From: Clostridia bacterium
Lineage (GTDB): Bacteria > Bacillota > Clostridia > UBA1381
Direction of reading: 5' to 3'
NCBI GenBank assembly: GCA_017621875.1
Contig: JAGASE010000001.1
Span: 1 to 64,000, forward strand
Length of the DNA: 64,000 nucleotides
Part shown: positions 1-64,000 of the stretch, one piece after another
Layout of the letters: every line of letters starts with the position of its first letter
Position numbering within the stretch: position 1 is the first letter of the stretch
Program-made: the position numbers and the translations under genes
The notes under the pieces: model-generated
Seen by the model: the letters and a program-made list of their open reading frames with translations, nothing else
What the model was told of the DNA's origin: nothing
Database searches by the model: none

Positions 1-172
1 TAATATGCATAGCCCTTGCACCTGTAGACCAATCACACTTTTGTGCAAACCATCACAGATGTGGGGGCGTAGTAACTATAGCACCCAATCCGACAAGGGA
101 ACAGCATTTTACCACGGCAAAAAGCATAAACGAAGCACGGTGCGCTGCACAGGGACGGGGAATCCTAAACGG
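1..172. other. intergenic, nothing recognised
   Basis: No open reading frame with a ribosome binding site, no RNA gene and no clear promoter were seen here. The segment is probably the 3' flank of a gene lying to the left of the window. Confidence 0.4.
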
Positions 173-284
173 GGGTAATCCCGCTTGTGTTTGCAAACTT
201 CAAGGATTACCCTCTTTAGTCGTTTTAGGGGTTCGGGGGACTCGAAACCCCCGAAACTTTTGGTTCTTTTGGTTACAAAAGAAC
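173..284. repeat. cluster of three perfect hairpins
   Basis: Three perfect inverted repeats follow one another: GGGTAATCC (173-181) with GGATTACCC (204-212); TTCGGGGG (232-239) with CCCCCGAA (248-255); and GTTCTTTTG (263-271) with CAAAAGAAC (276-284). The first is followed by a T-rich stretch and may terminate a gene upstream of the window. The order of GGGTTCGGG, ACTTTT and the CTTTTG/CAAAAG palindrome is the same as in the reverse complement of 3677-3730, so this looks like a diverged copy of a dispersed intergenic repeat. Confidence 0.6.
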
Positions 285-301
285 ATAACAAACAATCAAC
301 C

Positions 302-330
302 TTTACAAACCCAAAAACATATGCTATAAT
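302..330 (+). promoter_or_regulatory. sigma-A type promoter of the toxin gene
   Basis: TTTACA (302-307) and TATAAT (325-330) are separated by exactly 17 bases, 78 bases ahead of the small holin-like ORF. The transcript would start near 337 with a leader of about 70 nt. That leader holds GGTAAGACC and GGTTATGCC, which can pair with one mismatch. The same two elements recur in the antisense RNAs. Confidence 0.7.
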
Positions 331-407
331 AGTGAACGGGTAAGACCAAAAACAAGCGTAAAAGCTGGGCGGTTATGCCATCATCTCTTGTAAAGGAGGT
401 GATAGCT

Positions 408-506
408 ATGGATAATGAATACATAATATCATTTATGATAATTCTGTTACTTTTAGTACTTTCCATGAAAAAAATAACACGCCCCGTCAAAGTCGTGTTA
501 TTTTAA
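408..506 (+). CDS. small holin-like toxin peptide, type I TA candidate
   Basis: A 32-residue peptide with a strong ribosome binding site (AAAGGAGGTGAT) seven bases before ATG. It has a short acidic N-terminus (MDNEY), one hydrophobic segment (residues 6-19) and a basic tail (KKITRPVK), the plan of TxpA/BsrG/Fst and 'putative holin-like toxin' peptides, which insert in the cytoplasmic membrane. Its last 14 codons overlap a hairpin (473-502) and a convergent antisense transcript from a consensus promoter at 559-587. Assignment as a type I toxin rests on size, topology and this antisense layout. No homology search was possible. Confidence 0.65.
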   Translation: MDNEYIISFMIILLLLVLSMKKITRPVKVVLF

Positions 507-553
507 AAAATAATCCAATTTTGGCATAACCGTTTGGGGTCTTGCCTTTTCTA
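465..553 (-). ncRNA. antisense antitoxin RNA, copy 1
   Basis: A transcript from the minus-strand promoter at 559-587 would start near 552. It would form a 5' hairpin from GGCAAGACC and GGTTATGCC (eight of nine positions pair) and end at the AATAACACG/CGTGTTATT hairpin (473-502), followed on this strand by a run of T. The roughly 88-nt RNA is complementary to the 3' end of the toxin coding region and to its terminator, as with RatA/SR4-type antitoxins. This is inferred from promoter and terminator sequence only. Confidence 0.65.
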
Positions 554-558
554 TTGCT

Positions 559-587
559 ATTATACAGCAGTGCGAGCAATTTGTCAA
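559..587 (-). promoter_or_regulatory. consensus promoter of antisense RNA copy 1
   Basis: On the minus strand TTGACA (587-582) and TATAAT (564-559) match the sigma-A consensus at all twelve positions with a 17-base spacer. This is much stronger than the toxin promoter, as expected when an unstable antitoxin RNA must exceed a stable toxin mRNA. Confidence 0.85.
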
Positions 588-607
588 TAGTGTTATTAGC
601 ATTAACC

Positions 608-703
608 ATAAAAAAATAACGCCAGCCCTTGCAAAGCATTAGCGTTATTTTTCTAAATAATCTTAATGTCTTGGCATAACCGTTTGAGGTCTTGCCTTTT
701 CTA
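608..703 (-). ncRNA. solitary second antisense RNA, no intact toxin
   Basis: A second RNA gene of the same design reads leftward from the promoter at 709-737 to the hairpin AATAACGC (615-622)/GCGTTATT (642-649) with a following T run. Its 5' hairpin sequence is nearly identical to that of copy 1. No toxin reading frame is left on the opposite strand between 507 and 615. Only the bases around the terminator resemble the toxin's 3' end, so the partner seems to have been lost, or the RNA acts on another locus. Confidence 0.6.
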
Positions 704-708
704 TTACT

Positions 709-737
709 ATTATACAGCAGCACGGGCAATTTGTCAA
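709..737 (-). promoter_or_regulatory. consensus promoter of antisense RNA copy 2
   Basis: TTGACA (737-732) and TATAAT (714-709) on the minus strand, with a 17-base spacer, all twelve positions at consensus. It lies exactly 150 bp from the equivalent promoter of copy 1. Confidence 0.85.
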
Positions 738-786
738 CACCAATTTTCACTTTCCCAAACCGCCGCAAATCAGCCGCCCAAGCACT

Positions 787-813
787 GTAGGGGACGGCGT
801 TTACGACGTCCCG
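787..813. repeat. GTAGGGGACGGCG palindromic repeat, copy 1
   Basis: The core GGGACG-G-CGT-TT-ACG-A-CGTCCC is an imperfect palindrome of 22 bases. Near-identical copies lie at 3567-3593 and 3634-3660. It resembles REP-type dispersed intergenic repeats. No transposase is associated with it here. Confidence 0.8.
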
Positions 814-988
814 AAGTACGTAACAACCACCCAACCACCCCAACCTTTCCAAATCCATTCCACCCCCAAAATCCCCACCGCCTCCGCAATGTCAAAAAGT
901 CCCCTTCCACACCTTGTATAAATTGCACAAAAAACCCAAACCGAATAACTTGAAAATGCTGAAATAATAAAAAAAAAAGGAAAAATCA
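814..988. other. intergenic, nothing recognised
   Basis: A C- and A-rich stretch between the repeat copy and the promoter of the secreted-protein operon. No supported coding region or RNA was seen. Confidence 0.4.
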
Positions 989-1017
989 TTGCAAAAAAAT
1001 CATGGACATACTATACT
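989..1017 (+). promoter_or_regulatory. probable promoter of the secreted-protein operon
   Basis: TTGCAA (989-994) and TATACT (1012-1017) with a 17-base spacer. This leaves an unusually long untranslated leader of about 160 nt before the ATG at 1187. No known riboswitch was recognised in the leader. Confidence 0.55.
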
Positions 1018-1186
1018 ACTATTGTATGAAAATATCGAAATTGAAGAAAAGGAAGTAATGTAGGGATACACGTACGTAGGGAACGGAGTGTATAGATACA
1101 CGGGCAGTATGGGTGCCGAGGGGTAGAACATTTCCGCTGCAATTTGGTTTCATACAGGGGAATATTCTTAGAAGGAGGAATTTTAT

Positions 1187-1915
1187 ATGAAAAACTTTAA
1201 AAAGGTTCTGGCGGTAATGACAGCTGCGGCATCACTGGTGATGTCTACATCTGCTTTGGCAGCAGATAATGAGGTTGCATTTAACGCATCAACCGACACG
1301 TACAGCACAGGGCTGACAGGCTCATACGCAGAGGGTAAGTTCACTGTAAGTGGTACACCGACAGTATCTGCAGGAACGGAAATGACCTTACTCATCTTAA
1401 AAGAGGGCACAGACGAGGCAAACGTTACTAACGACGATATCCTGTACATAGACCAGGTAACAGAGGGCACAGATGGTGCTTTCACAGGCATGGGTCTTAA
1501 GACAGACATCGCTCTTGCAGTAACAGAAGCTGATGGTCACATCGTAAAGCTTGGCTACACAGATTCAACAGGTACATTCAGAATTGCTGAAGGTAACATT
1601 ATTGTTACAGCTGTAGCTGAAGAAGATACAGGTATAACTGTTCTTTGGGGCGATATTGACGTATCAGGTAAAGTTGACGTAACAGACGCATCAGTTATCG
1701 TTGATAAACTTCTTGGTGGTACAAGTAAATACGGTGACTATACCATTGGTGAAGAATTTGTAACAGGCTACGTTTGGGGCGATGTTGACGTATCAGGTAA
1801 AGTTGACGTAACAGACGCATCAGTTATCGTTGATAAACTTCTTGGTGGTACAAGTAAATACGGTGACTTTACTATTGGTGAAAATGCGACAGTTAAAGCA
1901 AAGACAGCTGAGTGA
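1187..1915 (+). CDS. secreted protein with two dockerin-like repeats
   Basis: A 242-residue exported protein. A signal peptide (residues 1-26, ending SALAA) is followed by an all-beta-looking region of about 125 residues with no recognised family. Two C-terminal repeats, at about residues 154-189 and 197-232, follow. Each carries DxDxSGKVDVTD followed by a short helix (ASVIVDKLLGG), the calcium-binding half-repeat of type I dockerins. Dockerins bind cohesins on scaffoldins, so the protein may be part of a cell-surface complex, but no cohesin was recognised in this window. The two repeats are almost identical at DNA level, which is unusual for dockerins and suggests recent duplication. The start is set by AGGAGG nine bases upstream. 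The protein is the first gene of an operon with 1941 and 3148. Confidence 0.75.
   Translation: MKNFKKVLAVMTAAASLVMSTSALAADNEVAFNASTDTYSTGLTGSYAEGKFTVSGTPTVSAGTEMTLLILKEGTDEANVTNDDILYIDQVTEGTDGAFTGMGLKTDIALAVTEADGHIVKLGYTDSTGTFRIAEGNIIVTAVAEEDTGITVLWGDIDVSGKVDVTDASVIVDKLLGGTSKYGDYTIGEEFVTGYVWGDVDVSGKVDVTDASVIVDKLLGGTSKYGDFTIGENATVKAKTAE
1646..1882 (+). repeat. near-identical 108-bp coding repeats
   Basis: Positions 1646-1753 and 1775-1882 match over 36 codons with only a handful of base differences. They are separated by a 21-bp linker and encode the two dockerin-like half-repeats. Confidence 0.9.
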
Positions 1916-1940
1916 TATTAAATTTTAGGAGGATAAGAAA

Positions 1941-3122
1941 ATGAAGAAGATTATTTCTTTAGTAGCTGCTCTTTCATTGGCGGCTACAACATTTGTTTCA
2001 TTTGCTACAGTTGCTTCTGCTGCTGCAACATATGAAGTTAAAGCTACTGTAATGACAAATGATGAATATAAGGCAGTTACGAGTAATGATATTCCTGAAG
2101 GTGCTGCAGCATATGCAATTACACTTGATGTAAGCAACATTGAAGGTAGTGCATTCGCCTCAGTAGCGAAAGGATTGTTTAATGACACTTCTATGGGAGC
2201 AAAAAGTGCTATCTCTAATGCTCAATTAGAGCTTAAGAATATGACAATGATTCATAGTGTTACAACATCAAGTATCTTTGGTACAAGTACGACCTATACA
2301 ACAGGTGTTCTGTCAGATAATGTTATAGGAAAGCCAGGTTACGATACAACTACTGGTTCATTGAATCATATTGCTGCTCCTTCGACCGACTACACGACAC
2401 TGTATCCGACTGCTGAGATAGCATATACATCAGCACAGACAGCTGTGGACAATCTTTTCAGTTATTATGTTGTTGTAACTGATAAAAACGCTTTTTCTAT
2501 TTCATATGAGGGCGTTGTTAACTATAAGTCATTCTTGAATGGTGCTGCAAATGGAGATACCGTTGGTGAGCCTTTCAGCGGCACACTTTCATTCGCAGGT
2601 GTAGAAGAGGAAGATCCTGAAGTTCCTGCTACAGCAATCGCAATCAACGGCGATGACGTTGTAGTAGCTAATGTTGGTGCTACAGGCACATTAACAGCTA
2701 CTGTTACTCCTGACACAACAACAGATACAATCGCTTGGGAATCATCAAATGACGCTTGCGTAACAATCGATGCTGCAACAGGTGCTTGGTCAGCTGTTAA
2801 GCCGGGTAAGGCTACAATCACAGTTACTGCTGGTTCTGTATCAGATACAGTTGTAATCAAGGTTAAGCCTTCAACACTTGTTGGTTCTAAGTTTGAATAC
2901 ATGAATGGTATCGTTTGGGCTGGTAACAGCATCACAGGTGCTGCATTCGGTAAGAACTTCAAGGCTACATTCACTGACGGAGTAAATACTGTAACACAGT
3001 CAATTTCAGGTGCTGCTCTTGAAACAGAAGGTACAATGACATTTGACGCAGTTCTCAAGGTTTACAATGATGTAGCTGATGCAGGTATCACAATGAGTCT
3101 TAGCTGTGACGCTGCTGAATAA
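1941..3122 (+). CDS. secreted protein with a bacterial Ig-like (Big2) domain
   Basis: A 393-residue protein with a clear signal peptide (residues 1-28, ending ASAA). Residues 30-225 form a Thr/Ser-rich, beta-type region I cannot assign. Residues 231-308 form a Big2 domain: the ATAIAINGDDVV opening, TLTATVTPDTT, IAWESSNDACVTID and PGKATITVTAGS are the usual landmarks. Big2 domains occur in surface adhesins and extracellular enzymes. The C-terminal 80 residues are unassigned. The strongly biased codon use (GCT, ACA, GTT, CTT), shared with the gene upstream, suggests high expression. GGAGG precedes the ATG and the gap to the upstream gene is 25 bp. Confidence 0.7.
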   Translation: MKKIISLVAALSLAATTFVSFATVASAAATYEVKATVMTNDEYKAVTSNDIPEGAAAYAITLDVSNIEGSAFASVAKGLFNDTSMGAKSAISNAQLELKNMTMIHSVTTSSIFGTSTTYTTGVLSDNVIGKPGYDTTTGSLNHIAAPSTDYTTLYPTAEIAYTSAQTAVDNLFSYYVVVTDKNAFSISYEGVVNYKSFLNGAANGDTVGEPFSGTLSFAGVEEEDPEVPATAIAINGDDVVVANVGATGTLTATVTPDTTTDTIAWESSNDACVTIDAATGAWSAVKPGKATITVTAGSVSDTVVIKVKPSTLVGSKFEYMNGIVWAGNSITGAAFGKNFKATFTDGVNTVTQSISGAALETEGTMTFDAVLKVYNDVADAGITMSLSCDAAE

Positions 3123-3147
3123 TATAGTTTGAAAAGGAGAATTCGAC

Positions 3148-3330
3148 ATGAAAAATTATGTTAAGCCATCAATCGAATTAAACAGATTTGATGTTGAAGA
3201 TATCATTACTACAAGTGGCGATCTGGGTATGCTCGGTGCTGAAATGACTGAAACTGCTCAGGGTATCTATGACCAGCACATAGATGCTGGTTACTCAGCT
3301 AATGCTAACGTTGCTGAATTCCAGTGGTAA
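3148..3330 (+). CDS. 60-residue peptide, function unknown
   Basis: Translation signals are strong (AAAAGGAGAATTCGAC before ATG), and the gene ends the operon that begins at 1187. There is no signal peptide and no membrane segment. The N-terminal half (KNYVKPSIELNRFDVEDIIT followed by TSG) is regular and charged. The C-terminal half is rich in Gly, Ala, Glu, Tyr and Asn and ends in FQW. From memory, similar short 'MKKYxKPxxExxxFxxEDVIxTSG' proteins are common in gut Clostridia without known function. A leader-like N-terminus with a variable tail would fit a ribosomally made modified peptide, but no modifying enzyme lies nearby. Confidence 0.6.
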   Translation: MKNYVKPSIELNRFDVEDIITTSGDLGMLGAEMTETAQGIYDQHIDAGYSANANVAEFQW

Positions 3331-3358
3331 TCAGATATCAGATTTAATTCTGTATAAT

Positions 3359-3460
3359 TGATTAATTTTAAATTTGATTAACTTTAGGCTTAGTTAGTTT
3401 TAAGCTTGATTAGCTTTAAGTTTAGTTAGTTTCAAGATTGATTAGCTTTAAGTTTAATTA
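3359..3460. repeat. AT-rich tandem repeat, about 16-bp period
   Basis: About six degenerate units alternate between forms like GATTAGCTTTAAGTTT and AGTTAGTTTTAAGCTT. The period is close to 16 bp. The array lies between the stop codon of the 60-residue peptide and the operon terminator, so it would be transcribed as 3' untranslated RNA. Confidence 0.75.
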
Positions 3461-3480
3461 AATAAATAACAACCTAAACG

Positions 3481-3512
3481 AAAAACCACTCGCACTTCGC
3501 GGGTGGTTTTTT
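3481..3512 (+). terminator. intrinsic terminator of the secreted-protein operon
   Basis: CCACTCGC and GCGGGTGG form an 8-bp stem (one G-T pair) around ACTTC, extended by flanking A/T pairs and followed by TTTTTT. It lies 150 bp after the stop of the 60-residue peptide. Confidence 0.85.
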
Positions 3513-3566
3513 GCACACTTTCAATTCATTGCAAACGTCTTGCGTGTTTCACCTCAATGTAAAATC

Positions 3567-3593
3567 GTAGGGGACGGCGTTCACGACGTCCCG
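3567..3593. repeat. GTAGGGGACGGCG palindromic repeat, copy 2
   Basis: Identical to the copy at 787-813 except for TCA in place of TTA in the loop region. Confidence 0.8.
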
Positions 3594-3633
3594 CTTTAAT
3601 GTGCGTTTTTTCTGCACATTTTCAACGTAAATC

Positions 3634-3660
3634 GTAGGGGACGGCGTTTACGACGTCCCG
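3634..3660. repeat. GTAGGGGACGGCG palindromic repeat, copy 3
   Basis: Identical to the copy at 787-813 and in direct orientation to copy 2, about 67 bp away. Confidence 0.8.
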
Positions 3661-4040
3661 CTTTTGGCGGATATCTGTACTTTTGACCGACCAAAAGTAC
3701 GAAAAGTCGTCGGGACACCCGAACCCGTGGTGTTGTGGCTTCGGACAAGTCGCAAGTTTCGTCGGCTTTTAAAAAGCCGCAAAACTTCGACAACTCGCCT
3801 TGAATGTGTAGGCGAAGTTATGGTTGGTGTGGAATTTTTTTCAAATAGCACGCTATATAAAAGGAAAGCGAAAAAAGCTATGCCGCCTCTTTTTAATGTA
3901 TCGAAAAAAATTCATTGGTGCAATAAGATACAAATTTTAAAATATAGTATATATAAAATATGTAAATATCGTTTTGTGTACTAAATTCGCTCTTTCCTAA
4001 ATATAATGTACTAAACCTGTACTATGTATAAGGAAAAAGG
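3661..4040. repeat. degenerate intergenic repeat, then AT-rich spacer
   Basis: GTACTTTTG (3677-3685) and CAAAAGTAC (3692-3700) form a perfect hairpin. It is followed by AAAAGTCGTCGGGACACCCGAACC, the reverse-orientation counterpart of the element at 220-284. The rest (3840-4040) is AT-rich and should hold the spoIVA promoter. A convincing sigma-E or sigma-A box was not found. A 106-codon frame across the repeat (3664-3984) has no ribosome binding site and is not called. Confidence 0.5.
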
Positions 4041-4051
4041 AGGAGCGACAA

Positions 4052-5530
4052 GTGACAGAATACAGTATATATCAGGATATAAAGGAGCGTTCGGGCGGTG
4101 ACGTATACATAGGCGTTGTAGGTCCTGTACGCACGGGAAAATCCACCTTTATCAAAAAATTTATGGATTTACTCGTTATTCCCAACATGGAAAACGCCTA
4201 TCAGGCAGAGAGAACAAGAGACGAGCTGCCGCAGTCGGCACAGGGCAGAACAATAATGACAACAGAGCCGAAATTCATTCCCAACGAGGCGGTGGAAATC
4301 AACCTCGGTGACAACGCACGCATGCGTGTACGCATGATTGACTGTGTCGGTTATGTTGTAGACGGCTCAATGGGCTACATCGAGGAGGACGCACCCAGAA
4401 TGGTGTCAACTCCATGGTCACAAGAGCCAATTCCGTTTTACGAGGCGGCAGAGGTCGGAACAAAAAAGGTAATCTGCGACCACTCCACAATCGGACTTGT
4501 AGTAACCACCGACGGCTCTATTACCGAAATTGAACGCGACAGCTATGTTCAGGCGGAAAATCGCGTCATTTCTGAGCTGAAACAGATAAACAAACCGTTT
4601 GTGGTGGTTTTAAATTCGGCAAATCCACATTCAATCGAATGTCAAAACCTCAAAAAGGAGCTTGAAGAACGGCATGGCGTGCCTGTTGTTGCGGTAAATT
4701 GCAGAGAGCTTGACGAGGGCGACATCAATCGTATCATTGAAACGGTACTGTTTGAATTTCCTCTTCAAGAGGTCAGAATTAAAATGCCCGGCTGGGTTAT
4801 GCAGCTCGGAAGTGAGCATTGGCTTTCGGAAAAAATTAATGCCGCGGTGCGTGAGGAGGTACAGCCTCTCGAAAAAATCCGCAGTATCCGTGAGCTTTGC
4901 GAGCACTTATCCGCTTACGATTTTATTCGTTCGTCGGATATTGAGGGCATCGATTTAGGTCAGGGCAACGCCGTTTTGGAGCTGTCCACACCCGAAAATC
5001 TGTTCTATCAGGTGCTTGGTGAGGAATCCGGCTTTGAAATCGCAAACGAGGAGGCATTAATCAGACTGATACGAGAGCTTGCGAAAACAAAAACCGAGTA
5101 CGATAAAATTTCATATGCACTGCATCAGGTGCGTGAGTGCGGCTACGGCGTGGTTTCGCCGACAACAGACGAGCTGACCCTTGAGGAACCGAAAATAGTC
5201 AAGCAGGGCGGCAGATACGGCGTTAAGCTGAAAGCGTCCGCACCGAGTATACATATGATTAGGGCTAATATACAGGCGGAGGTAAGCCCGATTGTCGGAA
5301 CGGAAAAGCAATCGGAGGAGCTGGTGCATTATCTGCTTGATGAATTCCAAACCAACCCTGCAAAAATTTGGGAGTCAAACATTTTCGGCAAATCACTATA
5401 TGAGTTGGTGAATGAGGGCGTAAACAACAAGCTGTCGAAAATGCCGGACGAGGCTCGCCGCAAACTGGCTGCGACCTTGGAGCGAATTATTAACGAGGGC
5501 AGCGGAGGTCTGATTTGCATAATTTTATAA
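4052..5530 (+). CDS. spoIVA: stage IV sporulation protein A
   Basis: A 492-residue protein, the usual SpoIVA length. SpoIVA is the ATPase that polymerises on the outer forespore membrane and forms the base of the spore coat. The Walker A motif GPVRTGKST is at residues 24-32, and a TRAFAC-type GTPase-like core follows. The protein ends in GGLICIIL, the conserved C-terminus linked to SpoVM and membrane contact. The GTG start is set by AAAGGAGGAG seven bases upstream. The gene overlaps the following lipoprotein gene. It shows that the organism is, or descends from, a spore former. Confidence 0.97.
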   Translation: MTEYSIYQDIKERSGGDVYIGVVGPVRTGKSTFIKKFMDLLVIPNMENAYQAERTRDELPQSAQGRTIMTTEPKFIPNEAVEINLGDNARMRVRMIDCVGYVVDGSMGYIEEDAPRMVSTPWSQEPIPFYEAAEVGTKKVICDHSTIGLVVTTDGSITEIERDSYVQAENRVISELKQINKPFVVVLNSANPHSIECQNLKKELEERHGVPVVAVNCRELDEGDINRIIETVLFEFPLQEVRIKMPGWVMQLGSEHWLSEKINAAVREEVQPLEKIRSIRELCEHLSAYDFIRSSDIEGIDLGQGNAVLELSTPENLFYQVLGEESGFEIANEEALIRLIRELAKTKTEYDKISYALHQVRECGYGVVSPTTDELTLEEPKIVKQGGRYGVKLKASAPSIHMIRANIQAEVSPIVGTEKQSEELVHYLLDEFQTNPAKIWESNIFGKSLYELVNEGVNNKLSKMPDEARRKLAATLERIINEGSGGLICIIL

Positions 5531-6195
5531 AAGCTATAGCTCCTGCACTGCTGATTGCCGTTCTGCTTGCGTCCTGCGGAAACGGCGTGCAGCTCCACAG
5601 CGTGGATAAATCATATTCTACCGACACTATTTTTGCAGATGCAAAAATCCCGCAGCTTTCGGGGCTTTCCAGCGAAAGTCTGCAGGATTCTGTAAACGAG
5701 GAATACGAAAAAACCATTACCGAGCTTTTGAATAATTTTTCCAAGGAAGCAAAAAATACCGGCGACCAATCCACTTTTACCGTTACAACCACACAGCATC
5801 TTAATGCAAACGGATTTTTCTCGGTGGTAACTCAGGTGGATTCCTGCACGCACAGTGCTCATAAAAACAGCTTCCGCATTACAAAAAATATCGACACTGC
5901 TGCCTGCGTTGAGGTGCGGCTTTCCGATTTGTTTTCAGATGACAGCTATATCGACATGATAAACAGTCGCCTGGAGGAGGAAATTAAGCAAAATCCCGAC
6001 AAATACTCCGATTTGTGGGAAAAGCCGAAGCTTTCGGAAAATCAGAAATTCTATATAAACGAGAAAAATCTCGTGCTTTTCTACCCTCCGTACGAGCTTT
6101 CGTATTATGAACGCGGTTTTGTGGAAATACCGCTGTCCCTGGCGGATATGAGCGGATATTTAAAGAGTGACTATCAAAGGCTTGCAGGAAATTAA
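5515..6195 (+). CDS. DUF3298/RsiV-like lipoprotein
   Basis: 226 residues from a TTG start with GGAGGT five bases upstream, lying inside the end of spoIVA (16-bp overlap), so translation is probably coupled. A signal peptide with lipobox LLASC puts the lipidated cysteine at residue 21. Residues 30-130 match the N-terminal part, and residues 135-222 (FSDDSYIDMINSRLEEEIK, FYINEKNLVLFYPPYELSYY) the C-terminal DUF3298 domain, of RsiV/PdaC-type proteins. No sigma factor or deacetylase is fused or adjacent, so this is a stand-alone surface protein of unknown role. The link to spoIVA suggests a sporulation-time or envelope function. Confidence 0.75.
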   Translation: MHNFIKAIAPALLIAVLLASCGNGVQLHSVDKSYSTDTIFADAKIPQLSGLSSESLQDSVNEEYEKTITELLNNFSKEAKNTGDQSTFTVTTTQHLNANGFFSVVTQVDSCTHSAHKNSFRITKNIDTAACVEVRLSDLFSDDSYIDMINSRLEEEIKQNPDKYSDLWEKPKLSENQKFYINEKNLVLFYPPYELSYYERGFVEIPLSLADMSGYLKSDYQRLAGN

Positions 6196-6238
6196 AAAAC
6201 GCTGATGTGTGCTAAAAAGCATATGTCAGCGTTTTCTA
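6196..6238. terminator. bidirectional terminator
   Basis: ACGCTGA and TCAGCGT, with an inner TGTGC/GCATA stem, are flanked by A runs on the left and T runs on the right. It serves the lipoprotein gene and the convergent DUF6472 gene. Confidence 0.85.
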
Positions 6239-6421
6239 ATTCTGTTTGCGTACAACGGCGTATTCGTCGCCGCACCGCCAGTATGGGCAGTTATCAAATG
6301 AGCCTTGCATAAACCGCAGCATTTCGTCCTCGTCAAGCGACATCTCGCAGAAGTAACACTCGTATTCGTCGTCATAGGCATAGTATGCACAGGTTTCGCA
6401 GCTCGTCTTGCTCTTTTTCAA
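6236..6421 (-). CDS. DUF6472 small cysteine-rich protein
   Basis: 61 residues from a TTG start with AAAGGAGGCGG eight bases upstream. The longer frame, which would start at 6601, lacks a ribosome binding site and runs through the promoter region of the divergent gene. Three cysteine pairs (CETC, CYFC, CPYWRC) and the acidic LDEDEMLRF segment match the DUF6472 family of Clostridia. The spacing suggests one or two bound metal ions. Function is unknown. Confidence 0.8.
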   Translation of the reverse strand: MKKSKTSCETCAYYAYDDEYECYFCEMSLDEDEMLRFMQGSFDNCPYWRCGDEYAVVRKQN

Positions 6422-6524
6422 TAAATCCGCCTCCTTTGCATAATCAGTATAGCGGATTTTTGGCAAGCTGTCAACCTCACAGCAGCTTAAAAGTTTCCGT
6501 TTTTTTACATTAATCCCATAACTA

Positions 6525-6553
6525 TTGACCTTTGGCAGAAAATGTGGTACAAT
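6525..6553 (+). promoter_or_regulatory. promoter of the ECF S-component gene
   Basis: TTGACC (6525-6530), 17 bases, TACAAT (6548-6553). The leader is about 40 nt, which leaves no room for a vitamin riboswitch. Confidence 0.7.
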
Positions 6554-6601
6554 GTTAGACAAATATAATGGCTGTTTTATAGCCGAAAGAAGGTAGTACA
6601 A

Positions 6602-7174
6602 ATGAGTAAAATGTCAACAAGAAATTTGGTATTGGCTGCTATATTGACTGCTCTTGTGATAATACTGCAGTTTTTGGGTGCATTTATTAAGCTGGGACCG
6701 TTTTCTATCTCCGCCGTACTCGTACCGATTGTTATAGGTGCGGCAACCTGCGGCGTGGGCATTGGTGCTTGGCTCGGCTTGGTTTTTGGAATAGTCGTTA
6801 TTTTGAGCGGCGATGCTGCACTGTTTTTGGCAGTAAATGTTCCCGGAACAATTATTACCGTGATTTTGAAGGGTACTCTCTGCGGATTTTGTGCAGGAGT
6901 TGTTTATAAGCTTTTGGCACGGTATAACCGCTATGTCGCTGTTGCGGCTGCCGCGGTAGTGTGTCCGTTGGTGAATACGGGCGTTTTCCTTTTGGGCTGC
7001 CTTGTGTTCTTTATGCAAACCGTTGCAGGCTGGGCTGAGGCGGCAGGTCTTGGCGGAAATCTCGCTCAGTATATGATTTTCGGTCTTGTCGGAGCAAATT
7101 TCCTGGTTGAAATGGGCATAAATATTATTTTAAGCCCTGTGATTGTAAGGCTGCTGAATATAAAACAAAAATAA
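6602..7174 (+). CDS. ECF transporter S component
   Basis: 190 residues, strongly hydrophobic, with about six membrane helices. It opens with STRNLVLAAILTALVIILQF, the helix-1 pattern of S components that dock on EcfT, and keeps the glycine-rich helix 3-4 region. It would give substrate specificity to the EcfA1/EcfA2/EcfT module encoded less than 1 kb downstream (8064-10573). The substrate cannot be read from the sequence, and no riboswitch precedes the gene. AGAAGGTAGTACAA precedes the ATG. Confidence 0.8.
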   Translation: MSKMSTRNLVLAAILTALVIILQFLGAFIKLGPFSISAVLVPIVIGAATCGVGIGAWLGLVFGIVVILSGDAALFLAVNVPGTIITVILKGTLCGFCAGVVYKLLARYNRYVAVAAAAVVCPLVNTGVFLLGCLVFFMQTVAGWAEAAGLGGNLAQYMIFGLVGANFLVEMGINIILSPVIVRLLNIKQK

Positions 7175-7188
7175 ATTCGGAGAAAAAT

Positions 7189-8058
7189 ATGTGGTATTCT
7201 GAAGACTGGAAGGATTACATTTTAATAGATGCTGCCGGCGGTGAAAAGCTGGAATATTGGAAAAATATTCTGCTGCGGCGTCCCGACCCACAGGCGATTT
7301 GGACCGAGAGGAGTAAAACGGGGCTGTGGACGAAAACCGACGCGACATATCACCGCAGCAATTCGGGCGGTGGAAGCTGGGAGTTTTTTAATAAAAAAAT
7401 GCCGGAACGCTGGACTGTTGGGTATAAAAATCTGACCTTTAACATAAAGCCGATGGGCTTTAAGCATACGGGACTTTTTCCGGAGCAGGCTGTGAACTGG
7501 GACTGGTTTTCGGAGCTTATAAAAAATGAGAAAAGACCGATAAAGGTGCTTAACCTCTTTGCCTACACAGGCGGTGCGACCGTTGCGGCGACTGCTGCCG
7601 GTGCCGAGGTGTGTCACGTGGACGCATCAAAGGGCATGGTGACATGGGCGAAGGAAAACATGGCGGCGTCGGGACTTGGCGATAAGCCGGTGCGATATAT
7701 AGTTGATGATGTGAAGAAGTTTGTCGCAAGAGAGGGAAGACGCGGAAAAAAGTATGACGCGGTCATCATGGATCCGCCATCTTACGGACGAGGTCCGGGC
7801 GGCGAGCTTTGGAAGATTGAGGACGAGCTTTATCCGCTGATTGAGGATTGTATGGAAATTCTGTCGGACGAGCCGCTGTTTTTCCTGATAAATTCCTACA
7901 CAACAGGGCTTTCGCAGACAATAATGAGCAATGTTATGACTCTTACTATGAAGAAAAAATACGGCGGACATGTGAGCTGTGACGAAATCGGACTGATGAT
8001 GCGTGACAAGCAGATGATTCTGCCTTGCGGCATAAGCTGCCGATGGAACAGGGGCTAA
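7189..8058 (+). CDS. class I SAM-dependent methyltransferase, RlmI/RlmK-like
   Basis: 289 residues. Motif I is VLNLFAYTGGATVAA (about residues 120-134), the motif II acidic residue lies in CHVDASKG, and motif IV is DPPSYGRG (about residues 196-203), as in PF10672-type RNA methyltransferases that modify 23S rRNA cytosines. There is no PUA domain at the N-terminus, unlike RlmI. It sits 14 bp after the S component and 5 bp before ecfA1, so it is likely co-transcribed with the transporter. Confidence 0.8.
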   Translation: MWYSEDWKDYILIDAAGGEKLEYWKNILLRRPDPQAIWTERSKTGLWTKTDATYHRSNSGGGSWEFFNKKMPERWTVGYKNLTFNIKPMGFKHTGLFPEQAVNWDWFSELIKNEKRPIKVLNLFAYTGGATVAATAAGAEVCHVDASKGMVTWAKENMAASGLGDKPVRYIVDDVKKFVAREGRRGKKYDAVIMDPPSYGRGPGGELWKIEDELYPLIEDCMEILSDEPLFFLINSYTTGLSQTIMSNVMTLTMKKKYGGHVSCDEIGLMMRDKQMILPCGISCRWNRG

Positions 8059-8063
8059 AATTT

Positions 8064-8915
8064 ATGATTGACATTGAAAAGCTTTCGTTTTCATATGACG
8101 ATGAGGAAACACACGAGAAAAAATTTGTTATAAAGGAGCTTGACCTGTATATTGATAAGGGCAGCTTTGTTGCTGTGCTTGGACATAACGGGTCGGGAAA
8201 ATCGACTCTTGCAAAGCACTTAAACGGTATACTGCTGCCGTCGGGCGGAAAGGTATACATTGCCGGCATGGATACTGCGGACGAAAAAAACACCTTCAGC
8301 ATACGAAGCACCGCAGGTATGGTGTTTCAAAATCCCGATAATCAGATAGTTGCGGCAGTTGTGGAGGACGAGGTGGCTTTTGCTCCCGAAAATTTAGGAG
8401 TGCCACCTGAGGAAATCCGCAGACGTGTCGATGAATGTCTGGAAATTGTAAATATGTCGGAGTTTGCCAAAAGCTCCCCGTCGCGGCTTTCGGGCGGTCA
8501 GAAGCAGAGAGTTGCAATCGCAGGCGTGCTTGCGATGGAGCCGGAATGTATTATTTTGGACGAGCCGACTGCAATGCTTGACCCGAAGGGCAGACGCGAG
8601 GTTATGCGGACGATAAAGTCGCTTAACAAATCCCGCGGAATGACGGTTGTTCTAATCACGCATTATATGGACGAGGCGGCAATGGCAGACAGAATTGTGG
8701 TTATGGAAAAGGGCAGCGTGATTATTGACGATGTGCCGAAAAAGGTGTTCTCCGAGGTTGAAAAAATTAAGGAAATCGGACTCGATGTTCCGCAGGTTAC
8801 GGAGCTTTTGTTCCGACTTCGGAGCATGGGAATTGATATGCCGGAGGATATAATTTCGGTTGAGGAATGTGAAAAGGTCATTCTTGACAGGTTGAAGGGA
8901 TTAAAAAATGATTAA
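8064..8915 (+). CDS. ecfA1: energy-coupling factor transporter ATPase EcfA1
   Basis: A 283-residue ABC ATPase from the ATG at 8064 (MIDIEKLSF), where the conserved family N-terminus begins. An in-frame ATG at 8025 lies inside the methyltransferase gene. Walker A is GHNGSGKST (about 40-48), the signature LSGGQKQR and Walker B IILDEPTAMLDP. It pairs with EcfA2 to drive uptake of vitamins or metal ions bound by S components. The order ecfA1-ecfA2-ecfT-truA is conserved in Bacillota, although the usual upstream rplQ is absent here. Confidence 0.93.
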   Translation: MIDIEKLSFSYDDEETHEKKFVIKELDLYIDKGSFVAVLGHNGSGKSTLAKHLNGILLPSGGKVYIAGMDTADEKNTFSIRSTAGMVFQNPDNQIVAAVVEDEVAFAPENLGVPPEEIRRRVDECLEIVNMSEFAKSSPSRLSGGQKQRVAIAGVLAMEPECIILDEPTAMLDPKGRREVMRTIKSLNKSRGMTVVLITHYMDEAAMADRIVVMEKGSVIIDDVPKKVFSEVEKIKEIGLDVPQVTELLFRLRSMGIDMPEDIISVEECEKVILDRLKGLKND

Positions 8916-9768
8916 GGTATCGGATTTGACATATGTATATCAGCAGGGCATGCCGTATGAAAAAACGGCACTGGACTCTCTCAGCTTTGAAATTCCGGAC
9001 GGAGATTTTACGGCGATAATCGGTCATACCGGGTCGGGAAAATCGACGCTTATTCAGCACCTGAATGCACTTGTTCGTCCGACAAGCGGAAAAATCGAGA
9101 TTGACGGAGTGGATATAACTGCACCGAATGCTGACCTTCGCACTGTGCGGAAAAATGTGGGATTGGTTTTTCAATACCCAGAGCATCAGCTTTTTGAGGA
9201 AACGGTGTATAAGGATATTGCGTTCGGACCGACAAATATGGGACTTTCCGAAAGCGAGATAAGAAATCGTGTCTATGAGGCTGCAGGCTTTGTGGGCTTG
9301 CCTTTGGAGCTTTTGGAGAAGTCGCCGTTCGAGCTTTCGGGCGGACAGAAACGCCGCGTCGCTATTGCCGGAGTTCTTTCCATGCAGCCGAAGGTGCTTA
9401 TTCTGGACGAGCCGACAGCCGGACTTGACCCTAAAGGTCGCGACGAAATTTTGGACCAGCTTGTGAGGCTTCATGCGGAAAATGAAAAGATGACGATAAT
9501 TTTCGTTTCCCATTCCATGGAGGATGTTGCACGAATTGCAAAAGACATTCTGGTTATGAACAAGGGCAGGCTTGCGATGCAGGGAAGCGTTGCGGAGGTT
9601 TTTGCACATAGCAGCGAGCTTAGAGAAATGGGACTCAATGTACCGCAGATAACCGAGCTTACGCACAGACTGATTGCGGACGGCGTGGATATACGTCCTG
9701 ATGTTTATACGGTGAAATTTGCCGCAGAGCTTTATGCCGAGCTTTTAAAGGAGGCAGAAAATGTTTAA
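8908..9768 (+). CDS. ecfA2: energy-coupling factor transporter ATPase EcfA2
   Basis: 286 residues. Walker A is GHTGSGKST, the signature LSGGQKRRVAIAG and Walker B LILDEPTAGLDPKGR. The start overlaps the end of ecfA1 by 8 bp and its own end overlaps ecfT by 8 bp, typical of translational coupling of complex subunits. Confidence 0.95.
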   Translation: MIKVSDLTYVYQQGMPYEKTALDSLSFEIPDGDFTAIIGHTGSGKSTLIQHLNALVRPTSGKIEIDGVDITAPNADLRTVRKNVGLVFQYPEHQLFEETVYKDIAFGPTNMGLSESEIRNRVYEAAGFVGLPLELLEKSPFELSGGQKRRVAIAGVLSMQPKVLILDEPTAGLDPKGRDEILDQLVRLHAENEKMTIIFVSHSMEDVARIAKDILVMNKGRLAMQGSVAEVFAHSSELREMGLNVPQITELTHRLIADGVDIRPDVYTVKFAAELYAELLKEAENV

Positions 9769-10573
9769 GGATATTACAATCGGACAGTATGTGGAGGGCA
9801 ATTCCTTCATACACAAAATGGACGCAAGGGTAAAGATTCTTCTGTCACTTTTTTATATTATTATTTTGTTTCTCATAAGCTCACCTGTGGCATATGCGGT
9901 GTTTACTGCGTTTACGCTGTTTTTGGTGTATCTTTCAAAGGTGCCGCCGAAGTTTATTTTGCGTGGGTTAAAGCCTATGATGTATATTTTGGTGTTTACA
10001 GCGGTGCTGAACCTGTTTATGACGCAGGGTAGTACGGTTTTGTGGGTATGCCCGTTCTGGAGTACGCTCAAAATCACAAAAGAGGGCTTAACAACGGCGG
10101 TGCTGATGATTTTAAGACTGGTGTATCTTGTTATCGGAACATCGGTTTTGACGCTTACAACATCGCCGCTTATGCTGACCGACGGTATTGAGAAAATCTT
10201 GAAGCCGTTTGAAATAATTAAAGTCCCGTCACATGAAATTGCGATGATGATGACTATTGCAATTCGGTTTATTCCTACACTTTCGGAGGAAACCGAAAAA
10301 ATTATGAAAGCACAGATGGCAAGAGGTGCAGATTTTGAAAGCGGAAACGTTTTAAAGCGTGCAAAAGCGATGATACCGCTTTTGGTGCCGCTTTTTATCA
10401 GTGCGTTCCGAAGGGCGGACGACCTTGCCGTTGCAATGGACTCACGCTGTTATCATGGCGGCAAAAACAGGACGCGTATGAAGCAGATGAAGATGACGGT
10501 GCGTGATTTGTGGGCGACATTATTTATGGTCGGCTTTGCAGCAGCAGTTATATTCATACAGAAACTTATGTAA
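9761..10573 (+). CDS. ecfT: energy-coupling factor transporter transmembrane protein EcfT
   Basis: 270 residues with about five membrane helices. The two coupling-helix motifs that contact the ATPases are visible as AQMARGADF (about residues 186-194) and AMDSRCYHGG (about 226-235). It forms the membrane scaffold of the ECF complex. GGAGG lies seven bases upstream within ecfA2. Confidence 0.93.
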   Translation: MFKDITIGQYVEGNSFIHKMDARVKILLSLFYIIILFLISSPVAYAVFTAFTLFLVYLSKVPPKFILRGLKPMMYILVFTAVLNLFMTQGSTVLWVCPFWSTLKITKEGLTTAVLMILRLVYLVIGTSVLTLTTSPLMLTDGIEKILKPFEIIKVPSHEIAMMMTIAIRFIPTLSEETEKIMKAQMARGADFESGNVLKRAKAMIPLLVPLFISAFRRADDLAVAMDSRCYHGGKNRTRMKQMKMTVRDLWATLFMVGFAAAVIFIQKLM

Positions 10574-10778
10574 GAAGTAACGTGAAAAATAAGCGTCGCA
10601 TCTCATCACTTTTTGCTCGGGGCAGTACCGATGTACGGCACCGCTCACTGCAAAGCAATAATCTGCTTGCTTCTTTTCCGCGTTATAATTGCCGCCTTCA
10701 AAACGATGGAAATAGGGAAATGGTGTGAAAAACGTCCAATGTCATCACTTTTTCAAGGCGGCGAAACGGAGAATTAAA
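10574..10778 (+). other. ecfT-truA spacer with long inverted repeat
   Basis: This 205-bp spacer has no supported gene. GCCGCCTTCAAAA (10691-10703) is complementary, with one mismatch, to TTTTCAAGGCGGC (10751-10763), enclosing about 47 bases and ending just before the truA ribosome binding site. The 12-mer TCATCACTTTTT occurs at 10603 and again at 10743. This could be a cis-acting leader of truA or a degenerate repeat. Confidence 0.35.
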
Positions 10779-11513
10779 ATGCGAAATATTAAGCTTACAC
10801 TTCAATATGACGGTACGGCATATCACGGCTGGCAGTCGCAGAAAAATGCGATTACGGTGCAGGAGGTACTGGAAAAAGCGATTTTGAAGATTACCGGTGC
10901 AAAACCGAGAGTGGTGGGCTGCAGCAGAACTGATACAGGCGTTCATGCAAAGCGGTTTGTGTGCAATTTTACTTCAGAAACAAAAATCCCGTGCGATAAG
11001 CTGCCGCTAGCACTGAATACACAGCTTCCGTCTGATATAGTATGTCTTTTGGCAGAGGACGCGGAAAAAGATTTTAACTCAAGATATTTGGCAAAGAAAA
11101 AATGCTATACTTATTATATTCAAAATTCACAGTTTCCCGATGTTTTTAAAACTAATTATGCGTGGCACTTCCCATACGAGCTTAAGCTTGATGACATGAA
11201 AAAGGCGGCGGAGGCATTTTTGGGCGAGCATGACTTTATAGGCTTTGCCGCAAGCGGATTTACAGTGAAAACAACCGTAAGAACGATTTATTCCCTTGAC
11301 GTTGAAAAGGTTGACGATTTAATTAAAATAACGGTAACGGGAAACGGATTTTTATATAACATGGTACGCATTATTGCAGGCACGCTTGCATTTGTGGGCT
11401 GCGGCAAGATAAATACGGAGGAAATGGCAGATATAATTGCATCGTGTGACCGAAAGCGTGCGGGTATAACGGCTCCGCCGCAGGGGTTATTTTTAACGGA
11501 GGTGTATTATTGA
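10779..11513 (+). CDS. truA: tRNA pseudouridine(38-40) synthase
   Basis: 244 residues from the ATG at 10779 (MRNIKLTLQYDGTAYHGWQ), where family similarity begins. The earlier in-frame ATG at 10725 lies in the inverted-repeat spacer. The catalytic aspartate is in CSRTDTGVHA (about residues 47-56). It isomerises uridines 38-40 in the anticodon arm. Its neighbourhood after ecfT is the standard one. Confidence 0.95.
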   Translation: MRNIKLTLQYDGTAYHGWQSQKNAITVQEVLEKAILKITGAKPRVVGCSRTDTGVHAKRFVCNFTSETKIPCDKLPLALNTQLPSDIVCLLAEDAEKDFNSRYLAKKKCYTYYIQNSQFPDVFKTNYAWHFPYELKLDDMKKAAEAFLGEHDFIGFAASGFTVKTTVRTIYSLDVEKVDDLIKITVTGNGFLYNMVRIIAGTLAFVGCGKINTEEMADIIASCDRKRAGITAPPQGLFLTEVYY

Positions 11514-12907
11514 TGGATAAAAAAGGAAATATTGTGAAGATGCTGGTTGTCGTACTGTGCCTTTGTGCGGTTACGCTTTTTGCACTTGTTCAATCGGGAA
11601 CGAATATTCCTTTTATACAGGCGTATAAGAATAATTTTAAGCAAAATATTACAGGTATCTGCAATATGCTGGGAATTACGCTGCCTATTGAAATGCAGCT
11701 ATACCTTGATGATATGTCCACTCCTACGCCAAAGCCGACGATGATGCCTGCTTCGGAGCAGGCGGAGCTTGAAAAGGCACTCGGCTATATGGAATCGGAG
11801 GAGGTTATTCCTCATGAGGGAACTGCAGAGCTGACAACAAAGGAGCCGGTAAAGGTGAGTAGCGGTGACGCCCTGCCAATAGCATTGGACGCAGCGGAAA
11901 ACGCGAGATTTGCAGACTATAAGGGCGATATAGTTTCTGCTAATGAAACAAGATACAGAGCATTTAATAAAAACGGAGAGTTGATGTGGGAGCTCCCGAT
12001 ACAAATGCAGGACCCACAGCTGACGGTCAAGGGGAGTTATGTACTGATAAACGAAACCGGTGCAAAAAAGGTAAGCCTTTATGAAGGAAAAAAGCTGCTC
12101 TTTACAGCAAGCACCGAGGGAAATATTATAACAGCTGACCTTTCGAAAAACGGAGATGTTGTGGCAGTAACCGAAAAAGAGTATTTTAAAGGTCAGGTAG
12201 TGGTATTTAATAAAAGCGGAAAGATTGTATTTGCGTGGGATTCAGGCTCATATAACATTTTAGACGCCGCAATATCGGCAAAACGCAGTGTGGCGGTATC
12301 GCTTTTAAATACCGACGAGGGAGCGGACAGCTTCATAACTTGCTTCGGTGTGGACGGTAAAACTAAATATAAAACCGAAAATTTTAAAAATTCTATTATT
12401 TTTGATTTGGAATACAACGGTGAAAAGCTTAATGCATTTTCCGATAGTATGTGCGTAGGAATCTCTGCAAAAGGAAAGACCTTGTGGGAATACGGCTTTG
12501 ACGGCAAGCTGTTGACTAATTATCAGATGGCGTCAAACGGCTCTAAGCTTCTCTTGTTTGAAAGCAGCGGAACGGGTGAAATTGTGGTTTTATCGGCAAA
12601 CGGAAAAACCTACACGCCGATAAAAACCGAGGTTATGCCTGATTCGGTAAGCATTAAATCAGATTACGTCGCATATAATAGCGGACGAGACGTGATTATC
12701 ACAGACTTTAACGGAAAGCGTATGCTGAGGGCGGTGTGCGATTCGGATATTAAAGAGGTGTACGCGATAGCCCCCAAGAAGGCGTTTTGCGTATACAGCT
12801 CAAGTATACAGTTTAAAAAGCTGACACGTCAGGAAAAGCATGATACCGTATCGATTCCGATGCAGTCTGAAATGCCGCAGGACGGACAGCAGGAGGGAGA
12901 GGAATAA
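11513..12907 (+). CDS. DUF5711-like membrane-anchored protein
   Basis: 464 residues. The ATG at 11513 overlaps the truA TGA by one base and is served by ACGGAGG. One N-terminal membrane segment (about residues 10-27) is followed by a Pro/Thr/Glu-rich linker (about 60-120) and an extracellular region of repeated beta units (for example GDIVSANETRYRAFNKNGELMW, split as short blade-like repeats) suggesting a WD40/PQQ-like propeller, as in DUF5711. A Gln/Glu-rich tail follows. The gene lies in a truA-DUF5711-cvpA-rho run. Function unknown. Confidence 0.65.
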   Translation: MDKKGNIVKMLVVVLCLCAVTLFALVQSGTNIPFIQAYKNNFKQNITGICNMLGITLPIEMQLYLDDMSTPTPKPTMMPASEQAELEKALGYMESEEVIPHEGTAELTTKEPVKVSSGDALPIALDAAENARFADYKGDIVSANETRYRAFNKNGELMWELPIQMQDPQLTVKGSYVLINETGAKKVSLYEGKKLLFTASTEGNIITADLSKNGDVVAVTEKEYFKGQVVVFNKSGKIVFAWDSGSYNILDAAISAKRSVAVSLLNTDEGADSFITCFGVDGKTKYKTENFKNSIIFDLEYNGEKLNAFSDSMCVGISAKGKTLWEYGFDGKLLTNYQMASNGSKLLLFESSGTGEIVVLSANGKTYTPIKTEVMPDSVSIKSDYVAYNSGRDVIITDFNGKRMLRAVCDSDIKEVYAIAPKKAFCVYSSSIQFKKLTRQEKHDTVSIPMQSEMPQDGQQEGEE

Positions 12908-12910
12908 TTT

Positions 12911-13606
12911 ATGACAGGATATATTTGGGATATCGCACTGGTTGCGGTTATAATCTTTTTCATATCGGCATCGGCAAAAAAAGGCTTTATACGTGCATCT
13001 AAAAATATTATTGCACTCATATTGACCGTGGTGCTGCTTGCTTCGATGCAGAATACGATGCTTGAGTTTCTGCAAAGCTCGCCGTTGGGAGATAATATAA
13101 AGCATATGGTGAGCGAGAATATCGGCAAAACCTATCAAAAGGAGCAGCTTTCCGAGGATATTGATACCACCGATACTGAGAAATCGCTGATGGTTTGTGA
13201 GGCATTGTCGCTTCCGTCCTTTTTGTCGGACAGCATTGAAAGCAGTATCAAGCAGATGTCCGAGATAAAAAACAATGTGATGGAGGTAGTAACCGATTCG
13301 ATGACGCTTCTGATAATGAAGGTTATTGCAATGCTTTTGCTGTTTGTTCTGGTAAGGGTGTTCGTGTTCTTGGTTTTAAAGCTTTTGGAAAGCCTGTTCG
13401 GGCTTCCGGGACTAAAGGCAATCAACCGCACCTTAGGTGCGTTGGTGGGAGTATTTAATGCAATGCTTGCGATATACATAATCTGCGGAGCAGTAAGCCT
13501 GCTTACGCCCACCGATAAGCTTGCGGCTATTCAGGAAACGGTTAATTCTACATATATTTTAAAGTATTTTTATGAAAACAATCTTTTGTTATCATTCTTT
13601 GTATAG
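12911..13606 (+). CDS. CvpA family membrane protein
   Basis: 231 residues with four predicted membrane segments: two near the N-terminus (residues 5-22 and 30-47) and two after a loop (about 142-165 and 185-205). It has the GLPGLKAINRTLGALVGVFNAMLAI segment (split as GLPGLKAINR and TLGALVGVF) typical of CvpA/colicin V production proteins. It starts 3 bp after the DUF5711-like gene. The long hydrophilic loop between helices is larger than in short CvpA proteins. Role unknown. Confidence 0.75.
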   Translation: MTGYIWDIALVAVIIFFISASAKKGFIRASKNIIALILTVVLLASMQNTMLEFLQSSPLGDNIKHMVSENIGKTYQKEQLSEDIDTTDTEKSLMVCEALSLPSFLSDSIESSIKQMSEIKNNVMEVVTDSMTLLIMKVIAMLLLFVLVRVFVFLVLKLLESLFGLPGLKAINRTLGALVGVFNAMLAIYIICGAVSLLTPTDKLAAIQETVNSTYILKYFYENNLLLSFFV

Positions 13607-13622
13607 AATAGAGGTGTGATTT

Positions 13623-14924
13623 TTGGAGGAGAAAACAGAATTACAGCGTAAAACCAAAGAGGAGCTGAAGCAACTGGCTCAAGGGCTTGAGATTCCAAAG
13701 ATTTCGGCAATGAAAAAAGAGGAGCTTATAGACTGCATAATTGAAAAACGTGCTCAAAACCGTGCCAAGGAAGAGGAAAAGCCCAAAAAGCGACAGAGAC
13801 CTGCAGATGCAGTCGAGGTGTGCGGAGTGCTTGAGGTGCTTGCAGACGGCTTCGGTTTTTTGCGATTTGAAAATTATCGTTCGGGCGAAAATGATGTTTA
13901 TGTTTCGCCTACGCAGATACGCAGATTTAATTTAAAAACAGGCGATGAAATTATGGGCGATGCACGACCATCGCAGGACGACGATAAATATTCTGCACTG
14001 CTTTTTGTGAAGAAAATTAACGGCGACAGTATTGACGTTGCGTTAAAGAGAAAAAATTTCGAGCGGCTTACGCCGATTTATCCGAAGGAAAAGCTGAGGC
14101 TTGATACAGGTGAAAAGAATAAATATGCATCAAGGCTTTTGGACTTGATTGCACCTATCGGAAAAGGGCAAAGAGGCATGATTGTAGCACCGCCAAAGGC
14201 AGGAAAAACAACGCTTATCAAGCAGATTGCTCAGTCGATTTCTAAAAATCATCCCGATGTAAAGCTGATTGTGCTTTTGATAGACGAACGTCCGGAGGAG
14301 GTAACTGACATGCGGCGTTCAATCAGCGGCGAGGTTATTTACTCCACCTTTGACCAGACTCCGGAGAATCATACTAAATGTGCGGAAATGGTACTTGAAA
14401 GGGCGATGCGTCTTGTTGAGCAGAAAAAAGACGTTGTTATCCTAATGGATTCCATAACCCGTCTTGCAAGAGCATATAATCTGACGGTGACTCCGACGGG
14501 TAGAACGCTTTCCGGCGGACTTGACCCTGACGCACTTATCAAGCCGAAGAAATTTTTCGGAGCGGCAAGAAATATTGAGGAGGGCGGAAGTCTTACTATT
14601 TTGGCGACCGCACTGGTAGAGACCGGCTCGCGAATGGACGATGTGATTTTTGAGGAATTTAAGGGAACGGGTAATATGGAGCTGAAGCTGGACCGCGGAC
14701 TCCAGGAACGCCGAATATTCCCTGCAATAGACATCTTAAAATCGGGAACGCGTCGCGAGGAGGAGCTTTTGGATAACAGCGAAATAGAGGCTGTGTGGTC
14801 TGTCAGAAGAAATGTAAATTCGCAGAACAGCTACGATACAATGGCTCGGCTTTTGCAGTTTATGAAAAACACCGATTCGGGCAAGGAGCTTGCCGATACG
14901 ATAATAAAATATTATAAGAAATAG
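13623..14924 (+). CDS. rho: transcription termination factor Rho
   Basis: 433 residues from a TTG start with AGAGGTG upstream. An N-terminal SAP-like helical domain is followed by the RNA-binding cold-shock-like domain (about 60-130, GFGFLRF). The ATPase core has Walker A PPKAGKTT (about 190-197), Walker [15 protein letters not shown] and the catalytic region [21 protein letters not shown] (split). Complete and of normal length for Clostridia. Confidence 0.96.
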
Positions 14925-14929
14925 ACAAA

Positions 14930-14960
14930 GAATCCCATCAGGAGTTCCTGATGGGATTCT
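14930..14960 (+). terminator. rho terminator, palindrome copy A
   Basis: ATCCCATCAGGA and TCCTGATGGGAT form a perfect 12-bp stem around GT, followed by TCT. The same palindrome, inverted, recurs at 15195-15225. Confidence 0.75.
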
Positions 14961-15194
14961 CAGACTGTCGAAAAAGTCGCATAACCGCAGAAAATGAAAA
15001 TTATTATCTCTATTTTGTATTTAAAATAGTATTTTTATATTTATTATATTTTTTAAATAAAATGTAATAAAACTTTGCTTTTTCCGTTTTAAAGCCCTAC
15101 CGTACCCGCGTACGCCTACGGGCTTTAAAACAAAAAATTCTGCTTCCTTTTTCGGCATCTGCAAGCGTGCCGATAAGTTTATCGACACGCTCAA
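14961..15194. repeat. AT-rich spacer with two more perfect inverted repeats
   Basis: TTTTAAAGCCC and GGGCTTTAAAA (around 15086-15130) enclose a 22-base GC-rich loop containing GTAC/CGCG elements. GCGTG-c-CGATAA and TTATCG-a-CACGC (around 15164-15192) form a second hairpin. There is no coding signal. Together with the twin palindromes at each end, the block of about 300 bp looks like a non-coding palindromic element or two facing terminators. Confidence 0.5.
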
Positions 15195-15225
15195 AATCCC
15201 ATCAGGAACTCCTGATGGGATTTTA
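15195..15225 (-). terminator. terminator of the SLH protein gene, palindrome copy B
   Basis: Read on the minus strand this is AATCCCATCAGGAGTTCC followed by its complement and TTTT, the same hairpin as the rho terminator on its own strand. Confidence 0.75.
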
Positions 15226-15228
15226 AAG

Positions 15229-17289
15229 TTAGTTATTAAGCAAGAAGGTGTAAAGCATTGCTGATGCTTCGGCACGTGTTAGTTTGTCCTTTGGTCTTAA
15301 ATCTCCATTATTTCCGATTACGCCAAAGCCGCACAGAATAGCCATGTATCCGGAATTTTCGGGAGATATTTCAGTAGCGTCCGGAGCTTGAGGACTGAAT
15401 ATGCCGCTAAGACGTGCAATCTTTTCGTAGCCTGCAAGGCGTATCATATAAACGCAAGCGTCTTCGCGGGTTACGGGAGTATCATCTACTGTGTCGTCCT
15501 TTTTAATAACGCCCCAGCGCTTCATGGAGGCGGTAACCTCGTCAAGACCATATCTGATATATCCCTCATCCTTTAAGCCTGCCGAGAAAAGCGTGAGCAA
15601 ATCAGCCTTTGTGATTGCCTCGTCAGGACGGAACTGTTTCCCCGGAAGATAAATTCCCACCTCTGCCAAGCGTGAAACCGCATTCTCTGCCCAATGACCG
15701 CTTATATCGGTGTAGCTTCCGTTTTCCGTTGTTTCATTTTGCAATGGCTCTGCGGTAAACGCATCAATATCGGTGTAAGGCTTGGAGGTTGTGTAGCACA
15801 GCTTGTATTCCGTTTCGGAGACAGGAATATAGATTTCCTTTAACGGAAATTTTTCAAGAAGGCTGTCATAAGCCGCATCGGCGGTTATCGCCGACGTTAT
15901 ATCTGCAAAGCTTGCCTCAGAATAATTTGCCGAATATGCTGTTATACACTCCTCTAATACGTCATAGGATATGCTTGCACTGTTAGCAAGGTAAGGCACA
16001 CCGTTTGCCTTTCTGATAAAGGAAACGCTGACGGCTTGTGCATGGCTTGTAACCTCGTCAACCTCAAATTGCTCTGCAATCGAAGGAGAAACTGCCTTAA
16101 AGAATACCACCGCCTTATGCCTTGCAGCTGTTTTTTGTTCCTCACTTACCGAAAAATCGCGGTCATACTTTGAATATCCGTAGCTGTTGATAGACTTTAT
16201 TTCGCCCGTTTTGGCATTGGCATAAACGTACATATCGCGTTCGTTATTTTCAGTGAGATACAGGCTTATCATATAATCATCGCCGCTTTTGTGAACCGAT
16301 GATGAAGATACCGTCATTTTGTCCGACATTTTGAGGTCGGGAAGCGTTTTGAGGATAGCGATGATATCGTTTTCCGTCTTAAGCCCTGCTACATTGCTGA
16401 TTTCCGCAAGCTCCTGCGGAGTAAGCCGCGAGCTGCCTCCGCCGCTTGCCGCCTTGCTGTCTGCGGCTGCTTCAAGAGTGTTAAAGGTATTGTATTCAGA
16501 CCACTTCGTCACCTTTTCACCTGTGGCGGCTGAAATATATCCCTCGCCGTATTCCTCAAGCTTATAAACTGCATTTGTCACGTCAGGCTTTCCGCTTTCG
16601 GATTTTTCGTAATCCTTCTGATAATACAGCTTCGCAGGGAAAACGGCTTTGTATGCCGCATCTGCGTTTTCGATAAGTGTGTCCGACTGTTCAAATTCAG
16701 CGCCATAATTATAATCGGCAGAAACGGAGCGAACGCTCATTCCGTTATTATCGGCAATAACATTGACATATACTCGGTTTGAGCTGACCTCAATGCCGCT
16801 GTGCTTTCTTAAAAAACTAAAGCTGTAATGTGTTCCGGTCTCACGCAGAGTGCCGCGGCTGCTTGCATCGGTGTAGGAAAGCACGTCAGAGTCGGTAAAC
16901 GCCTCCGGCATGATTTGCTTTAAAAAATCCTCGGCAAGCTTTAGTGCATCACTTTTTTTGTATTTTGTAAGACGCGTGCTGTCGGGAGTTTCGTCATAAT
17001 CCTGCCATGCATAGTAACGGCTGATTCTGCCTTTTTCATCACATTCAACCTCAAGGGTGCTTGACGAGTCCTCGTTATACCAGCTGAAATCATAGATTAT
17101 GCTGCCGTTTTCGTCCTTTGATGTTCGGCTGTCAAATCCCGTTAAAGTGTCAGGCACACTGACCTTTTGTTTTACTTGTGTAAGTGCATCGGTCATGGAA
17201 GCCTGTACCTGCTGTCCGCCTTCGGAAAATGCGGGGAGGGCGGTCAAAAGCATGGATACCGAGAGCAGAGTACAAATAATTTTTTTCAT
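15229..17289 (-). CDS. secreted YcdB/YcdC (PepSY-like) protein with SLH domains
   Basis: 686 residues from the ATG at 17289 (MKKIICTLLSVSMLL) with GGAGGAATAGCT upstream. A signal peptide (1-22) is followed by two repeated units of the YcdB/YcdC type (about 30-260 and 270-500; SADYNYGAEF, EYNTFNTLE, SINSYGYSKYD), thought to resemble PepSY peptidase-inhibitor folds. Three C-terminal SLH repeats follow (about 530-680; TDISGHWAENAV, FRPDEAITKAD, LRPKDKLTRAEASAML), which bind secondary cell-wall polymers. Proteins of this design are common in Clostridia and are probably involved in sporulation or wall remodelling. Monocistronic, with its own promoter. Confidence 0.85.
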   Translation of the reverse strand: MKKIICTLLSVSMLLTALPAFSEGGQQVQASMTDALTQVKQKVSVPDTLTGFDSRTSKDENGSIIYDFSWYNEDSSSTLEVECDEKGRISRYYAWQDYDETPDSTRLTKYKKSDALKLAEDFLKQIMPEAFTDSDVLSYTDASSRGTLRETGTHYSFSFLRKHSGIEVSSNRVYVNVIADNNGMSVRSVSADYNYGAEFEQSDTLIENADAAYKAVFPAKLYYQKDYEKSESGKPDVTNAVYKLEEYGEGYISAATGEKVTKWSEYNTFNTLEAAADSKAASGGGSSRLTPQELAEISNVAGLKTENDIIAILKTLPDLKMSDKMTVSSSSVHKSGDDYMISLYLTENNERDMYVYANAKTGEIKSINSYGYSKYDRDFSVSEEQKTAARHKAVVFFKAVSPSIAEQFEVDEVTSHAQAVSVSFIRKANGVPYLANSASISYDVLEECITAYSANYSEASFADITSAITADAAYDSLLEKFPLKEIYIPVSETEYKLCYTTSKPYTDIDAFTAEPLQNETTENGSYTDISGHWAENAVSRLAEVGIYLPGKQFRPDEAITKADLLTLFSAGLKDEGYIRYGLDEVTASMKRWGVIKKDDTVDDTPVTREDACVYMIRLAGYEKIARLSGIFSPQAPDATEISPENSGYMAILCGFGVIGNNGDLRPKDKLTRAEASAMLYTFLLNN

Positions 17290-17346
17290 AGCTATTCCTC
17301 CATATGAAAGTTTTTCAATAAATCCCAATTAATTCGCCCTATCTTA

Positions 17347-17375
17347 ATATTAACTGCCGTGTGTAAATTTGTCAA
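17347..17375 (-). promoter_or_regulatory. promoter of the YcdB/SLH gene
   Basis: On the minus strand TTGACA (17375-17370) and TAATAT (17352-17347) are separated by 17 bases, about 57 bases before the ATG. Confidence 0.75.
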
Positions 17376-17464
17376 TACTTCCCTGTAATTTTTTTAAAGT
17401 GTGAAATTTCGGGAGTTCTTCTGCATATACTATTGTTGGCACTTGAGAATGCCGGGAAGGATTG

Positions 17465-18526
17465 ATGTTTATGTTAAAGAAATATTTTGCAAGGGCGAAC
17501 ACATCGGCAGGCTGTGTTAATCTTATGAAGAATAATCTCGAAAATATAGAAAAGCTTTATATATTAAAGGGAAGCTCGAAAACAGCAAAAACGATGGTTA
17601 TAAAGAATGTGTCAGACACTCTGGCTAAGCAGTTTTCAAGAATTGAGGCTGTGATAAGCCCTTTTAATATCATGCAGTATGATGGTGTGATAATAAGGGA
17701 CATAAAAACTGCTGTTGTCGATGAGGATTGTATTGAGAAAGACTGCACGGGGCACGTTTTGGATTGTGACGCTTTTTTAAAGCTTTCTGATTGTGAGGCA
17801 AAAAAGGAATATCTGTGTGAGCTTAAGGAAAAGGCAGACCGCGGCTATATGGGCTTGTATGCTGAATATGAAAAGGGCAAGGAAATACATGATGAATGGG
17901 AAAAGATATATATTGACAATATTAATTTTGACAGGCTTAACAGTTATTGTCAGGGTGTAGTGGGACAGCTAATCGGAGATAAAAAAGGAAATAAGGGGAC
18001 ACAAAATTTTGAGCGGTTTTTCGGTGCTTCAACGGTTGACGGTTCTGTAAATTACATAGATAATCTTACAGAAAATTTAAGTGCAAGATACTTCATTAAG
18101 GGAAGACCGGGGACAGGTAAATCGACATTTCTGAAAAAGCTGGCACGTGCCGCACAGGAGGCAGGCTTTGATACCGAGGTGTATTATTGCAGCTTTGATA
18201 AGAACAGTCTTGATATGGTAGTGGTACCCGAACTGTCATTCTGTGTGTTTGATTCAACCGCACCGCACGAGATGTTTCCGAGTGCGTCAAGGGACAGTAT
18301 TTTAGACTTTTATACCGAGTCGGGACTTTTTGGTGTTGATGAAAGGCATGAAAAAGAGCTTGAACTGATTTCAAAAAAATATAAGCACAGAATTTCAGCG
18401 GGGCTTGCACAGCTGCGTGTAGCTAATCTTTGCATGGCGGAGCGTGAGTTTTATCTGAAGCGGACAATAGATAATAGCAGCTTGGAAAAAGCCTGTGATG
18501 AAATATTAAAGGAAATTATAAAATAA
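17465..18526 (+). CDS. PRK06851-like P-loop ATPase, one P-loop degenerate
   Basis: 353 residues. Family members have two tandem P-loop units. Here the second is intact (KGRPGTGKSTFLKKL, about residues 221-235), but the first reads LKGSSKTAKTMVIK (about 35-48), where the usual GxGKST glycine-lysine pair is replaced. The first half may therefore no longer bind ATP. The ARANTSAGCVNLMKNNLE segment near the start is the family hallmark. The start at 17465 or 17471 follows GGGAAGG. Function is unknown in Bacillota. The gene stands alone between two divergent or convergent neighbours. Confidence 0.7.
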   Translation: MFMLKKYFARANTSAGCVNLMKNNLENIEKLYILKGSSKTAKTMVIKNVSDTLAKQFSRIEAVISPFNIMQYDGVIIRDIKTAVVDEDCIEKDCTGHVLDCDAFLKLSDCEAKKEYLCELKEKADRGYMGLYAEYEKGKEIHDEWEKIYIDNINFDRLNSYCQGVVGQLIGDKKGNKGTQNFERFFGASTVDGSVNYIDNLTENLSARYFIKGRPGTGKSTFLKKLARAAQEAGFDTEVYYCSFDKNSLDMVVVPELSFCVFDSTAPHEMFPSASRDSILDFYTESGLFGVDERHEKELELISKKYKHRISAGLAQLRVANLCMAEREFYLKRTIDNSSLEKACDEILKEIIK

Positions 18527-18534
18527 AGGAAATA

Positions 18535-18582
18535 AAAAGCCGACAGTGTGTAAAATGTCTACGCACCGTCGGCGATTTTCGT
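18535..18582. terminator. bidirectional terminator
   Basis: GCCGAC..GTGTGT and ..GCACcGTCGGC pair around AAAATGTCTAC, with A-rich and T-rich flanks. It separates two convergent genes. Confidence 0.75.
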
Positions 18583-19115
18583 TAATATTGCATTTGTTTT
18601 TTTAGCGACTCGGAAAGGTCTTTTCCTTTAAAAATTTCTACCATTTTAAATCCGAAATCGCTTGCTGCACCGGCACCTTTTGCTGTAAGAAATTTGCCGT
18701 CTAAAACTGCCTTTTCCTCCGAGAAAATGCCGCCGGCTGCAAACTGTTCAAAGCCGGGGAAGCAGGTGTATTTTCTGCCCTCCAAAAGACCGAGCTTGCC
18801 GATAATTGACGGCGAGGCACAGATTGCCGCAATATAAATTTCATTCTCTGCGGCATAGCTGATTAGAGCGTGAACCTCGCTTGATGCATCAAGGTTAACG
18901 TGTCCGCTGCCGCCGGGAAGAACCAGCATGGTCATATCCTCTTTTAAAACCTCGTCAATCGTTATATCGGCCGAAACTGTGATGTCATGTGCCGAGGTGA
19001 CACTTTTTCCTGCAATACCGACTGTTTTTACCTCAATTTCAGCTCTCCTTAAAATATCCACAGGCTCAAGTGCCTCGATGTCTTCAAAACCGTCTGCCAA
19101 AAGTACATAAATCAT
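18582..19115 (-). CDS. DJ-1/PfpI family protein
   Basis: 177 residues from the ATG at 19115 (MIYVLLADGFEDIEALEPVD), with GAAAGGAACGG upstream. The longer frame to 19184 overlaps the antiporter gene and has no start signal. The nucleophile cysteine lies in AAICASPSIIG (about residue 104) with the preceding acidic residue in ADGFEDIE. Members are glyoxalase/deglycase-like or ThiJ-like chaperones. Probably co-transcribed with the antiporter. Confidence 0.88.
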   Translation of the reverse strand: MIYVLLADGFEDIEALEPVDILRRAEIEVKTVGIAGKSVTSAHDITVSADITIDEVLKEDMTMLVLPGGSGHVNLDASSEVHALISYAAENEIYIAAICASPSIIGKLGLLEGRKYTCFPGFEQFAAGGIFSEEKAVLDGKFLTAKGAGAASDFGFKMVEIFKGKDLSESLKKQMQY

Positions 19116-19137
19116 AATTATCCGTTCCTTTCTTAAT

Positions 19138-20085
19138 TTACATTGCAATACATACATATGTGATATATACAGCATACGCTGCAAGGAGAGTAATTCCCTG
19201 CCAGCGTCTTAGCTTTTCTGAAATAAGCGGCGGCACTGTTGCGAGCAGTATTACTGCAAGGCATACCGGGATATCTACCGCGTAGGTCTGATAATTAACA
19301 GGAGTATTTCCACCTGCAATCAGTGAGCATACAGGCAGAATAACCGCAAGGTCAATAATATTCGCACCGATGATGTTGCCGACCGAGAGCGAGGACTGCT
19401 TTTTTGCGATTGCGGTTATTGTAGTTACAAGCTCCGGCAGCGAGGTGCCTATTGCGATGATAGTTACGCTGATAATGCCCTCGGATATTCCGAGCATGCG
19501 TGCAAGCTCGCTTCCGTTATCAACCATAAGGTCTGCACCGGCGACAATTCCGGCAACGCCGAGTATAAACAAAAAGATATTTTTTATAAGGTCATTTTTT
19601 GTGATTATCGGCTTTTCTCCGCCTGCCATGTTCTTTTTTGCCGAAAGCACATTTTCCGTCATAAACACAAAAAACAGTGCAAGCAGGATAAGGCTTGGAA
19701 GAACACCGATATTTCCGCTTCTTGCGAAAATAAGCAAAAGAGCACAGGAAAGAGCCATTATAACGGCCTTTATCGCGAACTGACTGCGTTTTACCACAGA
19801 CGGCATGCATACGATTGAAATACCCATAATAAGTCCGAGATTTGCAGTTACCGAGCCGACAGCGTTGCCTGCCGCCATCAGATTTTTGCCCTGAAGTGAG
19901 GCAAAGAGCGAGACCAAAAGCTCGGGAAGTGTTGTTGCAAAGCTGACAACCGTTGCACCAACTATAAATTTCGGGATCCCGAACGCCTCGGCAAACCAGG
20001 TAGATGCGTCAACAAAAAAATCTCCGCCTTTTATGATAAGGATAAGACCAATGATAAATAATAAAATTATTGTAAAAAGCTCCAT
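19138..20085 (-). CDS. calcium/sodium antiporter, CaCA (YrbG) family
   Basis: 315 residues with about ten membrane helices in two inverted halves. The alpha-repeat motifs are visible as SFATTLPELLVSLFA with GNAVGSVTANLG, and AIGTSLPELVTTITA with GNIIGANIIDLA. They carry the conserved Glu (PEL) and Asn residues that bind the cation. The start at 20085 (MELFTIILL) follows AAGGAGAATGGT. It exchanges Ca2+ for Na+ or H+ across the cytoplasmic membrane. Confidence 0.9.
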   Translation of the reverse strand: MELFTIILLFIIGLILIIKGGDFFVDASTWFAEAFGIPKFIVGATVVSFATTLPELLVSLFASLQGKNLMAAGNAVGSVTANLGLIMGISIVCMPSVVKRSQFAIKAVIMALSCALLLIFARSGNIGVLPSLILLALFFVFMTENVLSAKKNMAGGEKPIITKNDLIKNIFLFILGVAGIVAGADLMVDNGSELARMLGISEGIISVTIIAIGTSLPELVTTITAIAKKQSSLSVGNIIGANIIDLAVILPVCSLIAGGNTPVNYQTYAVDIPVCLAVILLATVPPLISEKLRRWQGITLLAAYAVYITYVCIAM

Positions 20086-20196
20086 ACCATTCTCCTTGTG
20101 CATACAGAATAATCTTTATATGACATATTTTTCTAAATTTGCAGGTGTTTTATTCCTTGAGTTGAAATTTGAGAAAAAGGAGCTTTAAAACGCCGG

Positions 20197-20733
20197 TCAG
20201 CCGTTGATTATTTTGTCCGCCTTCAAAATTGCAACTACTGTTTTTGCGTCAAAAACCTCGTTATCCATAACCATTTTTACAAGAGTATCGAGAGGGATTT
20301 TTTTGACCTCCACAAACTCGTCGGGGTCAAGGTTTTGTCCGACATAAGAGAGATTTTCGGCAAGATAAAGATATATTATTTCGCTGCAGTAGCCCGGCGT
20401 CGGGTAAAACTTTCCGAGGAAGGTATAGTCCTTTGCGGTATATCCCGTCTCCTCGGCAAGCTCTCGTTTTCCTGCGTCAAACGGGTCCTCGCAAGGCTCC
20501 AGCTTTCCTGCAGGAATTTCCAGAACCATTTCATCATACGGCTTTCGGTACTGCTCTACCATAAGCACGTTTTTATCCTCGTCAACCGCAATAACGCCGA
20601 CTCCGCCGTTATGGAGAACCAGCTCGCGTCCTGCTGTTTTGCCGTTGGGCAAGAGCACTGTGTCCTCTGTTAAATGTACTATTCTGCCTTTATATATTTC
20701 CCTTGTGGAGATTGTTTCTTCGGTAAAATTCAT
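20197..20733 (-). CDS. Nudix hydrolase, ADP-ribose pyrophosphatase type
   Basis: 178 residues. The Nudix box reads G-KLEPC-E-DPFDAGK-REL-AEETGY, matching GX5EX7REUXEEXGU. The N-terminal beta-strand region with MVEQYRKP and the proline 15-17 residues after the box (YPTPGYCSE) indicate the ADP-ribose pyrophosphatase group (NudF). ACAGGAG precedes the ATG. It is transcribed in the same direction as the mtnN, APRT-like and luxS genes behind it. Confidence 0.88.
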   Translation of the reverse strand: MNFTEETISTREIYKGRIVHLTEDTVLLPNGKTAGRELVLHNGGVGVIAVDEDKNVLMVEQYRKPYDEMVLEIPAGKLEPCEDPFDAGKRELAEETGYTAKDYTFLGKFYPTPGYCSEIIYLYLAENLSYVGQNLDPDEFVEVKKIPLDTLVKMVMDNEVFDAKTVVAILKADKIING

Positions 20734-20779
20734 TTTGTCTTACTCCTGTATTGATAGATTTTTTGTTTATAAAATATGT

Positions 20780-21466
20780 CTACAGCTTTGTAAAGAAGCT
20801 TTTAATAACATTGGTGGAATTTTCTGCCGCCATGCGTGTAAATGTCGGAAAATCCATGCTTGCACCGTCGTCCGCACCGTCGCTCATAGCACGCAGTATT
20901 CCGAAGGGAACGCCGTTTACATAGCAAACATGACCGATTGCTCCGCCCTCCATTTCACAGGACTTTGCATCAAAATTATCAATAATAAACTTTTTCTTGC
21001 CGCTGTCCGCCACAAATTGGTCGCCCGATGCGATTGTGCCGACGGTATAGGAAAGCCCAAGCTCTGAAACGCTTTTTTCAAGAGCCGTATATATTTCCTT
21101 GTCTGCCGGAATTTTGACAATATCAAGACCGTCCAAAAGACCTAACGGGTGACCGAGTGCCGAGATATCCATATCGTGCTGCACAACACTGTCGGCAATC
21201 ACGATGCTGCCGATTTTAAGACTGCTGTCAAGACAGCCGGCAACCCCGACATTGATTATCATATCGGGTGCGAATTTTAAAATCATTGCCTCGGCACAAA
21301 GAGCTGCAAAAACCTTGCCTACGCCGCATTTTGCCACAACAACGTCCTTATCTGCAATTTTGCCCGAAACAAAATTCACACCACTGATTTTTTCTTCTTT
21401 TTTGTCGGTCAAAAGTGCTTTTATGCTTTCGACCTCTATATCCATCGCTCCAATTATTCCAATCAT
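20780..21466 (-). CDS. mtnN: 5'-methylthioadenosine/S-adenosylhomocysteine nucleosidase
   Basis: 228 residues, normal for the family, starting MIGIIGAMDIEVE. The catalytic region includes VGVAGCLDSSLKIG, ASGDQFVAD and the nucleophile-assisting CEMEGGAIGHV and SDGADD segments. It splits SAH to adenine and S-ribosylhomocysteine, the substrate of LuxS encoded in the same run. GGAGAAG precedes the start. Confidence 0.95.
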   Translation of the reverse strand: MIGIIGAMDIEVESIKALLTDKKEEKISGVNFVSGKIADKDVVVAKCGVGKVFAALCAEAMILKFAPDMIINVGVAGCLDSSLKIGSIVIADSVVQHDMDISALGHPLGLLDGLDIVKIPADKEIYTALEKSVSELGLSYTVGTIASGDQFVADSGKKKFIIDNFDAKSCEMEGGAIGHVCYVNGVPFGILRAMSDGADDGASMDFPTFTRMAAENSTNVIKSFFTKL

Positions 21467-21479
21467 TTTCTTCTCCTTA

Positions 21480-22028
21480 TCAAAGCAGCGGCAGAGAATC
21501 TACAAATATGATATCGCTGCGTTTTGCGGCATCGCCCTCTGCGAATATGAACGCCTTTGCATAAATGTTTGCACCTATCTGATTAAGTATGGATTCAATA
21601 GCTGCAAGGGACGAGCCTGTGGAAACCACATCGTCCAAAATAAGCACGTTTTTGCCCTTGAGCTTTGGTATCTGATTGTTGTCTAAATACAGATAGTGTG
21701 GATTTTTTGTTGTATAGGTGTTAACCGCACCCTTTGTAACCTCTTTGTGATATATTTTCTGTTCCTTTCTGAGGATTACCATGTCGCAGTCTAAGTATTC
21801 CGCCATCTGATAGGCAAGCGTGATACCCTTTGTTTCTGCGGACAGTACAACATCTATTTTTGAAAGGTCTATTCCGGACTCTTTAAGCTTTGTATAGAGT
21901 GCGGCACTTGCATCGTGCGATAAATCCTTGGAGGACAGCATATCAAGTACTGCAATGCTCAGTCCCTCTTTGATTTCAACAATCGGCAGTCCGTATTCCT
22001 TGCCGTTTAGTATAACCTTATATTCCAT
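21480..22028 (-). CDS. APRT-like phosphoribosyltransferase
   Basis: 182 residues. The PRPP loop is VLILDDVVSTGSS (about 127-139), and the N-terminal half (SIAVLDMLSSKDLSHDA, VVLSAETKGITLAYQMA) resembles adenine phosphoribosyltransferases. Lying between mtnN and luxS, it most likely salvages the adenine released by MtnN. A xanthine phosphoribosyltransferase role cannot be excluded from sequence alone. GGGAGGAAAACGAA precedes the ATG. Confidence 0.75.
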   Translation of the reverse strand: MEYKVILNGKEYGLPIVEIKEGLSIAVLDMLSSKDLSHDASAALYTKLKESGIDLSKIDVVLSAETKGITLAYQMAEYLDCDMVILRKEQKIYHKEVTKGAVNTYTTKNPHYLYLDNNQIPKLKGKNVLILDDVVSTGSSLAAIESILNQIGANIYAKAFIFAEGDAAKRSDIIFVDSLPLL

Positions 22029-22041
22029 TTCGTTTTCCTCC

Positions 22042-22494
22042 CTAAAAATATTTAAAATTAACTTTTGTTTTATTTAAAATATCAAGATATTTTTCCGCCT
22101 CGGCTTTTGCTGCAGAGAGATTAAGAGTTTTAAAGTTGCCGCATTCGATTTCGGACGCCCCGAAAACCTCGCCGCAGTGCCCTTTAATTTTTTCGCAGGC
22201 TGATTTGATTTCGGCAATAACGGCGTCATTATCCGCATTTCGCACGAGCAGGTAAAAGCCTGTCTGGCAGCCCATAGGTCCGAAATATATAACGTCAAGA
22301 CCGCTGTTGCGGATATAGGTGGAGAACATATGCTCAAAGGTATGCATGGCAATGTTGTCCATATAATTTCCGCTGTTGGGACGGCGTGTACGCATATCGT
22401 AGGTGGTAATGTCGCCGTCAATGCGTGAAATATAAAGCCCTTCTCCGAACTTTGTGTGGTCTACAGTAAAACTTGCATTTTTTTGTATATCCAT
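22042..22494 (-). CDS. luxS: S-ribosylhomocysteine lyase
   Basis: 150 residues, complete. The metal ligands are in HTFEH and ECGN, and the catalytic cysteine is in GPMGCQTGFYLL. It converts S-ribosylhomocysteine to homocysteine and DPD, the precursor of AI-2. First gene of the leftward run luxS, APRT-like, mtnN, nudix, with small gaps (13, 13 and 46 bp), a compact activated-methyl-recycling unit. Confidence 0.96.
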   Translation of the reverse strand: MDIQKNASFTVDHTKFGEGLYISRIDGDITTYDMRTRRPNSGNYMDNIAMHTFEHMFSTYIRNSGLDVIYFGPMGCQTGFYLLVRNADNDAVIAEIKSACEKIKGHCGEVFGASEIECGNFKTLNLSAAKAEAEKYLDILNKTKVNFKYF

Positions 22495-22526
22495 CGTTAA
22501 TCCTTCTTTCTTTTTAAAACATAGTA

Positions 22527-22555
22527 ATTATAGCATAAATCAAGGTAAATTACAA
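22527..22555 (-). promoter_or_regulatory. luxS operon promoter
   Basis: On the minus strand TTGTAA (22555-22550), 17 bases, TATAAT (22532-22527). It lies back to back with the gdpP promoter. Confidence 0.65.
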
Positions 22556-22570
22556 CACTTTTTACAGCAC

Positions 22571-22599
22571 TTGACTATTTGTAATATATGTGGTAGAAT
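22571..22599 (+). promoter_or_regulatory. gdpP operon promoter
   Basis: TTGACT (22571-22576), 17 bases, TAGAAT (22594-22599), with a leader of about 55 nt. Confidence 0.75.
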
Positions 22600-22661
22600 G
22601 ATATAATAAGTGTAGTTTGGCTATTTTTATATTTTGATATAGATTTTTAAAAGGAGATTGT

Positions 22662-24665
22662 ATGAAAAAGCGATATAACGGCGGCAGTGAAGCTGTCGGA
22701 ATCAGTGTTGCGGCGGTTGTGCTTGCTATTTGCGGCATATTTTCGCTGTATACTAAGGAGATTTTGCAGGCAGTTGTGCTTTTATGCACTGCGGCAGCCA
22801 TTTCTGTTTACGGATTTATAATCAGCAGACTTCATAAAAAAAGCTTTGGTGATTATGTAAAAATGCTCACCTCGCAAAAGGAGGGCATGTCGGGCGACGC
22901 TATCAGCAAATTTCCACTGCCTATGGCGGTTTTGCAGATAAACGGACAGATAAGCTGGTATAATGACCTGTTCGCCGAAATGCTCGGCTCGAATAATTTG
23001 TATAACATTGTTATCAGCGATGTTATGCCGGAGCTGAAGTGGTCGGAAATTTTAAAATCCACAAGCGGTATCTACACCTATGCAGGCTATAAGGGACACC
23101 GCTACAATGTAGTTGGGGATATCATTAAAAATTCCGCTTCAAGCGATGATAAACCTGACTTTTCAGTACTTTTGTATTTCATAGACAAAACCGAGATTGA
23201 AGAGCTTAGGAAGCGTTATGATAACGAAAAGACTGATATCGCCATTGTAAATATAGACAATTACGATGAAATTTTCCAGAAAATGGACGATTCGGAGTGT
23301 CAGCAGACAATAGCAAAAATCAATAAGTATATCAGCGGCTGGGTTGCCGAAAGCAAGGGCTTTATGAAGAAAACCGAGCGTGACAGATATATTGTGCTTT
23401 TTGAGCATCAGCATCTTAAGGAGTATATTCATAAGAAGTTTGATGTTTTGGAAAAGGTAAGAGGCCTTGGAGATGCACTCAAAATGCCGATAACCATAAG
23501 CATCGGCGTGGGCGTGGGCGGAACCCTGCAGGAAAACGACGCCTATGCAAGAGCCGCGATTGATATGGCTCTCGGAAGAGGCGGCGACCAGGCGGCTGTT
23601 AAGGACGCAAGCCAGTATAATTTCTACGGCGGAATTGCCAAGGATTATGAAAAAAGTACACGTGTTAAAACAAGAGCCTTTGCAGTGGCACTCAAGGACT
23701 TTATCTCCAATTCCGATAAGGTTATATTCATGGGACACAGCGGACATGATTATGATTCCTTCGGAGCGGCACTGGGACTGCAAAGAGCAGTAAGAACACT
23801 CGGTAAGGAGCCGTACATTGTTTTTGATAACTCGCCTGCTGTAGCACCGCTTGCCGAGGAGGTCCGCGGCGTGGAGGAATATCACGGCATGCTGATTTCG
23901 CCCGAGGCGGCAGAGGACATCATAACCATGAACACGCTTTTGGTGGTGCTGGATACACATCGTCCGTCCATGATGCCGCATCCGGGGCTTTTGGAAAAAA
24001 CTACAAAGGTCGTTTTAATCGACCATCACAGAAGGAGCACAGAGTTTGTTTCAAACATTTCGCTCATATACCATGAGCCGTATGCGTCCTCAACCTGTGA
24101 AATGGCAACCGAGATACTGCAATATATTGATGATAATAAGAAAATGACAAACTTTGAGGCAAAGGCACTTTATGTCGGAATTGTGATGGACACTAAGAAT
24201 TTCGGCATAAAAACAGGTGTTCGTACCTTTGAGTCGGCGTCATATCTGAGACGCTACGGTCTTAATACCTCCGAGGTGAGAAGGCTGTTCACCGTGGATA
24301 AGGAGGAATATGTACTTCGCGGCGAGATTATCAAAAACTCGGTTTCGGTAAGCGAAAATATTCTTGTTTCGGTCTGCGAGGAAACCTATCCGAATATGAA
24401 GGTTATATCGTCACAGGCAGCGGACGAAATGCTGAATTTGTACGGAATAAAGGCGGCGTTCGTGGTTTATCCTATGGAAAATGAAGTGTGTATTTCGGCA
24501 CGCTCGCTGGGAGATATAAATGTTCAGGTCATTGCGGAAAAGCTCGGCGGAGGCGGTCATGCAACTGTTGCCGGAGCACAGCTTAAAACGCGTGACCTTG
24601 AGAGTGCATTTGAGCAGCTTGAGGCCGCAATTTCCGAATATGTTGAGGAAACCAAAAAGGATTGA
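22662..24665 (+). CDS. gdpP: cyclic-di-AMP phosphodiesterase GdpP
   Basis: 667 residues. Two N-terminal membrane helices (about 13-32 and 36-52) are followed by a PAS-like region, a degenerate GGDEF domain (about 180-310; the signature reads LGRGGDQA), and DHH and DHHA1 phosphodiesterase domains. GHSGHDYDSFG (about 358), IDHHRRS (about 453) and GGGGHATVAGA (about 629) carry the Mn2+ and substrate residues. It hydrolyses c-di-AMP to pApA. It heads the gdpP-rplI-dnaB operon usual in Bacillota. Confidence 0.95.
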   Translation: MKKRYNGGSEAVGISVAAVVLAICGIFSLYTKEILQAVVLLCTAAAISVYGFIISRLHKKSFGDYVKMLTSQKEGMSGDAISKFPLPMAVLQINGQISWYNDLFAEMLGSNNLYNIVISDVMPELKWSEILKSTSGIYTYAGYKGHRYNVVGDIIKNSASSDDKPDFSVLLYFIDKTEIEELRKRYDNEKTDIAIVNIDNYDEIFQKMDDSECQQTIAKINKYISGWVAESKGFMKKTERDRYIVLFEHQHLKEYIHKKFDVLEKVRGLGDALKMPITISIGVGVGGTLQENDAYARAAIDMALGRGGDQAAVKDASQYNFYGGIAKDYEKSTRVKTRAFAVALKDFISNSDKVIFMGHSGHDYDSFGAALGLQRAVRTLGKEPYIVFDNSPAVAPLAEEVRGVEEYHGMLISPEAAEDIITMNTLLVVLDTHRPSMMPHPGLLEKTTKVVLIDHHRRSTEFVSNISLIYHEPYASSTCEMATEILQYIDDNKKMTNFEAKALYVGIVMDTKNFGIKTGVRTFESASYLRRYGLNTSEVRRLFTVDKEEYVLRGEIIKNSVSVSENILVSVCEETYPNMKVISSQAADEMLNLYGIKAAFVVYPMENEVCISARSLGDINVQVIAEKLGGGGHATVAGAQLKTRDLESAFEQLEAAISEYVEETKKD

Positions 24666-24695
24666 CGGATTTTTTGAAAGGATGGTAGATATATA

Positions 24696-25142
24696 ATGAA
24701 GGTTATTTTAAATCAGGACATTAAGGGCAAGGGAAAAAAGGGACAGCTTGTAGAGGTTTCGGACGGATATGCGAGAAATTATCTGTTGCCAAAGGGACTT
24801 GCAAAGGAAGCAACTAACACAAACATAAATATAATGAACGGTCAGAATGAATCCGAGGCATACCGCCAGAAGGTTGCACTGGAGGAGGCACAGGCTCAGA
24901 AGGAAAAAATGGAGGCTGTGGAGGTTGTTCTTACCGCAAAGGCGGGAGAGAACGGCAAGCTGTTCGGCTCAATAACCTCAAAGGACGTTGCCGAGGCTCT
25001 TACAATGCAGCATCACATTAAGCTGGACAAGAAGAAATTTGTTATGCCGGACGGCATAAAGACGCTTGGAACAACTACTGTTGATGTTAAAATCCACCAG
25101 GGTGTTACAGGAAAGCTGAAGGTTGTAGTTAAGGAACAGTAA
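24696..25142 (+). CDS. rplI: 50S ribosomal protein L9
   Basis: 148 residues. The N-terminal rRNA-binding domain has the signature GKGKKGQLVEVSDGYARNYL, here followed by LPKGLA. A long connecting helix and the C-terminal domain follow. GAAAGGATGG precedes the ATG. Confidence 0.97.
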   Translation: MKVILNQDIKGKGKKGQLVEVSDGYARNYLLPKGLAKEATNTNINIMNGQNESEAYRQKVALEEAQAQKEKMEAVEVVLTAKAGENGKLFGSITSKDVAEALTMQHHIKLDKKKFVMPDGIKTLGTTTVDVKIHQGVTGKLKVVVKEQ

Positions 25143-25172
25143 TATGCCGCAGGCAGAAGGAAGTGGGTTTGT

Positions 25173-26528
25173 ATGGCAGATGTTATGAATAATATGCAGG
25201 ATTACGAATTGCCGCACAGCCTTGAAGCGGAAAAGGCGGTAATCGGCTGTATTTTGCAGGATAATAAGGCTCTGTCGGCATCTGCGGAGCTGATAAAAGC
25301 GGAGGACTTTTATTTTGACGCAAACCGTGAGATTTTCACGGTTTCCATGGAGCTTTTTAATGAAAACACGCCTGTGGATATCGTTACGGTAAGCGACCGC
25401 CTCACGCGTTACGACAAGCTGGACGCTATTGGCGGAATCCCGTATCTTGCCTCGCTTGCGACAAGTATTTCCACTACGGAAAATGTGGCATATTATGCAC
25501 AGATTATTGCGGAAAAGGCAATTTTAAGACGACTTTCAACCGCGGCAACGGCGATAAATACGCTTGCCGTAAGCCAGGAGGGTGAAACCGACCGCGTTTT
25601 AGAGCAGGCGGAGCAGATTATCTTCGATGTTGCTGCAGGACGTGACAAAAGTGACATTGTTCCTGTGAGCGATATTATTATGAGCACCTATCAGGACATG
25701 GTTGAAAATGCCTCAAATCCGGACAAGCTGACAGGTCTTGCCACCGGCTTTGACGAGCTTAACCGCCGCTGCGGCGGCTTTCACGGCGGTGAGTTTATAC
25801 TGATTGCCGGAAGACCGGGTATGGGTAAATCAAGCTTTGCGGTTAATATCGCCGAGCATGTCGCGATAAACGACGGCAAGACTGTCGCGGTTTTTAACCT
25901 CGAAATGCCCAAGGAAGCGATTTTGAAACGTATTTTATGCTCGCAGGCACTTATAGATTCGAGTAAAATCCTTACAGGAAAATTTGAGGGTGAGGATTGG
26001 GCAAGACTGGGAAGATACCTTGATAAAATCGCCGTTGCACCGATTTATATAGATGATTCTCCGCTTGTTACCGTCTCTGAAATCAGGGCGAAATGCCACA
26101 GATTAAAGCAGACAAAGGGACTTGCGATGATTATAATAGACTATCTGCAGCTTATGCAAGGCTCAGGACGTACCGATTCGCGTCAGCAGGAGATTTCCGA
26201 AATTTCACGTTCCTTAAAGGTTATGGCAAAGGAGCTTGATGTGCCTGTAATCGCACTGTCACAGCTGTCGCGTGCGGTCGAGGGCAGACAGGACAAGCGT
26301 CCGATGCTTTCGGATATTCGTGAGTCGGGTTCTATCGAGCAGGACGCGGATATGGTGGTATTTTTGTACCGCGACGAATATTATAATCCCGATACCGAGG
26401 ATAAAAATGTTGCCGAGGTAATTCTTGCCAAGCACAGAGCCGGTGAAACAGGCATGTTCAAGCTGGGCTGGCAGGGCAGATATACAAAATTTATCAATAT
26501 TGATTATCACGCAAGGGAAGAGCAGTAA
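25173..26528 (+). CDS. dnaB: replicative DNA helicase
   Basis: 451 residues. The N-terminal DnaB domain starts at PHSLEAEKAVIGCIL. The RecA-like core has Walker A AGRPGMGKSS (about 211-220), Walker B MIIIDYLQLM and the SQLSRAVEGR..KRPMLSDIRESGSIEQDAD region. Complete, no intein. It follows rplI as in most Bacillota. Confidence 0.97.
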   Translation: MADVMNNMQDYELPHSLEAEKAVIGCILQDNKALSASAELIKAEDFYFDANREIFTVSMELFNENTPVDIVTVSDRLTRYDKLDAIGGIPYLASLATSISTTENVAYYAQIIAEKAILRRLSTAATAINTLAVSQEGETDRVLEQAEQIIFDVAAGRDKSDIVPVSDIIMSTYQDMVENASNPDKLTGLATGFDELNRRCGGFHGGEFILIAGRPGMGKSSFAVNIAEHVAINDGKTVAVFNLEMPKEAILKRILCSQALIDSSKILTGKFEGEDWARLGRYLDKIAVAPIYIDDSPLVTVSEIRAKCHRLKQTKGLAMIIIDYLQLMQGSGRTDSRQQEISEISRSLKVMAKELDVPVIALSQLSRAVEGRQDKRPMLSDIRESGSIEQDADMVVFLYRDEYYNPDTEDKNVAEVILAKHRAGETGMFKLGWQGRYTKFINIDYHAREEQ

Positions 26529-26530
26529 AG

Positions 26531-27841
26531 ATGGATATTCTGAAAATTGTTCAAAATACAATCAAGGAGCATTCTCTGCTTGAAGAAAATGACCGCGTTT
26601 TGGTAGGTTTTTCGGGCGGTGCGGATTCAACCGCACTTCTGCACATACTTTGCACGCTTGCACCAAAGCTGGGGCTTACGGTAGCGTGTGCACATATCAA
26701 TCATGGTCTTCGTGAAACCGCAGACAGGGATATGAATTTCTGCCGGAGGCTGTGCGAGCAGCTCGGAGTGCCGTTTTATTGCCTGTGTGCGGACATAAAG
26801 AGCGGTGCAAAGGCAGCCGGCGATAGCGAGGAGCTGTATGCACGCAAGGTCAGGTATGACTATTTTGACTCACTGGGCTTTGATAAAATTGCAACGGCCC
26901 ACAATAAAAATGACGTTGCCGAAACGCTGCTGTTTAATTTTATGCGAGGTGCGTCGGTCAAGGGGCTTTCGGGAATACCCTATATGCGTGGCAATATAAT
27001 CAGACCTCTGCTTGATGTGAAAAAAGAGGAAATTATCGGCTTTTGCCGCGAAAACGGCTATGATTTTGTGACAGATGAGACCAATTTTGAGGCAATATAT
27101 TCGCGGAATAAAATCCGTCTTGACCTGATACCGCAGATTGAACATGAGTTCAACCCCAACTTTGTTGAGGTGGTAACCAGAAATTCACGGCTTTTTGCAC
27201 AGGACAGCGATTTTCTGGAAAAATTGGCACAAGAGAAGTACAGCGGCGAAATTCGTGCGGAGGAGCTAAAGTCACTTGAACCTTCGATAAGTCAGCGTGT
27301 TTTGCAGCTGCACTGGAAAAAGTCCGCGATGTGCGAGGAAAATCTGGGACTAGCGTATATAGAGGATATCCTTGAGCTTGCCGAAAAAAACAGGACAGGC
27401 AGCCGAATAGACCTGCCGCAGGGCTTTGAGGCAAGGCTCGAATACGGAGTATTGACTATAGCAAAAAAACGTGATATGCTTAGCTTTGAATATAAAATTT
27501 ATCCGCAAAAGGTGTTAAACATTCCCGAAATAGGGAAGAATATACTTATATATCCCGTAAGTGAAAACGGAGATTTTTATCTTGACGGCGAGGAGCATTT
27601 GACAGTCAGAAGCAGACGGAGCGGCGATACCTTCTGCCCTGTGGGAATGAACGGTACTAAAAAGCTGTCCGACTTTTTCAGCGACAAAAAAATTCCGCGT
27701 TCAAAAAGAGATGAAATCCCTATTTTAACCTATAAGGGTGATATTGTATCTGTCGGCGGTATGCGGAGCGACAGACGGTTTTTTGATAAATCGAATAAGG
27801 CATACAAAATAGAAATAAAGGAGGCTGAAAATGCAGAATAG
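26531..27841 (+). CDS. tilS: tRNA(Ile)-lysidine synthase
   Basis: 436 residues. The PP-loop is SGGADSTAL (about 29-37), the family motif is HINHGLRE, and a C-terminal TilS domain lies at about 360-430 ([22 protein letters not shown], split). It makes lysidine at C34 of the AUA-reading tRNA. It begins 2 bp after dnaB and overlaps ftsH by 11 bp. The hpt gene often found between tilS and ftsH is absent. Confidence 0.95.
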
Positions 27842-29651
27842 AAGCAGAAACATATTTGGCTGGATAATGGCGATAAGTGCAATATTTTTGATTTACACGC
27901 TGTTTTCAAGCAATATGAACGGGACGATTCAGTCTAATTATTCTTCACTTTTAAAGTGCATACGCAGCGGAGTAGTGTCGGAGCTGTATATCGATGACAC
28001 AACCGCTGTTGCAGTAGTCGGAGAGGAGCGTATTTCCTGCGAAATTCCGTCCAAGGAGGTTTTGCAGGCAGATGTGGGCGAGGAAATTCTGGCACAGGCA
28101 GAGGCAGGCACATTAAAATATCAGGTTGCACCAAAGAGTGTATCGTGGGTGGATTACCTGATTCCGATTTCCTCAATACTTATGCTGGTTTTGTTCTTTT
28201 TCCTGATTTTGCAGCAGAGCGGCGGCAAGGGAGCGGCTAATTTCACAAAAAGCCGTGCAAGGCTTGATACCGAAGATAGCCGCAAAGTAAAATTCAGCGA
28301 TGTTGCGGGAGCTCAAGAGGAAAAAGAGGAGCTGATGGAGCTTGTTGAGTTCCTGAAAAATCCGCAGAAATTCATAGCACTCGGAGCAAGAATACCAAAG
28401 GGCGTGCTTTTGGTAGGCTCACCGGGTACGGGTAAAACATTGCTTGCACGAGCTGTTGCCGGCGAGGCAGGAGTGCCTTTCTTCTCAATTTCCGGCTCGG
28501 ATTTTGTGGAGCTTTATGTGGGTGTCGGTGCGTCGCGTGTGCGTGATATGTTCGCACAAGCGAAAAAGTCAAGACCGTGCATAATTTTTATCGACGAAAT
28601 CGATGCTGTCGGCAGACGCCGCGGTGCAGGAATGGGCGGCGGTCACGATGAGCGTGAGCAGACGCTGAATCAGCTTCTTGTTGAGATGGACGGCTTCGGT
28701 AAAAATGAGGGAATTATAATAATGGCGGCAACAAACCGTCCCGATATTCTTGACCCGGCACTTTTAAGACCGGGACGCTTTGACAGGCAGGTGGTCGTTG
28801 ACAAGCCGGATTCAAAGGGCAGAGAGGAAATTCTGCGTGTTCATTGCCGCAATAAAAATGTGGCAAAGGACGTTGATTTGGCAAAAATCGCACGTGCGAC
28901 TGTCGGATATACCGGTGCAGACCTTGAAAATGTGATGAACGAGGCAGCAATTTTCGCGGCACGAAGAAATAAAGTGGAAATCGATGAAAAGGACATCGAG
29001 GACGCAAATATAAAGGTAATGATGGGACCGCAGAAGACCTCGCAGGTGGTTACCGAGAAGGAAAAACACCTTACGGCTTACCATGAGGCAGGTCATGCGG
29101 TGCTTACAAAGCTGGTATCCTCAAGGGATACGGTGCGGCAGGTATCGATAATTCCGAGAGGCAGAGCCGGCGGCTATACAATGCATATCCCGGAGGAGGA
29201 TACATGGTATTACGGCAGAAAGGATATACTCAGTGATATTGTAATTCTTTTGGGCGGCCGCGTTGCAGAGGAGCTGATGATGGACGATATTTCAACGGGT
29301 GCCTCATCTGACTTAAAGCGTGCAACTCAGCTTGCACGTGAGATGGTTGCAAAATATGGAATGAGTGAGGATATCGGACCGATTTGCTACGACAGCGAGG
29401 ACGAGGTGTTCTTAGGTCGTGATTACGGTCATTCCAAGCAGTATTCCGAGACGACTGCATCGCAGATTGACAGGGCAGTTGAACAGCTTTTGAAGAGTCA
29501 GTATGACAGAGCAAAAGCACTTCTTTCCGATAATTTGGAAAGACTTAAACGTGTAGCAGAAGCTTTGCTTGAGCATGAGGTTATAGATGAAGCAGAGTTT
29601 TTGAAATATTATAATAACGAAGGAGATTTAAAAAATGAAACAAGTAACTAA
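27831..29651 (+). CDS. ftsH: ATP-dependent zinc metalloprotease FtsH
   Basis: 606 residues. Two membrane helices (about 7-25 and 107-127) flank an extracytoplasmic domain. The AAA module has Walker A GSPGTGKT (about 196-203), Walker [12 protein letters not shown] and the pore motif FVELYVG. The protease site is HEAGHAV (about 416-422). It degrades membrane and short-lived cytoplasmic proteins. Co-translated with tilS. Confidence 0.97.
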
Positions 29652-29838
29652 GGATATGATTATCAGAGAGGTTTTGGAGCTGGACCCGGGCTGTGCCGAA
29701 TTTTTACTCAGAATCGGTATGCATTGCCTCGGCTGCCCGTCGGCAAGCGGCGAAAGCTTAGAAATGGCATGTGCAGTGCATGGGGCTGATGTTGATAAGC
29801 TGGTTAAGGACCTTAATGAGTATTTGGAGGATAAATAA
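29635..29838 (+). CDS. DUF1858 domain protein
   Basis: 67 residues, ATG inside the ftsH end (17-bp overlap) with GAAGGAG upstream. The pattern D-P-G-C-A-E-F-L-L and the [16 protein letters not shown] segment with its CxxC pair match DUF1858, also seen as the N-terminal part of ScdA and of some hybrid-cluster-associated proteins. It probably binds iron-sulfur or acts in disulfide chemistry. Role unproven. Confidence 0.85.
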
Positions 29839-29840
29839 CC

Positions 29841-31085
29841 ATGGAGGATTTGTCTTGGAGTATAATGCTTTTGCTGGTATTGATTACGTTTTCGGCGTAT
29901 TTCTCTGCCACCGAAACAGCATTTTCGTCCCTTAACAGAATAAGGCTTAAAAATGATGCCCAAAAGGGAGATAAACGTGCTCAAAAAGCACTTGATATGT
30001 GTGAAAAATATGATAAGCTGTTGTCAACGATTTTGATAGGAAACAATATAGTAAATATCATGTCAACCTCTGTGGCAACGGCATTGTTTGTAGTGTATTT
30101 TCCGCAGAACGGCGTGGCATTGTCTACGGTTGTTATGACGATTGCTGTGCTGATCTTCGGCGAAATTCTGCCGAAAAGCATGGCAAAGGAAAAGCCGGAG
30201 GCATTCGCGAAGTTTTCAGCACCGTTGATTTCAGTCCTGCTTACAGTACTTACACCGGTGAACTATGTGTTTTCACTTTTAAAAGCGGGAGTTAAAAAGC
30301 TTCTAAAAATAGACGGGGACAATTCCATCACAGATAAAGAGCTTCTCACAATGGTTGAGGAGGCAAAAAATGACGGCGGCATAAATGAGGACGAGGGACA
30401 TCTTTTGATAAGTGCCATTGAGTTTTACGATTTGGACGTGTCAGATATTTTGACGCCGAGAGTGGACGTTGTTGCTGTAGATATTGAGGATGACCGCGAA
30501 AGTATTAAAACGGCTTTCCGCGTGAGTGGCTTTTCGCGTTTGCCGGTTTACCGCGATACGGTGGATAATATTATCGGAATCATAAATGAGAAGGACTTTC
30601 ATTATGCGGAGGATATACAAAAGATTATTTCGCCGGCTGTGTTTGTGCTTGAAAATATGAAAATTTCAAAGGTTATGACGCTTTTGCAGCATAAAAAATC
30701 ACACCTTGCCGTAGTTACCGACGAATATGGCGGAACGGTAGGCGTGGTGAGCCTTGAGGATATTATAGAAGAGCTTGTAGGCGAAATCTGGGACGAACAC
30801 GATTTGGTTAAGGAGGATTTCTGCAGACTGTCTGCTAACCGATATAAGGTCAGCGGAAATGCCTCGGTGGATAAGATGTTTGAGGTTTTCGGACTTAAAG
30901 AGGACGAGGAAATTGAAAGCACTACCGTAAGCGGCTGGATTACCGAGGTGCTGGGAAGAATCCCGGAAAAGGGCGAGAATTTTGACTATGAGAATCTTAC
31001 CATAATCGTAACAAAAGCGGAGCAAAACCGAGTGGTTGAGGTTATGATAACAAAAATTCCTAACGCTCAAGAGAAAGGCGAATAA
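29841..31085 (+). CDS. CNNM/CorC-type membrane protein with CBS pair
   Basis: 414 residues. An N-terminal DUF21 membrane domain (about 1-170, STRYFSATETAFSS-type opening FSAYFSATETAFSSLNR, FGEILPKSMAKEK) is followed by two CBS domains (about 195-320) and a C-terminal CorC/HlyC domain (about 335-410, TEYGGTVGVVSLEDIIEELVG-type sequence at the end of the CBS pair). The family, annotated as hemolysin-like, transports or regulates Mg2+. GGAGG lies 10 bases upstream. It completes the ftsH operon. Confidence 0.9.
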   Translation: MEDLSWSIMLLLVLITFSAYFSATETAFSSLNRIRLKNDAQKGDKRAQKALDMCEKYDKLLSTILIGNNIVNIMSTSVATALFVVYFPQNGVALSTVVMTIAVLIFGEILPKSMAKEKPEAFAKFSAPLISVLLTVLTPVNYVFSLLKAGVKKLLKIDGDNSITDKELLTMVEEAKNDGGINEDEGHLLISAIEFYDLDVSDILTPRVDVVAVDIEDDRESIKTAFRVSGFSRLPVYRDTVDNIIGIINEKDFHYAEDIQKIISPAVFVLENMKISKVMTLLQHKKSHLAVVTDEYGGTVGVVSLEDIIEELVGEIWDEHDLVKEDFCRLSANRYKVSGNASVDKMFEVFGLKEDEEIESTTVSGWITEVLGRIPEKGENFDYENLTIIVTKAEQNRVVEVMITKIPNAQEKGE

Positions 31086-31275
31086 ACCTTCGCTCAATAA
31101 TCTGCCATTTAACAAGACTGTTATTGGATAAATTGCTCATGAAAATGAGCAATTTTTTGTTTAGCGGCTTGTTTTCGAGTATATTTTTCTCAGCAATTTT
31201 TGTGCATAGGTCGGCACACAGATCGCAAAAAAATCCGTATAAGCAAAGTTTTGTTGAAAGTAATATGAGTTTCAT
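31060..31275 (-). CDS. possible small cysteine-containing protein
   Basis: A 71-codon frame starts at the ATG at 31275 with AAAAGGAGCTGTGAC in front, a better ribosome binding site than chance. The first 30 residues are hydrophobic with three cysteines (LCLYGFFCDLCADLC). The rest runs through the terminator hairpin and antisense to the end of the CBS gene, which argues against the full length being conserved. CATACTAT, a sigma-E/K-like -10 box, lies just upstream. Real gene status is uncertain. Confidence 0.3.
   Translation of the reverse strand: MKLILLSTKLCLYGFFCDLCADLCTKIAEKNILENKPLNKKLLIFMSNLSNNSLVKWQIIERRFIRLSLER
31131..31160 (+). terminator. terminator of the gdpP-ftsH region operon
   Basis: TTGCTCAT and ATGAGCAA pair around GAAA and are followed by TTTTTT. 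It lies 46 bp after the CBS-protein stop. Confidence 0.9.
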
Positions 31276-31408
31276 GTCACAGCTCCTTTTCCATAGTATG
31301 GTCGTATTTGAGGGTTTTATGTGTTAAAAATCTTTATTTAATTTTCGGATTTAATAAACTTACGAAAACGGGAAATACTATAAAAAAGCATTTGTTACCA
31401 AATTGTAA

Positions 31409-31437
31409 TTGAAAATACAGGGAAATAATAGTATAAT
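31409..31437 (+). promoter_or_regulatory. promoter of the FtsW/RodA gene
   Basis: TTGAAA (31409-31414), 17 bases, TATAAT (31432-31437), giving a very short leader of about 17 nt before the TTG start. Confidence 0.75.
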
Positions 31438-31460
31438 GGTCTAAAAGGAGAGTGAAACTT

Positions 31461-32579
31461 TTGAAACGTAAGGAAAACGTACAGATACGCGGATACGACA
31501 GCTTTTTGCTTGCAATTACTATTATTACCGCGATTGTGGGAATTGTAGTTATATATAGTGCAACGCGTTCGATGAATACATATTCAAATGTAATTGTTCA
31601 GACGGGAGCATTTGTAATCGGCGTGCTGATGATGCTGATAATCAGTAAAATTGACTATCATTTTTTTGGATATGTGTCAATGCCGATTTATGCGGTTTGT
31701 ATCCTGATGCTTATAGCGGTTTTGATTGTCGGCTCAACCGGCAACTGGGGTGCGAGAAGCTGGATTCGCTTTGGACCTATCGGAATCCAGCCTACCGAAA
31801 TATGTAAAATCGGCTTTGCAATAACCTTTGCACGTCATCTGTCCTTGACAAATCAGCGGATAAATCGTCCACTTACCGTACTGTTGCTGCTTGTGCATTT
31901 GGGTGTACTGCTTGTGTTGATTATGCTGCAGCCCGATGCGGGCAGTGCAATGGTTTTTTGCTTTATGTTTGCTGTAATGGTATTTGCGGCAGGAATTTCC
32001 TTTAAATATATAATTCCTGCTGTAGTAGGAATTGCGGCATCGGCACCGCTTGCGTATATGTTTCTTTTGAGTGATTATCAGAAACATAGAATACAAGTGT
32101 TTTTCAATCCCGAAATGGACAAGCTCGGCAGCGGATATAATGTCATTCAGTCTAAAATTGCCGTCGGTTCGGGACAGATTTTCGGTAAGGGATATCTTAA
32201 AGGAACGCAGAACCAGATGGGCTTTCTGCCTACAAAGCACACTGATTTTATTTTCAGTGTGATTGCGGAGGAGTTTGGCTTTATAGGAGCACTTTTGGTG
32301 ATTTTACTTCTGTTTTTGATTATTGCAAGATGTATAAAGGCGGCTCAGGAGGCAAACGATTTGTTCGGAAAATATATGTGTATGGGAATTGCGGCGATGC
32401 TGATTTTTCATACCTTTGAAAATGCGGGAATGTGCATCGGACTGATGCCGGTAACGGGTATTCCGCTGCCGTTTATCAGCTATGGCGGAACATCGCTTTT
32501 AACAAATATGATGGCGATTGGAATTGTGCTTTCGGTAACACGGCATTCACATGGAACAAAAATAGGATATAGAGCATAA
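31461..32579 (+). CDS. FtsW/RodA/SpoVE family peptidoglycan polymerase
   Basis: 372 residues with about ten membrane helices. I prefer the TTG at 31461 (AAAGGAGA ten bases upstream) over the in-frame GTG at 31452, which abuts the ribosome binding site. The SEDS landmarks are present: ARSWIRFGPIGIQPTEICKIG, LQPDAGSAMVF, QNQMGFLPTKHTDFIFSVIAEE (split) and PFISYGGTSLL near the C-terminus. The catalytic Asp lies in LQPDAG. SEDS proteins polymerise glycan strands with a class B PBP. The RodA type fits best, but SpoVE/FtsW cannot be excluded. No PBP gene adjoins it. Confidence 0.9.
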   Translation: MKRKENVQIRGYDSFLLAITIITAIVGIVVIYSATRSMNTYSNVIVQTGAFVIGVLMMLIISKIDYHFFGYVSMPIYAVCILMLIAVLIVGSTGNWGARSWIRFGPIGIQPTEICKIGFAITFARHLSLTNQRINRPLTVLLLLVHLGVLLVLIMLQPDAGSAMVFCFMFAVMVFAAGISFKYIIPAVVGIAASAPLAYMFLLSDYQKHRIQVFFNPEMDKLGSGYNVIQSKIAVGSGQIFGKGYLKGTQNQMGFLPTKHTDFIFSVIAEEFGFIGALLVILLLFLIIARCIKAAQEANDLFGKYMCMGIAAMLIFHTFENAGMCIGLMPVTGIPLPFISYGGTSLLTNMMAIGIVLSVTRHSHGTKIGYRA

Positions 32580-32613
32580 AAATATCGGAAAGCATTTGCT
32601 TTCCGATATTTTT
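32580..32613. terminator. bidirectional terminator
   Basis: AAATATCGGAAAGC and GCTTTCCGATATTT pair around ATTT with T and A tracts on both sides. It separates the SEDS gene from the convergent transporter operon. Confidence 0.9.
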
Positions 32614-32639
32614 ATGCAGTCTGAAACCACAGCCTTAAA

Positions 32640-33413
32640 TCAGTTTCCACATTCGATGGAAATTTCGTTAAATATTTTCAGGAAATCGTCAATGGTATGC
32701 TTTCTGCGTTCCTCGCCCTTTATATCAAGGACAATTCCGCCCTCGTGCATCATAACCGTTCGTGTACCGTATTCAACCGCGTGGCGGAGATTGTGCGTTA
32801 CCATAAGGGTGGTGATTCCCTTTTCCTTAACCACCTTGTCGGTAAGCGTCATAACAATATCACTGGATTTTGGGTCAAGAGCCGCCGTGTGTTCGTCCAA
32901 AAGCAGCAGAGTGGGAGTCTGCATTGTTGCCATAATAAGAGCGAGTGCCTGACGCTGACCGCCGGAAAGTGTTCCTGCCAGCGTTTCCATGCGGTTTTCA
33001 AGCCCCATTCCCAAAAGCTCAAGCTGACTGCGGTAAAAGTCGCGGCGTTTGGTGTTGAGACCTTTTGTGAGACCATAGCTTTTGCCCTTGTTATCCGCCA
33101 GCGACATATTTTCCATAATAGTCATGGACGGACATGTGCCGGTCGACGGATTCTGAAACACTCGTGCTATCTTTGCCGCACGCCTGTAGTTTTTATGCTT
33201 TGTTATATCGCGACCGTCCAAAATAACACTGCCGCTGTCGGGCTGAATATCGCCCGAAATAATATTAAGAGCAGTGGTTTTGCCCGAACCGTTACTGCCT
33301 ACGATTGCAACAAATTCGCCGCTTTCAATTGTAAGGTTAAAGCCTTCAAACAGGATTTTCTCATCTATTGTTCCTGCGTTAAATTTTTTGTTTATGTCTA
33401 AAAGCTCAAGCAT
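32640..33413 (-). CDS. TrpXYZ-type ABC transporter, ATPase
   Basis: 257 residues from the ATG at 33413 (MLELLDINKKF) with GGGAGG eight bases upstream. The GTG two codons earlier sits too close to the ribosome binding site. Walker A is VGSNGSGKTT, the signature TLSGGQRQALALIMA and Walker B LLLDEHTAALDPKS. DEHTAALDP, with His after DE, is typical of this importer group (BmpA/TrpX-type systems). It overlaps the permease gene by 8 bp. Confidence 0.85.
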   Translation of the reverse strand: MLELLDINKKFNAGTIDEKILFEGFNLTIESGEFVAIVGSNGSGKTTALNIISGDIQPDSGSVILDGRDITKHKNYRRAAKIARVFQNPSTGTCPSMTIMENMSLADNKGKSYGLTKGLNTKRRDFYRSQLELLGMGLENRMETLAGTLSGGQRQALALIMATMQTPTLLLLDEHTAALDPKSSDIVMTLTDKVVKEKGITTLMVTHNLRHAVEYGTRTVMMHEGGIVLDIKGEERRKHTIDDFLKIFNEISIECGN

Positions 33414-34287
33414 TTTCACTGCCTCCCTTCGGCTTGGATAAAACGTTGTTTAAGAGAAGAGTTAAAAGGAAAAGCAGAGTGACCACAAGCTTTGTATCGG
33501 AGGACTGAAGTCCCGAGGAAATCGCAATAGTGATACATGCCTTGTAGATGACCATTCCGAGAATAACTCCTGTTGTAACCTTTAAAAATCTCAGTTTTTT
33601 GAAAACCGTTGTGCCGATAATAACTGCGGCAAGCCCCATAACCATAGTACCCGTACCCGATGAAATATCGAATTGCATTGTACGCTGGCAGTAGAGTGCC
33701 CCCGAAAGTCCTACAAGACCGTTCGCGATTGCAAGACCGATAACTTTGATTTTGCCGGGATTTTGTGCGAGTGTTACAACCAGTCCTTCATTATCGCCGA
33801 CGCTTTTTAACAGGAATCCCGATTTCGTTTTCAGATATAAATCAAGCAGAATTTTTACTGCTATGGCGATTATGAGCAGAATTATCAGATATCTGTACGC
33901 ATGCAGCGGATTGCCTTCGGGGATAATATCAAATATGGTCGGAAGCCCCATCAGAAACTCATTCGGGGAGCCGACGATGCGGTAGTTTATCGAATAAAGA
34001 CCCGTCATAACAAGAATGCCTGATAAAAGGTCCTTTATTCTCAGCTTGATATGTAAAAAACCTGTGATACAGCCGGCGATAACTCCTGCCGCGGTTGCTG
34101 CAATAAGGCAGAGCCACGGATTTACGCCTAAAGTTACCAAAGCCGCACTGATTGCCGCACCAAGCGGAAATGTTCCGTCAACCGTAAGGTCGGGGAAGTC
34201 TAAAATTTTATAGCTGATATAAATTCCGAGAGCCATAATTCCATAGATAAACCCCTGCTCCAAAATTCCAATTAAAATACCTGACAT
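33406..34287 (-). CDS. TrpXYZ-type ABC transporter, permease
   Basis: 293 residues with eight or nine membrane helices, related to the branched-chain/LivH-type permease fold (FPDLTVDGTFPLGAAISAAL near the N-terminus, ANGLVGLSGALY in the coupling region). GAAAGGAATTTTTTT precedes the ATG. It follows the binding-protein gene after a 77-bp gap with a strong hairpin. Confidence 0.85.
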   Translation of the reverse strand: MSGILIGILEQGFIYGIMALGIYISYKILDFPDLTVDGTFPLGAAISAALVTLGVNPWLCLIAATAAGVIAGCITGFLHIKLRIKDLLSGILVMTGLYSINYRIVGSPNEFLMGLPTIFDIIPEGNPLHAYRYLIILLIIAIAVKILLDLYLKTKSGFLLKSVGDNEGLVVTLAQNPGKIKVIGLAIANGLVGLSGALYCQRTMQFDISSGTGTMVMGLAAVIIGTTVFKKLRFLKVTTGVILGMVIYKACITIAISSGLQSSDTKLVVTLLFLLTLLLNNVLSKPKGGSENA

Positions 34288-34330
34288 AAAAAAATTCCTT
34301 TCGTGTAAATAACTAATAAATACTAATTAC

Positions 34331-34351
34331 AGGGCAGCCAACGGCTGCCCT
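34331..34351 (-). promoter_or_regulatory. intercistronic hairpin after the binding-protein gene
   Basis: AGGGCAGCC and GGCTGCCCT form a perfect 9-bp stem with a 3-base loop and no T tract. Such hairpins commonly protect the upstream binding-protein mRNA and raise its level over that of the membrane subunits. Confidence 0.6.
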
Positions 34352-34364
34352 TTGTAAGTATGTA

Positions 34365-35363
34365 TTATTGATTGCTCTGAACAGCTACAGCATTTGCTAA
34401 AACATCTTCGGGAAGTGTTATGCCAAGCTTTTCAGCAACGCCCTTGTTAACTGTGATTTTTGATTCCTTTAAGGTTTCGTAAGGAATATCTGAAACTGCC
34501 TCGCCCTTTAATACTCTGGCCGCCATAATTCCTGCCTGCTTGCCCAGCTCGACGTAGTCAAGACCTGCAGATGCAATACAGCCGTTTTTGACCTGCTCTT
34601 CCTCCGAGCCGAAAACAGGGATATTGCTCGCATTTGCCTTGTCAAGAACAACCGCAAGGGCGGAAACTACTGTGTTGTCGGTCATGTTTGAGATGCAGTC
34701 AACCTTGCTCATCAAAACGTCCGCCGCCTGTGCAACCTCTGCCTCTGTGCCGATACCGATTGATTCAATTTCAAAGCCGTAAGCCGGTGCCTCCTGCTTG
34801 TAAACCTCGATTGTGCTTACAGAGTTTGACTCACTGGTTGTGTATATAATGCCGATTGTTTTTGCATCGGGAAGAACGCTTCTTATAAGGTTTAATTGGT
34901 CGGTTACAGGGAGACGGTCACTAACGCCTGTAATGCCGTTCATCGGTTCTGTTTCACTGGTGGCAAGCTTTGCCGCAACCGGGTCGGAAACTGCGTTAAA
35001 GATTACCGGAATCCCCTTTTCAAGGCATGCTGCATAAAGTGCCTGTGCTGAAGGCGTTGCTATACCGCAAACCAAATCCTTGCCGCTGTTTGCAAAGGTC
35101 TGGGCGATTTGTGTGTTCGCCGCCATATCGTCCGAGGCTGACTTAAATTCAATTTCAATATTGTCGCCTTCGGTAAAGCCCTCGCCTGCCAAGCCTTCAA
35201 TAAAGCCCTCACGGCAGTTGTCAAGGGAGGGGTGGTCGGAAATCTGCGTTATACCGATTTTATAAACGTTGGCGTTATTATCCGATGTCTGCTCGCCGCA
35301 GCCGGCAAGTGCCCCAAAAGCTAAAATTCCTGCCATTGCCATTGCTAATCTCTTCTTGTTCAT
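34365..35363 (-). CDS. TrpX-type ABC transporter substrate-binding lipoprotein
   Basis: 332 residues. The lipobox ALAGC puts the lipidated cysteine at residue 22. The mature part is an ABC_sub_bind (PF04392) protein with two Rossmann-like lobes (KIGITQISDHPSLDNCREGF at the start, GKDLVCGIATPSAQALYAAC, GSEEEQVKNGCIAS). In Streptococcus, proteins of this family bind tryptophan (TrpX). The TRAP-like leader in front of the gene supports tryptophan as substrate. The ribosome binding site GGAGAGATGAG overlaps one of the triplet clusters. Confidence 0.85.
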   Translation of the reverse strand: MNKKRLAMAMAGILAFGALAGCGEQTSDNNANVYKIGITQISDHPSLDNCREGFIEGLAGEGFTEGDNIEIEFKSASDDMAANTQIAQTFANSGKDLVCGIATPSAQALYAACLEKGIPVIFNAVSDPVAAKLATSETEPMNGITGVSDRLPVTDQLNLIRSVLPDAKTIGIIYTTSESNSVSTIEVYKQEAPAYGFEIESIGIGTEAEVAQAADVLMSKVDCISNMTDNTVVSALAVVLDKANASNIPVFGSEEEQVKNGCIASAGLDYVELGKQAGIMAARVLKGEAVSDIPYETLKESKITVNKGVAEKLGITLPEDVLANAVAVQSNQ

Positions 35364-35484
35364 ATCTCATCTCTCCTATTCTGCACTTTCGTGCTGTCTA
35401 AAATTAAAAAATCTCAGAACAGATTAGTCCTGAGGCAAGCAAATATAAAATATTAAAAAACTATTCTCATCTAATCTATTCTGT
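35364..35484 (-). promoter_or_regulatory. TRAP-like attenuation leader of the tryptophan-type transporter
   Basis: Read on the minus strand, the leader starts near 35484. Triplets UAG, UAG, GAG, UAG spaced by exactly two bases (35481-35461) overlap CAGAATAGATTAG (35483-35471). That segment can pair over 13 positions (one G-U) with CTAATCTGTTCTG (35427-35415) as an antiterminator. The alternative is a terminator: CTCAGGAC (35434-35427)/GTTCTGAG (35420-35413) with loop TAATCT, followed by ATTTTTT. A second cluster UAG-GA-GAG-AU-GAG (35380-35366) covers the ribosome binding site of the lipoprotein gene. This is the logic of the Bacillus trp leader: TRAP bound to the triplets frees the terminator and blocks translation. 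TRAP itself (mtrB) is not in the window. Confidence 0.6.
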
Positions 35485-35489
35485 AAAAC

Positions 35490-35518
35490 ATTATATACCC
35501 ATGTTTTAAATTTGTCAA
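35490..35518 (-). promoter_or_regulatory. consensus promoter of the transporter operon
   Basis: On the minus strand TTGACA (35518-35513) and TATAAT (35495-35490), all twelve positions at consensus, 17-base spacer. A promoter this strong is expected when control is exerted after initiation by attenuation. Confidence 0.9.
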
Positions 35519-35560
35519 TAGTTTTTGAATAATTTTTCAAAAAAGGAACATACTGATAAT

Positions 35561-35675
35561 ATAGTATGCGAGGCAGCATACTATCATTTACCCTTTTATC
35601 ATATATACCACCACAACAGGGGATTTTACAATCTCCGAAATAAGGACGCCGCGTAAGGTGGCGTCCTTATTTTTT
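35561..35675 (+). ncRNA. structured RNA candidate with terminator
   Basis: Three perfect or near-perfect hairpins follow one another on the plus strand: ATAGTATGC/GCATACTAT (35561-35584), GGGGATT/AATCTCC (35619-35636) and a terminator AAATAAGGACGCC/GGCGTCCTTATTT (35638-35672) followed by TTTTT. There is no ORF with a ribosome binding site. An extended -10-like TGATAATAT precedes the first hairpin, without a clear -35. It may be a small RNA of about 110 nt lying between two leftward operons. I do not recognise its class. Confidence 0.45.
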
Positions 35676-35772
35676 GTATTATTATGAAGGAAAAGGCGTA
35701 TAGCAATGACGAAATAACGAAGCTGCTGCCTAAATCCTACGCCCGCGGTCGGGGCTTTTGTTCAGAAGATTT

Positions 35773-36867
35773 TTATACATTGAATCGGAAGAGCACAATG
35801 TCTCCATCCTTCATAACATATTCCTTGCCCTCGGAGCGGACCAAGCCTTTTTCCTTTGCCGCGGTCATTGTTCCGCATTCCATAAGGTCATCATAGGAAA
35901 CAACCTCGGCACGGATAAAGCCTTTTTCAAAATCCGAGTGGATTTTACCTGCTGCCTGCGGTGCTTTTGTGCCATTTTTGATGGTCCAAGCACGAACCTC
36001 CGGCTCACCTGCCGTTAAATAGCTTATGAGTCCGAGCAGGGTATAGCTTGCTTTTATCAAACGGTCAAGTCCTGACTCATTCATGCCAAGCTCCTCTAAG
36101 AACATCTGTTTTTCTTCTCCGTCAAGCTGAGAAATTTCCTCCTCAATGCGTGCGGAGACGGGCATAACCTGTGCGTTTTCGGAGGCGGCAAGCTCCTCAA
36201 CCATTTTTACATATTGGTTGTTTTCAATTCCTTTCTGGAAATCGTCCTCGGCAACGTTTGCTGCGTAGATTACAGGCTTCATTGAAATTAAGGAAATTTC
36301 CTTCATTATTTCCAGCTCATCAGAGGTGTATTCAAGGCTTCTTGCAGGTTTTCCATCCTCCAGTGCCTCTTTCACACGCTGTAAAAGCTCAAGCTCCTTC
36401 GCAAGGCTCTTATCGCCCTTCATTGCCTTTTTGGTACGGTCAATTCGGCGTTCCATGATTTCTACATCGGAGAAAATCAGCTCGAGATTAATGGTTTCGA
36501 TATCGCGTAGGGGATTGATGCTCCCGTCAACGTGAGTGATATTTGTATCGTCAAAGCAGCGTACAACATGAACGATTGCGTCCACCTCGCGGATGTGCGA
36601 AAGGAACTTGTTGCCGAGACCTTCACCCTTTGAAGCACCCTTAACAAGACCTGCAATATCCACGAACTCGATGTATGCACGCGTTACCTTCTTCGGATTG
36701 TACATTTCTGCGAGCTTGTCTATTCTTTCGTCCGGCACGTCTACTATGCCGATGTTTGGCTCAATGGTGCAAAACGGATAGTTTGCCGATTCTGCTCCTG
36801 CCTGTGTGATTGCATTAAATAATGTTGACTTTCCTACATTCGGGAGTCCTACTATACCTAATTTCAT
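35773..36867 (-). CDS. ychF: ribosome-associated ATPase YchF/OLA1
   Basis: 364 residues, complete. The G1 motif is [15 protein letters not shown] (residues 7-21), G3 is [16 protein letters not shown] and the G4-equivalent N-x-x-E shape is YAANVAE. A C-terminal TGS domain lies at about 280-362. The protein prefers ATP to GTP and takes part in translation and oxidative-stress control. AAAGGAGATGTG precedes the ATG. Monocistronic. Confidence 0.95.
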
Positions 36868-36943
36868 TATATATCACATCTCCTTTGATTTCAGGGGCTT
36901 TAAGGGTTTTCAAAAGAAGTTTTACACTATTTCTACACCATTT

Positions 36944-38131
36944 TTAGCCCACTCGAGTATTAGCGTTCATTTCAAATTGCTGTACTGCATTAAAAAGCGA
37001 GTCGTTCGACACATGAACATATCTGTCCATTGTTGTTTTTATACTTGCGTGACCAAGCAGCTTCTGCAGTATTTTAGGCTGCATACCTCTTTCGATTGCA
37101 CGTGTAGCATATGTATGACGGAGAGCATGCATACAAAACCTTTCAATGTTGCCTTCGTCACAAAGCTTATACAAATGTGTATCATAAGAACTGTTTTTGG
37201 CAGGCTCGCCGGTACGCCAGTTAATAAACACCAAATCTCTCATACAAAATGTTTCAGTTTTTCCTGTGCGTCTGTCGATGAACGAAAGCACCTGCGAAAG
37301 TGTTTCAGACTCTTTTCGTTCGTGCTTTCTTGATGCAACTTTTTCAAGAATTTCGTATGCCTTGTTAGTAAGGGGAATGGTTCGATAGCTTTGCAGAGTT
37401 TTCGGTGAACCTGCTCGCCAATAACCTTGTTTGTGTCTGTATTCCAAAGTTTTATTGACAGTCAGTGTCCGTTTCTCCCAGTCAATCACATCCCAAGTAA
37501 GACCAATCAGCTCTCCCGTTCTTAGTCCCGGTTCTAAAATCAGTTCATATTGATAATAGTTATGAGACCGCTTTGCGACTTCTATAAATTTTTCTTTCTC
37601 ATCTACTGTGAGAAATTTAATGTCATCTACAGCACGCACAGGCTTTGTATATCGAACGCCGTCCATAGGATGCTTTTGAATAAAATCATTCATTAAAGCT
37701 GATTTAAACATTGTCCCCATAGCAATATAAGTCTGTCTAATGATTGAACCTGCATAGTTTTCTTCCATATTATTCAGCACCATTTTGCAGTGAAGGGGCT
37801 TAACGTCAACAAGCTTCAGCTTTCCGATAACGGGCTGGATGTTATGTTTGAATCTTTCTGTGTAATTTCGCCTTGTATTAGGTGCCAAATCACCAACAAT
37901 GTGATTGATCCAATATTCAAACCAATCATTTACTGTCATGTCAGATGGTGTAAAGGTGTTATGTTTATCTTCGTACTTTGCATCATCCAACCAGTTGTGC
38001 ACTTCCTGAACAGTATTAAAATACTTTTCCTTTCGTTTGCCGAGCTTATTTACAAATCTCGCACAGTATAAGCCGTATTTTCTTTGGCAAATTCCTTTGC
38101 CTATTTCTTTGCCTTTTATGTTTTTCCCCAT
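36944..38131 (-). CDS. int: tyrosine-family site-specific integrase
   Basis: 395 residues. An N-terminal AP2-like arm-binding domain (about 10-60) is followed by a SAM-like core-binding domain (about 65-170) and the catalytic domain. The catalytic set is complete: Arg in GLRTGELIGL, His-x-x-Arg in HALRHTYATR, His in LLGHASIKTT and Tyr in MDRYVHV. The length and order match Tn916 Int. GAAAGGAGTTAAGATT precedes the ATG. Its promoter overlaps the terminator that closes the xis transcript. Confidence 0.92.
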   Translation of the reverse strand: MGKNIKGKEIGKGICQRKYGLYCARFVNKLGKRKEKYFNTVQEVHNWLDDAKYEDKHNTFTPSDMTVNDWFEYWINHIVGDLAPNTRRNYTERFKHNIQPVIGKLKLVDVKPLHCKMVLNNMEENYAGSIIRQTYIAMGTMFKSALMNDFIQKHPMDGVRYTKPVRAVDDIKFLTVDEKEKFIEVAKRSHNYYQYELILEPGLRTGELIGLTWDVIDWEKRTLTVNKTLEYRHKQGYWRAGSPKTLQSYRTIPLTNKAYEILEKVASRKHERKESETLSQVLSFIDRRTGKTETFCMRDLVFINWRTGEPAKNSSYDTHLYKLCDEGNIERFCMHALRHTYATRAIERGMQPKILQKLLGHASIKTTMDRYVHVSNDSLFNAVQQFEMNANTRVG

Positions 38132-38162
38132 AATCTTAACTCCTTTCTCATGTAGAGAAAAA

Positions 38163-38211
38163 GAGCCAGTGCAACAAATTATATTATATCACACTGGCTC
38201 AAATTTATCAA
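38163..38211 (-). promoter_or_regulatory. int promoter superimposed on the xis terminator
   Basis: On the minus strand TTGATA (38211-38206), 17 bases, TATAAT (38188-38183) gives a start near 38176. The terminator arms are GAGCCAGTG (38200-38192) and CACTGGCTC (38171-38163), followed by TTTTT. The 5' arm lies inside the promoter spacer, so int transcripts should contain only the 3' arm and escape termination, whereas read-through from xis would stop here. Confidence 0.7.
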
Positions 38212-38221
38212 GAGTTATGTA

Positions 38222-38428
38222 TTAAATTGTTAGTTTCCGACTGATAAATTGTTCGAATTCTCTACGTTTCACTAATTTTTTCGTACCGTTATACAATACA
38301 AATGGACAATTTGGCATACGAAGAATACTGTCAATTTTGTTTATTCCTATGCTACTATATTCAGCAGTTTCTTTAATTGTCAATGTAAGTTTCTGTGAAA
38401 TAGGTACACTACGATTGTCGTTAGTCAT
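38222..38428 (-). CDS. xis: excisionase (Xis), Tn916-like
   Basis: 68 residues from the ATG at 38428 (MTNDNRSVPISQKLTLTIKE) with AAAGGAAGTGAG upstream. The longer frame to 38500 would run through a terminator hairpin. A winged-helix/MerR-like fold is suggested by LTLTIKETAEYSSIGINKID and a basic C-terminal part (GTKKLVKRREFEQFI). It directs the integrase to excision. It lies 90 bp upstream of int on the same strand. Confidence 0.85.
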   Translation of the reverse strand: MTNDNRSVPISQKLTLTIKETAEYSSIGINKIDSILRMPNCPFVLYNGTKKLVKRREFEQFISRKLTI

Positions 38429-38450
38429 TTTCTCACTTCCTTTACTAAGC

Positions 38451-38492
38451 AAAAAAGCACCTGAGATCAGATAATCCTGATAACAGATGCTT
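38451..38492 (-). terminator. terminator-like hairpin ahead of xis
   Basis: On the minus strand AGCATCTG..ATCAG and CTGAT..CAGGTGCT pair around GATTAT, followed directly by TTTTTT, only 15-20 bases before the xis ribosome binding site. A weak promoter-like pair (TTGGCT, 18 bases, GATTAT) overlaps it, echoing the arrangement in front of int. Confidence 0.7.
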
Positions 38493-38519
38493 TCAGCCAA
38501 TTTTTATTTAATTGTTTTG

Positions 38520-38700
38520 GGAATAAAAAAGACAGTGCCCAAAAACAACACTGTCCATATTCCGATAATATTAAATTCAAGTCCAAACTCTTGATAATCA
38601 CCGCCTTAATATTAGATTTTATTTGTGTACACATTTTTATTTTATATTGAAAAAAGAAGCTTTATCAGATAAATGTCAAGCTTCTTTTTGAGCAATATAC
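38520..38700 (-). terminator. two further minus-strand terminators in the int-xis upstream region
   Basis: GACAGTG/CACTGTC with loop TTGTTTTTGGG followed by TTTTTT (around 38527-38556), and GAAGCTT/AAGCTTC followed by TTTTTT (around 38654-38688), read leftward. The segment between them contains an open, hydrophobic frame without a start codon (about 38535-38620). It is described under findings and is not called a gene. Confidence 0.6.
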
Positions 38701-39024
38701 AATTTTTGATAATACCATTATAACATGGCAATTATTTTTTCTGTTACTCTATCCTTCATATATGCTCTCCTTTGCACAAAATCTGATTTTATCATATCCT
38801 TAATTATAAAAATTATCAATGTTTAATAAGAAGATTGTTTTGTCCTTAGACTGTTTTACTAAAGCCTCAGGATTAGCATTATACTGCGGAAAAACTATAA
38901 TATCACCATATTCAGGGGGGACAAATAATTCCTCTTGACGAGATGTGTAAACTGTGTTATTTTACAGATAGATTAAATGGTTTATAATAATATGTACTAC
39001 AATAGAGAAATCGGGAGGTTAAAA
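38701..39024 (+). other. AT-rich upstream region of the glycosidase operon
   Basis: No gene was seen. TTGACG at 38935-38940, followed after 17 bases by TATTTT, is a weak promoter candidate about 60 bp before the first ATG. Because it is weak, an activator may be needed. No obvious operator palindrome was found. Confidence 0.35.
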
Positions 39025-40308
39025 ATGATAATAACAGCAGAAAAATATATGCAATTAGTTTTTAGGGTTAATCCACCGTTGTTTTTACCCTTTTATAATG
39101 AATGGGGAAAAAATGCATATCATACGATGAAGCCTTTTTCATATAATCCTTTTACAATTAATGCATCAAGTACATCCGGCTCACCTGTGATTATTACTGA
39201 AAACAAATTCTTTGGCTTTTTAAATGACAATGGCGGTGAATTTAAATTTAATGGAAGCAATACCTTAGAGGTGAGCTTATATAAAGGACAAAAGTTATAT
39301 TATAACGAAAACTGCAATCCATATGAAGAATGGAGAAAATATACAGATATTGTCTCCGATGATAATGAATATAAGAAGGAAAGCTTTTGGTCAAACATTG
39401 AGTATTGCACATGGGTGGAACAAGCAAAGCTTGCTGCATATACAGGGTGTACTAATCAAGAGGTGTTAAATGAAGACTTTGTTTATTGTTTTATGAAGAA
39501 AATCAAAGAGCTTGGTTTGCCTAAGGGAAAGCTTACTATTGATGACGGCTGGGCAGAGGACATTACGCCGGACGGAAAATATTCAATAGGGAATTGGAAA
39601 ATAAATAGAGAAAAATTTCCTAATTTTGAAAAGCTGGTTGCAGACATTAAAAAGGAAGGGTTTATCCCAGGCTTATGGTTGGCACCGTTCACGTTAACTC
39701 CAGATGCAGATTTCGCAAAAGCACATCCTGAATTGCTTGGAGCTGCACATAGTGAAGATAAAGAGTGGTATTATATGCATTATGATGAGGCTGTAGTAAG
39801 AAGATATTATAGAGAAATATTTACCTTTTATGCAGGAATGGGATTTATGAAGTTTAAGCTGGATATATCGTACGGCCCTAAAGATGAAATGATAAAGCTT
39901 TTAAAGGTGATGTATGAAGAAATAAAAGCTATTAATCCTAAGATAGAAGTAGAAACGCATATGCCGGATATATTCGCGTCACGATATGCAGACACAGTAA
40001 GAATTAATGATGTGGCATTTGATTCAGACGGAGCTTGGAGGTATGTTACGGCGGGGCATTATGTGGTTTGCCGAAATTCATCGCCGAACAGAATATTAAA
40101 CCTTGACCATGTGGGTACCAACAATCCTTTAATGCGCGGCAACAATTTCTTAGAGCATTTTGAAATGCTAAAGGAATATTCAAAGGAGTCAGGTGGTTAT
40201 GTCACTGTATCATATTTGCCGGATATGTTTTCAAAGGAAATACAGAAAAAATTTGTGGACGGTATTTATGAACTATATGATGAAAACGGATGTAGGAGAA
40301 CTAAATAA
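39025..40308 (+). CDS. clan GH-D glycoside hydrolase, GH36-like (alpha-galactosidase type)
   Basis: 427 residues from the ATG at 39025 (MIITAEKYM) with CGGGAGG upstream. The upstream in-frame ATG at 38977 has no such site. Typical landmarks are TIDDGW with GNWKINREKFPNFEKLV, GLWLAPFTLTPDADFAKAHPELL (split), and FKLDIS, where Asp aligns with the KWDMN nucleophile of GH36. The chain is shorter than standard GH36 enzymes and lacks the large N-terminal beta domain. No signal peptide, so it is cytoplasmic. The natural substrate could be another alpha-linked sugar. The stop overlaps the next gene. Confidence 0.65.
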   Translation: MIITAEKYMQLVFRVNPPLFLPFYNEWGKNAYHTMKPFSYNPFTINASSTSGSPVIITENKFFGFLNDNGGEFKFNGSNTLEVSLYKGQKLYYNENCNPYEEWRKYTDIVSDDNEYKKESFWSNIEYCTWVEQAKLAAYTGCTNQEVLNEDFVYCFMKKIKELGLPKGKLTIDDGWAEDITPDGKYSIGNWKINREKFPNFEKLVADIKKEGFIPGLWLAPFTLTPDADFAKAHPELLGAAHSEDKEWYYMHYDEAVVRRYYREIFTFYAGMGFMKFKLDISYGPKDEMIKLLKVMYEEIKAINPKIEVETHMPDIFASRYADTVRINDVAFDSDGAWRYVTAGHYVVCRNSSPNRILNLDHVGTNNPLMRGNNFLEHFEMLKEYSKESGGYVTVSYLPDMFSKEIQKKFVDGIYELYDENGCRRTK

Positions 40309-41126
40309 TGAAAATATATCAATTAACAAATACAACACCGTATCAAATGATGGGATATGTAATCAAAACCTCCCAGGATAAATTGATTGTAATTGATGGC
40401 GGACATTTTGGGCAGTCAGATGAGTTGTACAGGATTTTGGCACTTGAGGGATTGGATATAGATATATGGTTTTTGACTCATATTCACTGCGATCATTACG
40501 GAAGTATTATTGATTTGATTACACAGCATGATGATGTAACTATTAAACAGCTTTGGCGAAACAGAGGGGATGAAGCTTTGAGTTTGATGAGTAAAAGCGA
40601 GATTGATGAGGTTACAAAATGGTACGAATTTGAAGATTTACATAATTTTCCTATACACGACCCACAAATAAATGAAGAGATATTATTGGGAGACACTAAA
40701 ATTGAAGTGTTAGGGGTTTCTAATCCGGAAATTCATAACAATATTATAAATAATCAGTCAATGGTCCTGAAAATTACGGAGAAAGATTTTTCAATATTGT
40801 TTTTAGGTGATTTGGGAATAGAAGGCGGAGAAAAGCTACTGAAAAACGGCGGAAAAATAGAGGCGGATGCCGTGCAGATGGCTCATCACGGTCAAAAGGG
40901 TGTTAATCGGAATGTATATGAGGCAATAGGTGCAAGATATGCTTTTTGGCCTACACCAAAATGGCTTTGGGATAATACCGAATACCTCGGAGGAACTCCG
41001 GGAAATGGTAATTTCCAGACACCGGAGGTGATAGGATGGATGCAGGAGTTGTCAGTGGAGAATATTACTTCATTTGAGAAAACTGTGGTATTTGATACAG
41101 AAAAGGAGGAGGTATTTAATATATGA
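40308..41126 (+). CDS. metallo-beta-lactamase-fold hydrolase
   Basis: 272 residues. The metal motif is THIHCDHYG (HxHxDH), with further ligands in LFLGDLG and AHHGQKG, the ComEC/Rec2-type variant of the fold. There is no signal peptide or membrane segment. The ATG overlaps the preceding TAA and the end overlaps the next gene by 4 bp, so the three proteins are made together. In a sugar operon it may be a lactonase or phosphodiesterase acting on a modified sugar. Substrate unknown. Confidence 0.75.
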   Translation: MKIYQLTNTTPYQMMGYVIKTSQDKLIVIDGGHFGQSDELYRILALEGLDIDIWFLTHIHCDHYGSIIDLITQHDDVTIKQLWRNRGDEALSLMSKSEIDEVTKWYEFEDLHNFPIHDPQINEEILLGDTKIEVLGVSNPEIHNNIINNQSMVLKITEKDFSILFLGDLGIEGGEKLLKNGGKIEADAVQMAHHGQKGVNRNVYEAIGARYAFWPTPKWLWDNTEYLGGTPGNGNFQTPEVIGWMQELSVENITSFEKTVVFDTEKEEVFNI

Positions 41127-42346
41127 ATGATAAATTGGTGGATTTTATAAATGGAAATTGGGATAGTTGTATAAAACAAAATAAGCTTGATAATGGAACT
41201 CTTATAGGATTACCCTATCCGTACAGCGTACCGAATATTGGGTGCTTTGATGAAATGTATTATTGGGATACATACTTTACAAATATTGGTCTTATTCTAT
41301 CCGGCAGAGTAATGCAGGCAAAATACAATGTAGATAATATGCTTTATTTGGTGAATAGAATTGGATTTATGCCAAACGGCAACAGAACTTATTATTTACA
41401 TAATACACAGCCTCCTTTTTTGTCAGAAATGGTCAAAGCGGTATATGAGTATTTTAAGGATAAGGTGTGGCTTAGTAGTGCATATATGATTTTGGAAAAA
41501 GAATACGAATTTTGGATGAATAACAGAATTTCTCCGATAGGACTAAACATATATCAGGGAAATGTTATGAACGATGAAACTGTGAATTTTTATGCAAAAA
41601 TATATGAAGAACGCACCGGATATAAGTATAATGATGAAAATAAAAAAAGCATAGCTCGACATAGTATTACAACAGCAGAAAGCGGTTGGGATATGACTCC
41701 ACGTTGGGGGGAAGATGCATATAATTTCGCTCCGGTAGACTTAAACTCTTTAATGTACGGTTTTGAGAAAAATATGGAATATTTTTGCGGTGAATTAGGC
41801 AATGATTCGGACTGTTGGGCATTAAAAGCAGATAAACGAAAAAAGCTTATGATTAAATATATGACCTCCTCAGAAGGTCTTTTACTGGACTATAATTATA
41901 AAAAGGAGAGGCTGTCTGATATATTAACAATGGCATCTGTATATCCGCTTTTTACAAATATGGCAGATAGGGAATACACGGAAGTAATTATAGATAACCT
42001 GTCGCGAATTAAGGGGAATTATGGAATGTTTGCCTGTGAAAAAAGTGAAAGTAAAAACATTTTTCAGTGGGATTATCCAAATGGCTGGCCTCCGCATCAA
42101 TTAATTGCAATAAAGGGCTTTGATAATTATGGATATACCGATATTGCAACAGAGCTGGCAAAGAGTTATGTTGAGGTTGTCCAAAAAAACTTTGAACTAA
42201 CCGGTAATTTATGGGAAAAGTATAATATGATAGACGGAAGTGTTAATACACGTCAGGAGTTGAATGCTCAGGATGAGCTTCCGGAAATGATGGGATGGAC
42301 AGCAGGTGTGTATTTATACGCAAAGCATTATATTGATAAAATATAA
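41123..42346 (+). CDS. GH37-like (trehalase-type) glycoside hydrolase
   Basis: 407 residues, no signal peptide. Both trehalase signatures are recognisable: VPNIGCFDEMYYWDTYF near residue 35, matching PGGRFxExYxWDxY, and QWDYPNGWPPHQ near residue 316. RTYYLHNTQPPFL and ESGWDMTPRW, which carries the catalytic acid Asp, are also present. The first signature is altered (SVPNIGC in place of PGGR), so specificity for trehalose is doubtful. It is cytoplasmic and would act on imported oligosaccharides. Last gene of the operon. Confidence 0.75.
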   Translation: MNDKLVDFINGNWDSCIKQNKLDNGTLIGLPYPYSVPNIGCFDEMYYWDTYFTNIGLILSGRVMQAKYNVDNMLYLVNRIGFMPNGNRTYYLHNTQPPFLSEMVKAVYEYFKDKVWLSSAYMILEKEYEFWMNNRISPIGLNIYQGNVMNDETVNFYAKIYEERTGYKYNDENKKSIARHSITTAESGWDMTPRWGEDAYNFAPVDLNSLMYGFEKNMEYFCGELGNDSDCWALKADKRKKLMIKYMTSSEGLLLDYNYKKERLSDILTMASVYPLFTNMADREYTEVIIDNLSRIKGNYGMFACEKSESKNIFQWDYPNGWPPHQLIAIKGFDNYGYTDIATELAKSYVEVVQKNFELTGNLWEKYNMIDGSVNTRQELNAQDELPEMMGWTAGVYLYAKHYIDKI

Positions 42347-42351
42347 AGATG

Positions 42352-42376
42352 TAGGGTATGCGAAGTGCATACCCTA
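42352..42376. terminator. bidirectional terminator
   Basis: TAGGGTATGC and GCATACCCTA form a perfect 10-bp stem around GAAGT, between the convergent GH37-like and response-regulator genes. The T tract is modest. Confidence 0.75.
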
Positions 42377-43081
42377 TTTGTTAATATCATCCATTTTAAT
42401 ATTATTTGAATCATAAAGCTCGAATACATTTAGTTCAGAAAGCATATCAATAATATCCTTCATTTTCTTTGAATTAAATTTATGCAAAATTCTTGATACC
42501 TGTTTTTTTATGGTTCCCGTTTCAACAAAACGGCTGCTTGCAATTTCTTTATAGGTTTGACCGCTATAAATTGCTCTTAAAATCTCAAATTCGCTCTGTG
42601 ATAGGCTAGACATAATGGTTATTATATATAGTAACGATTGTTGACGTGTTGCAATTTTTTTGCTTTGCTTAACAAGTAGCTGCATTATGTCCTCCTCCAT
42701 AGTACATTGCCCATTATACAGATTTATCATAGCGGTATAGATAGCATCAGTTGAGCTTGACTTTAAAATATAATTATCTGCACCTTCAGTAAAAGAGGAA
42801 AAGATGTAGTTTTCATCATTATGGCTTGTAAGCATAATGATTTTTGTGTCTGGAGACACCTTTTTTATTTTGGAAATTGCGGTAATACCGGAGTATTCTT
42901 TTTCCATTTGAATGTCTAGAAGTAAAATATCTGGTTTTTTATTAAGGCAAAGAACTTCACATTCATCTGAGTTATAGGCTGCACCAACATATTCAAGGAT
43001 AGAATATTTTTTTAATGCAAGCTCAAAGCTTTCGCATATAAAATTAATGTCATCACATATTGCCCATCTAATTTTTTCCAT
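42374..43081 (-). CDS. LuxR/NarL-type response regulator
   Basis: 235 residues. The receiver domain has Asp10/Asp11, the phospho-acceptor Asp56 (LLLDIQ), Thr at LTSHN and Lys107. A LuxR-type helix-turn-helix (about 155-220; SQSEFEILRAIYSGQTYKEIA then GTIKKQVSRILHKF) follows. Partner of the kinase encoded directly upstream, and probably regulator of the divergent transporter operon. Two-component regulators of sugar loci in Clostridia are more often AraC-type, so a LuxR-type output is unusual here. Confidence 0.88.
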   Translation of the reverse strand: MEKIRWAICDDINFICESFELALKKYSILEYVGAAYNSDECEVLCLNKKPDILLLDIQMEKEYSGITAISKIKKVSPDTKIIMLTSHNDENYIFSSFTEGADNYILKSSSTDAIYTAMINLYNGQCTMEEDIMQLLVKQSKKIATRQQSLLYIITIMSSLSQSEFEILRAIYSGQTYKEIASSRFVETGTIKKQVSRILHKFNSKKMKDIIDMLSELNVFELYDSNNIKMDDINK

Positions 43082-43104
43082 GAATAAATTCGCTCCAATC
43101 CATT

Positions 43105-44583
43105 TTATTTATCATACCTCGGGAGGATAATGAGAAATAATGTATATTCATTTACGGAACTTGAAACCTCTATTTCTCCGTTTAGTAGACTTATTATATT
43201 ATGAACAAAATACAGTCCTATGCCACCACATTCTTTTTTTGGCTTTGATGATGAATACAGGTCAAAAATTTCGCTTTTTGATTTATTATATATTCCGCAG
43301 CCGTTATCGAAAACTTCAATAATTACAAATTCATCATCGGTATAGCTTTTTATTTCAATAACCTTTTCTTCCTTATCTGTTTGTTCTAATGCTGTTATTG
43401 AATTTTCAATAAGATTTTTGAAAACCTCTTTTAAATAAAAATGTTCTCCTAAAACATTTATTATAGGGGATTCTGATGTTACTGTAACCTTGATATTTTC
43501 AGGTATTTTTGATTCATTTACGGCAAGATTAACTGTATCTGCAATATTTACTTTTGTAGAGGTGAAATCCTTTATTCGTGTTAAAAACAATGTTTTATTA
43601 ATTTTATCAAGCTGGTCAGCAGAAATAATATTAAGAGTCTTTGTACAGGATTTTATCGTATCATCATTGCCATTGGCAAGACAGTCATTTATAGTTGATG
43701 CTATTCTGTCTACCGTAATAAAAGCATTTTTATATGTGTGTAAAATCATATTAAGGTTATTGCTGGTATTTTTCATATTGTTCGCTACGCTGTAGCGTGG
43801 CTTGATGATGAGATTATTAAATGGTTTAAAGTACAGCAATATAAATATGACGCTGAATATAAGCAAAAATGTAATAAATATAGGAATAGTTGCTATATAG
43901 GAATCTGTTCGCTCTATCGGTAGCTTTGCGAGGTCGATATTGCTATATCGTATGGTTTTGAAAAACACATTTAATATCAACATAAAGTATATGTCGATAA
44001 TAAGCATGCAAATTGAGAGAATACGGTAGTTTTTTACCATAAATTGTATTTTAGTATTGCGTATACGCTGATTAATACAGTATAGTGGAAAACCAAGATA
44101 TAAGCATACAATAATATTGTTTATGGTACCTAAGTTATTATATATTACGTTTATCAGTGGTTTATTATTGCCGGTATATTGAAGTATAAATACATCAGAT
44201 GTAGTATTTGGGTCATTCAGATACAGGAATAAAGTAATTATTGCAAGTAGAGAGACAAGCTGCAATTGTGCACGTTTTTTTATAACGAGAACACTGATTG
44301 TAGCAGATAACATAAAAAGTGCTACCGATAGATTGTAAAGCCGTGATAGCGTAACTACGTGAAGTGGTTTTTGCCTGAAGAAGAAAAGAAGATTCATGTC
44401 AAGGGCAATACCGGAATTGTAATTTGAAACAGTTGCAGTATATAAGGTAGAAACCACTAAAAGCACAGAACAGCTTATAAAGTATATAGAAATAAGAAAC
44501 AGATGTTTATTGTTTCTTTTGCCAAATGAAAAAATTAAAAACAAAAAAGGGAGCAAGAGTATCAGTAACGCAGAAATCAACAT
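43105..44583 (-). CDS. multi-pass sensor histidine kinase, GHKL type
   Basis: 492 residues. Eight or so membrane segments fill residues 1-255, with no large external domain. A helical region with a candidate phospho-His in NMILHTYKNAFITVDR follows, then a C-terminal HATPase (N box FKNLIENSITALEQ, G1 VFDNGCGI, G2 GGIGLYFVHNII). A compact membrane-embedded sensor without a periplasmic domain suggests that it senses lipids, a small molecule or transporter status. GGAGGGATATAATT precedes the ATG. 23 bp to the regulator. Confidence 0.85.
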   Translation of the reverse strand: MLISALLILLLPFLFLIFSFGKRNNKHLFLISIYFISCSVLLVVSTLYTATVSNYNSGIALDMNLLFFFRQKPLHVVTLSRLYNLSVALFMLSATISVLVIKKRAQLQLVSLLAIITLFLYLNDPNTTSDVFILQYTGNNKPLINVIYNNLGTINNIIVCLYLGFPLYCINQRIRNTKIQFMVKNYRILSICMLIIDIYFMLILNVFFKTIRYSNIDLAKLPIERTDSYIATIPIFITFLLIFSVIFILLYFKPFNNLIIKPRYSVANNMKNTSNNLNMILHTYKNAFITVDRIASTINDCLANGNDDTIKSCTKTLNIISADQLDKINKTLFLTRIKDFTSTKVNIADTVNLAVNESKIPENIKVTVTSESPIINVLGEHFYLKEVFKNLIENSITALEQTDKEEKVIEIKSYTDDEFVIIEVFDNGCGIYNKSKSEIFDLYSSSKPKKECGGIGLYFVHNIISLLNGEIEVSSSVNEYTLFLIILPRYDK

Positions 44584-44784
44584 AATTATATCCCTCCATT
44601 ATTTTATATTTTCATTATATAATAAACTCATTTTCTTTGCAAGTCATTTTTGATAAGGTGACAAAAAATCAACCTAATGCGTAACGGGATGACATTTTTT
44701 TCTACTTGTGGAAGGGGGAGTGCAGATGATATAATTTTATTATCAAAATGTTACTGAAATGTAAAAAAAGAGAGGAGAAAAATT
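44584..44784 (+). promoter_or_regulatory. divergent control region of TCS and transporter operon
   Basis: TATAAT at 44730-44735, with only TTGTGG 18 bases upstream, suggests an activator-dependent promoter for the rightward operon. Upstream, TGACAAAAAATCA (about 44659) and TGACATTTTTTTC (about 44692) form spaced repeats of a TGACA half-site, with AGTCATTTTTGAT nearby in the other orientation. These are plausible sites for the response regulator. Confidence 0.4.
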
Positions 44785-46167
44785 ATGAAAGCAAAGGGAA
44801 TAATTGCAGCTATATGCTGCGGAGCGTTAATGGTATCGCTTGCAGGTTGTGGAACAAAAACTGCGATGCAGGATGGTATGACAACCGTTACGGTTTGGAC
44901 AGGAGACGGCGGTTCAAAGGCGTTTATGACAAAGGCCGTTGATGAATGGAATAAAACCACAGGTAAGGAAAAGGGTATATATATCGAATATACCGTTCAG
45001 GAAGGAAATATGGGCGAAAAGCTTGACCTTGCCCTTTCATCGGGAAAAGCTCCTGATATGTTTGGCGGCGGAAATCTGGCACAGCTTGTGGCAAATGACC
45101 AGATTGTTGCACTTGAGGATATGCCGGGCGGACCTGAAATGATTGCAGCAAGAGAAAAATACATAACAGAGGATTCACAAAGATTTCAGGGAAAAACCTA
45201 TAGGCTGCCGGTAAGTGTAACAACTCATGGACTTATTTATAATAAGGATATGTTTGTGGCTGCCGGTATTGTGGATGAAAACGGAGAAGCGAAAGCTCCT
45301 GAAACCTTAGAAGAAATGGTTGAGGCCGCTAAAAAGCTCACTAATCCTTCAAAAAAGGAATATGGAATTATTTATCCGGGAAAATGGTCAAGCTGGTATG
45401 ATCTTGATATAACAAAGGTTGCCACAGCTACTGACGGATTCCCTGTTGGATATAATCCTAAAACCGGTTGGTTTGATTATTCAGGACAGGCAGAGGTTAT
45501 GAAAGCAATAATAAAAATTAAAGAAAATGGAAGCTGCTTCCCTGGAACAGAGGGCATTGATAACGATGCGGCAAGATCACGATTTGCACTTGGCAATATT
45601 GGTATGAAGATGGGTGCAAGCTATGACTATGGTGTTCTTACAGAACAGTTTCCGACTGATATAAACTGGGGTGTTGCACCATTTCCATCAGCAGACAAAA
45701 ATGTAAAGCATCGTCAGTTTATGAATATAAGCTCATCCTGCTTTATAAATAAGGCTTCTGTGGAACAAATTGGAGAAGACAAGTTAATGGAGGTTTATAA
45801 ATGGCTTGCCGGTGACGAAATGATTATTAATATGTATAAAGAAGGATTAGCACTTCCATATGATTCTGAGCTTGTAGAGGGGATTGAAATTCCTGATGAA
45901 ATGGAAAATTGGAAGATTTTTGCTGAAATGGAAGCTATAAGTCAGGTATTCGTAATGCCAAGACTGTTTGATGTTGCAGGTGAGAAAGAATTATACCAGG
46001 TATGGCTTGAGGATATCTGGACCGGAAATATTCCTTATGATCGAATTGATGAGGTGGCTAAAGAAAAGGCTGATATGATGAATAAGGCTATTGACAGATA
46101 TCAGGAGTTACATCCGGAATATGAGGGACAAAAGTATATACTTAGTGATTGGGACACAAGAAGATAG
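44785..46167 (+). CDS. sugar ABC transporter substrate-binding lipoprotein
   Basis: 460 residues. The lipobox SLAGC places the lipidated Cys at 22. It is a family 1 (MalE-like) binding protein: TVWTGDGGSKAF opening, GKAPDMFGGGNLAQL hinge region, YRLPVSVTTHGLIYNKDMF. It is the usual oligosaccharide-binding partner of the two permeases that follow. AGAGAGGAG precedes the ATG. Confidence 0.92.
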   Translation: MKAKGIIAAICCGALMVSLAGCGTKTAMQDGMTTVTVWTGDGGSKAFMTKAVDEWNKTTGKEKGIYIEYTVQEGNMGEKLDLALSSGKAPDMFGGGNLAQLVANDQIVALEDMPGGPEMIAAREKYITEDSQRFQGKTYRLPVSVTTHGLIYNKDMFVAAGIVDENGEAKAPETLEEMVEAAKKLTNPSKKEYGIIYPGKWSSWYDLDITKVATATDGFPVGYNPKTGWFDYSGQAEVMKAIIKIKENGSCFPGTEGIDNDAARSRFALGNIGMKMGASYDYGVLTEQFPTDINWGVAPFPSADKNVKHRQFMNISSSCFINKASVEQIGEDKLMEVYKWLAGDEMIINMYKEGLALPYDSELVEGIEIPDEMENWKIFAEMEAISQVFVMPRLFDVAGEKELYQVWLEDIWTGNIPYDRIDEVAKEKADMMNKAIDRYQELHPEYEGQKYILSDWDTRR

Positions 46168-46172
46168 AGGAC

Positions 46173-47132
46173 GTGAATAAGTTGAAGGGATTATTTTTAA
46201 GGAAAACGACGCTTCAGGGGCATAAAACAATGCCTCTGAAGCGTTCAGTATCAATACAGTGTTATTTATTGTTGGCATTGCCACTGATAGGCTTTTTTGT
46301 TTTTACTATTTATCCGATTATATGGGCATTTTTGAAGGCATTTTTCTATTATGACAAAAATCCGTTTAATACCCGATTTGTAGGTATAGAAAATTTTATA
46401 AACGTATTTACAAAGGATAAATCTTATTGGGCATCGTGGCTCACTACGTTTAAGATTATGTTTATGAAGCTACCATTTGAAATACCGATGGCGTTGGTAT
46501 TTGCTGTAATGCTGAAGAATGTATCAAAAAAATCAGGTCAGTTTTTCCGTGCAGTATTCACTATGCCTAACGTTGTAAGTACAGCGATAATTGGTGTTAT
46601 TTTTACAAATATGTTTGATTATTTCGGATTTATAAATGAGCTGCTGATTAATCTTGGTATATTGAAGGAACCATTTAATTGGTTTGGGAGCACAATCGGC
46701 TCATTGATTGCATTATGTGCAGGCTCATTATGGTCATGTATAGGTGTAAATATATTGTATTTTACAGCAGCACTTACTAATGTGCCGGAGGATGTATATG
46801 AAGCGGCGGAGATTGATGGAGCTAATACATTTGTCAAATTTTTTAAAATAACAATTCCAATGATTGCACCGGTGTTTAGAACTATCCTGCTGCTTGCAAT
46901 CAACGGAACAATACAGGGCGGAGAATACATAATAGCATTTACTAATGGAGCACCGGGAGGCAGCACGCTGACTGTGGGAGCATATATGATAAAAGCCTTT
47001 CTGCCGGGCTTTGCAACCGGTGTACCGAATGTAGGATACGGATGTGCTGCGGCAATAATTACTTCCATCTTGGCAACAATGGTGGCGTTAATATACCAAA
47101 GAGTCAGCATAAAGATGAAGGAGGTATATTGA
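46173..47132 (+). CDS. sugar ABC transporter permease, MalF/LplB-like
   Basis: About 319 residues from GTG 46173 (TTG 46182 is an alternative). A start inside the binding-protein gene is unlikely. Six membrane helices. The EAA coupling loop is EAAEIDGANTFVKFFKITIPM (split EAAEIDGAN / FFKITIPM). No ATPase is encoded in the operon, so a shared MsmX-type ATPase elsewhere must energise the transporter. Confidence 0.88.
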   Translation: MNKLKGLFLRKTTLQGHKTMPLKRSVSIQCYLLLALPLIGFFVFTIYPIIWAFLKAFFYYDKNPFNTRFVGIENFINVFTKDKSYWASWLTTFKIMFMKLPFEIPMALVFAVMLKNVSKKSGQFFRAVFTMPNVVSTAIIGVIFTNMFDYFGFINELLINLGILKEPFNWFGSTIGSLIALCAGSLWSCIGVNILYFTAALTNVPEDVYEAAEIDGANTFVKFFKITIPMIAPVFRTILLLAINGTIQGGEYIIAFTNGAPGGSTLTVGAYMIKAFLPGFATGVPNVGYGCAAAIITSILATMVALIYQRVSIKMKEVY

Positions 47133-47133
47133 T

Positions 47134-47979
47134 ATGAAACAACATATTAAAAAGATAATGCTATACATATTTTTGATTTGCTTAACGGTTATTATGGTGT
47201 TTCCGTTAATATACTGTTTGGCAGCATCACTAAAGACAAATATGGAAATATTGGCTATGCCGGAAAGAGTTTTTCCTAAAAATCCAACCTTTGATAACTA
47301 TGTAGAAATTATGGGGTCAGGAAGCTTTAATGTAGGACCGATGGCGTTTAATAGCTTGTGGTATTCGGCTTCCTCGGTTTTCATAACACTCTTTTTATCT
47401 ATGATTTGCGGATATGTATTTGCAAGAGGAGAGTTCCCTGGAAAAAAAATAATTTTTGCCATTTTTTCAGCACTTATGTTTATTTCTTTAGGCTCTATTA
47501 CAATTTATCCGGTGTTTGATATTTTATCAATATTGCATCTTAATGATTCGTTGTTTGGACTTGTAGTGATGCAGTGCTTTGGAATTCCTGTAGTTAATAT
47601 GTATCTTGTAAAGGGATTTATTGAAGGTCTACCAAGAGAAATTGATGAGGCAGCGAGCATTGATGGGTGTAGCTTTACGGGAACTTTATTTAGAATTATT
47701 GCACCGATGCTAAAGCCTATTCTCATTACTATTGGAATGCTTGCATTTAATGGTTCATGGAATAGCTACTTAATGCCGGCACTGTTCACAATGACAAGAC
47801 CGGATCAACAAACTCTTATTGTCGGCATTATGGAATTTAAGAATAAGGGTGAGGCAGCAACTGCGTGGAATCTTATTCTTGCCGCTACTGCTACAGCATT
47901 GATACCGGTTGTTGCTGTATACACAATAGGGAACAAATATATAACAGAAGCATTTATCGCAGGTGCAGTTAAGGGTTAA
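47134..47979 (+). CDS. sugar ABC transporter permease, MalG/YtcP-like
   Basis: 281 residues with six membrane helices. The EAA loop is EIDEAASIDGCSFTGTLFRI. One base separates it from the previous stop. With the MalF-like partner it forms the channel for imported oligosaccharides. Confidence 0.9.
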   Translation: MKQHIKKIMLYIFLICLTVIMVFPLIYCLAASLKTNMEILAMPERVFPKNPTFDNYVEIMGSGSFNVGPMAFNSLWYSASSVFITLFLSMICGYVFARGEFPGKKIIFAIFSALMFISLGSITIYPVFDILSILHLNDSLFGLVVMQCFGIPVVNMYLVKGFIEGLPREIDEAASIDGCSFTGTLFRIIAPMLKPILITIGMLAFNGSWNSYLMPALFTMTRPDQQTLIVGIMEFKNKGEAATAWNLILAATATALIPVVAVYTIGNKYITEAFIAGAVKG

Positions 47980-48006
47980 AACTTTATACTTAAAGGAGGA
48001 ACATAT

Positions 48007-50172
48007 ATGAAATCTATAAAATTGAAACTAACACTGTTATTTTTGGCTATAGGATGCACTTTTGGAACAAGTGCGGGTGCAAAATATCTTGAGTTTATTC
48101 CTGCACAAGATGGAACTGTGACAAACGGTAGCTTAGTGCAAAACAGTAATATTTCTTATAACAATGAGGCTGAGTCGCTTTTGACAAGCATAGTAAACAC
48201 CAAACAGGAAAAGGTCTCTATTGTTTTTAACGAAACGATTCCGCTGGGAACATATAACTGGTGTAAAATTATGCACAGATATTCTGACGTTTCTTACCAG
48301 AATGAAAACGACTCTGTTGCATACCTTGTCAATGTAATGACAGATGGTTGGGATAATTACTCTGATGTACGTCTTTTATCTTCGGAAAATGAGAATAAAT
48401 GGATAGTGGATTACTTTAATCTTAGCGAGATTTTAGAGGTTTATGATTCAGAGGAAATACAGTTCTTTGTTGCAAATCAGAATAATAGTCCACAAGAAGG
48501 AAAGGTTTCGGCAAAGCACGATATGAAATATATTGTACTTTTTGAAACTGAGGCTGATGCAGAGGCTTATGATTCTTCAATTTTAGGAGTTACTGTTGGA
48601 AAACAGGCTGCTGTAATTGATAAGCTTGCACACACAATTAGTGTTGACGTAGAGCAATTAGCAGGAAGCACCATAGAAACACCTGTTATTAGTTTGATTA
48701 AGGGTGCAAAAGCAGTAATTCCGGAGGATGCTGATTTTTCAAATCCTGTTGAAATTGTTATTACGGATATATCAGGAAAAGAGATTGTATATACCATGAC
48801 GGTACGGACTTCAGATATGTCCTTGCCGGAGGGTACTATGGAGAACTGTATTAACGACCTGAATTCTGCTAATGCAGAAACAATAGCTACTGTTTTTGAA
48901 GAAAACAAAAGCATTTTATATGCTACAAGCTCTGAAATTGAAAATATGAATGAAGAAGAGCTCGGATACCTATATAAGGGAATAATCAATAGCGCAGGAA
49001 GTTTTACAGAGGATAACCTGGTTGCTATTTTAAGAGAATGTGTGAATTATTCAAAGCTGATGACATACGGAGCGACTGTAGAAGGCTTTAATGACGTAAT
49101 AAGTGAACGAAATCTTCCTATTTACATGTCAAATGAATATGAAACTTGGAAAGAATATTTAAGTGATGAAAATAAGTTTTCAGTGCTTAATTTTGCACGT
49201 GGAGAGGAAGGTTATGCAGCCTTTAATGAAACTTTTAAGGAAAAGGCACTTTCTGTAGCTATGACAACAAACAGCGAATGGGAAAAGTGTAAAGCGATTT
49301 TTGAACTGAACTTACAGAGAATCGGCTTTACTCAAGATGAATATGATGCATATATTGGAGCTTTTAATAATAAGGCGATGGTATTTGGTAATGTAGTAAA
49401 TGCTATTGAAGAAGGAAGTGCAGATTATAAAAATCTCTTTATTATGTATGCAACGCAGCAGAAGGATGCTGAACAAGCGAAAAATGACCGTTATACAGGT
49501 GGCGGTGGCTCTGCTTCTGTGTCCGGTGGCAGCGGAGGTGTTATGATAACTGGAAAAGTTCCGGTTACACAAACAAAGGAGCCGGAGAGTGTGCCTGAAC
49601 CGGAAGATAATAATGAAGTAACAGAAAGATTCAAGTTCGAGGATTGCGATAATTATGAGTGGGCTAAGGAAAGTATACAAAATCTGTACAGTGCAGGTAT
49701 TATTTCAGGAATGACAGAAACTACCTACTCTCCGGAAAAGAACGTTACACGTGCTGAATTTATTACAATGGCGATTAAGGCATTAAAGCTTGAGGCTGTA
49801 GCAAAGGAAAGTGCATTTTCGGATTTATCTGAAGACGATTGGTATTTCGGCAGTATTACTGCAGCCTACGAAAATGGACTCATATCAGGAGTGGACGAAA
49901 ACAGAGTTGCACCTAATGAAAATATAAGTCGTCAGGATATTGCAGTGATATGTTACCGGATATTAAAGAATAAGCTTTCGGTTGTTTCTGATAATGTACC
50001 GTCAGATAGTGATGCTGTGGCAGATTATGCTGTTGAAGCTGTAAATTCACTTTTTGGTGCAGGAATTCTTTCGGGATATGAAGGAAATGAGTTCAGACCT
50101 ACACAGTCTGCAACAAGAGCTGAAACAGCCGTTATTATGAATAGGATATATGAGATAGTTAATGCACAATAA
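48007..50172 (+). CDS. SLH-anchored surface protein with recurrent binding-type module
   Basis: 721 residues. A signal peptide (1-25) is followed by a beta-rich module (about 30-185) ending in MKYIVLFETEADAEAYD, then a cadherin-like linker module (about 190-275, SVDVEQ/YTMTV). An alpha-helical part (about 280-500), a Gly/Ser-rich spacer (GGGGSASVSGGSGG) and three SLH domains (about 545-718) follow. SLH domains attach it to the cell wall. The first module is shared with three other proteins of the operon and is probably carbohydrate-binding. AAAGGAGG precedes the ATG. Confidence 0.75.
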   Translation: MKSIKLKLTLLFLAIGCTFGTSAGAKYLEFIPAQDGTVTNGSLVQNSNISYNNEAESLLTSIVNTKQEKVSIVFNETIPLGTYNWCKIMHRYSDVSYQNENDSVAYLVNVMTDGWDNYSDVRLLSSENENKWIVDYFNLSEILEVYDSEEIQFFVANQNNSPQEGKVSAKHDMKYIVLFETEADAEAYDSSILGVTVGKQAAVIDKLAHTISVDVEQLAGSTIETPVISLIKGAKAVIPEDADFSNPVEIVITDISGKEIVYTMTVRTSDMSLPEGTMENCINDLNSANAETIATVFEENKSILYATSSEIENMNEEELGYLYKGIINSAGSFTEDNLVAILRECVNYSKLMTYGATVEGFNDVISERNLPIYMSNEYETWKEYLSDENKFSVLNFARGEEGYAAFNETFKEKALSVAMTTNSEWEKCKAIFELNLQRIGFTQDEYDAYIGAFNNKAMVFGNVVNAIEEGSADYKNLFIMYATQQKDAEQAKNDRYTGGGGSASVSGGSGGVMITGKVPVTQTKEPESVPEPEDNNEVTERFKFEDCDNYEWAKESIQNLYSAGIISGMTETTYSPEKNVTRAEFITMAIKALKLEAVAKESAFSDLSEDDWYFGSITAAYENGLISGVDENRVAPNENISRQDIAVICYRILKNKLSVVSDNVPSDSDAVADYAVEAVNSLFGAGILSGYEGNEFRPTQSATRAETAVIMNRIYEIVNAQ

Positions 50173-50184
50173 AGGAGGTAGACT

Positions 50185-52953
50185 ATGTTAAAAAGGATAA
50201 TAGTTTTATTGCTTTGTTCTCAGCTTTTGGTATCGATGTTACCTGTCTATGCGGAAGATGTGGTAGAACAGTCTGAGGAGGTAACTACGCAGGCTGACGT
50301 GGAAATTCCCTTAATAGGCAAGGAAGCAGATACGCTTACAGCTTTGGGGATTTTCAATGAAAATGATGTGAAATCGGCATATAGTAGGGTAACAAGACTT
50401 GACTTTGCCCGTATGATATACAAATTTTCAGCATTCGGTGTAAGCGATGCTGAGCTTCGCTTTACTGATATTGACGAAAAAGATTCACAATATGTAAATT
50501 ATGTAATAGAGCAAAAGTATATTGAAAATACATCTGATGATGTATTTAGACCGAACGATGAAGTAACAGCATTCCAGTTCATAAAGGGTGTTGTTGCTGA
50601 AATGGGTTATGAGCCACTTGCAAGGATGAAAAACGGCTATATCAATGCAGCTAAGGAAATCGATATTGTAGAGGGCGCACTTGCTTACGATGGCGGAATT
50701 ACATATAAAGAAGTGGCTGAGCTTATGTATAAAGGACTTTTAACCGGTATAGGAAGAATGTCCTTGACTTCCGGCTCGCAGATGTTTGAAATTGCAGATA
50801 AAACCTATATTGAGGATAGGTTTGATGCAGAGATTTTCAAGGGAACAGTTCAGGGAACGGACAGGACAAAGCTTTACGAGACTGTCGGTTCATCACGCAA
50901 CACAGTAATTATTGACTTTGTTGAATATGAAACAGCTATTGATATGTATAATTATTTGGGATACAGGGGTAATTATATTGTACAGAACATTGATGGCTAT
51001 GATACTGTAATTGCATTTTATGATGAAGAAAAACGCACAGATACAAAAGAAATTGCAGATAATCAAATTCTTTCTTTTTCAAATAACCGCTACACCTATG
51101 TCGAGGACGATAAAAAGAAAACAATAGACCTTGATTTGGGTTATAGCTTGATTTATAACGGAAAGTACGTGGACAGCTATTTGCCTCAGGATATGCTTCC
51201 GCAAAACGGAAATGTAAAGCTCATAGATGCAGACAAAAACGGTAAGTTTGAAACTGTTATTATATATGATTATCAAACTAAGGTTGTTGTAAGATACAAT
51301 GAGAACGAGGGCGTGATCTATGACAAAAACGGGGCAGCCTCAGTGAACATTAATGATATAGATACAGTTGACATTATGCAGAATGGTAAACATGTTGATT
51401 CAAGCAGTATCAGGGAAAACTCTATTCTTTCAGTAGCAGTAAGTAAGGATGGAGCATACGCTGCAATTGAAGTATCCGCAGCGATTAAAACCGGAAATAT
51501 TGGAACGGTTTCAAAAGAGGATATGGAATACACAATCGTCTTTGACGGCTCGCTGTATGAAATAAATGAAGTATACTTTGATGCTTATGTAGAACCGGCT
51601 ATACTGATGATCGGGGCTTCTGTAAAGGCATATTTTGACCACTTTGGAAGAGTTGTGTATATGGAGGCGACAACGAGTGACCTGCTTCTCGGATTTCTTA
51701 TGAAAGCTCGATATAATGATGATCAAGAAAGAATGGTTTTTGACATTTATAAGCAGGATAACGAATTGGACAGGAGTCGTTTGGGTGCTGAAAAGATCAA
51801 AATGGACGGAAGGACTCGTAAAAAATATAATGATATTTTAGATGTGCTGAAAAAGGGAGAAGCTGATGTTGCACCGCAAATTATCAGGTATCGGTTAAAT
51901 TCGGAGGGAGAAGTTTGCGAAATTGATACTCCATATAATGATGCATCTATGAGTGTAGATTCGACACCATATCTTGAAAGACGGCCCGGCTCAAAGGAAT
52001 CGAAGGACAGCTTCCGTATAATATATGGTGGTGCATCCTTTGAAGCAAATCCGGAAAATTTCTTGTATAAACCAGCATCATCTACATTTGGCAGGAGAGT
52101 ACGCTATGCAGCAAAATCAGAAAATGTACCTGTGCTTATAAGACCTACGGATAGTGCAAACGTATCTACTGACACAATACATTTTTCAACTGTTAGAGAT
52201 GCTTTTATGATGGACCAGAGCTATAAAACCTTTGATATGTATAGTTATGGACCAAGTACGAGAATTGGTGATTTGTTTGTATATTATAATGATGCTGCGT
52301 TTTCATCTGATGATACTGTAAAGGGAACAACGGTTGCAATGGTAGCTGAAATTCAGGAAATTTATGATGAAGAGCTTGACGAGCCTGTAGCTAAAATAAA
52401 ATTGGCAGGAGAGGGTTCGTCCGTAGAGGCTATTGCAAGAAAAGATAAGTATTGGAAGGAAGTTCTTTCCTTTAATGAAGACGGAAGATACCGACTCGAT
52501 GTAGGTGATGTTGTATGGTACGACAGAGACCAGAATACAACTGAAATAACAGCGATACGTCTTATGTGGGATGCAAGTGAACCGAATCCTCAGGTGGCTT
52601 TAAAGGGTAATGCTGTTAGAGCGTATGGAGATATATTGTCAAATCCCGGTGTAAGATATGTGGACGTGTATGACATAGAGGAAGAATTTGCAATAACTAC
52701 GACAAAGGATTTGTCAACATTTACAGGTACCGAGGCACAGCTTGACCTGACAATGGAAAGAATAGGTCATTTCCCAAATAACTGTGTTCATATATTCGAT
52801 TCTGAGGAAAAGACAGTAAGCGTCAGCGGAATGAGCGGTGCTACAAATTCGTGGAAAGATGTTAAGGACTTTAAACGCTATGGTAAGGACAGAACACGTA
52901 TAATTTGCGTAACCAAGTGGGGCTATGCATTGTGCTTGTTTATTATCAAATAA
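50185..52953 (+). CDS. large SLH-domain surface protein
   Basis: 922 residues. A signal peptide (1-24) is followed by two to three N-terminal SLH repeats (about 45-190; SRVTRLDFARMIYKF, FRPNDEVTAFQFIKG). A long mainly beta region (about 200-920) follows, made of OB- or SH3-like repeats with many acidic residues. No catalytic motif was recognised. The architecture resembles S-layer-type or cell-surface scaffold proteins of Clostridia. AAAGGAGG lies six bases before the ATG, and the gap to the preceding gene is 12 bp. Confidence 0.65.
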   Translation: MLKRIIVLLLCSQLLVSMLPVYAEDVVEQSEEVTTQADVEIPLIGKEADTLTALGIFNENDVKSAYSRVTRLDFARMIYKFSAFGVSDAELRFTDIDEKDSQYVNYVIEQKYIENTSDDVFRPNDEVTAFQFIKGVVAEMGYEPLARMKNGYINAAKEIDIVEGALAYDGGITYKEVAELMYKGLLTGIGRMSLTSGSQMFEIADKTYIEDRFDAEIFKGTVQGTDRTKLYETVGSSRNTVIIDFVEYETAIDMYNYLGYRGNYIVQNIDGYDTVIAFYDEEKRTDTKEIADNQILSFSNNRYTYVEDDKKKTIDLDLGYSLIYNGKYVDSYLPQDMLPQNGNVKLIDADKNGKFETVIIYDYQTKVVVRYNENEGVIYDKNGAASVNINDIDTVDIMQNGKHVDSSSIRENSILSVAVSKDGAYAAIEVSAAIKTGNIGTVSKEDMEYTIVFDGSLYEINEVYFDAYVEPAILMIGASVKAYFDHFGRVVYMEATTSDLLLGFLMKARYNDDQERMVFDIYKQDNELDRSRLGAEKIKMDGRTRKKYNDILDVLKKGEADVAPQIIRYRLNSEGEVCEIDTPYNDASMSVDSTPYLERRPGSKESKDSFRIIYGGASFEANPENFLYKPASSTFGRRVRYAAKSENVPVLIRPTDSANVSTDTIHFSTVRDAFMMDQSYKTFDMYSYGPSTRIGDLFVYYNDAAFSSDDTVKGTTVAMVAEIQEIYDEELDEPVAKIKLAGEGSSVEAIARKDKYWKEVLSFNEDGRYRLDVGDVVWYDRDQNTTEITAIRLMWDASEPNPQVALKGNAVRAYGDILSNPGVRYVDVYDIEEEFAITTTKDLSTFTGTEAQLDLTMERIGHFPNNCVHIFDSEEKTVSVSGMSGATNSWKDVKDFKRYGKDRTRIICVTKWGYALCLFIIK

Positions 52954-52967
52954 TCGGAGGTGCTAAA

Positions 52968-55900
52968 TTGAAAAAGGTAGTAAGTGTAATTTTAGCGACA
53001 ACTATGCTTTTGTCGGGTGCAGTGCATGCACGAAAAAGCTCAATTATAGGCTTTTCGGATAACTATCAGTCTGAAATAAATAGAACAACAGGAGCAGAGA
53101 TTTCACTGTGGCAGGATGCTTTTAGAGGCTGTGCAGTGGTGAATCCAAATTTTACAAAAAAGTCAGGAGTTGTTCTTAATACCGATTTTGGCGTACCGGC
53201 AAATGTATATGTTAAAATCAGATACTATATCACCGGTGAAGTAAATAAAAGCTCTAATTCTATATTGGAAATAAGCGGTAAGGAATATCAGCTGTTTGAT
53301 TATTCAGATAAAGCTTTAGACTGCTGGCATACTGATATAGTATATCTTGAAAATATCAGAAACCCGAAAGAAATGACATTTATCCCTGTCAATAATTCGG
53401 AAAGCTGGACAAGTAATGCAGATATTTATATTGATTATATCGGATTTTTTGAAACTCGTGAGCAGGCTGAAGCCTTCAATGAGGGTGATGATGACGATAA
53501 CGATATAATAGCTGCAAAAAGGACAGTTGTTACTGCTTCGGGAAGCGGAATAACAATATCAGGCTCGGAATATTTGGCGGGTTATACGGATAAATATTTC
53601 CGGCCGGATTACGGCGTAAGCCGTGCTGAAGCGGGTGCAATGATTTCAAGAGTAATAACAGCCGAGGTATCTGAAGAACCGTTGTTAATTTCCGATGTTA
53701 AGGAAGGTGACTGGTATTATGAAGATATTAAGAAGCTTGCAGATAATGGGATAATTCAAAGTGAAGGCAGCTTTGAGCCGACAAAGCCCCTGACACGGCG
53801 TGCACTTGCAGTAATGCTGTGGAATTTAGGGGTTTTAAAGCCATCAAAGGTAAATCAATTTACTGACATAGATATATCTGATGAAAATTACGATATCATC
53901 TGTGCTGCAGCGAACAGTGGCATTATGGTGGGCGATAAAAACGGAGCTTTTATGCCGGAAGAAACTGTGACACGAGCACAGATGGCAGCTGTTTTAAACA
54001 GAGTTTTAATGGTGGATATATCTGCTGCTGCGGAAAAGGTAAATCCATATTCTGACGTATCTTGGCAGCATTGGGCATATCTCGATATTCTTGCATCAAC
54101 CTCAGCAAGCTTATCAGAGGGAGAAGATTCAGTGCAAGGACCTATAGCTGTCGACGGAGTAAAATTTGATGCATTTAACAGTAAAAATTCTGTTTGGGAA
54201 CCGGTTATGCTCAGAAATCAGGAAATTAAGGATGCAGGGCATATCGGGGGCGAAGGAGCGCAGTATCAAACTTATATTACTGTAGATAAAACAGGAAATA
54301 ATCTCGCAACCTTTTCCGATGCAGGACAGATATTTATTAGTAAAGACGGCGGAGCTACATGGGTGCGCGGTGGAAAAAATATGGAAGCTCACACGCTGTC
54401 AACAGGAGAGTTTGACCCAAATAATTCAAATAGAATAATTGGTTGCACCCTAAACGGTACACCATTCAGAACAGGTCAGGCAGCTTTTGATTATACAGGT
54501 AGTGGAATATATCTTTCAGAGGATATGGGAACATCATTTGAGATGGTCATGACATATTGTGATGAACAAGTGAAGCGTCGTGTATCCTTTGCTTGGGATG
54601 CCACCTCATACGATGCAAAAATAGACGGAAGCAGCATATGCTATTTCACGACAAATGTAAAGCAACTTACGGATCCAAAATATATAAATGCTAATGCGAC
54701 TTATGTGGAAAGAGGCTTTAACCAGGGACCAGGATTGTACCGTTCTATGGACGGCGGATACACATGGGAGCTTATAAATGATAAATTTGGCGGTGCTGCA
54801 CCGGCGGTGTGTCCTGCAAATGGATATGTATTCATTGCTGATGTTGATGGTCTTTTCCGTAGCCGTGATAAGGGCGAAACATGGGAAAAGATTTCGGATG
54901 TAAAGACCGGAGGAGTAACAACAATATTCACTTATCCGGAAAATGTTTATGTATGTGACGAAAAGGGACTTTTAGTTTCCACTGATGGAGGCGAAAAGTT
55001 TAACCGAATTACAAGCGGATCATATCCTAACGCTAATACTGACTGTATAAAGGTGTCTCCGGCAAATCCGGACAGGATGGCAGTTGCATATAACCCAAGT
55101 ACTATCAATAGCGTAGGACTCTATTTCTCGCATGATGGCGGTGCAAGCTGGTTTGCGGATGAATATGATGAATCACTGGATTTTTACAGTCATCAACCGC
55201 GTTGGTCTGTTGCAGCATGGCATCCAACTGACGAAAACAAGGTATGGGCGTTTAGTGACTGGGTAGAATCCAGCTCTGATGGTGGTAGAACCTTTAAATG
55301 GGATGCAAATGGGCAAGGCTCAACCTGTGTACAGGCACCAATTATTCCAAACGTATACAATCCAAATATATGGATGGTTACTGCACAGGATTACGGTGGA
55401 GCTGTTACCTTTGATAACGGTGATACATTTATACAAATTCATGGAACTCCTGGCTGGGATGCAAAGGAGGTTCACGGAGGACACACATATGGCGGCTATG
55501 CTGTAGATGAAAATACATGGTTTTTGTGTTGTACAGGCTCATGGGAAGCTAAGAAGCAAAATCTTATTATGACCTTTGATGCCGGAAAAACATGGGAATT
55601 TAAGGGAGAAACAAACGGATTCAGAACACAAAACTGCTTCCAGTCTCCTGTTGACCCTAATGTATTATTTGCAACAGACCTAAGAAGTGATGATGGCGGC
55701 AAGAACTGGCAGAAGATGCCGTTTGATATAAAACATGTGGCTGCCTTTAATCCGGAGGGTCCGGAGCTCTTTGCATTCAGTCAGGATGTAATGTATATTT
55801 CAACCGACACAGGAGCAACCTGGGATAAGCTGTTTGATGCACCGGACTATGACGGTCCGACAAATCTGAATGAGCTTCTTGTGGCAACATATGACCATGA

Positions 55901-56297
55901 AAATGATATTTTGTATTTTGCACAGGCAGATTCTATCAGCAAATATCAGAATGGAACGATTACAAAGCTGAATTGCGACTTGATAAAAAATAAATGGGTA
56001 ACTACTCTTAATGTTGACCCAACTCATCCAAATGTGATTTATGCTTGCGGAACGCCGAATGGAGCAGATGGCTTTAATGACTACAAATACACAAGAGGAA
56101 TTATAAGAAGCTGTGATTATGGTGAAACATGGCAGTGTATAGCATCGGACGTTACTGAGGATACAGTTGTGCCGGAAGGACCGTGTGTAGGAATTATTCC
56201 TGTTTGGGGAGCTTTTGTTCATCCGGAAACCGGATACTTTGTAATAGGCCAGCCGAACTGGGGAGTTGCAAAATTCCCTCCACCGTATGAAAAGTAG
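52968..56297 (+). CDS. SLH-anchored Asp-box beta-propeller protein
   Basis: 1109 residues from a TTG start (CGGAGG seven bases upstream). The frame to 52905 lies inside the previous gene. A signal peptide is followed by a module ending YIDYIGFFETREQAEAF, an acidic linker (DDDDN), three SLH domains (about 195-385) and then about 680 residues with twelve Asp-boxes (SKDGGATW, SMDGGYTW, SRDKGETW, STDTGATW, SCDYGETW and others). This is enough for two seven-bladed propellers as in GH74/sortilin-type folds. The GH74 N-terminal signature is missing, so catalysis is unproven. A surface polysaccharide-binding or -cleaving role is likely. Confidence 0.7.
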   Translation: MKKVVSVILATTMLLSGAVHARKSSIIGFSDNYQSEINRTTGAEISLWQDAFRGCAVVNPNFTKKSGVVLNTDFGVPANVYVKIRYYITGEVNKSSNSILEISGKEYQLFDYSDKALDCWHTDIVYLENIRNPKEMTFIPVNNSESWTSNADIYIDYIGFFETREQAEAFNEGDDDDNDIIAAKRTVVTASGSGITISGSEYLAGYTDKYFRPDYGVSRAEAGAMISRVITAEVSEEPLLISDVKEGDWYYEDIKKLADNGIIQSEGSFEPTKPLTRRALAVMLWNLGVLKPSKVNQFTDIDISDENYDIICAAANSGIMVGDKNGAFMPEETVTRAQMAAVLNRVLMVDISAAAEKVNPYSDVSWQHWAYLDILASTSASLSEGEDSVQGPIAVDGVKFDAFNSKNSVWEPVMLRNQEIKDAGHIGGEGAQYQTYITVDKTGNNLATFSDAGQIFISKDGGATWVRGGKNMEAHTLSTGEFDPNNSNRIIGCTLNGTPFRTGQAAFDYTGSGIYLSEDMGTSFEMVMTYCDEQVKRRVSFAWDATSYDAKIDGSSICYFTTNVKQLTDPKYINANATYVERGFNQGPGLYRSMDGGYTWELINDKFGGAAPAVCPANGYVFIADVDGLFRSRDKGETWEKISDVKTGGVTTIFTYPENVYVCDEKGLLVSTDGGEKFNRITSGSYPNANTDCIKVSPANPDRMAVAYNPSTINSVGLYFSHDGGASWFADEYDESLDFYSHQPRWSVAAWHPTDENKVWAFSDWVESSSDGGRTFKWDANGQGSTCVQAPIIPNVYNPNIWMVTAQDYGGAVTFDNGDTFIQIHGTPGWDAKEVHGGHTYGGYAVDENTWFLCCTGSWEAKKQNLIMTFDAGKTWEFKGETNGFRTQNCFQSPVDPNVLFATDLRSDDGGKNWQKMPFDIKHVAAFNPEGPELFAFSQDVMYISTDTGATWDKLFDAPDYDGPTNLNELLVATYDHENDILYFAQADSISKYQNGTITKLNCDLIKNKWVTTLNVDPTHPNVIYACGTPNGADGFNDYKYTRGIIRSCDYGETWQCIASDVTEDTVVPEGPCVGIIPVWGAFVHPETGYFVIGQPNWGVAKFPPPYEK

Positions 56298-56306
56298 GAG
56301 GATGAA

Positions 56307-59300
56307 ATGAAGAGATTTTATACAAAATGGTTGTCGTTGATAATAACGGCGGCAACCATTATGATAACACCTATTCAACCGGCTATAGCAGAAAACATAG
56401 AAAGTGCAAGGGAAGGCTATTACGAGGTTTATCCAATTTCTGAAAACACTATGCATGGCTCAGCCTTTCCGGTTGGTAAGCAGTCCTCGGGCGTGCCAAG
56501 CTATGATGCATCAACAGATTCAATAAAGGTAGTTACGAGTGCATATACCAAGGATGCAAGAGTACGATATGTGCTAAATACGCCAGTTAGCAAGAGCTAT
56601 AAATATGCAAAGCTGCTATTTAAATATGGCGATATAAATACAACGCATCTGGGATGGACGCTATACCCTAAATACAGTGAATCCGGCTGGCAGCTTTATC
56701 CAACTAAGGTTGTTCAGGGAATTGATAAGGAAAAATGGTCTTCGCAGATAGTGAGCCTTAACACATATGATGAGGAATTTTCAGAAATAGAGCATTTTTA
56801 TGTATGGAACAGCAATTTCCCTAAGCCTGAGGTAGAGCCTGAGGGAAGAACGCATACAGAAAGCTACTTAAAATATATCACATTTTTTGAAAATAAAGAT
56901 GATGCTATCTCGTATGACCTTTCAATTAAAAGGTTTTCTATAAACGGCATTGATGCAGATATTGATAATGTAGCACATCGCATCACATTTAATGTTCAGG
57001 GAAAGAGTAAAAGTATTTTTGGCAATGCGGAGCCTGTGATAACAAAGGACCCGCTTGCTAAAGTGCAGTGTATGAGTGAAATCAACTATGTTGATGACAT
57101 AATTTATAAGGTTACAAATGTATTAGGCGAAGAAATCACATATACAGTAACATTTGACTACGGCTATGCTGCGAAAAAGACGGAGGGAGCATATGTAATT
57201 CCGTTTGATTCTGTGGAGGCGGTAGAGGATGCAGGGCTGTCCATTTACAACTATAATTTGAGTTGGGACGGTCAGGCGGTATTTGACGAAGATGAAAAGG
57301 CTTTAAACCTTACGGTTGGCTGGGCACAAAGAATAAATCTTCGTATGCAAAAGACCATTCCGGGACTTAGTGAATATAAATATGCCAGAGTAAGGTATAA
57401 ATATAACACATTAAGTAGTACAGACTGGTTTGTTAAAAGTGGTATCGGTTTTGGTGGCTACAGCGAGAATATTGCTTTATTCAATGATGGATATGAATGG
57501 AGCTATGGACTTAATAGGTGGCTTTCCGAAATTACCGATATAAGTGCACTGACAGGCACTGCAGCAGAAGAAGGCGGACTTAGGCTATATCTGGCGAATA
57601 CTTCTGTAGGAAATGGCTCGCTTTTAGACTGCACAATCAAGTATGTCGCACTCTTTAAAACGTATGAGGAGGCAGCCGGCTTTGAGGAAGATTTTTCGTA
57701 TGTTAGCATTATGCAGAACGGAAATGCAATCACAGCGAAAATGAATTATCAGGGAACGGCACATTCCCCAAAGCTCATGCTTGCAATTTACAAGGATGGT
57801 AAGCTGGTTTCCGTAGAGGGAACGGATACCGTTTTTGAAGGCAAGATGAGTCTCACACAAAACTCCTTGACACTTGAAGATGGCGAATATCAGGCAAAAG
57901 CTTTTGTATGGCAAAGTGACGGCTCAATCTACCCATACTATGAGTCGGCTTCGGAGCTTGTTACTGCACGCAGCACCGAGTATGATTTGGATAACAGCAG
58001 GGCAAATGAATGGCAAGAAGTACCGGTTGTATCGAATATCCTAAGAAATAAAGGTGTTGAAGGCGGAGAAGGCGGACAAGCCATTCTCTATGTTACAACC
58101 GACACAACAGGTGAAATCGTAATGTCCTTTTCTGACGCGGGACAGATTTTCATTAGTAGTGACGGGGGAGAAACATGGGAACGCGGCGGCAGAAATGTCA
58201 ATGCGGGCTCACTGAGTAATGGAGAGATAGATCCAAACAACTCCAAAAGAGTTGTAGGCTATACCTACAGCGGTGTACCGGCACAAGAGCTGGCATCAGT
58301 TTACAGCGGTACCGGTATCTATATTTCAGAGGATATGGGGTATTCCTTTGAACAAACATTATCCTATTGCGAAAAGGAGGAAGGCTGGCGAGTTGCATTT
58401 GCGTGGGACCCTACCTCATACGATGTAAAAATCGGTGGTAGCAGTATTTGCTATTTTACCACCTGTCAAAGTGAAATTTCCGATGATAAGTTCGGAGACG
58501 CCATAAAACTCCAAATGCAGAAGGGATATAATGAGGGCCCCGGATTTTACCGTTCAACTGACGGAGGTTATAGCTGGGAGCTTGTTAATGAAGCTCTTGG
58601 AGCATCACCGCCGGCGGTATGTCCTAAGGACGGCTCTGTATTTGCCGCAAGTGCTGACGGTCTTTACCGAAGTCGCGACAAGGGTGATACATGGGAAAAG
58701 GTTATTGACGGAAATGTAGGAAGTGTAACTACAATTTTATCAAAGCCTGAAAATGTGTATATAAATGACGACCTGGGCGTACTTATTTCAACAGACTGCG
58801 GCGAAACATTTACAAGGGTTGAAAACAGTACCTTCCCACGCTATCAAAGCTATGAGAGGGGAACTACCAACCTCAAGGTGTCCAATGCTAACCCGAATTA
58901 TATGATGATTTCGTATGACCCATATCAATTCGGAGGCCATATAATGAGTATAGGTTCATACTATTCTCATGATGGTGGTGCTACATGGACAAGAACCGGA
59001 TATGATACTTCGTATGATTTTTATAATCATCAGCCAAGATGGAAAATTACTGCATGGGACCCGGTAAACCCGAATAAGGTCTGGACAAATTCAGACTGGG
59101 TAGAGCTTAGCTGGGACGGGGGAAAGACCTTCCGCTGGAACAACAATGGAAACTGCGGAACATGCATTAATTCACCATTTATACTGAATGTGTATAATCC
59201 GGATAGGTTTTTAATACCGGCACAGGATAATCGTGGTGCATATACCATAGACGGAGGAAAAACCTTTAAAACGCTGTATCTGGATAACAGCCTGATAAAG

Positions 59301-60134
59301 GGTCATAATTACGGCGGCTATATTGTAGATGAAAATACATTTTTCTTTTGCACTACTGGTACATGGGAGTCGCCGGAAAGTGCACTTATAGTAACACATG
59401 ATGGCGGTGAAACCTTTACGGAAGTCGGAACGGTTACATGTGGTGCAAGGAATAATTATTGCTTCCAATCACAGGTAAATCCTGATGTGTATTTTGCCGG
59501 AAATCTGAGAAGTGCAGATGGCGGCTATACATGGGAGGCTCTTCCTGATGAAATTATGTGTGTAGCGACCTATAATCCTTATGGCAATGAGCTATTTGCT
59601 ATCGGTAAAGGCTATGGTGCGGTGTATAAATCCGTTGATACCGGGGCAACATGGGAGAAGCTTTTTGATAGACCACTGATTTATAATAAGTCAAGTGTAT
59701 CGGGAATAAATCTTCTTGCTTATGACGGCGTAAACGATATTTTATATTTCACACAGGCTGATACCATAAGTAAATATAAGGATGGAGTAATAACGAAGCT
59801 AAACTGCGATATTATGAAGGATAAGTGGCGCACGAGCCTTGCGGTAGATCCGAGGTATCCGGAAATTATCTATACAGGCGGAGTGCCGAACGGAACTCAT
59901 GGCGGATTTTCGACTTATGATATGACAAGGTCGATTTTCCGTAGCTGTGACGGAGGAAAAACCTGGCAAACAATATCCTCGGCAGATACAAGAGACTCAA
60001 TAGTAAAAACCGGACCATTGGTAGGGAATTATTATACATGGGCAATGTTTGTTCACCCTGAAACGGGATATGTATATGCAGGAATGCCAAACTACGGACT
60101 TTACAAATTTGCACCTCCATATGAGGTGGAGTAA
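56307..60134 (+). CDS. secreted modular Asp-box beta-propeller protein
   Basis: 1275 residues. The signal peptide is at 1-28. Two binding-type modules end in LKYITFFENKDDAISYD (about 205) and IKYVALFKTYEEAAGFE (about 455). A linker module (SINGIDADIDNVAHRITF, about 210-290) and a PKLMLAIYKDGKLVSVEG module (about 475-560) follow. A C-terminal propeller region (about 585-1270) has twelve Asp-boxes and is collinear with the one in the preceding gene, but there are no SLH domains. It is probably a paralogue released from, or loosely attached to, the cell. It starts 9 bp after the previous stop with GGAGG upstream. Confidence 0.7.
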   Translation: MKRFYTKWLSLIITAATIMITPIQPAIAENIESAREGYYEVYPISENTMHGSAFPVGKQSSGVPSYDASTDSIKVVTSAYTKDARVRYVLNTPVSKSYKYAKLLFKYGDINTTHLGWTLYPKYSESGWQLYPTKVVQGIDKEKWSSQIVSLNTYDEEFSEIEHFYVWNSNFPKPEVEPEGRTHTESYLKYITFFENKDDAISYDLSIKRFSINGIDADIDNVAHRITFNVQGKSKSIFGNAEPVITKDPLAKVQCMSEINYVDDIIYKVTNVLGEEITYTVTFDYGYAAKKTEGAYVIPFDSVEAVEDAGLSIYNYNLSWDGQAVFDEDEKALNLTVGWAQRINLRMQKTIPGLSEYKYARVRYKYNTLSSTDWFVKSGIGFGGYSENIALFNDGYEWSYGLNRWLSEITDISALTGTAAEEGGLRLYLANTSVGNGSLLDCTIKYVALFKTYEEAAGFEEDFSYVSIMQNGNAITAKMNYQGTAHSPKLMLAIYKDGKLVSVEGTDTVFEGKMSLTQNSLTLEDGEYQAKAFVWQSDGSIYPYYESASELVTARSTEYDLDNSRANEWQEVPVVSNILRNKGVEGGEGGQAILYVTTDTTGEIVMSFSDAGQIFISSDGGETWERGGRNVNAGSLSNGEIDPNNSKRVVGYTYSGVPAQELASVYSGTGIYISEDMGYSFEQTLSYCEKEEGWRVAFAWDPTSYDVKIGGSSICYFTTCQSEISDDKFGDAIKLQMQKGYNEGPGFYRSTDGGYSWELVNEALGASPPAVCPKDGSVFAASADGLYRSRDKGDTWEKVIDGNVGSVTTILSKPENVYINDDLGVLISTDCGETFTRVENSTFPRYQSYERGTTNLKVSNANPNYMMISYDPYQFGGHIMSIGSYYSHDGGATWTRTGYDTSYDFYNHQPRWKITAWDPVNPNKVWTNSDWVELSWDGGKTFRWNNNGNCGTCINSPFILNVYNPDRFLIPAQDNRGAYTIDGGKTFKTLYLDNSLIKGHNYGGYIVDENTFFFCTTGTWESPESALIVTHDGGETFTEVGTVTCGARNNYCFQSQVNPDVYFAGNLRSADGGYTWEALPDEIMCVATYNPYGNELFAIGKGYGAVYKSVDTGATWEKLFDRPLIYNKSSVSGINLLAYDGVNDILYFTQADTISKYKDGVITKLNCDIMKDKWRTSLAVDPRYPEIIYTGGVPNGTHGGFSTYDMTRSIFRSCDGGKTWQTISSADTRDSIVKTGPLVGNYYTWAMFVHPETGYVYAGMPNYGLYKFAPPYEVE

Positions 60135-60164
60135 TATATTACAGTTTAGATAGACATTAAAAAC

Positions 60165-60190
60165 TGTTATTAATACCGTAAAACGGTATA
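60165..60190 (+). promoter_or_regulatory. small intercistronic hairpin
   Basis: ATACCGT and ACGGTAT pair around AAA, followed by an A-rich rather than T-rich tail. This is a processing or weak pausing site between the propeller gene and the next gene rather than a full terminator. Confidence 0.4.
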
Positions 60191-60209
60191 AAAATAAGGA
60201 GGAATAAAA

Positions 60210-62015
60210 ATGAAAAAATTAAACAAAGTGTTGTCAACAATTATTGCTCTGGCGATATCGGCATCACAGCTGGTTTGTGTAAATGCAGCAGAAGCAACGA
60301 CACATGGTGACGTTTATGCTATGTACCCGACAGCTGAAAGTACAAAATCGGGACATGATCTATCATTACAAGGTGGTCTTGTTAATGATGCGTGGAGGAT
60401 TGCAGATTTGCAGTATGATGCAAATGTAGATGCAGTACTTTCAAAAAACATTGGAGCAAAGCGTACACCTTTAACATATAAACCGACAAGTGCAATTGAC
60501 AGATCAAAATATAATTATGCAGCTATTCTTCAAAAGCATGTACTATACGCTGGTACAGATAGTATACACTGGACAATACACACAGATTTTCAGAATACAT
60601 TTGAAGCGAAATATACAGAAAATCCGGTTTGGGAAAAAACGGTAATGGACATTGAAGGAGAAACATCTAATTGGAAAACCTTTGACCAGTGGATTGTAGG
60701 TTTTGATAATGAACCTAGTGCTGTAACCTCAGATAACTACACCAAATATATAGCATTCTTTGAAACTGAGGCAGATGCAAATGCATATGACCTGTCAATC
60801 AAGGGCTACAGCATAAATGGTATTCCGGGTGAAGTAGACAATATTGCACACACAATTACCTTTGACATGGGTGGACAAACAGCAGACGTATTCGCAGGTG
60901 CAGCACCTGTTATTACCTCTGACCCACTTGCAACAATTACAACTACAAGTGAAATCAACTATGTTGATAATATTACCTACAATGTAACAAATGTATTAGG
61001 CGAAGAGCTTACATATGTAGTTAAGTTTACTAATTACGATGCAGAAGATACTGCTCCTGAGGGTGCATACATATTTAAGTTCGATACAGCAGCAAAGGTT
61101 GCAACAACAACACTCAAGCAGTATGCGTATGATGTAGAAGGAACGTTTGATCCGCAGCCGTCCTTTGATTCAAATGAAAAGGCACTTAATATCAGGGTTG
61201 CATATGGTCATGGAAATGGCTTTGTAATTGATGAAGAGGTTCCGGAAATCGGAAAATATAAATATGCTAAGCTAAGATATAAATATATAGATGGTACAGC
61301 CTCTGCTACTAATGACTATTCTAATGCTATTTCATTAACTGAAACAGACGGTCGTGGTAAATTTATAAGACAGCATATGGGTCTTGAGATTATGAATGGA
61401 AGAATTTCAGACAGAAGATGGTTTACAGATGTTGTGGATATTTCTGACCTTTCAAAGACGGCAAATAGTGATTCAAGAGTACGCTTTAACTGCTGTGTTA
61501 ATGAGAGTGGAAATGGATCGTATGGTACAACTTTGCTTGTAGATTATATTGCATTGTTTGAGACCTATGAGGATGCTGTGAACTATGAAAGCGATACAGC
61601 TTTTGAAGCTCCTGAAATTAACGCGGTTGATAAAACTACAATGACAGCATCGATGACATATACTGAGGACAGAGCAAATCCGAAGCTTATGCTTGCTATG
61701 TATAAGGACGGCAAGCTGATAGAAACAGCTATGTCAGGAGACATTACTTATGAAATGGACTTTACTCCAATCAGTGAGACATGGATTCCGTATATGGGTG
61801 CCTCAACATGGATTTTGAATAATGAAATGGTTACAGAGCTTACCACAGCAGAAATTGATGTTGCAGATTATGAGGACGGAACATATACTGCTAAGATTTT
61901 AATGCTTGGTGGTACAGAGTCCATTAAACCATACTTTGCAGCTGAAGAATATACAGTTACTGTAGCAACAAGAAATGAAGTGAAGCAGTTTAAGGCTGAA
62001 AAGGTAACAGAATAA
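60210..62015 (+). CDS. secreted protein built only of the recurrent modules
   Basis: 601 residues. A signal peptide (1-26) is followed by the same module order as residues 30-560 of the preceding protein: a module ending TKYIAFFETEADANAYD (about 190), linker SINGIPGEVDNIAHTITF, a second module ending VDYIALFETYEDAVNYE (about 455), then PKLMLAMYKDGKLIETA. There is no propeller, no SLH domain and no catalytic motif. It looks like a soluble binding subunit derived from the large protein by duplication and loss of the propeller. AAGGAGG precedes the ATG. Confidence 0.7.
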   Translation: MKKLNKVLSTIIALAISASQLVCVNAAEATTHGDVYAMYPTAESTKSGHDLSLQGGLVNDAWRIADLQYDANVDAVLSKNIGAKRTPLTYKPTSAIDRSKYNYAAILQKHVLYAGTDSIHWTIHTDFQNTFEAKYTENPVWEKTVMDIEGETSNWKTFDQWIVGFDNEPSAVTSDNYTKYIAFFETEADANAYDLSIKGYSINGIPGEVDNIAHTITFDMGGQTADVFAGAAPVITSDPLATITTTSEINYVDNITYNVTNVLGEELTYVVKFTNYDAEDTAPEGAYIFKFDTAAKVATTTLKQYAYDVEGTFDPQPSFDSNEKALNIRVAYGHGNGFVIDEEVPEIGKYKYAKLRYKYIDGTASATNDYSNAISLTETDGRGKFIRQHMGLEIMNGRISDRRWFTDVVDISDLSKTANSDSRVRFNCCVNESGNGSYGTTLLVDYIALFETYEDAVNYESDTAFEAPEINAVDKTTMTASMTYTEDRANPKLMLAMYKDGKLIETAMSGDITYEMDFTPISETWIPYMGASTWILNNEMVTELTTAEIDVADYEDGTYTAKILMLGGTESIKPYFAAEEYTVTVATRNEVKQFKAEKVTE

Positions 62016-62019
62016 TTTA

Positions 62020-62130
62020 GGTATGGGAGCATTTTGCTCCCATGCTTATACAATGTATTTAAAACAGTGCTTTAATATTCGGGGGCTGTGAAGGCTTGCT
62101 TTGTTGAAGCACTGATTTAAGTATATTGGG
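62020..62130 (+). other. intercistronic hairpins before the rhamnosidase gene
   Basis: ATGGGAGC/GCTCCCAT around ATTTT (about 62022-62043) has no T tract. AGTGCTT/AAGCACT (about 62065 and 62108) encloses about 35 bases. They may set the relative expression of the downstream gene. Confidence 0.4.
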
Positions 62131-62143
62131 GGAGGAGACTTTA

Positions 62144-64000
62144 ATGCAAAATGCAAATTTACAAAATGCAAAATGGGTATCGGCAAATAAGGAATATTGT
62201 TCTCCGCTTTTGCGTAAGGAATTTGAATTACATGATATAGAAAAAGCAACAATCACTATTGCGGTACTGGGATTTTTTGAGGGGTACATAAACGGAAAAA
62301 GTATAAGCGAGGATATGTTTTTGCCGCTGTATACAGATTTCCACAAAAGGCCGCCGATTGACTATTGCGGGCATATGTTTGAGGAAGAGCTTGCATACCG
62401 TCTTTATTGCCCTGTTTATGATATTACGCATCTGCTTTCAGACGGAATAAATACTATAGGATTTATTCTTGCACCGGGAAGATACGAAAGACCTCACGAT
62501 AAATGCGGCTATGGTTATGTTAAAATGGCATTCTGCATTGAGGCTCTTCATAAGGATGGAACAAAGGAATATATTGTTTCAGATGAGGATATGAAAAGAA
62601 GAGAGGGTTTTGTAAAAAAATGCGATATTTTAAACGGTGAAACTATTGATTTTACCGCATATGACGATAATTGGACTATGGCAGGCTTTGATACTTCTAA
62701 GTGGCAGCCGGTATTCGTTGAAGAAACTCCCGATACAAGACTTTTTGTGCAGGATTGCCCCGCAGACAGAGTAATCAGACATAATAAATGCACTCTTGTG
62801 ACCGAAAAGGACGGCGTAAGGATTTATGATGTGGGCGAGATTATGTCCGGCTATCCGATTTTCGCAGTAAAAGAGGGGTATAAAGGTGAAATTAATATCC
62901 GTTACTGTGAGCTTTTGAATGAGGATGGTAGGCTTAATGAGGATAATATTTATTTGCAGCATACCGATATTATGACAGACGGAAAACAACGCCTTGTTCA
63001 TTCGCGGTTTACGTGGATGTGCTTTAGGTATTTTGAGGTAAGAGGCGAGGTAGAGCCTGTTGACTGTGTGGTTATTCACAGCGATATAGCGGTAAGCTCG
63101 GCTTTTTCATGCGATGATGAAATACTGAACTGGTTATATGATGCATATATAAGAACACAGCTTGCAAATATGCATTGCGGCATACCTTCGGACTGTCCGC
63201 ATATTGAAAGGAAGGGCTATACAGGCGACGGACAGCTTACCTGTAAGGCGGCTATGACTCTGCTTGATGCACAGAAGTTCTACAAAAAATGGATTTATGA
63301 CATTTCGGATTGTCAAGACAGGAAAACAGGGCATGTCCAATATACAGCTCCGTTTTTGACTGCCGGAGGCGGACCGGGAGGTTGGGGCGGTGCAATCGTT
63401 TTCGTGCCTTTTGAATATTACAGACAGTATAAGGATGTTTCCATATTAAAGGAGCTTTATCCGCAAATGCTTCGCTACTTCGATTTTATGGAGGCACATA
63501 GTGAAAATGAGCTTGTTACATCAGATATTGAAGGCTGCTGGTGCCTGGGTGATTGGTGTGTGCCGGAACAGCTTATTTTGAATGAAAAGGACGGTATTAA
63601 AATACCACCTGCATATGTTAATACATATTTTTACATTAAGGCAATGCAGATTGTTTTGAAAATTGAAGAAATAATCGGTGAGCAGACGGGATATTTGAAT
63701 GAAAGAATTGAAAGAAAAAAGGCGGCACTTGTACGGAATTATTTTGATAATGAAACAGGGAATTTTTGCGAAAATCTTCAGGGAGGTAATGTTTTTGCCG
63801 TTGATTTAGGTATCGGAGACCAACGTACACTTTCAAATATGGTTGAGCATTACAGAAAAATCGGACATTATGATACAGGCATTTTCGGTACATATATCGT
63901 GACGCACCTTTTGTTTGAAAAGGGCTTTGCAGATGTTGCACGTTCGCTTCTGACTTCAAAGGATGTGGTATCCTTTTATAATCAGAAAAATACAGGGGCG
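62144..64000 (+). CDS. GH78 alpha-L-rhamnosidase, runs off the window
   Basis: The first 619 codons of a longer gene, open to the last base. GGGGGAGGAG precedes the ATG. There is no signal peptide, so it is cytoplasmic. After N-terminal beta-sandwich domains (about 1-310), the catalytic (alpha/alpha)6 domain begins with IPSDCPHIERKGYTGDGQL (about 348-366), the GH78 signature (CPxRxExxGWxGDAQ), and continues with GGPGGWGGAIVFVPFEYYRQY, split. It would remove L-rhamnose from imported oligosaccharides of pectin (rhamnogalacturonan), plant glycosides or bacterial glycans. Confidence 0.9.
   Translation, partial: MQNANLQNAKWVSANKEYCSPLLRKEFELHDIEKATITIAVLGFFEGYINGKSISEDMFLPLYTDFHKRPPIDYCGHMFEEELAYRLYCPVYDITHLLSDGINTIGFILAPGRYERPHDKCGYGYVKMAFCIEALHKDGTKEYIVSDEDMKRREGFVKKCDILNGETIDFTAYDDNWTMAGFDTSKWQPVFVEETPDTRLFVQDCPADRVIRHNKCTLVTEKDGVRIYDVGEIMSGYPIFAVKEGYKGEINIRYCELLNEDGRLNEDNIYLQHTDIMTDGKQRLVHSRFTWMCFRYFEVRGEVEPVDCVVIHSDIAVSSAFSCDDEILNWLYDAYIRTQLANMHCGIPSDCPHIERKGYTGDGQLTCKAAMTLLDAQKFYKKWIYDISDCQDRKTGHVQYTAPFLTAGGGPGGWGGAIVFVPFEYYRQYKDVSILKELYPQMLRYFDFMEAHSENELVTSDIEGCWCLGDWCVPEQLILNEKDGIKIPPAYVNTYFYIKAMQIVLKIEEIIGEQTGYLNERIERKKAALVRNYFDNETGNFCENLQGGNVFAVDLGIGDQRTLSNMVEHYRKIGHYDTGIFGTYIVTHLLFEKGFADVARSLLTSKDVVSFYNQKNTGA

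Follow-up and report, generated by a model that had tools for sequence, protein, structure and literature searches.

A putative TRAP-controlled attenuator, with a second triplet cluster over the Shine-Dalgarno sequence, precedes a TrpXYZ-like ABC transporter operon in a Clostridia bacterium

The window analyzed in this study is a stretch of 64,000 nt from a gut-type Clostridia bacterium (UBA1381; assembly GCA_017621875.1, contig JAGASE010000001.1, positions 1-64,000, forward strand). A three-gene ABC transporter operon is encoded on its minus strand and consists of a TrpX-like substrate-binding protein (34365-35363; PF04392, E 7e-85), a TrpY-like permease (33406-34287; PF02653) and a TrpZ-like ATPase (32640-33419; PF00005). 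The first-pass annotation, made from the sequence alone, had called these genes TrpXYZ-like. The three domain matches agree with this, and TrpX is the sole NCBIfam match of the substrate-binding protein; however, its score of 291.7 bits is under the cut-off of 390, and specificity for tryptophan is therefore graded as probable.

A leader of about 120 nt lies directly 5' of the operon on the same strand. It follows a promoter (35490-35518) with TTGACA at 35518-35513, a 17-nt spacer and TATAAT at 35495-35490, which matches the consensus at 12 of 12 positions. The first triplet cluster (35461-35483), the proposed TRAP site, reads CAG-AA-UAG-AU-UAG-AU-GAG-AA-UAG and comprises five NAG triplets with exact 2-nt spacing, four of them GAG/UAG; it is kept in relatives. 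The first three triplets form the 5' strand of a 13-bp antiterminator (35483-35471 pairing with 35427-35415), to which the fourth triplet adds four further pairs. The 3' strand of the antiterminator overlaps the loop and the 3' arm of an intrinsic terminator hairpin of 8 bp (35413-35434; stem 35434-35427/35420-35413), which is followed by six T read from the sequence (35406-35411). Further downstream, a small hairpin GCAC-GAAA-GUGC (35383-35394) stands just before the second cluster, CAG-AA-UAG-GA-GAG-AU-GAG, again with 2-nt spacing (35366-35383). This cluster covers the Shine-Dalgarno sequence AGGAG (35377-35373), and the ATG of trpX follows at 35363. All these elements, namely the perfect promoter, the spaced triplets on the antiterminator strand, the competing terminator and the second triplet run over the ribosome-binding site, had been described in the first-pass annotation and were confirmed.

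Other features are found upstream of the promoter. A 39-bp non-coding stretch, GTGGTGGTATATATGATAAAAGGGTAAATGATAGTATGC (window 35614-35576, minus strand), is identical in three species (also L017:1252-1290 and L018:1255-1293), whose TrpX proteins are 73-78% identical. After it comes an inverted repeat, ATAGTATG/CATACTAT, whose loop varies. Searches of viral, phage and plasmid collections with this region gave no match of note; the stretch is possibly an operator or a small RNA. A tyrosine integrase gene (PF00589; 36944-38131, minus strand) next to ychF, about 1.4 kb 5' of the trpX promoter, marks a possible edge of an integrated element.

The triplet pattern is rare by chance. The window contains a single instance of the four-triplet pattern, where chance would give 0.05, and a single instance of the five-triplet pattern, where chance would give 0.01. 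The strict four-triplet pattern has two occurrences in the whole 2-Mb genome; the second match (L007, contig C1) was rejected as another such leader, its surroundings not being a leader of that kind. The leader folds more stably than 200 of 200 shuffled sequences (z -2.9), and the pairing of the triplet block in the antiterminator reaches -21.9 kcal/mol, compared with -9.2 +/- 2.1 when the downstream sequence is shuffled (z -5.9). In our own leader, the same-genus leaders and L026, L028 and L029, the free RNA is predicted to form the antiterminator and, when the triplets are forced unpaired, the terminator.

Comparison with relatives displays a similar picture. The terminator is paired in 64 of 64 cells across eight near species, and two of its pairs carry changes on both sides. 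In this near set, the antiterminator is 95% paired and also has two such pairs, a modest signal that shuffles often match. The antiterminator pairing stands at z -3.2 to -6.8 in our own leader, L017-L023, L026 and L029. The design is not universal, because the pairing is within chance in L027, L030, L146, L147 and L149. In distant relatives, leaders of the L026 type carry other triplets (GAGAUGAGAUG) together with a correspondingly different 3' strand of the antiterminator, and thus the architecture is kept while the sequence has changed. Loss of the triplet spacing with retention of the hairpins in close relatives had been named as an outcome that would speak against the proposal; instead, six species of the same genus and Candidatus Avimonoglobus retain both the spacing and the hairpins. 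Counting NAG triplets, the two clusters have 5+4 members in our own leader and in L018, against 6+3 in L026, L028 and L029.

A total of 51 relatives of the substrate-binding gene were retrieved for the leader comparison. Triplet runs were found in leaders L017-L030 and L059 with p of 0.003 to 0.017 by shuffling, L024 being the weakest. Among the relatives with a TrpX homologue, TRAP was found in 13 of the 15 genomes with triplet leaders, our own counted, versus none of the 36 others, which include one with a masked leader (Fisher ~2e-10, a p-value that, like the others, overstates independence because the genomes are related). The two triplet-leader genomes without a detected TRAP gene are MAGs, G020 (0.9 Mb) and G050, and genome incompleteness may account for the absence. 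TRAP-bearing L150, L151 and L152 have no triplets 5' of their TrpX homologue. The joint pattern of TRAP and triplets spans several families (same-family, f12, f18, f19, f39, f74 and f79 genomes).

Many of the TRAP-lacking relatives possess a T-box at the same place, 5' of the trpX homologue (L045, L048, L050-L053, L058 and L060-L065). The occurrence of TRAP leaders here and of T-box leaders in relatives lends support to the tryptophan specificity of the transporter. The T-box leaders often have a short ORF, with a Shine-Dalgarno sequence and Trp codons, in the interval from the T-box to trpX; it was also seen in L036, L043, L049 and L054. Many of these ORFs contain CGATGGCG (Arg-Trp-Arg) and others Gly-Trp-Trp. 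They resemble the leader peptide of Bacillus rtpA, which also contains Trp codons, and may act as a second tryptophan sensor.

The association was further examined genome-wide in Clostridia. TRAP genes are present in 88 of 391 sampled genomes, about a quarter. The pattern of five GAG/UAG triplets was found in 47 of the 88 TRAP-bearing genomes versus 24 of the 303 TRAP-lacking ones (p 4e-19). For the backwards pattern, a control contaminated in part since runs of GAG fit the reversed pattern as well, the figures are 23 of 88 versus 51 of 303 (p 0.04). Most of the runs examined in TRAP-bearing Clostridia precede trp genes, including trpE, trpD, trpB, a TrpB-like enzyme and TrpP. Of the matches in TRAP-lacking genomes, several consist of simple repeats, for example (TAGGT)n and (GAGCA)n. 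In two TRAP-bearing cases, L119 and L136, triplet runs are located at the starts of a methyltransferase-like gene without Pfam match and an amidohydrolase gene; these genes are possible new TRAP targets, or the runs are due to chance.

The first-pass annotation had proposed a search of the genome for mtrB, the absence of which would have weighed against its reading, and for rtpA. TRAP is indeed encoded in the genome (PF02081, E 6.3e-37; G000:C14), and the solved structures nearest to it are those of TRAP/MtrB. No anti-TRAP gene (rtpA, PF15777) was found in the genome, which is estimated to be 92.6% complete, and no triplet run was found at the TRAP locus itself (L114). T30, T49, T52, K37 and K56 are invariant in the 42 TRAP proteins read out; in B. 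subtilis numbering, T30, T49 and T52 are positions of the tryptophan pocket, and K37, K56 and R58 are RNA contacts. Position 58 is Arg in 30 of the 42 proteins, Lys in two and Asn in ten. Our own TRAP (L001) has Asn, where Bacillus has Arg, and the Asn58 lineage further contains L068-L073, L075, L085 and L094. A link of Asn58 to the division of the triplets into two clusters was dropped, as L026-type genomes combine Arg58 with a split site.

A search for triplet runs ahead of trp biosynthesis genes of the same genome had also been proposed, and none was found. Searches for trpE were negative in seven genomes of the genus, of which three are 90% complete or more, and the only trpB of the genome, a stand-alone gene, has no triplets 5' of it. 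Four-triplet searches across the genus mainly returned the trpX leader. Because trpE was not found and only a stand-alone trpB without triplets is present, we infer that TRAP here probably governs tryptophan uptake in a tryptophan auxotroph.

Taken together, the leader very probably attenuates transcription under the control of TRAP and carries a second TRAP-type site across the ribosome-binding site, as the first-pass annotation had read it. What is observed comprises the leader elements and how they are conserved, the two mutually exclusive folds, a TRAP gene in the genome, its co-occurrence with triplet leaders, and the position of such runs before trp genes; from these we infer that TRAP binds, that tryptophan is needed for its action, and that the transporter carries tryptophan. 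When tryptophan is scarce, TRAP would be inactive, and the first cluster would pair with the region before the U-tract to form the antiterminator, so that transcription proceeds into the importer genes. With ample tryptophan, TRAP that has bound it would wrap the first cluster and bar the antiterminator; the terminator would then form and transcription would stop. On transcripts that escape, TRAP bound to the triplets over the Shine-Dalgarno sequence would also block ribosome binding. Several observations count against a TRAP attenuator, namely the 5+4 triplets in place of the 9-11 usually bound, Asn58 instead of Arg, and the exceptions among relatives given above: G020 and G050 without a detected TRAP gene, L150-L152 without triplets, and the five leaders with pairing within chance.

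The alternatives differ greatly in weight. T-boxes do control the same operon in relatives, and a T-box likewise governs Streptococcus suis trpXYZ (PMC9382623), which might suggest that our leader is a T-box or another known RNA switch carrying incidental triplets. This is scarcely credible and largely refuted already: no Rfam family matched the leader even at permissive thresholds, RF00230 included, though T-boxes were detected elsewhere in the genome; a leader of about 120 nt is too short for a T-box; and the triplets track with TRAP. It is somewhat less far-fetched, but still very improbable, that the same switch between antiterminator and terminator is worked by some protein distinct from TRAP or by a leader peptide with Trp codons. 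Asn58 might mean a changed RNA recognition by TRAP, and two-hairpin leaders of a similar kind are used by other antiterminator proteins. However, GAG/UAG triplets at 2-nt spacing are the signature of TRAP and co-occur with it across several families, and no ORF with Trp codons was noticed on inspection of the leader.

The second cluster deserves more doubt. GAG is a natural part of a Shine-Dalgarno sequence, and the cluster is absent from some relatives (L025, L027, L146, L147 and L149), so it might be merely a purine-rich Shine-Dalgarno sequence, with attenuation of transcription operating without translational control. We consider this unlikely, since three spaced GAG/UAG triplets were found at the trpX start only, one of 46 Shine-Dalgarno-bearing ORF starts in the stretches of our own genome examined, and GAGAU(G/U)AG over the Shine-Dalgarno sequence is kept in eight of eight near relatives. 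The stem of the hairpin before this cluster is GCAC/GUGC here, and GCGC/GCGC and AUGC/GCAU in sister species.

Within the reading as a TRAP-controlled leader, the total of about nine triplets suggests that one TRAP ring could bind both clusters. We tentatively propose, as a possible but doubtful extension, that a single ring occupies the two clusters with the terminator region looped out, so that one occupancy would terminate transcription and then block translation of the escapees. In this case, the split site would serve a TRAP regulon that has shrunk to the uptake of tryptophan in an auxotrophic host, and the RNA contacts may be altered (Asn58).

TRAP, a ring-shaped tryptophan sensor, is a textbook regulator, and nearly all work on it concerns Bacillus. 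TRAP senses free tryptophan, while the T-box senses uncharged tRNA-Trp. Searches of the open-access literature found no paper on clostridial TRAP regulons and none on control of trpXYZ by TRAP. Our results suggest that TRAP control is common in Clostridia, reaches trpXYZ-type importers and can persist where trpE is not found. The same operon in related bacteria appears under two unrelated sensors, TRAP or T-box, and the choice between them thereby becomes a testable question. Tryptophan uptake by gut bacteria may, moreover, touch the tryptophan supply of the host.

In B. subtilis, the trp operon is regulated by TRAP-mediated attenuation (PMC3913778). Like the leader of B. subtilis trpEDCFBA, the leader reported here places GAG/UAG triplets with 2-nt spacing on the 5' strand of an antiterminator, followed by a competing intrinsic terminator. 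It differs from that leader in having five triplets rather than eleven, in preceding an ABC importer rather than biosynthesis genes, and in the second cluster directly on the Shine-Dalgarno sequence; no anti-TRAP was found in the genome, the host is an apparent tryptophan auxotroph, and its TRAP has Asn at position 58. TRAP also blocks ribosome binding at B. subtilis trpG and trpP, according to works cited in PMC4347634, where trpP is given as a tryptophan transport gene (Yakhnin 2004). The translational control of trpP (yhaG), trpG and ycbK by TRAP in Bacillus resembles the second cluster in that triplets cover the ribosome-binding site, and trpP likewise transports tryptophan; here, an upstream transcription attenuator is added and the importer is an ABC transporter of the TrpXYZ type. 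A further counterpart is the T-box-controlled trpXYZ of S. suis (PMC9382623), which shares the type of transporter and a premature-termination switch for tryptophan supply, a response that our leader would share. The S. suis T-box responds to uncharged tRNA-Trp, whereas the proposed sensor here is TRAP and the signal would be free tryptophan.

What the first reader, a model, noticed from the sequence alone, without database searches (positions are those of the whole stretch)
48007..62015. Recurrent undescribed module ending in YIxFFETxxxAxAY across four secreted proteins
Six copies are visible: one each in the proteins at 48007 and 52968 and two each in those at 56307 and 60210. Each is a beta-rich unit of about 150 residues with a conserved IRYKY/LRYKY-like strand and an end motif such as KYIAFFETEADANAYD. 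The copies are followed, in three of the four proteins, by a linker unit with INGIxxxxDNxAHxITF. I recognise no named family. In this setting a carbohydrate-binding function is the simplest reading, and it could be a new CBM type.
Basis: partly seen in the sequence, partly recalled or inferred. Interest (0 to 1): 0.7.

Follow-up and report, generated by a model that had tools for sequence, protein, structure and literature searches.

The report
Undescribed clostridial glycan-binding-like module family
Four secreted proteins of a sugar-polymer-digesting gene cluster share a sheet-like protein module that no database searched here names; its predicted shape and its partners say it is probably a new family of the 'sugar-gripping' modules bacteria use to hold glycans while cutting them.

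Summary
Six copies of one divergent module of 150-180 residues are present at the stated places: one each in the proteins at 48007 and 52968, two each in those at 56307 and 60210. A profile built only from other genomes finds all six and nothing else in the window. The family matches no Pfam, NCBIfam or PDB sequence. Structure models of two copies (pLDDT 78) both give the CBM beta-sandwich, close to CBM86 and CBM29. The module belongs to a family found in 19 of 391 sampled genomes of the class, often with nine or more copies per genome. It occurs there in anchored single-module proteins or beside GH123, GH99-like and ricin-lectin domains. Here it sits on two GH74-like propellers, one with SLH repeats, and on two non-catalytic proteins. 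All lie in one operon behind a sugar ABC transporter, on a low-GC island beside an integrase. Best reading: a new family of CBM-like, probably glycan-binding modules. The 'linker unit' is DUF5018-like. Binding and ligand are untested, and CAZy families without a solved structure could not be searched. New member of a known kind; moderate interest.

The parts
44785..47979 (+). ABC transporter: solute-binding protein (44785-46167) and two permeases (46149-47132, 47134-47979)
   Evidence: SBP_bac_1 6e-18 and BPD_transp_1 2e-16; gene gaps -19, 1 and 27 nt to the module genes. The second permease (47134) was assigned from its sequence, not scanned.
48007..50172 (+). Protein A, 721 aa: signal-peptide-like start, module A1, DUF5018-like unit, three SLH repeats at the C-terminus
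   Evidence: SLH 6e-34; module
48079..48582 (+). module copy A1
48574..48840 (+). DUF5018-like unit of protein A (loose INGI..DN.AH.ITF)
   Evidence: alignment with L004, which matches DUF5018 at 6e-15
50185..52953 (+). Protein B, 922 aa, one SLH repeat, no module; same operon
   Evidence: SLH 3e-4; gaps of 12 and 14 nt
52968..56297 (+). Protein C, 1109 aa: module C1, three SLH repeats, GH74-like Asp-box propeller region (54162-56294)
53034..53492 (+). module copy C1 (most divergent)
56307..60134 (+). Protein D, 1275 aa: modules D1 and D2, DUF5018-like unit between them, Ig-like tail, GH74-like propeller region (58038-60131)
56397..56927 (+). module copy D1 (structure modelled)
56919..57185 (+). 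DUF5018-like unit of protein D
57177..57695 (+). module copy D2
60210..62015 (+). Protein E, 601 aa: modules E1 and E2, DUF5018-like unit between, Ig-like tail; no catalytic domain and no SLH recognised
60294..60800 (+). module copy E1
60792..61070 (+). DUF5018-like unit of protein E
   Evidence: BLAST to L004 E 0.003
61050..61598 (+). module copy E2 (structure modelled)
62126..64000 (+). alpha-L-rhamnosidase (GH78-type), runs past the window end
   Evidence: Bac_rhamnosid6H 8e-63 on L044

Best explanation
The six units are members of an undescribed family of CBM-like beta-sandwich modules that most likely bind a polysaccharide. Protein A (module plus SLH) and protein C (module plus SLH plus GH74-like propeller) display binding and cutting sites on the cell surface. 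Protein D adds a second GH74-like propeller with two modules. Protein E, two modules and no enzyme, acts as a dedicated glycan-binding protein, much like the surface glycan-binding proteins of Bacteroidota. Released oligosaccharides would be taken up by the ABC transporter of the same operon and finished by the intracellular glycosidases next to it. Shown here: the family, the predicted fold, the gene and domain context, and no match to named families. Inferred: glycan binding, surface display through SLH, and enzyme activity. The ligand is a guess: a decorated beta-glucan such as xyloglucan (from the GH74-like propellers), or a rhamnose- and galactose-containing glycan (from the GH78 and melibiase-like neighbours).
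For: Six related copies, no control hits. AlphaFold2 models of D1 (pLDDT 77.9, pTM 0.78) and E2 (78.0, 0.79) both match CBMs. D1: CBM86 Z 12.3, rmsd 2.7 over 128 residues; CBM29 Z 11.9; CBM11 Z 11.1. E2: CBM29 Z 12.3, rmsd 2.8 over 139; CBM27 Z 11.7; CBM22 Z 11.4. Fused to GH74-like propellers in C and D (profile best PDB hit 2cn3 xyloglucanase 3e-32). In other genomes the modules share proteins with GH123 catalytic domains (3 proteins), GH99-like WbsX domains (6, three of them in this same genome), ricin lectin, GDSL and SLH. Transporter, GH78, GH43, melibiase-like and trehalase-like genes adjacent; operon spacing.
Against: No binding data. The same fold serves non-sugar roles: CIA30/NDUFAF1 complex I assembly factor is Z 12.0 and 13.0, and flagellar sheath protein FlaA1 is Z 10.2. 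Several host proteins carry no recognisable enzyme, and the window copies lack the DP and W.G motifs of the wider family.
Confidence: 0.72

Rival explanations
1. The module is a structural spacer or protein-protein interaction beta-sandwich of cell-surface proteins. It uses the CBM-like fold without binding sugar, as CIA30 and FlaA1 do.
For: CIA30-type chains rank level with the best CBMs (Z 12.0 and 13.0). Many family members are single-module anchored proteins with no enzyme. No conserved aromatic ligand platform was identified.
Against: A spacer does not need proteins made almost only of modules behind a sugar transporter (protein E). Repeated fusion to glycosidase-type domains in different genomes is typical of CBMs.
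Confidence: 0.2
2. The module is a far-diverged branch of an already numbered CAZy CBM family (such as CBM86 or CBM29), so not a new family.
For: Best Foldseek hit of D1 is CBM86 of Roseburia intestinalis, also a clostridial protein (E 8e-5); CBM29 is best among CBMs for E2.
Against: Identity in the structural alignments is only 6-11%. Several CBM families tie in Z. A 29-row profile finds no CBM chain in the PDB even at E 10 and nothing in Pfam or NCBIfam. CAZy families without solved structure were not searchable.
Confidence: 0.15
3. The modules bind the bacterium's own wall polymer or exopolysaccharide and anchor the proteins, rather than capturing a substrate.
For: D and E carry modules but no SLH, so they may need another way to stay on the cell; many homologues are surface-anchored.
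Against: A and C have SLH repeats and still carry the module. The whole operon is a catabolic cluster with a transporter and glycosidases.
Confidence: 0.1

Closest known systems
CBM86 (xylan-binding module, Roseburia intestinalis, PDB 6SGF)
   Same: Predicted beta-sandwich superposes on 128 residues at 2.7 A, Z 12.3; Clostridia; part of extracellular glycan degradation
   Different: 6% identity in the alignment; no profile match to its sequence at E up to 10; partner here is a GH74-like propeller and not a xylanase; ligand unknown
CBM29 (Piromyces equi, PDB 1GWK/1W8Z)
   Same: Fold: Z 11.9 (D1) and 12.3 (E2) over 137-139 residues
   Different: 7-10% identity, fungal, no profile match
Surface glycan-binding proteins (SGBPs) of Bacteroidota
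   Same: Non-catalytic, multi-module secreted protein (E) in a glycan uptake operon; works-like comparison only
   Different: Pfam SGBP_B_XBD reached only E 0.015 in 2 of 29 members; here an SLH surface and ABC uptake, not SusCD
GH74 xyloglucanases (e.g. PDB 2CN3)
   Same: Partner domain of C and D: best PDB matches of the propeller profile are GH74 (3e-32), clearly above Ycf48 and sortilin; two Asp invariant in six homologues
   Different: Matches are single blades out of register; single sequence C has no PDB hit; activity and family membership unproven
CBM112 (PMC13357471)
   Same: A beta-sandwich module newly named a CBM family after binding assays and family analysis; shows what proof is needed
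   Different: Described there as mostly Bacteroidota and inserted in GH26; its sequences were not compared here

Membership tests
CBM (as a functional class) | discrete non-catalytic module appended to a carbohydrate-active enzyme | tested here: met
   C and D carry it next to GH74-like propellers; homologues next to GH123 and GH99-like domains
CBM (as a functional class) | CBM-type fold | tested here: met
   models of D1 and E2 match many CBM families at Z 10-12; prediction only, pLDDT 78
CBM (as a functional class) | binds carbohydrate | not testable with these tools
   needs purified protein
CBM86 | sequence similarity to the family (CAZy families are sequence-based) | tested here: not met
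   29-row profile against all PDB chain sequences, 6SGF included: no match at E <= 10
CBM29, 11, 22, 27, 30, 15, 4 | sequence similarity to the family | tested here: not met
   same search of PDB chains; Pfam member scan
CAZy CBM families without solved structure | sequence similarity to the family | not tested
   CAZy/dbCAN not available here
any Pfam or NCBIfam family (module) | score over the curated cut-off | tested here: not met
   29 members scanned, nothing significant
DUF5018 (linker unit) | Pfam PF16410 match | tested here: inconclusive
   window units score nothing alone; their homologue L004 in the same genome matches at 6e-15 and aligns through the whole unit
GH74 (propellers of C and D) | sequence similarity to GH74 enzymes | tested here: met
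   6-row profile hits 2cn3 at 3e-32, then other GH74
GH74 (propellers of C and D) | catalytic aspartate pair | tested here: inconclusive
   Asp33 and Asp397 of the D propeller fragment are invariant in six homologues, but alignments to GH74 are out of register

The most novel reading that the evidence does not exclude
A new, large CBM family of Clostridia. In genomes that have it, it is expanded to many copies and forms a Gram-positive counterpart of surface glycan-binding proteins: modules on SLH-, LPXTG- or membrane-anchored proteins that hold varied glycans near glycosidases and ABC transporters.
Probability: 0.55. Interest if true: 0.6.

Novelty: new member of a known kind. Interest (0 to 1): 0.42.

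Why it matters
CBM families are a main handle for guessing the substrate of uncultured glycan degraders. An unnamed family present in many copies in some clostridial genomes hides glycan-binding proteins from annotation. A profile now exists that finds it, and proteins such as E are small enough for a direct binding test.

Tried and rejected
CBM86 sequence from clostridial GH10 xylanases: about 20 GH10 proteins with long upstream regions were collected, and none carries a convincing relative of the module (best E 0.009, short). Weak Pfam hit SGBP_B_XBD (E 0.015 in 2 of 29 members) was not used as evidence, being about what 29 scans give by chance. The idea that the module is confined to this locus was rejected: the six-row profile finds only these six in the genome, but the 29-row profile also finds related modules in three GH99-like proteins elsewhere in it. 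Linker as a second new family: rejected, DUF5018-like.

Full report
OBSERVATION. The four genes are real, long and consecutive: protein A 48007-50172 (721 aa), C 52968-56297 (1109 aa, TTG start), D 56307-60134 (1275 aa), E 60210-62015 (601 aa), with protein B 50185-52953 between A and C. Each has a good ribosome-binding site and a signal-peptide-like start. The end motif is found once in A and C and twice in D and E. The modules align over their whole length. BLASTP E-values run from 2e-26 (D2/E2) to about 1e-7 for most A1/D1/E1/E2 pairs, while C1 is only weakly linked. To exclude circularity, a profile was made only from sequences of other genomes; it finds all six modules, E 2.3e-4 to 5.7e-11, and nothing else, with no hit in shuffled or reversed frames. 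The INGI..DN.AH.ITF unit follows only the first module in A, D and E.

THE FAMILY. No Pfam or NCBIfam model matches the module in the window proteins or in 29 family members. No PDB chain sequence matches its profile at E 1; at E 10 the only hit is an unrelated IgA receptor fragment, E 1.5. A profile of the six window copies finds only these six in the 2.0-Mb genome, one other genome among 95 of the order and 13 of 391 in the class, own genome included. A 29-row profile built with those finds 19 of 391 genomes of the class, many reaching the scoring limit of nine matches, but only 3 of 398 in a wide sample of the phylum. Homologues are small proteins with a signal peptide or lipoprotein start, one or two modules, a Pro/Thr-rich stretch and a membrane anchor, or large multidomain proteins. 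Of 21 large host proteins scanned, three carry a GH123 catalytic domain, six a WbsX (GH99-like) domain with a copper-amine-oxidase N-domain, and single ones a ricin-type lectin, a GDSL domain, a sub-threshold dockerin or SLH repeats. Three of the WbsX proteins are in this same genome, with two modules each.

FOLD. AlphaFold2 models of D1 (pLDDT 77.9, pTM 0.78) and, with a different alignment, E2 (78.0, 0.79) are beta-sandwiches. D1: Foldseek best CBM86 (E 8e-5); VIA-align CBM86 Z 12.3 (2.7 A, 128 residues), CIA30 Z 12.0, CBM29 Z 11.9, CBM11 Z 11.1, then CBM30, CBM15 and CBM4. E2: CIA30 Z 13.0, CBM29 Z 12.3 (2.8 A, 139 residues), CBM27 Z 11.7, CBM22 Z 11.4. The fold class is thus well supported, and it is the class of many CBMs. 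No single CBM family stands out, identities are 6-14%, and non-sugar proteins share the fold.

PARTNERS. C and D share a propeller region at 54% identity. A six-row profile of it hits GH74 xyloglucanases best (2cn3 3e-32, then other GH74), above Ycf48 and sortilin. The matches are single blades in shifted register, so GH74-like is the right wording. Two aspartates (in SDAGQ/TDVGG and in QDxxG) are invariant in six homologues. A and C carry SLH repeats. The linker unit aligns with a domain at L004 that matches DUF5018 at 6e-15.

CONTEXT. The genes form one operon with a sugar-type ABC transporter (gaps -19 to 75 nt). Around it lie a two-component system, a melibiase-like protein, two trehalase-like glycosidases, a GH78 rhamnosidase, a glycyl-radical enzyme with activase, GH43, an AraC-type regulator and a second ABC transporter. 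GC falls from 0.43-0.46 to 0.34-0.38 at about 36 kb, where a tyrosine integrase lies next to ychF. Neither the module (E 1e-4) nor the propeller is found in eight other genomes of the genus, most of them incomplete, so the cluster is probably an acquired island.

INTERPRETATION. Most likely the modules hold a polysaccharide at the cell surface while GH74-like enzymes cut it. Shown: family, predicted fold, fusions and operon. Inferred: binding, display, activity and ligand. The main rival is a structural use of the same fold. A CBM paper of 2026 (PMC13357471, CBM112) shows the kind of proof that is missing here: binding assays on the isolated module plus family analysis.

VERDICT. It is a new family of a familiar kind, useful and directly testable, not a new principle.

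Noticed in passing
36000-52000: GC drops from 0.43-0.46 to 0.34-0.38 at a tyrosine integrase gene (36944-38131, minus strand) beside the housekeeping gene ychF. The glycan cluster downstream is missing from eight same-genus genomes, most incomplete: likely an acquired island.
   Followed up: partly
L044:6695-9446 (just past the window): Glycyl-radical enzyme (PFL-like) with its radical-SAM activase inside a rhamnosidase-containing cluster; could be a diol dehydratase for rhamnose use (not tested).
   Followed up: no
41123-42343 and L044:4282-5538: Two trehalase-like (GH37/GH63-type) glycosidases flank the operon; their role in a glycan cluster is unclear.
   Followed up: no
50185-52953: Protein B, 922 aa, sits in the operon with one weak SLH repeat and otherwise no recognised domain.
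   Followed up: no
54162-56294 and 58038-60131: GH74-like propellers form a rare divergent branch: clear relatives (E below 1e-60) in 3 of 391 genomes of the class besides this one, two of them adjacent in G153. They may be a new subfamily or family.
   Followed up: partly
G000 contigs C13, C23, C10 (L075, L076, L077): Three GH99-like (WbsX) proteins of the same genome each carry two distant relatives of the module around a copper-amine-oxidase N-domain.
   Followed up: partly
15229-17328 (minus strand): YcdB/YcdC-repeat protein with an SLH repeat.
   Followed up: no
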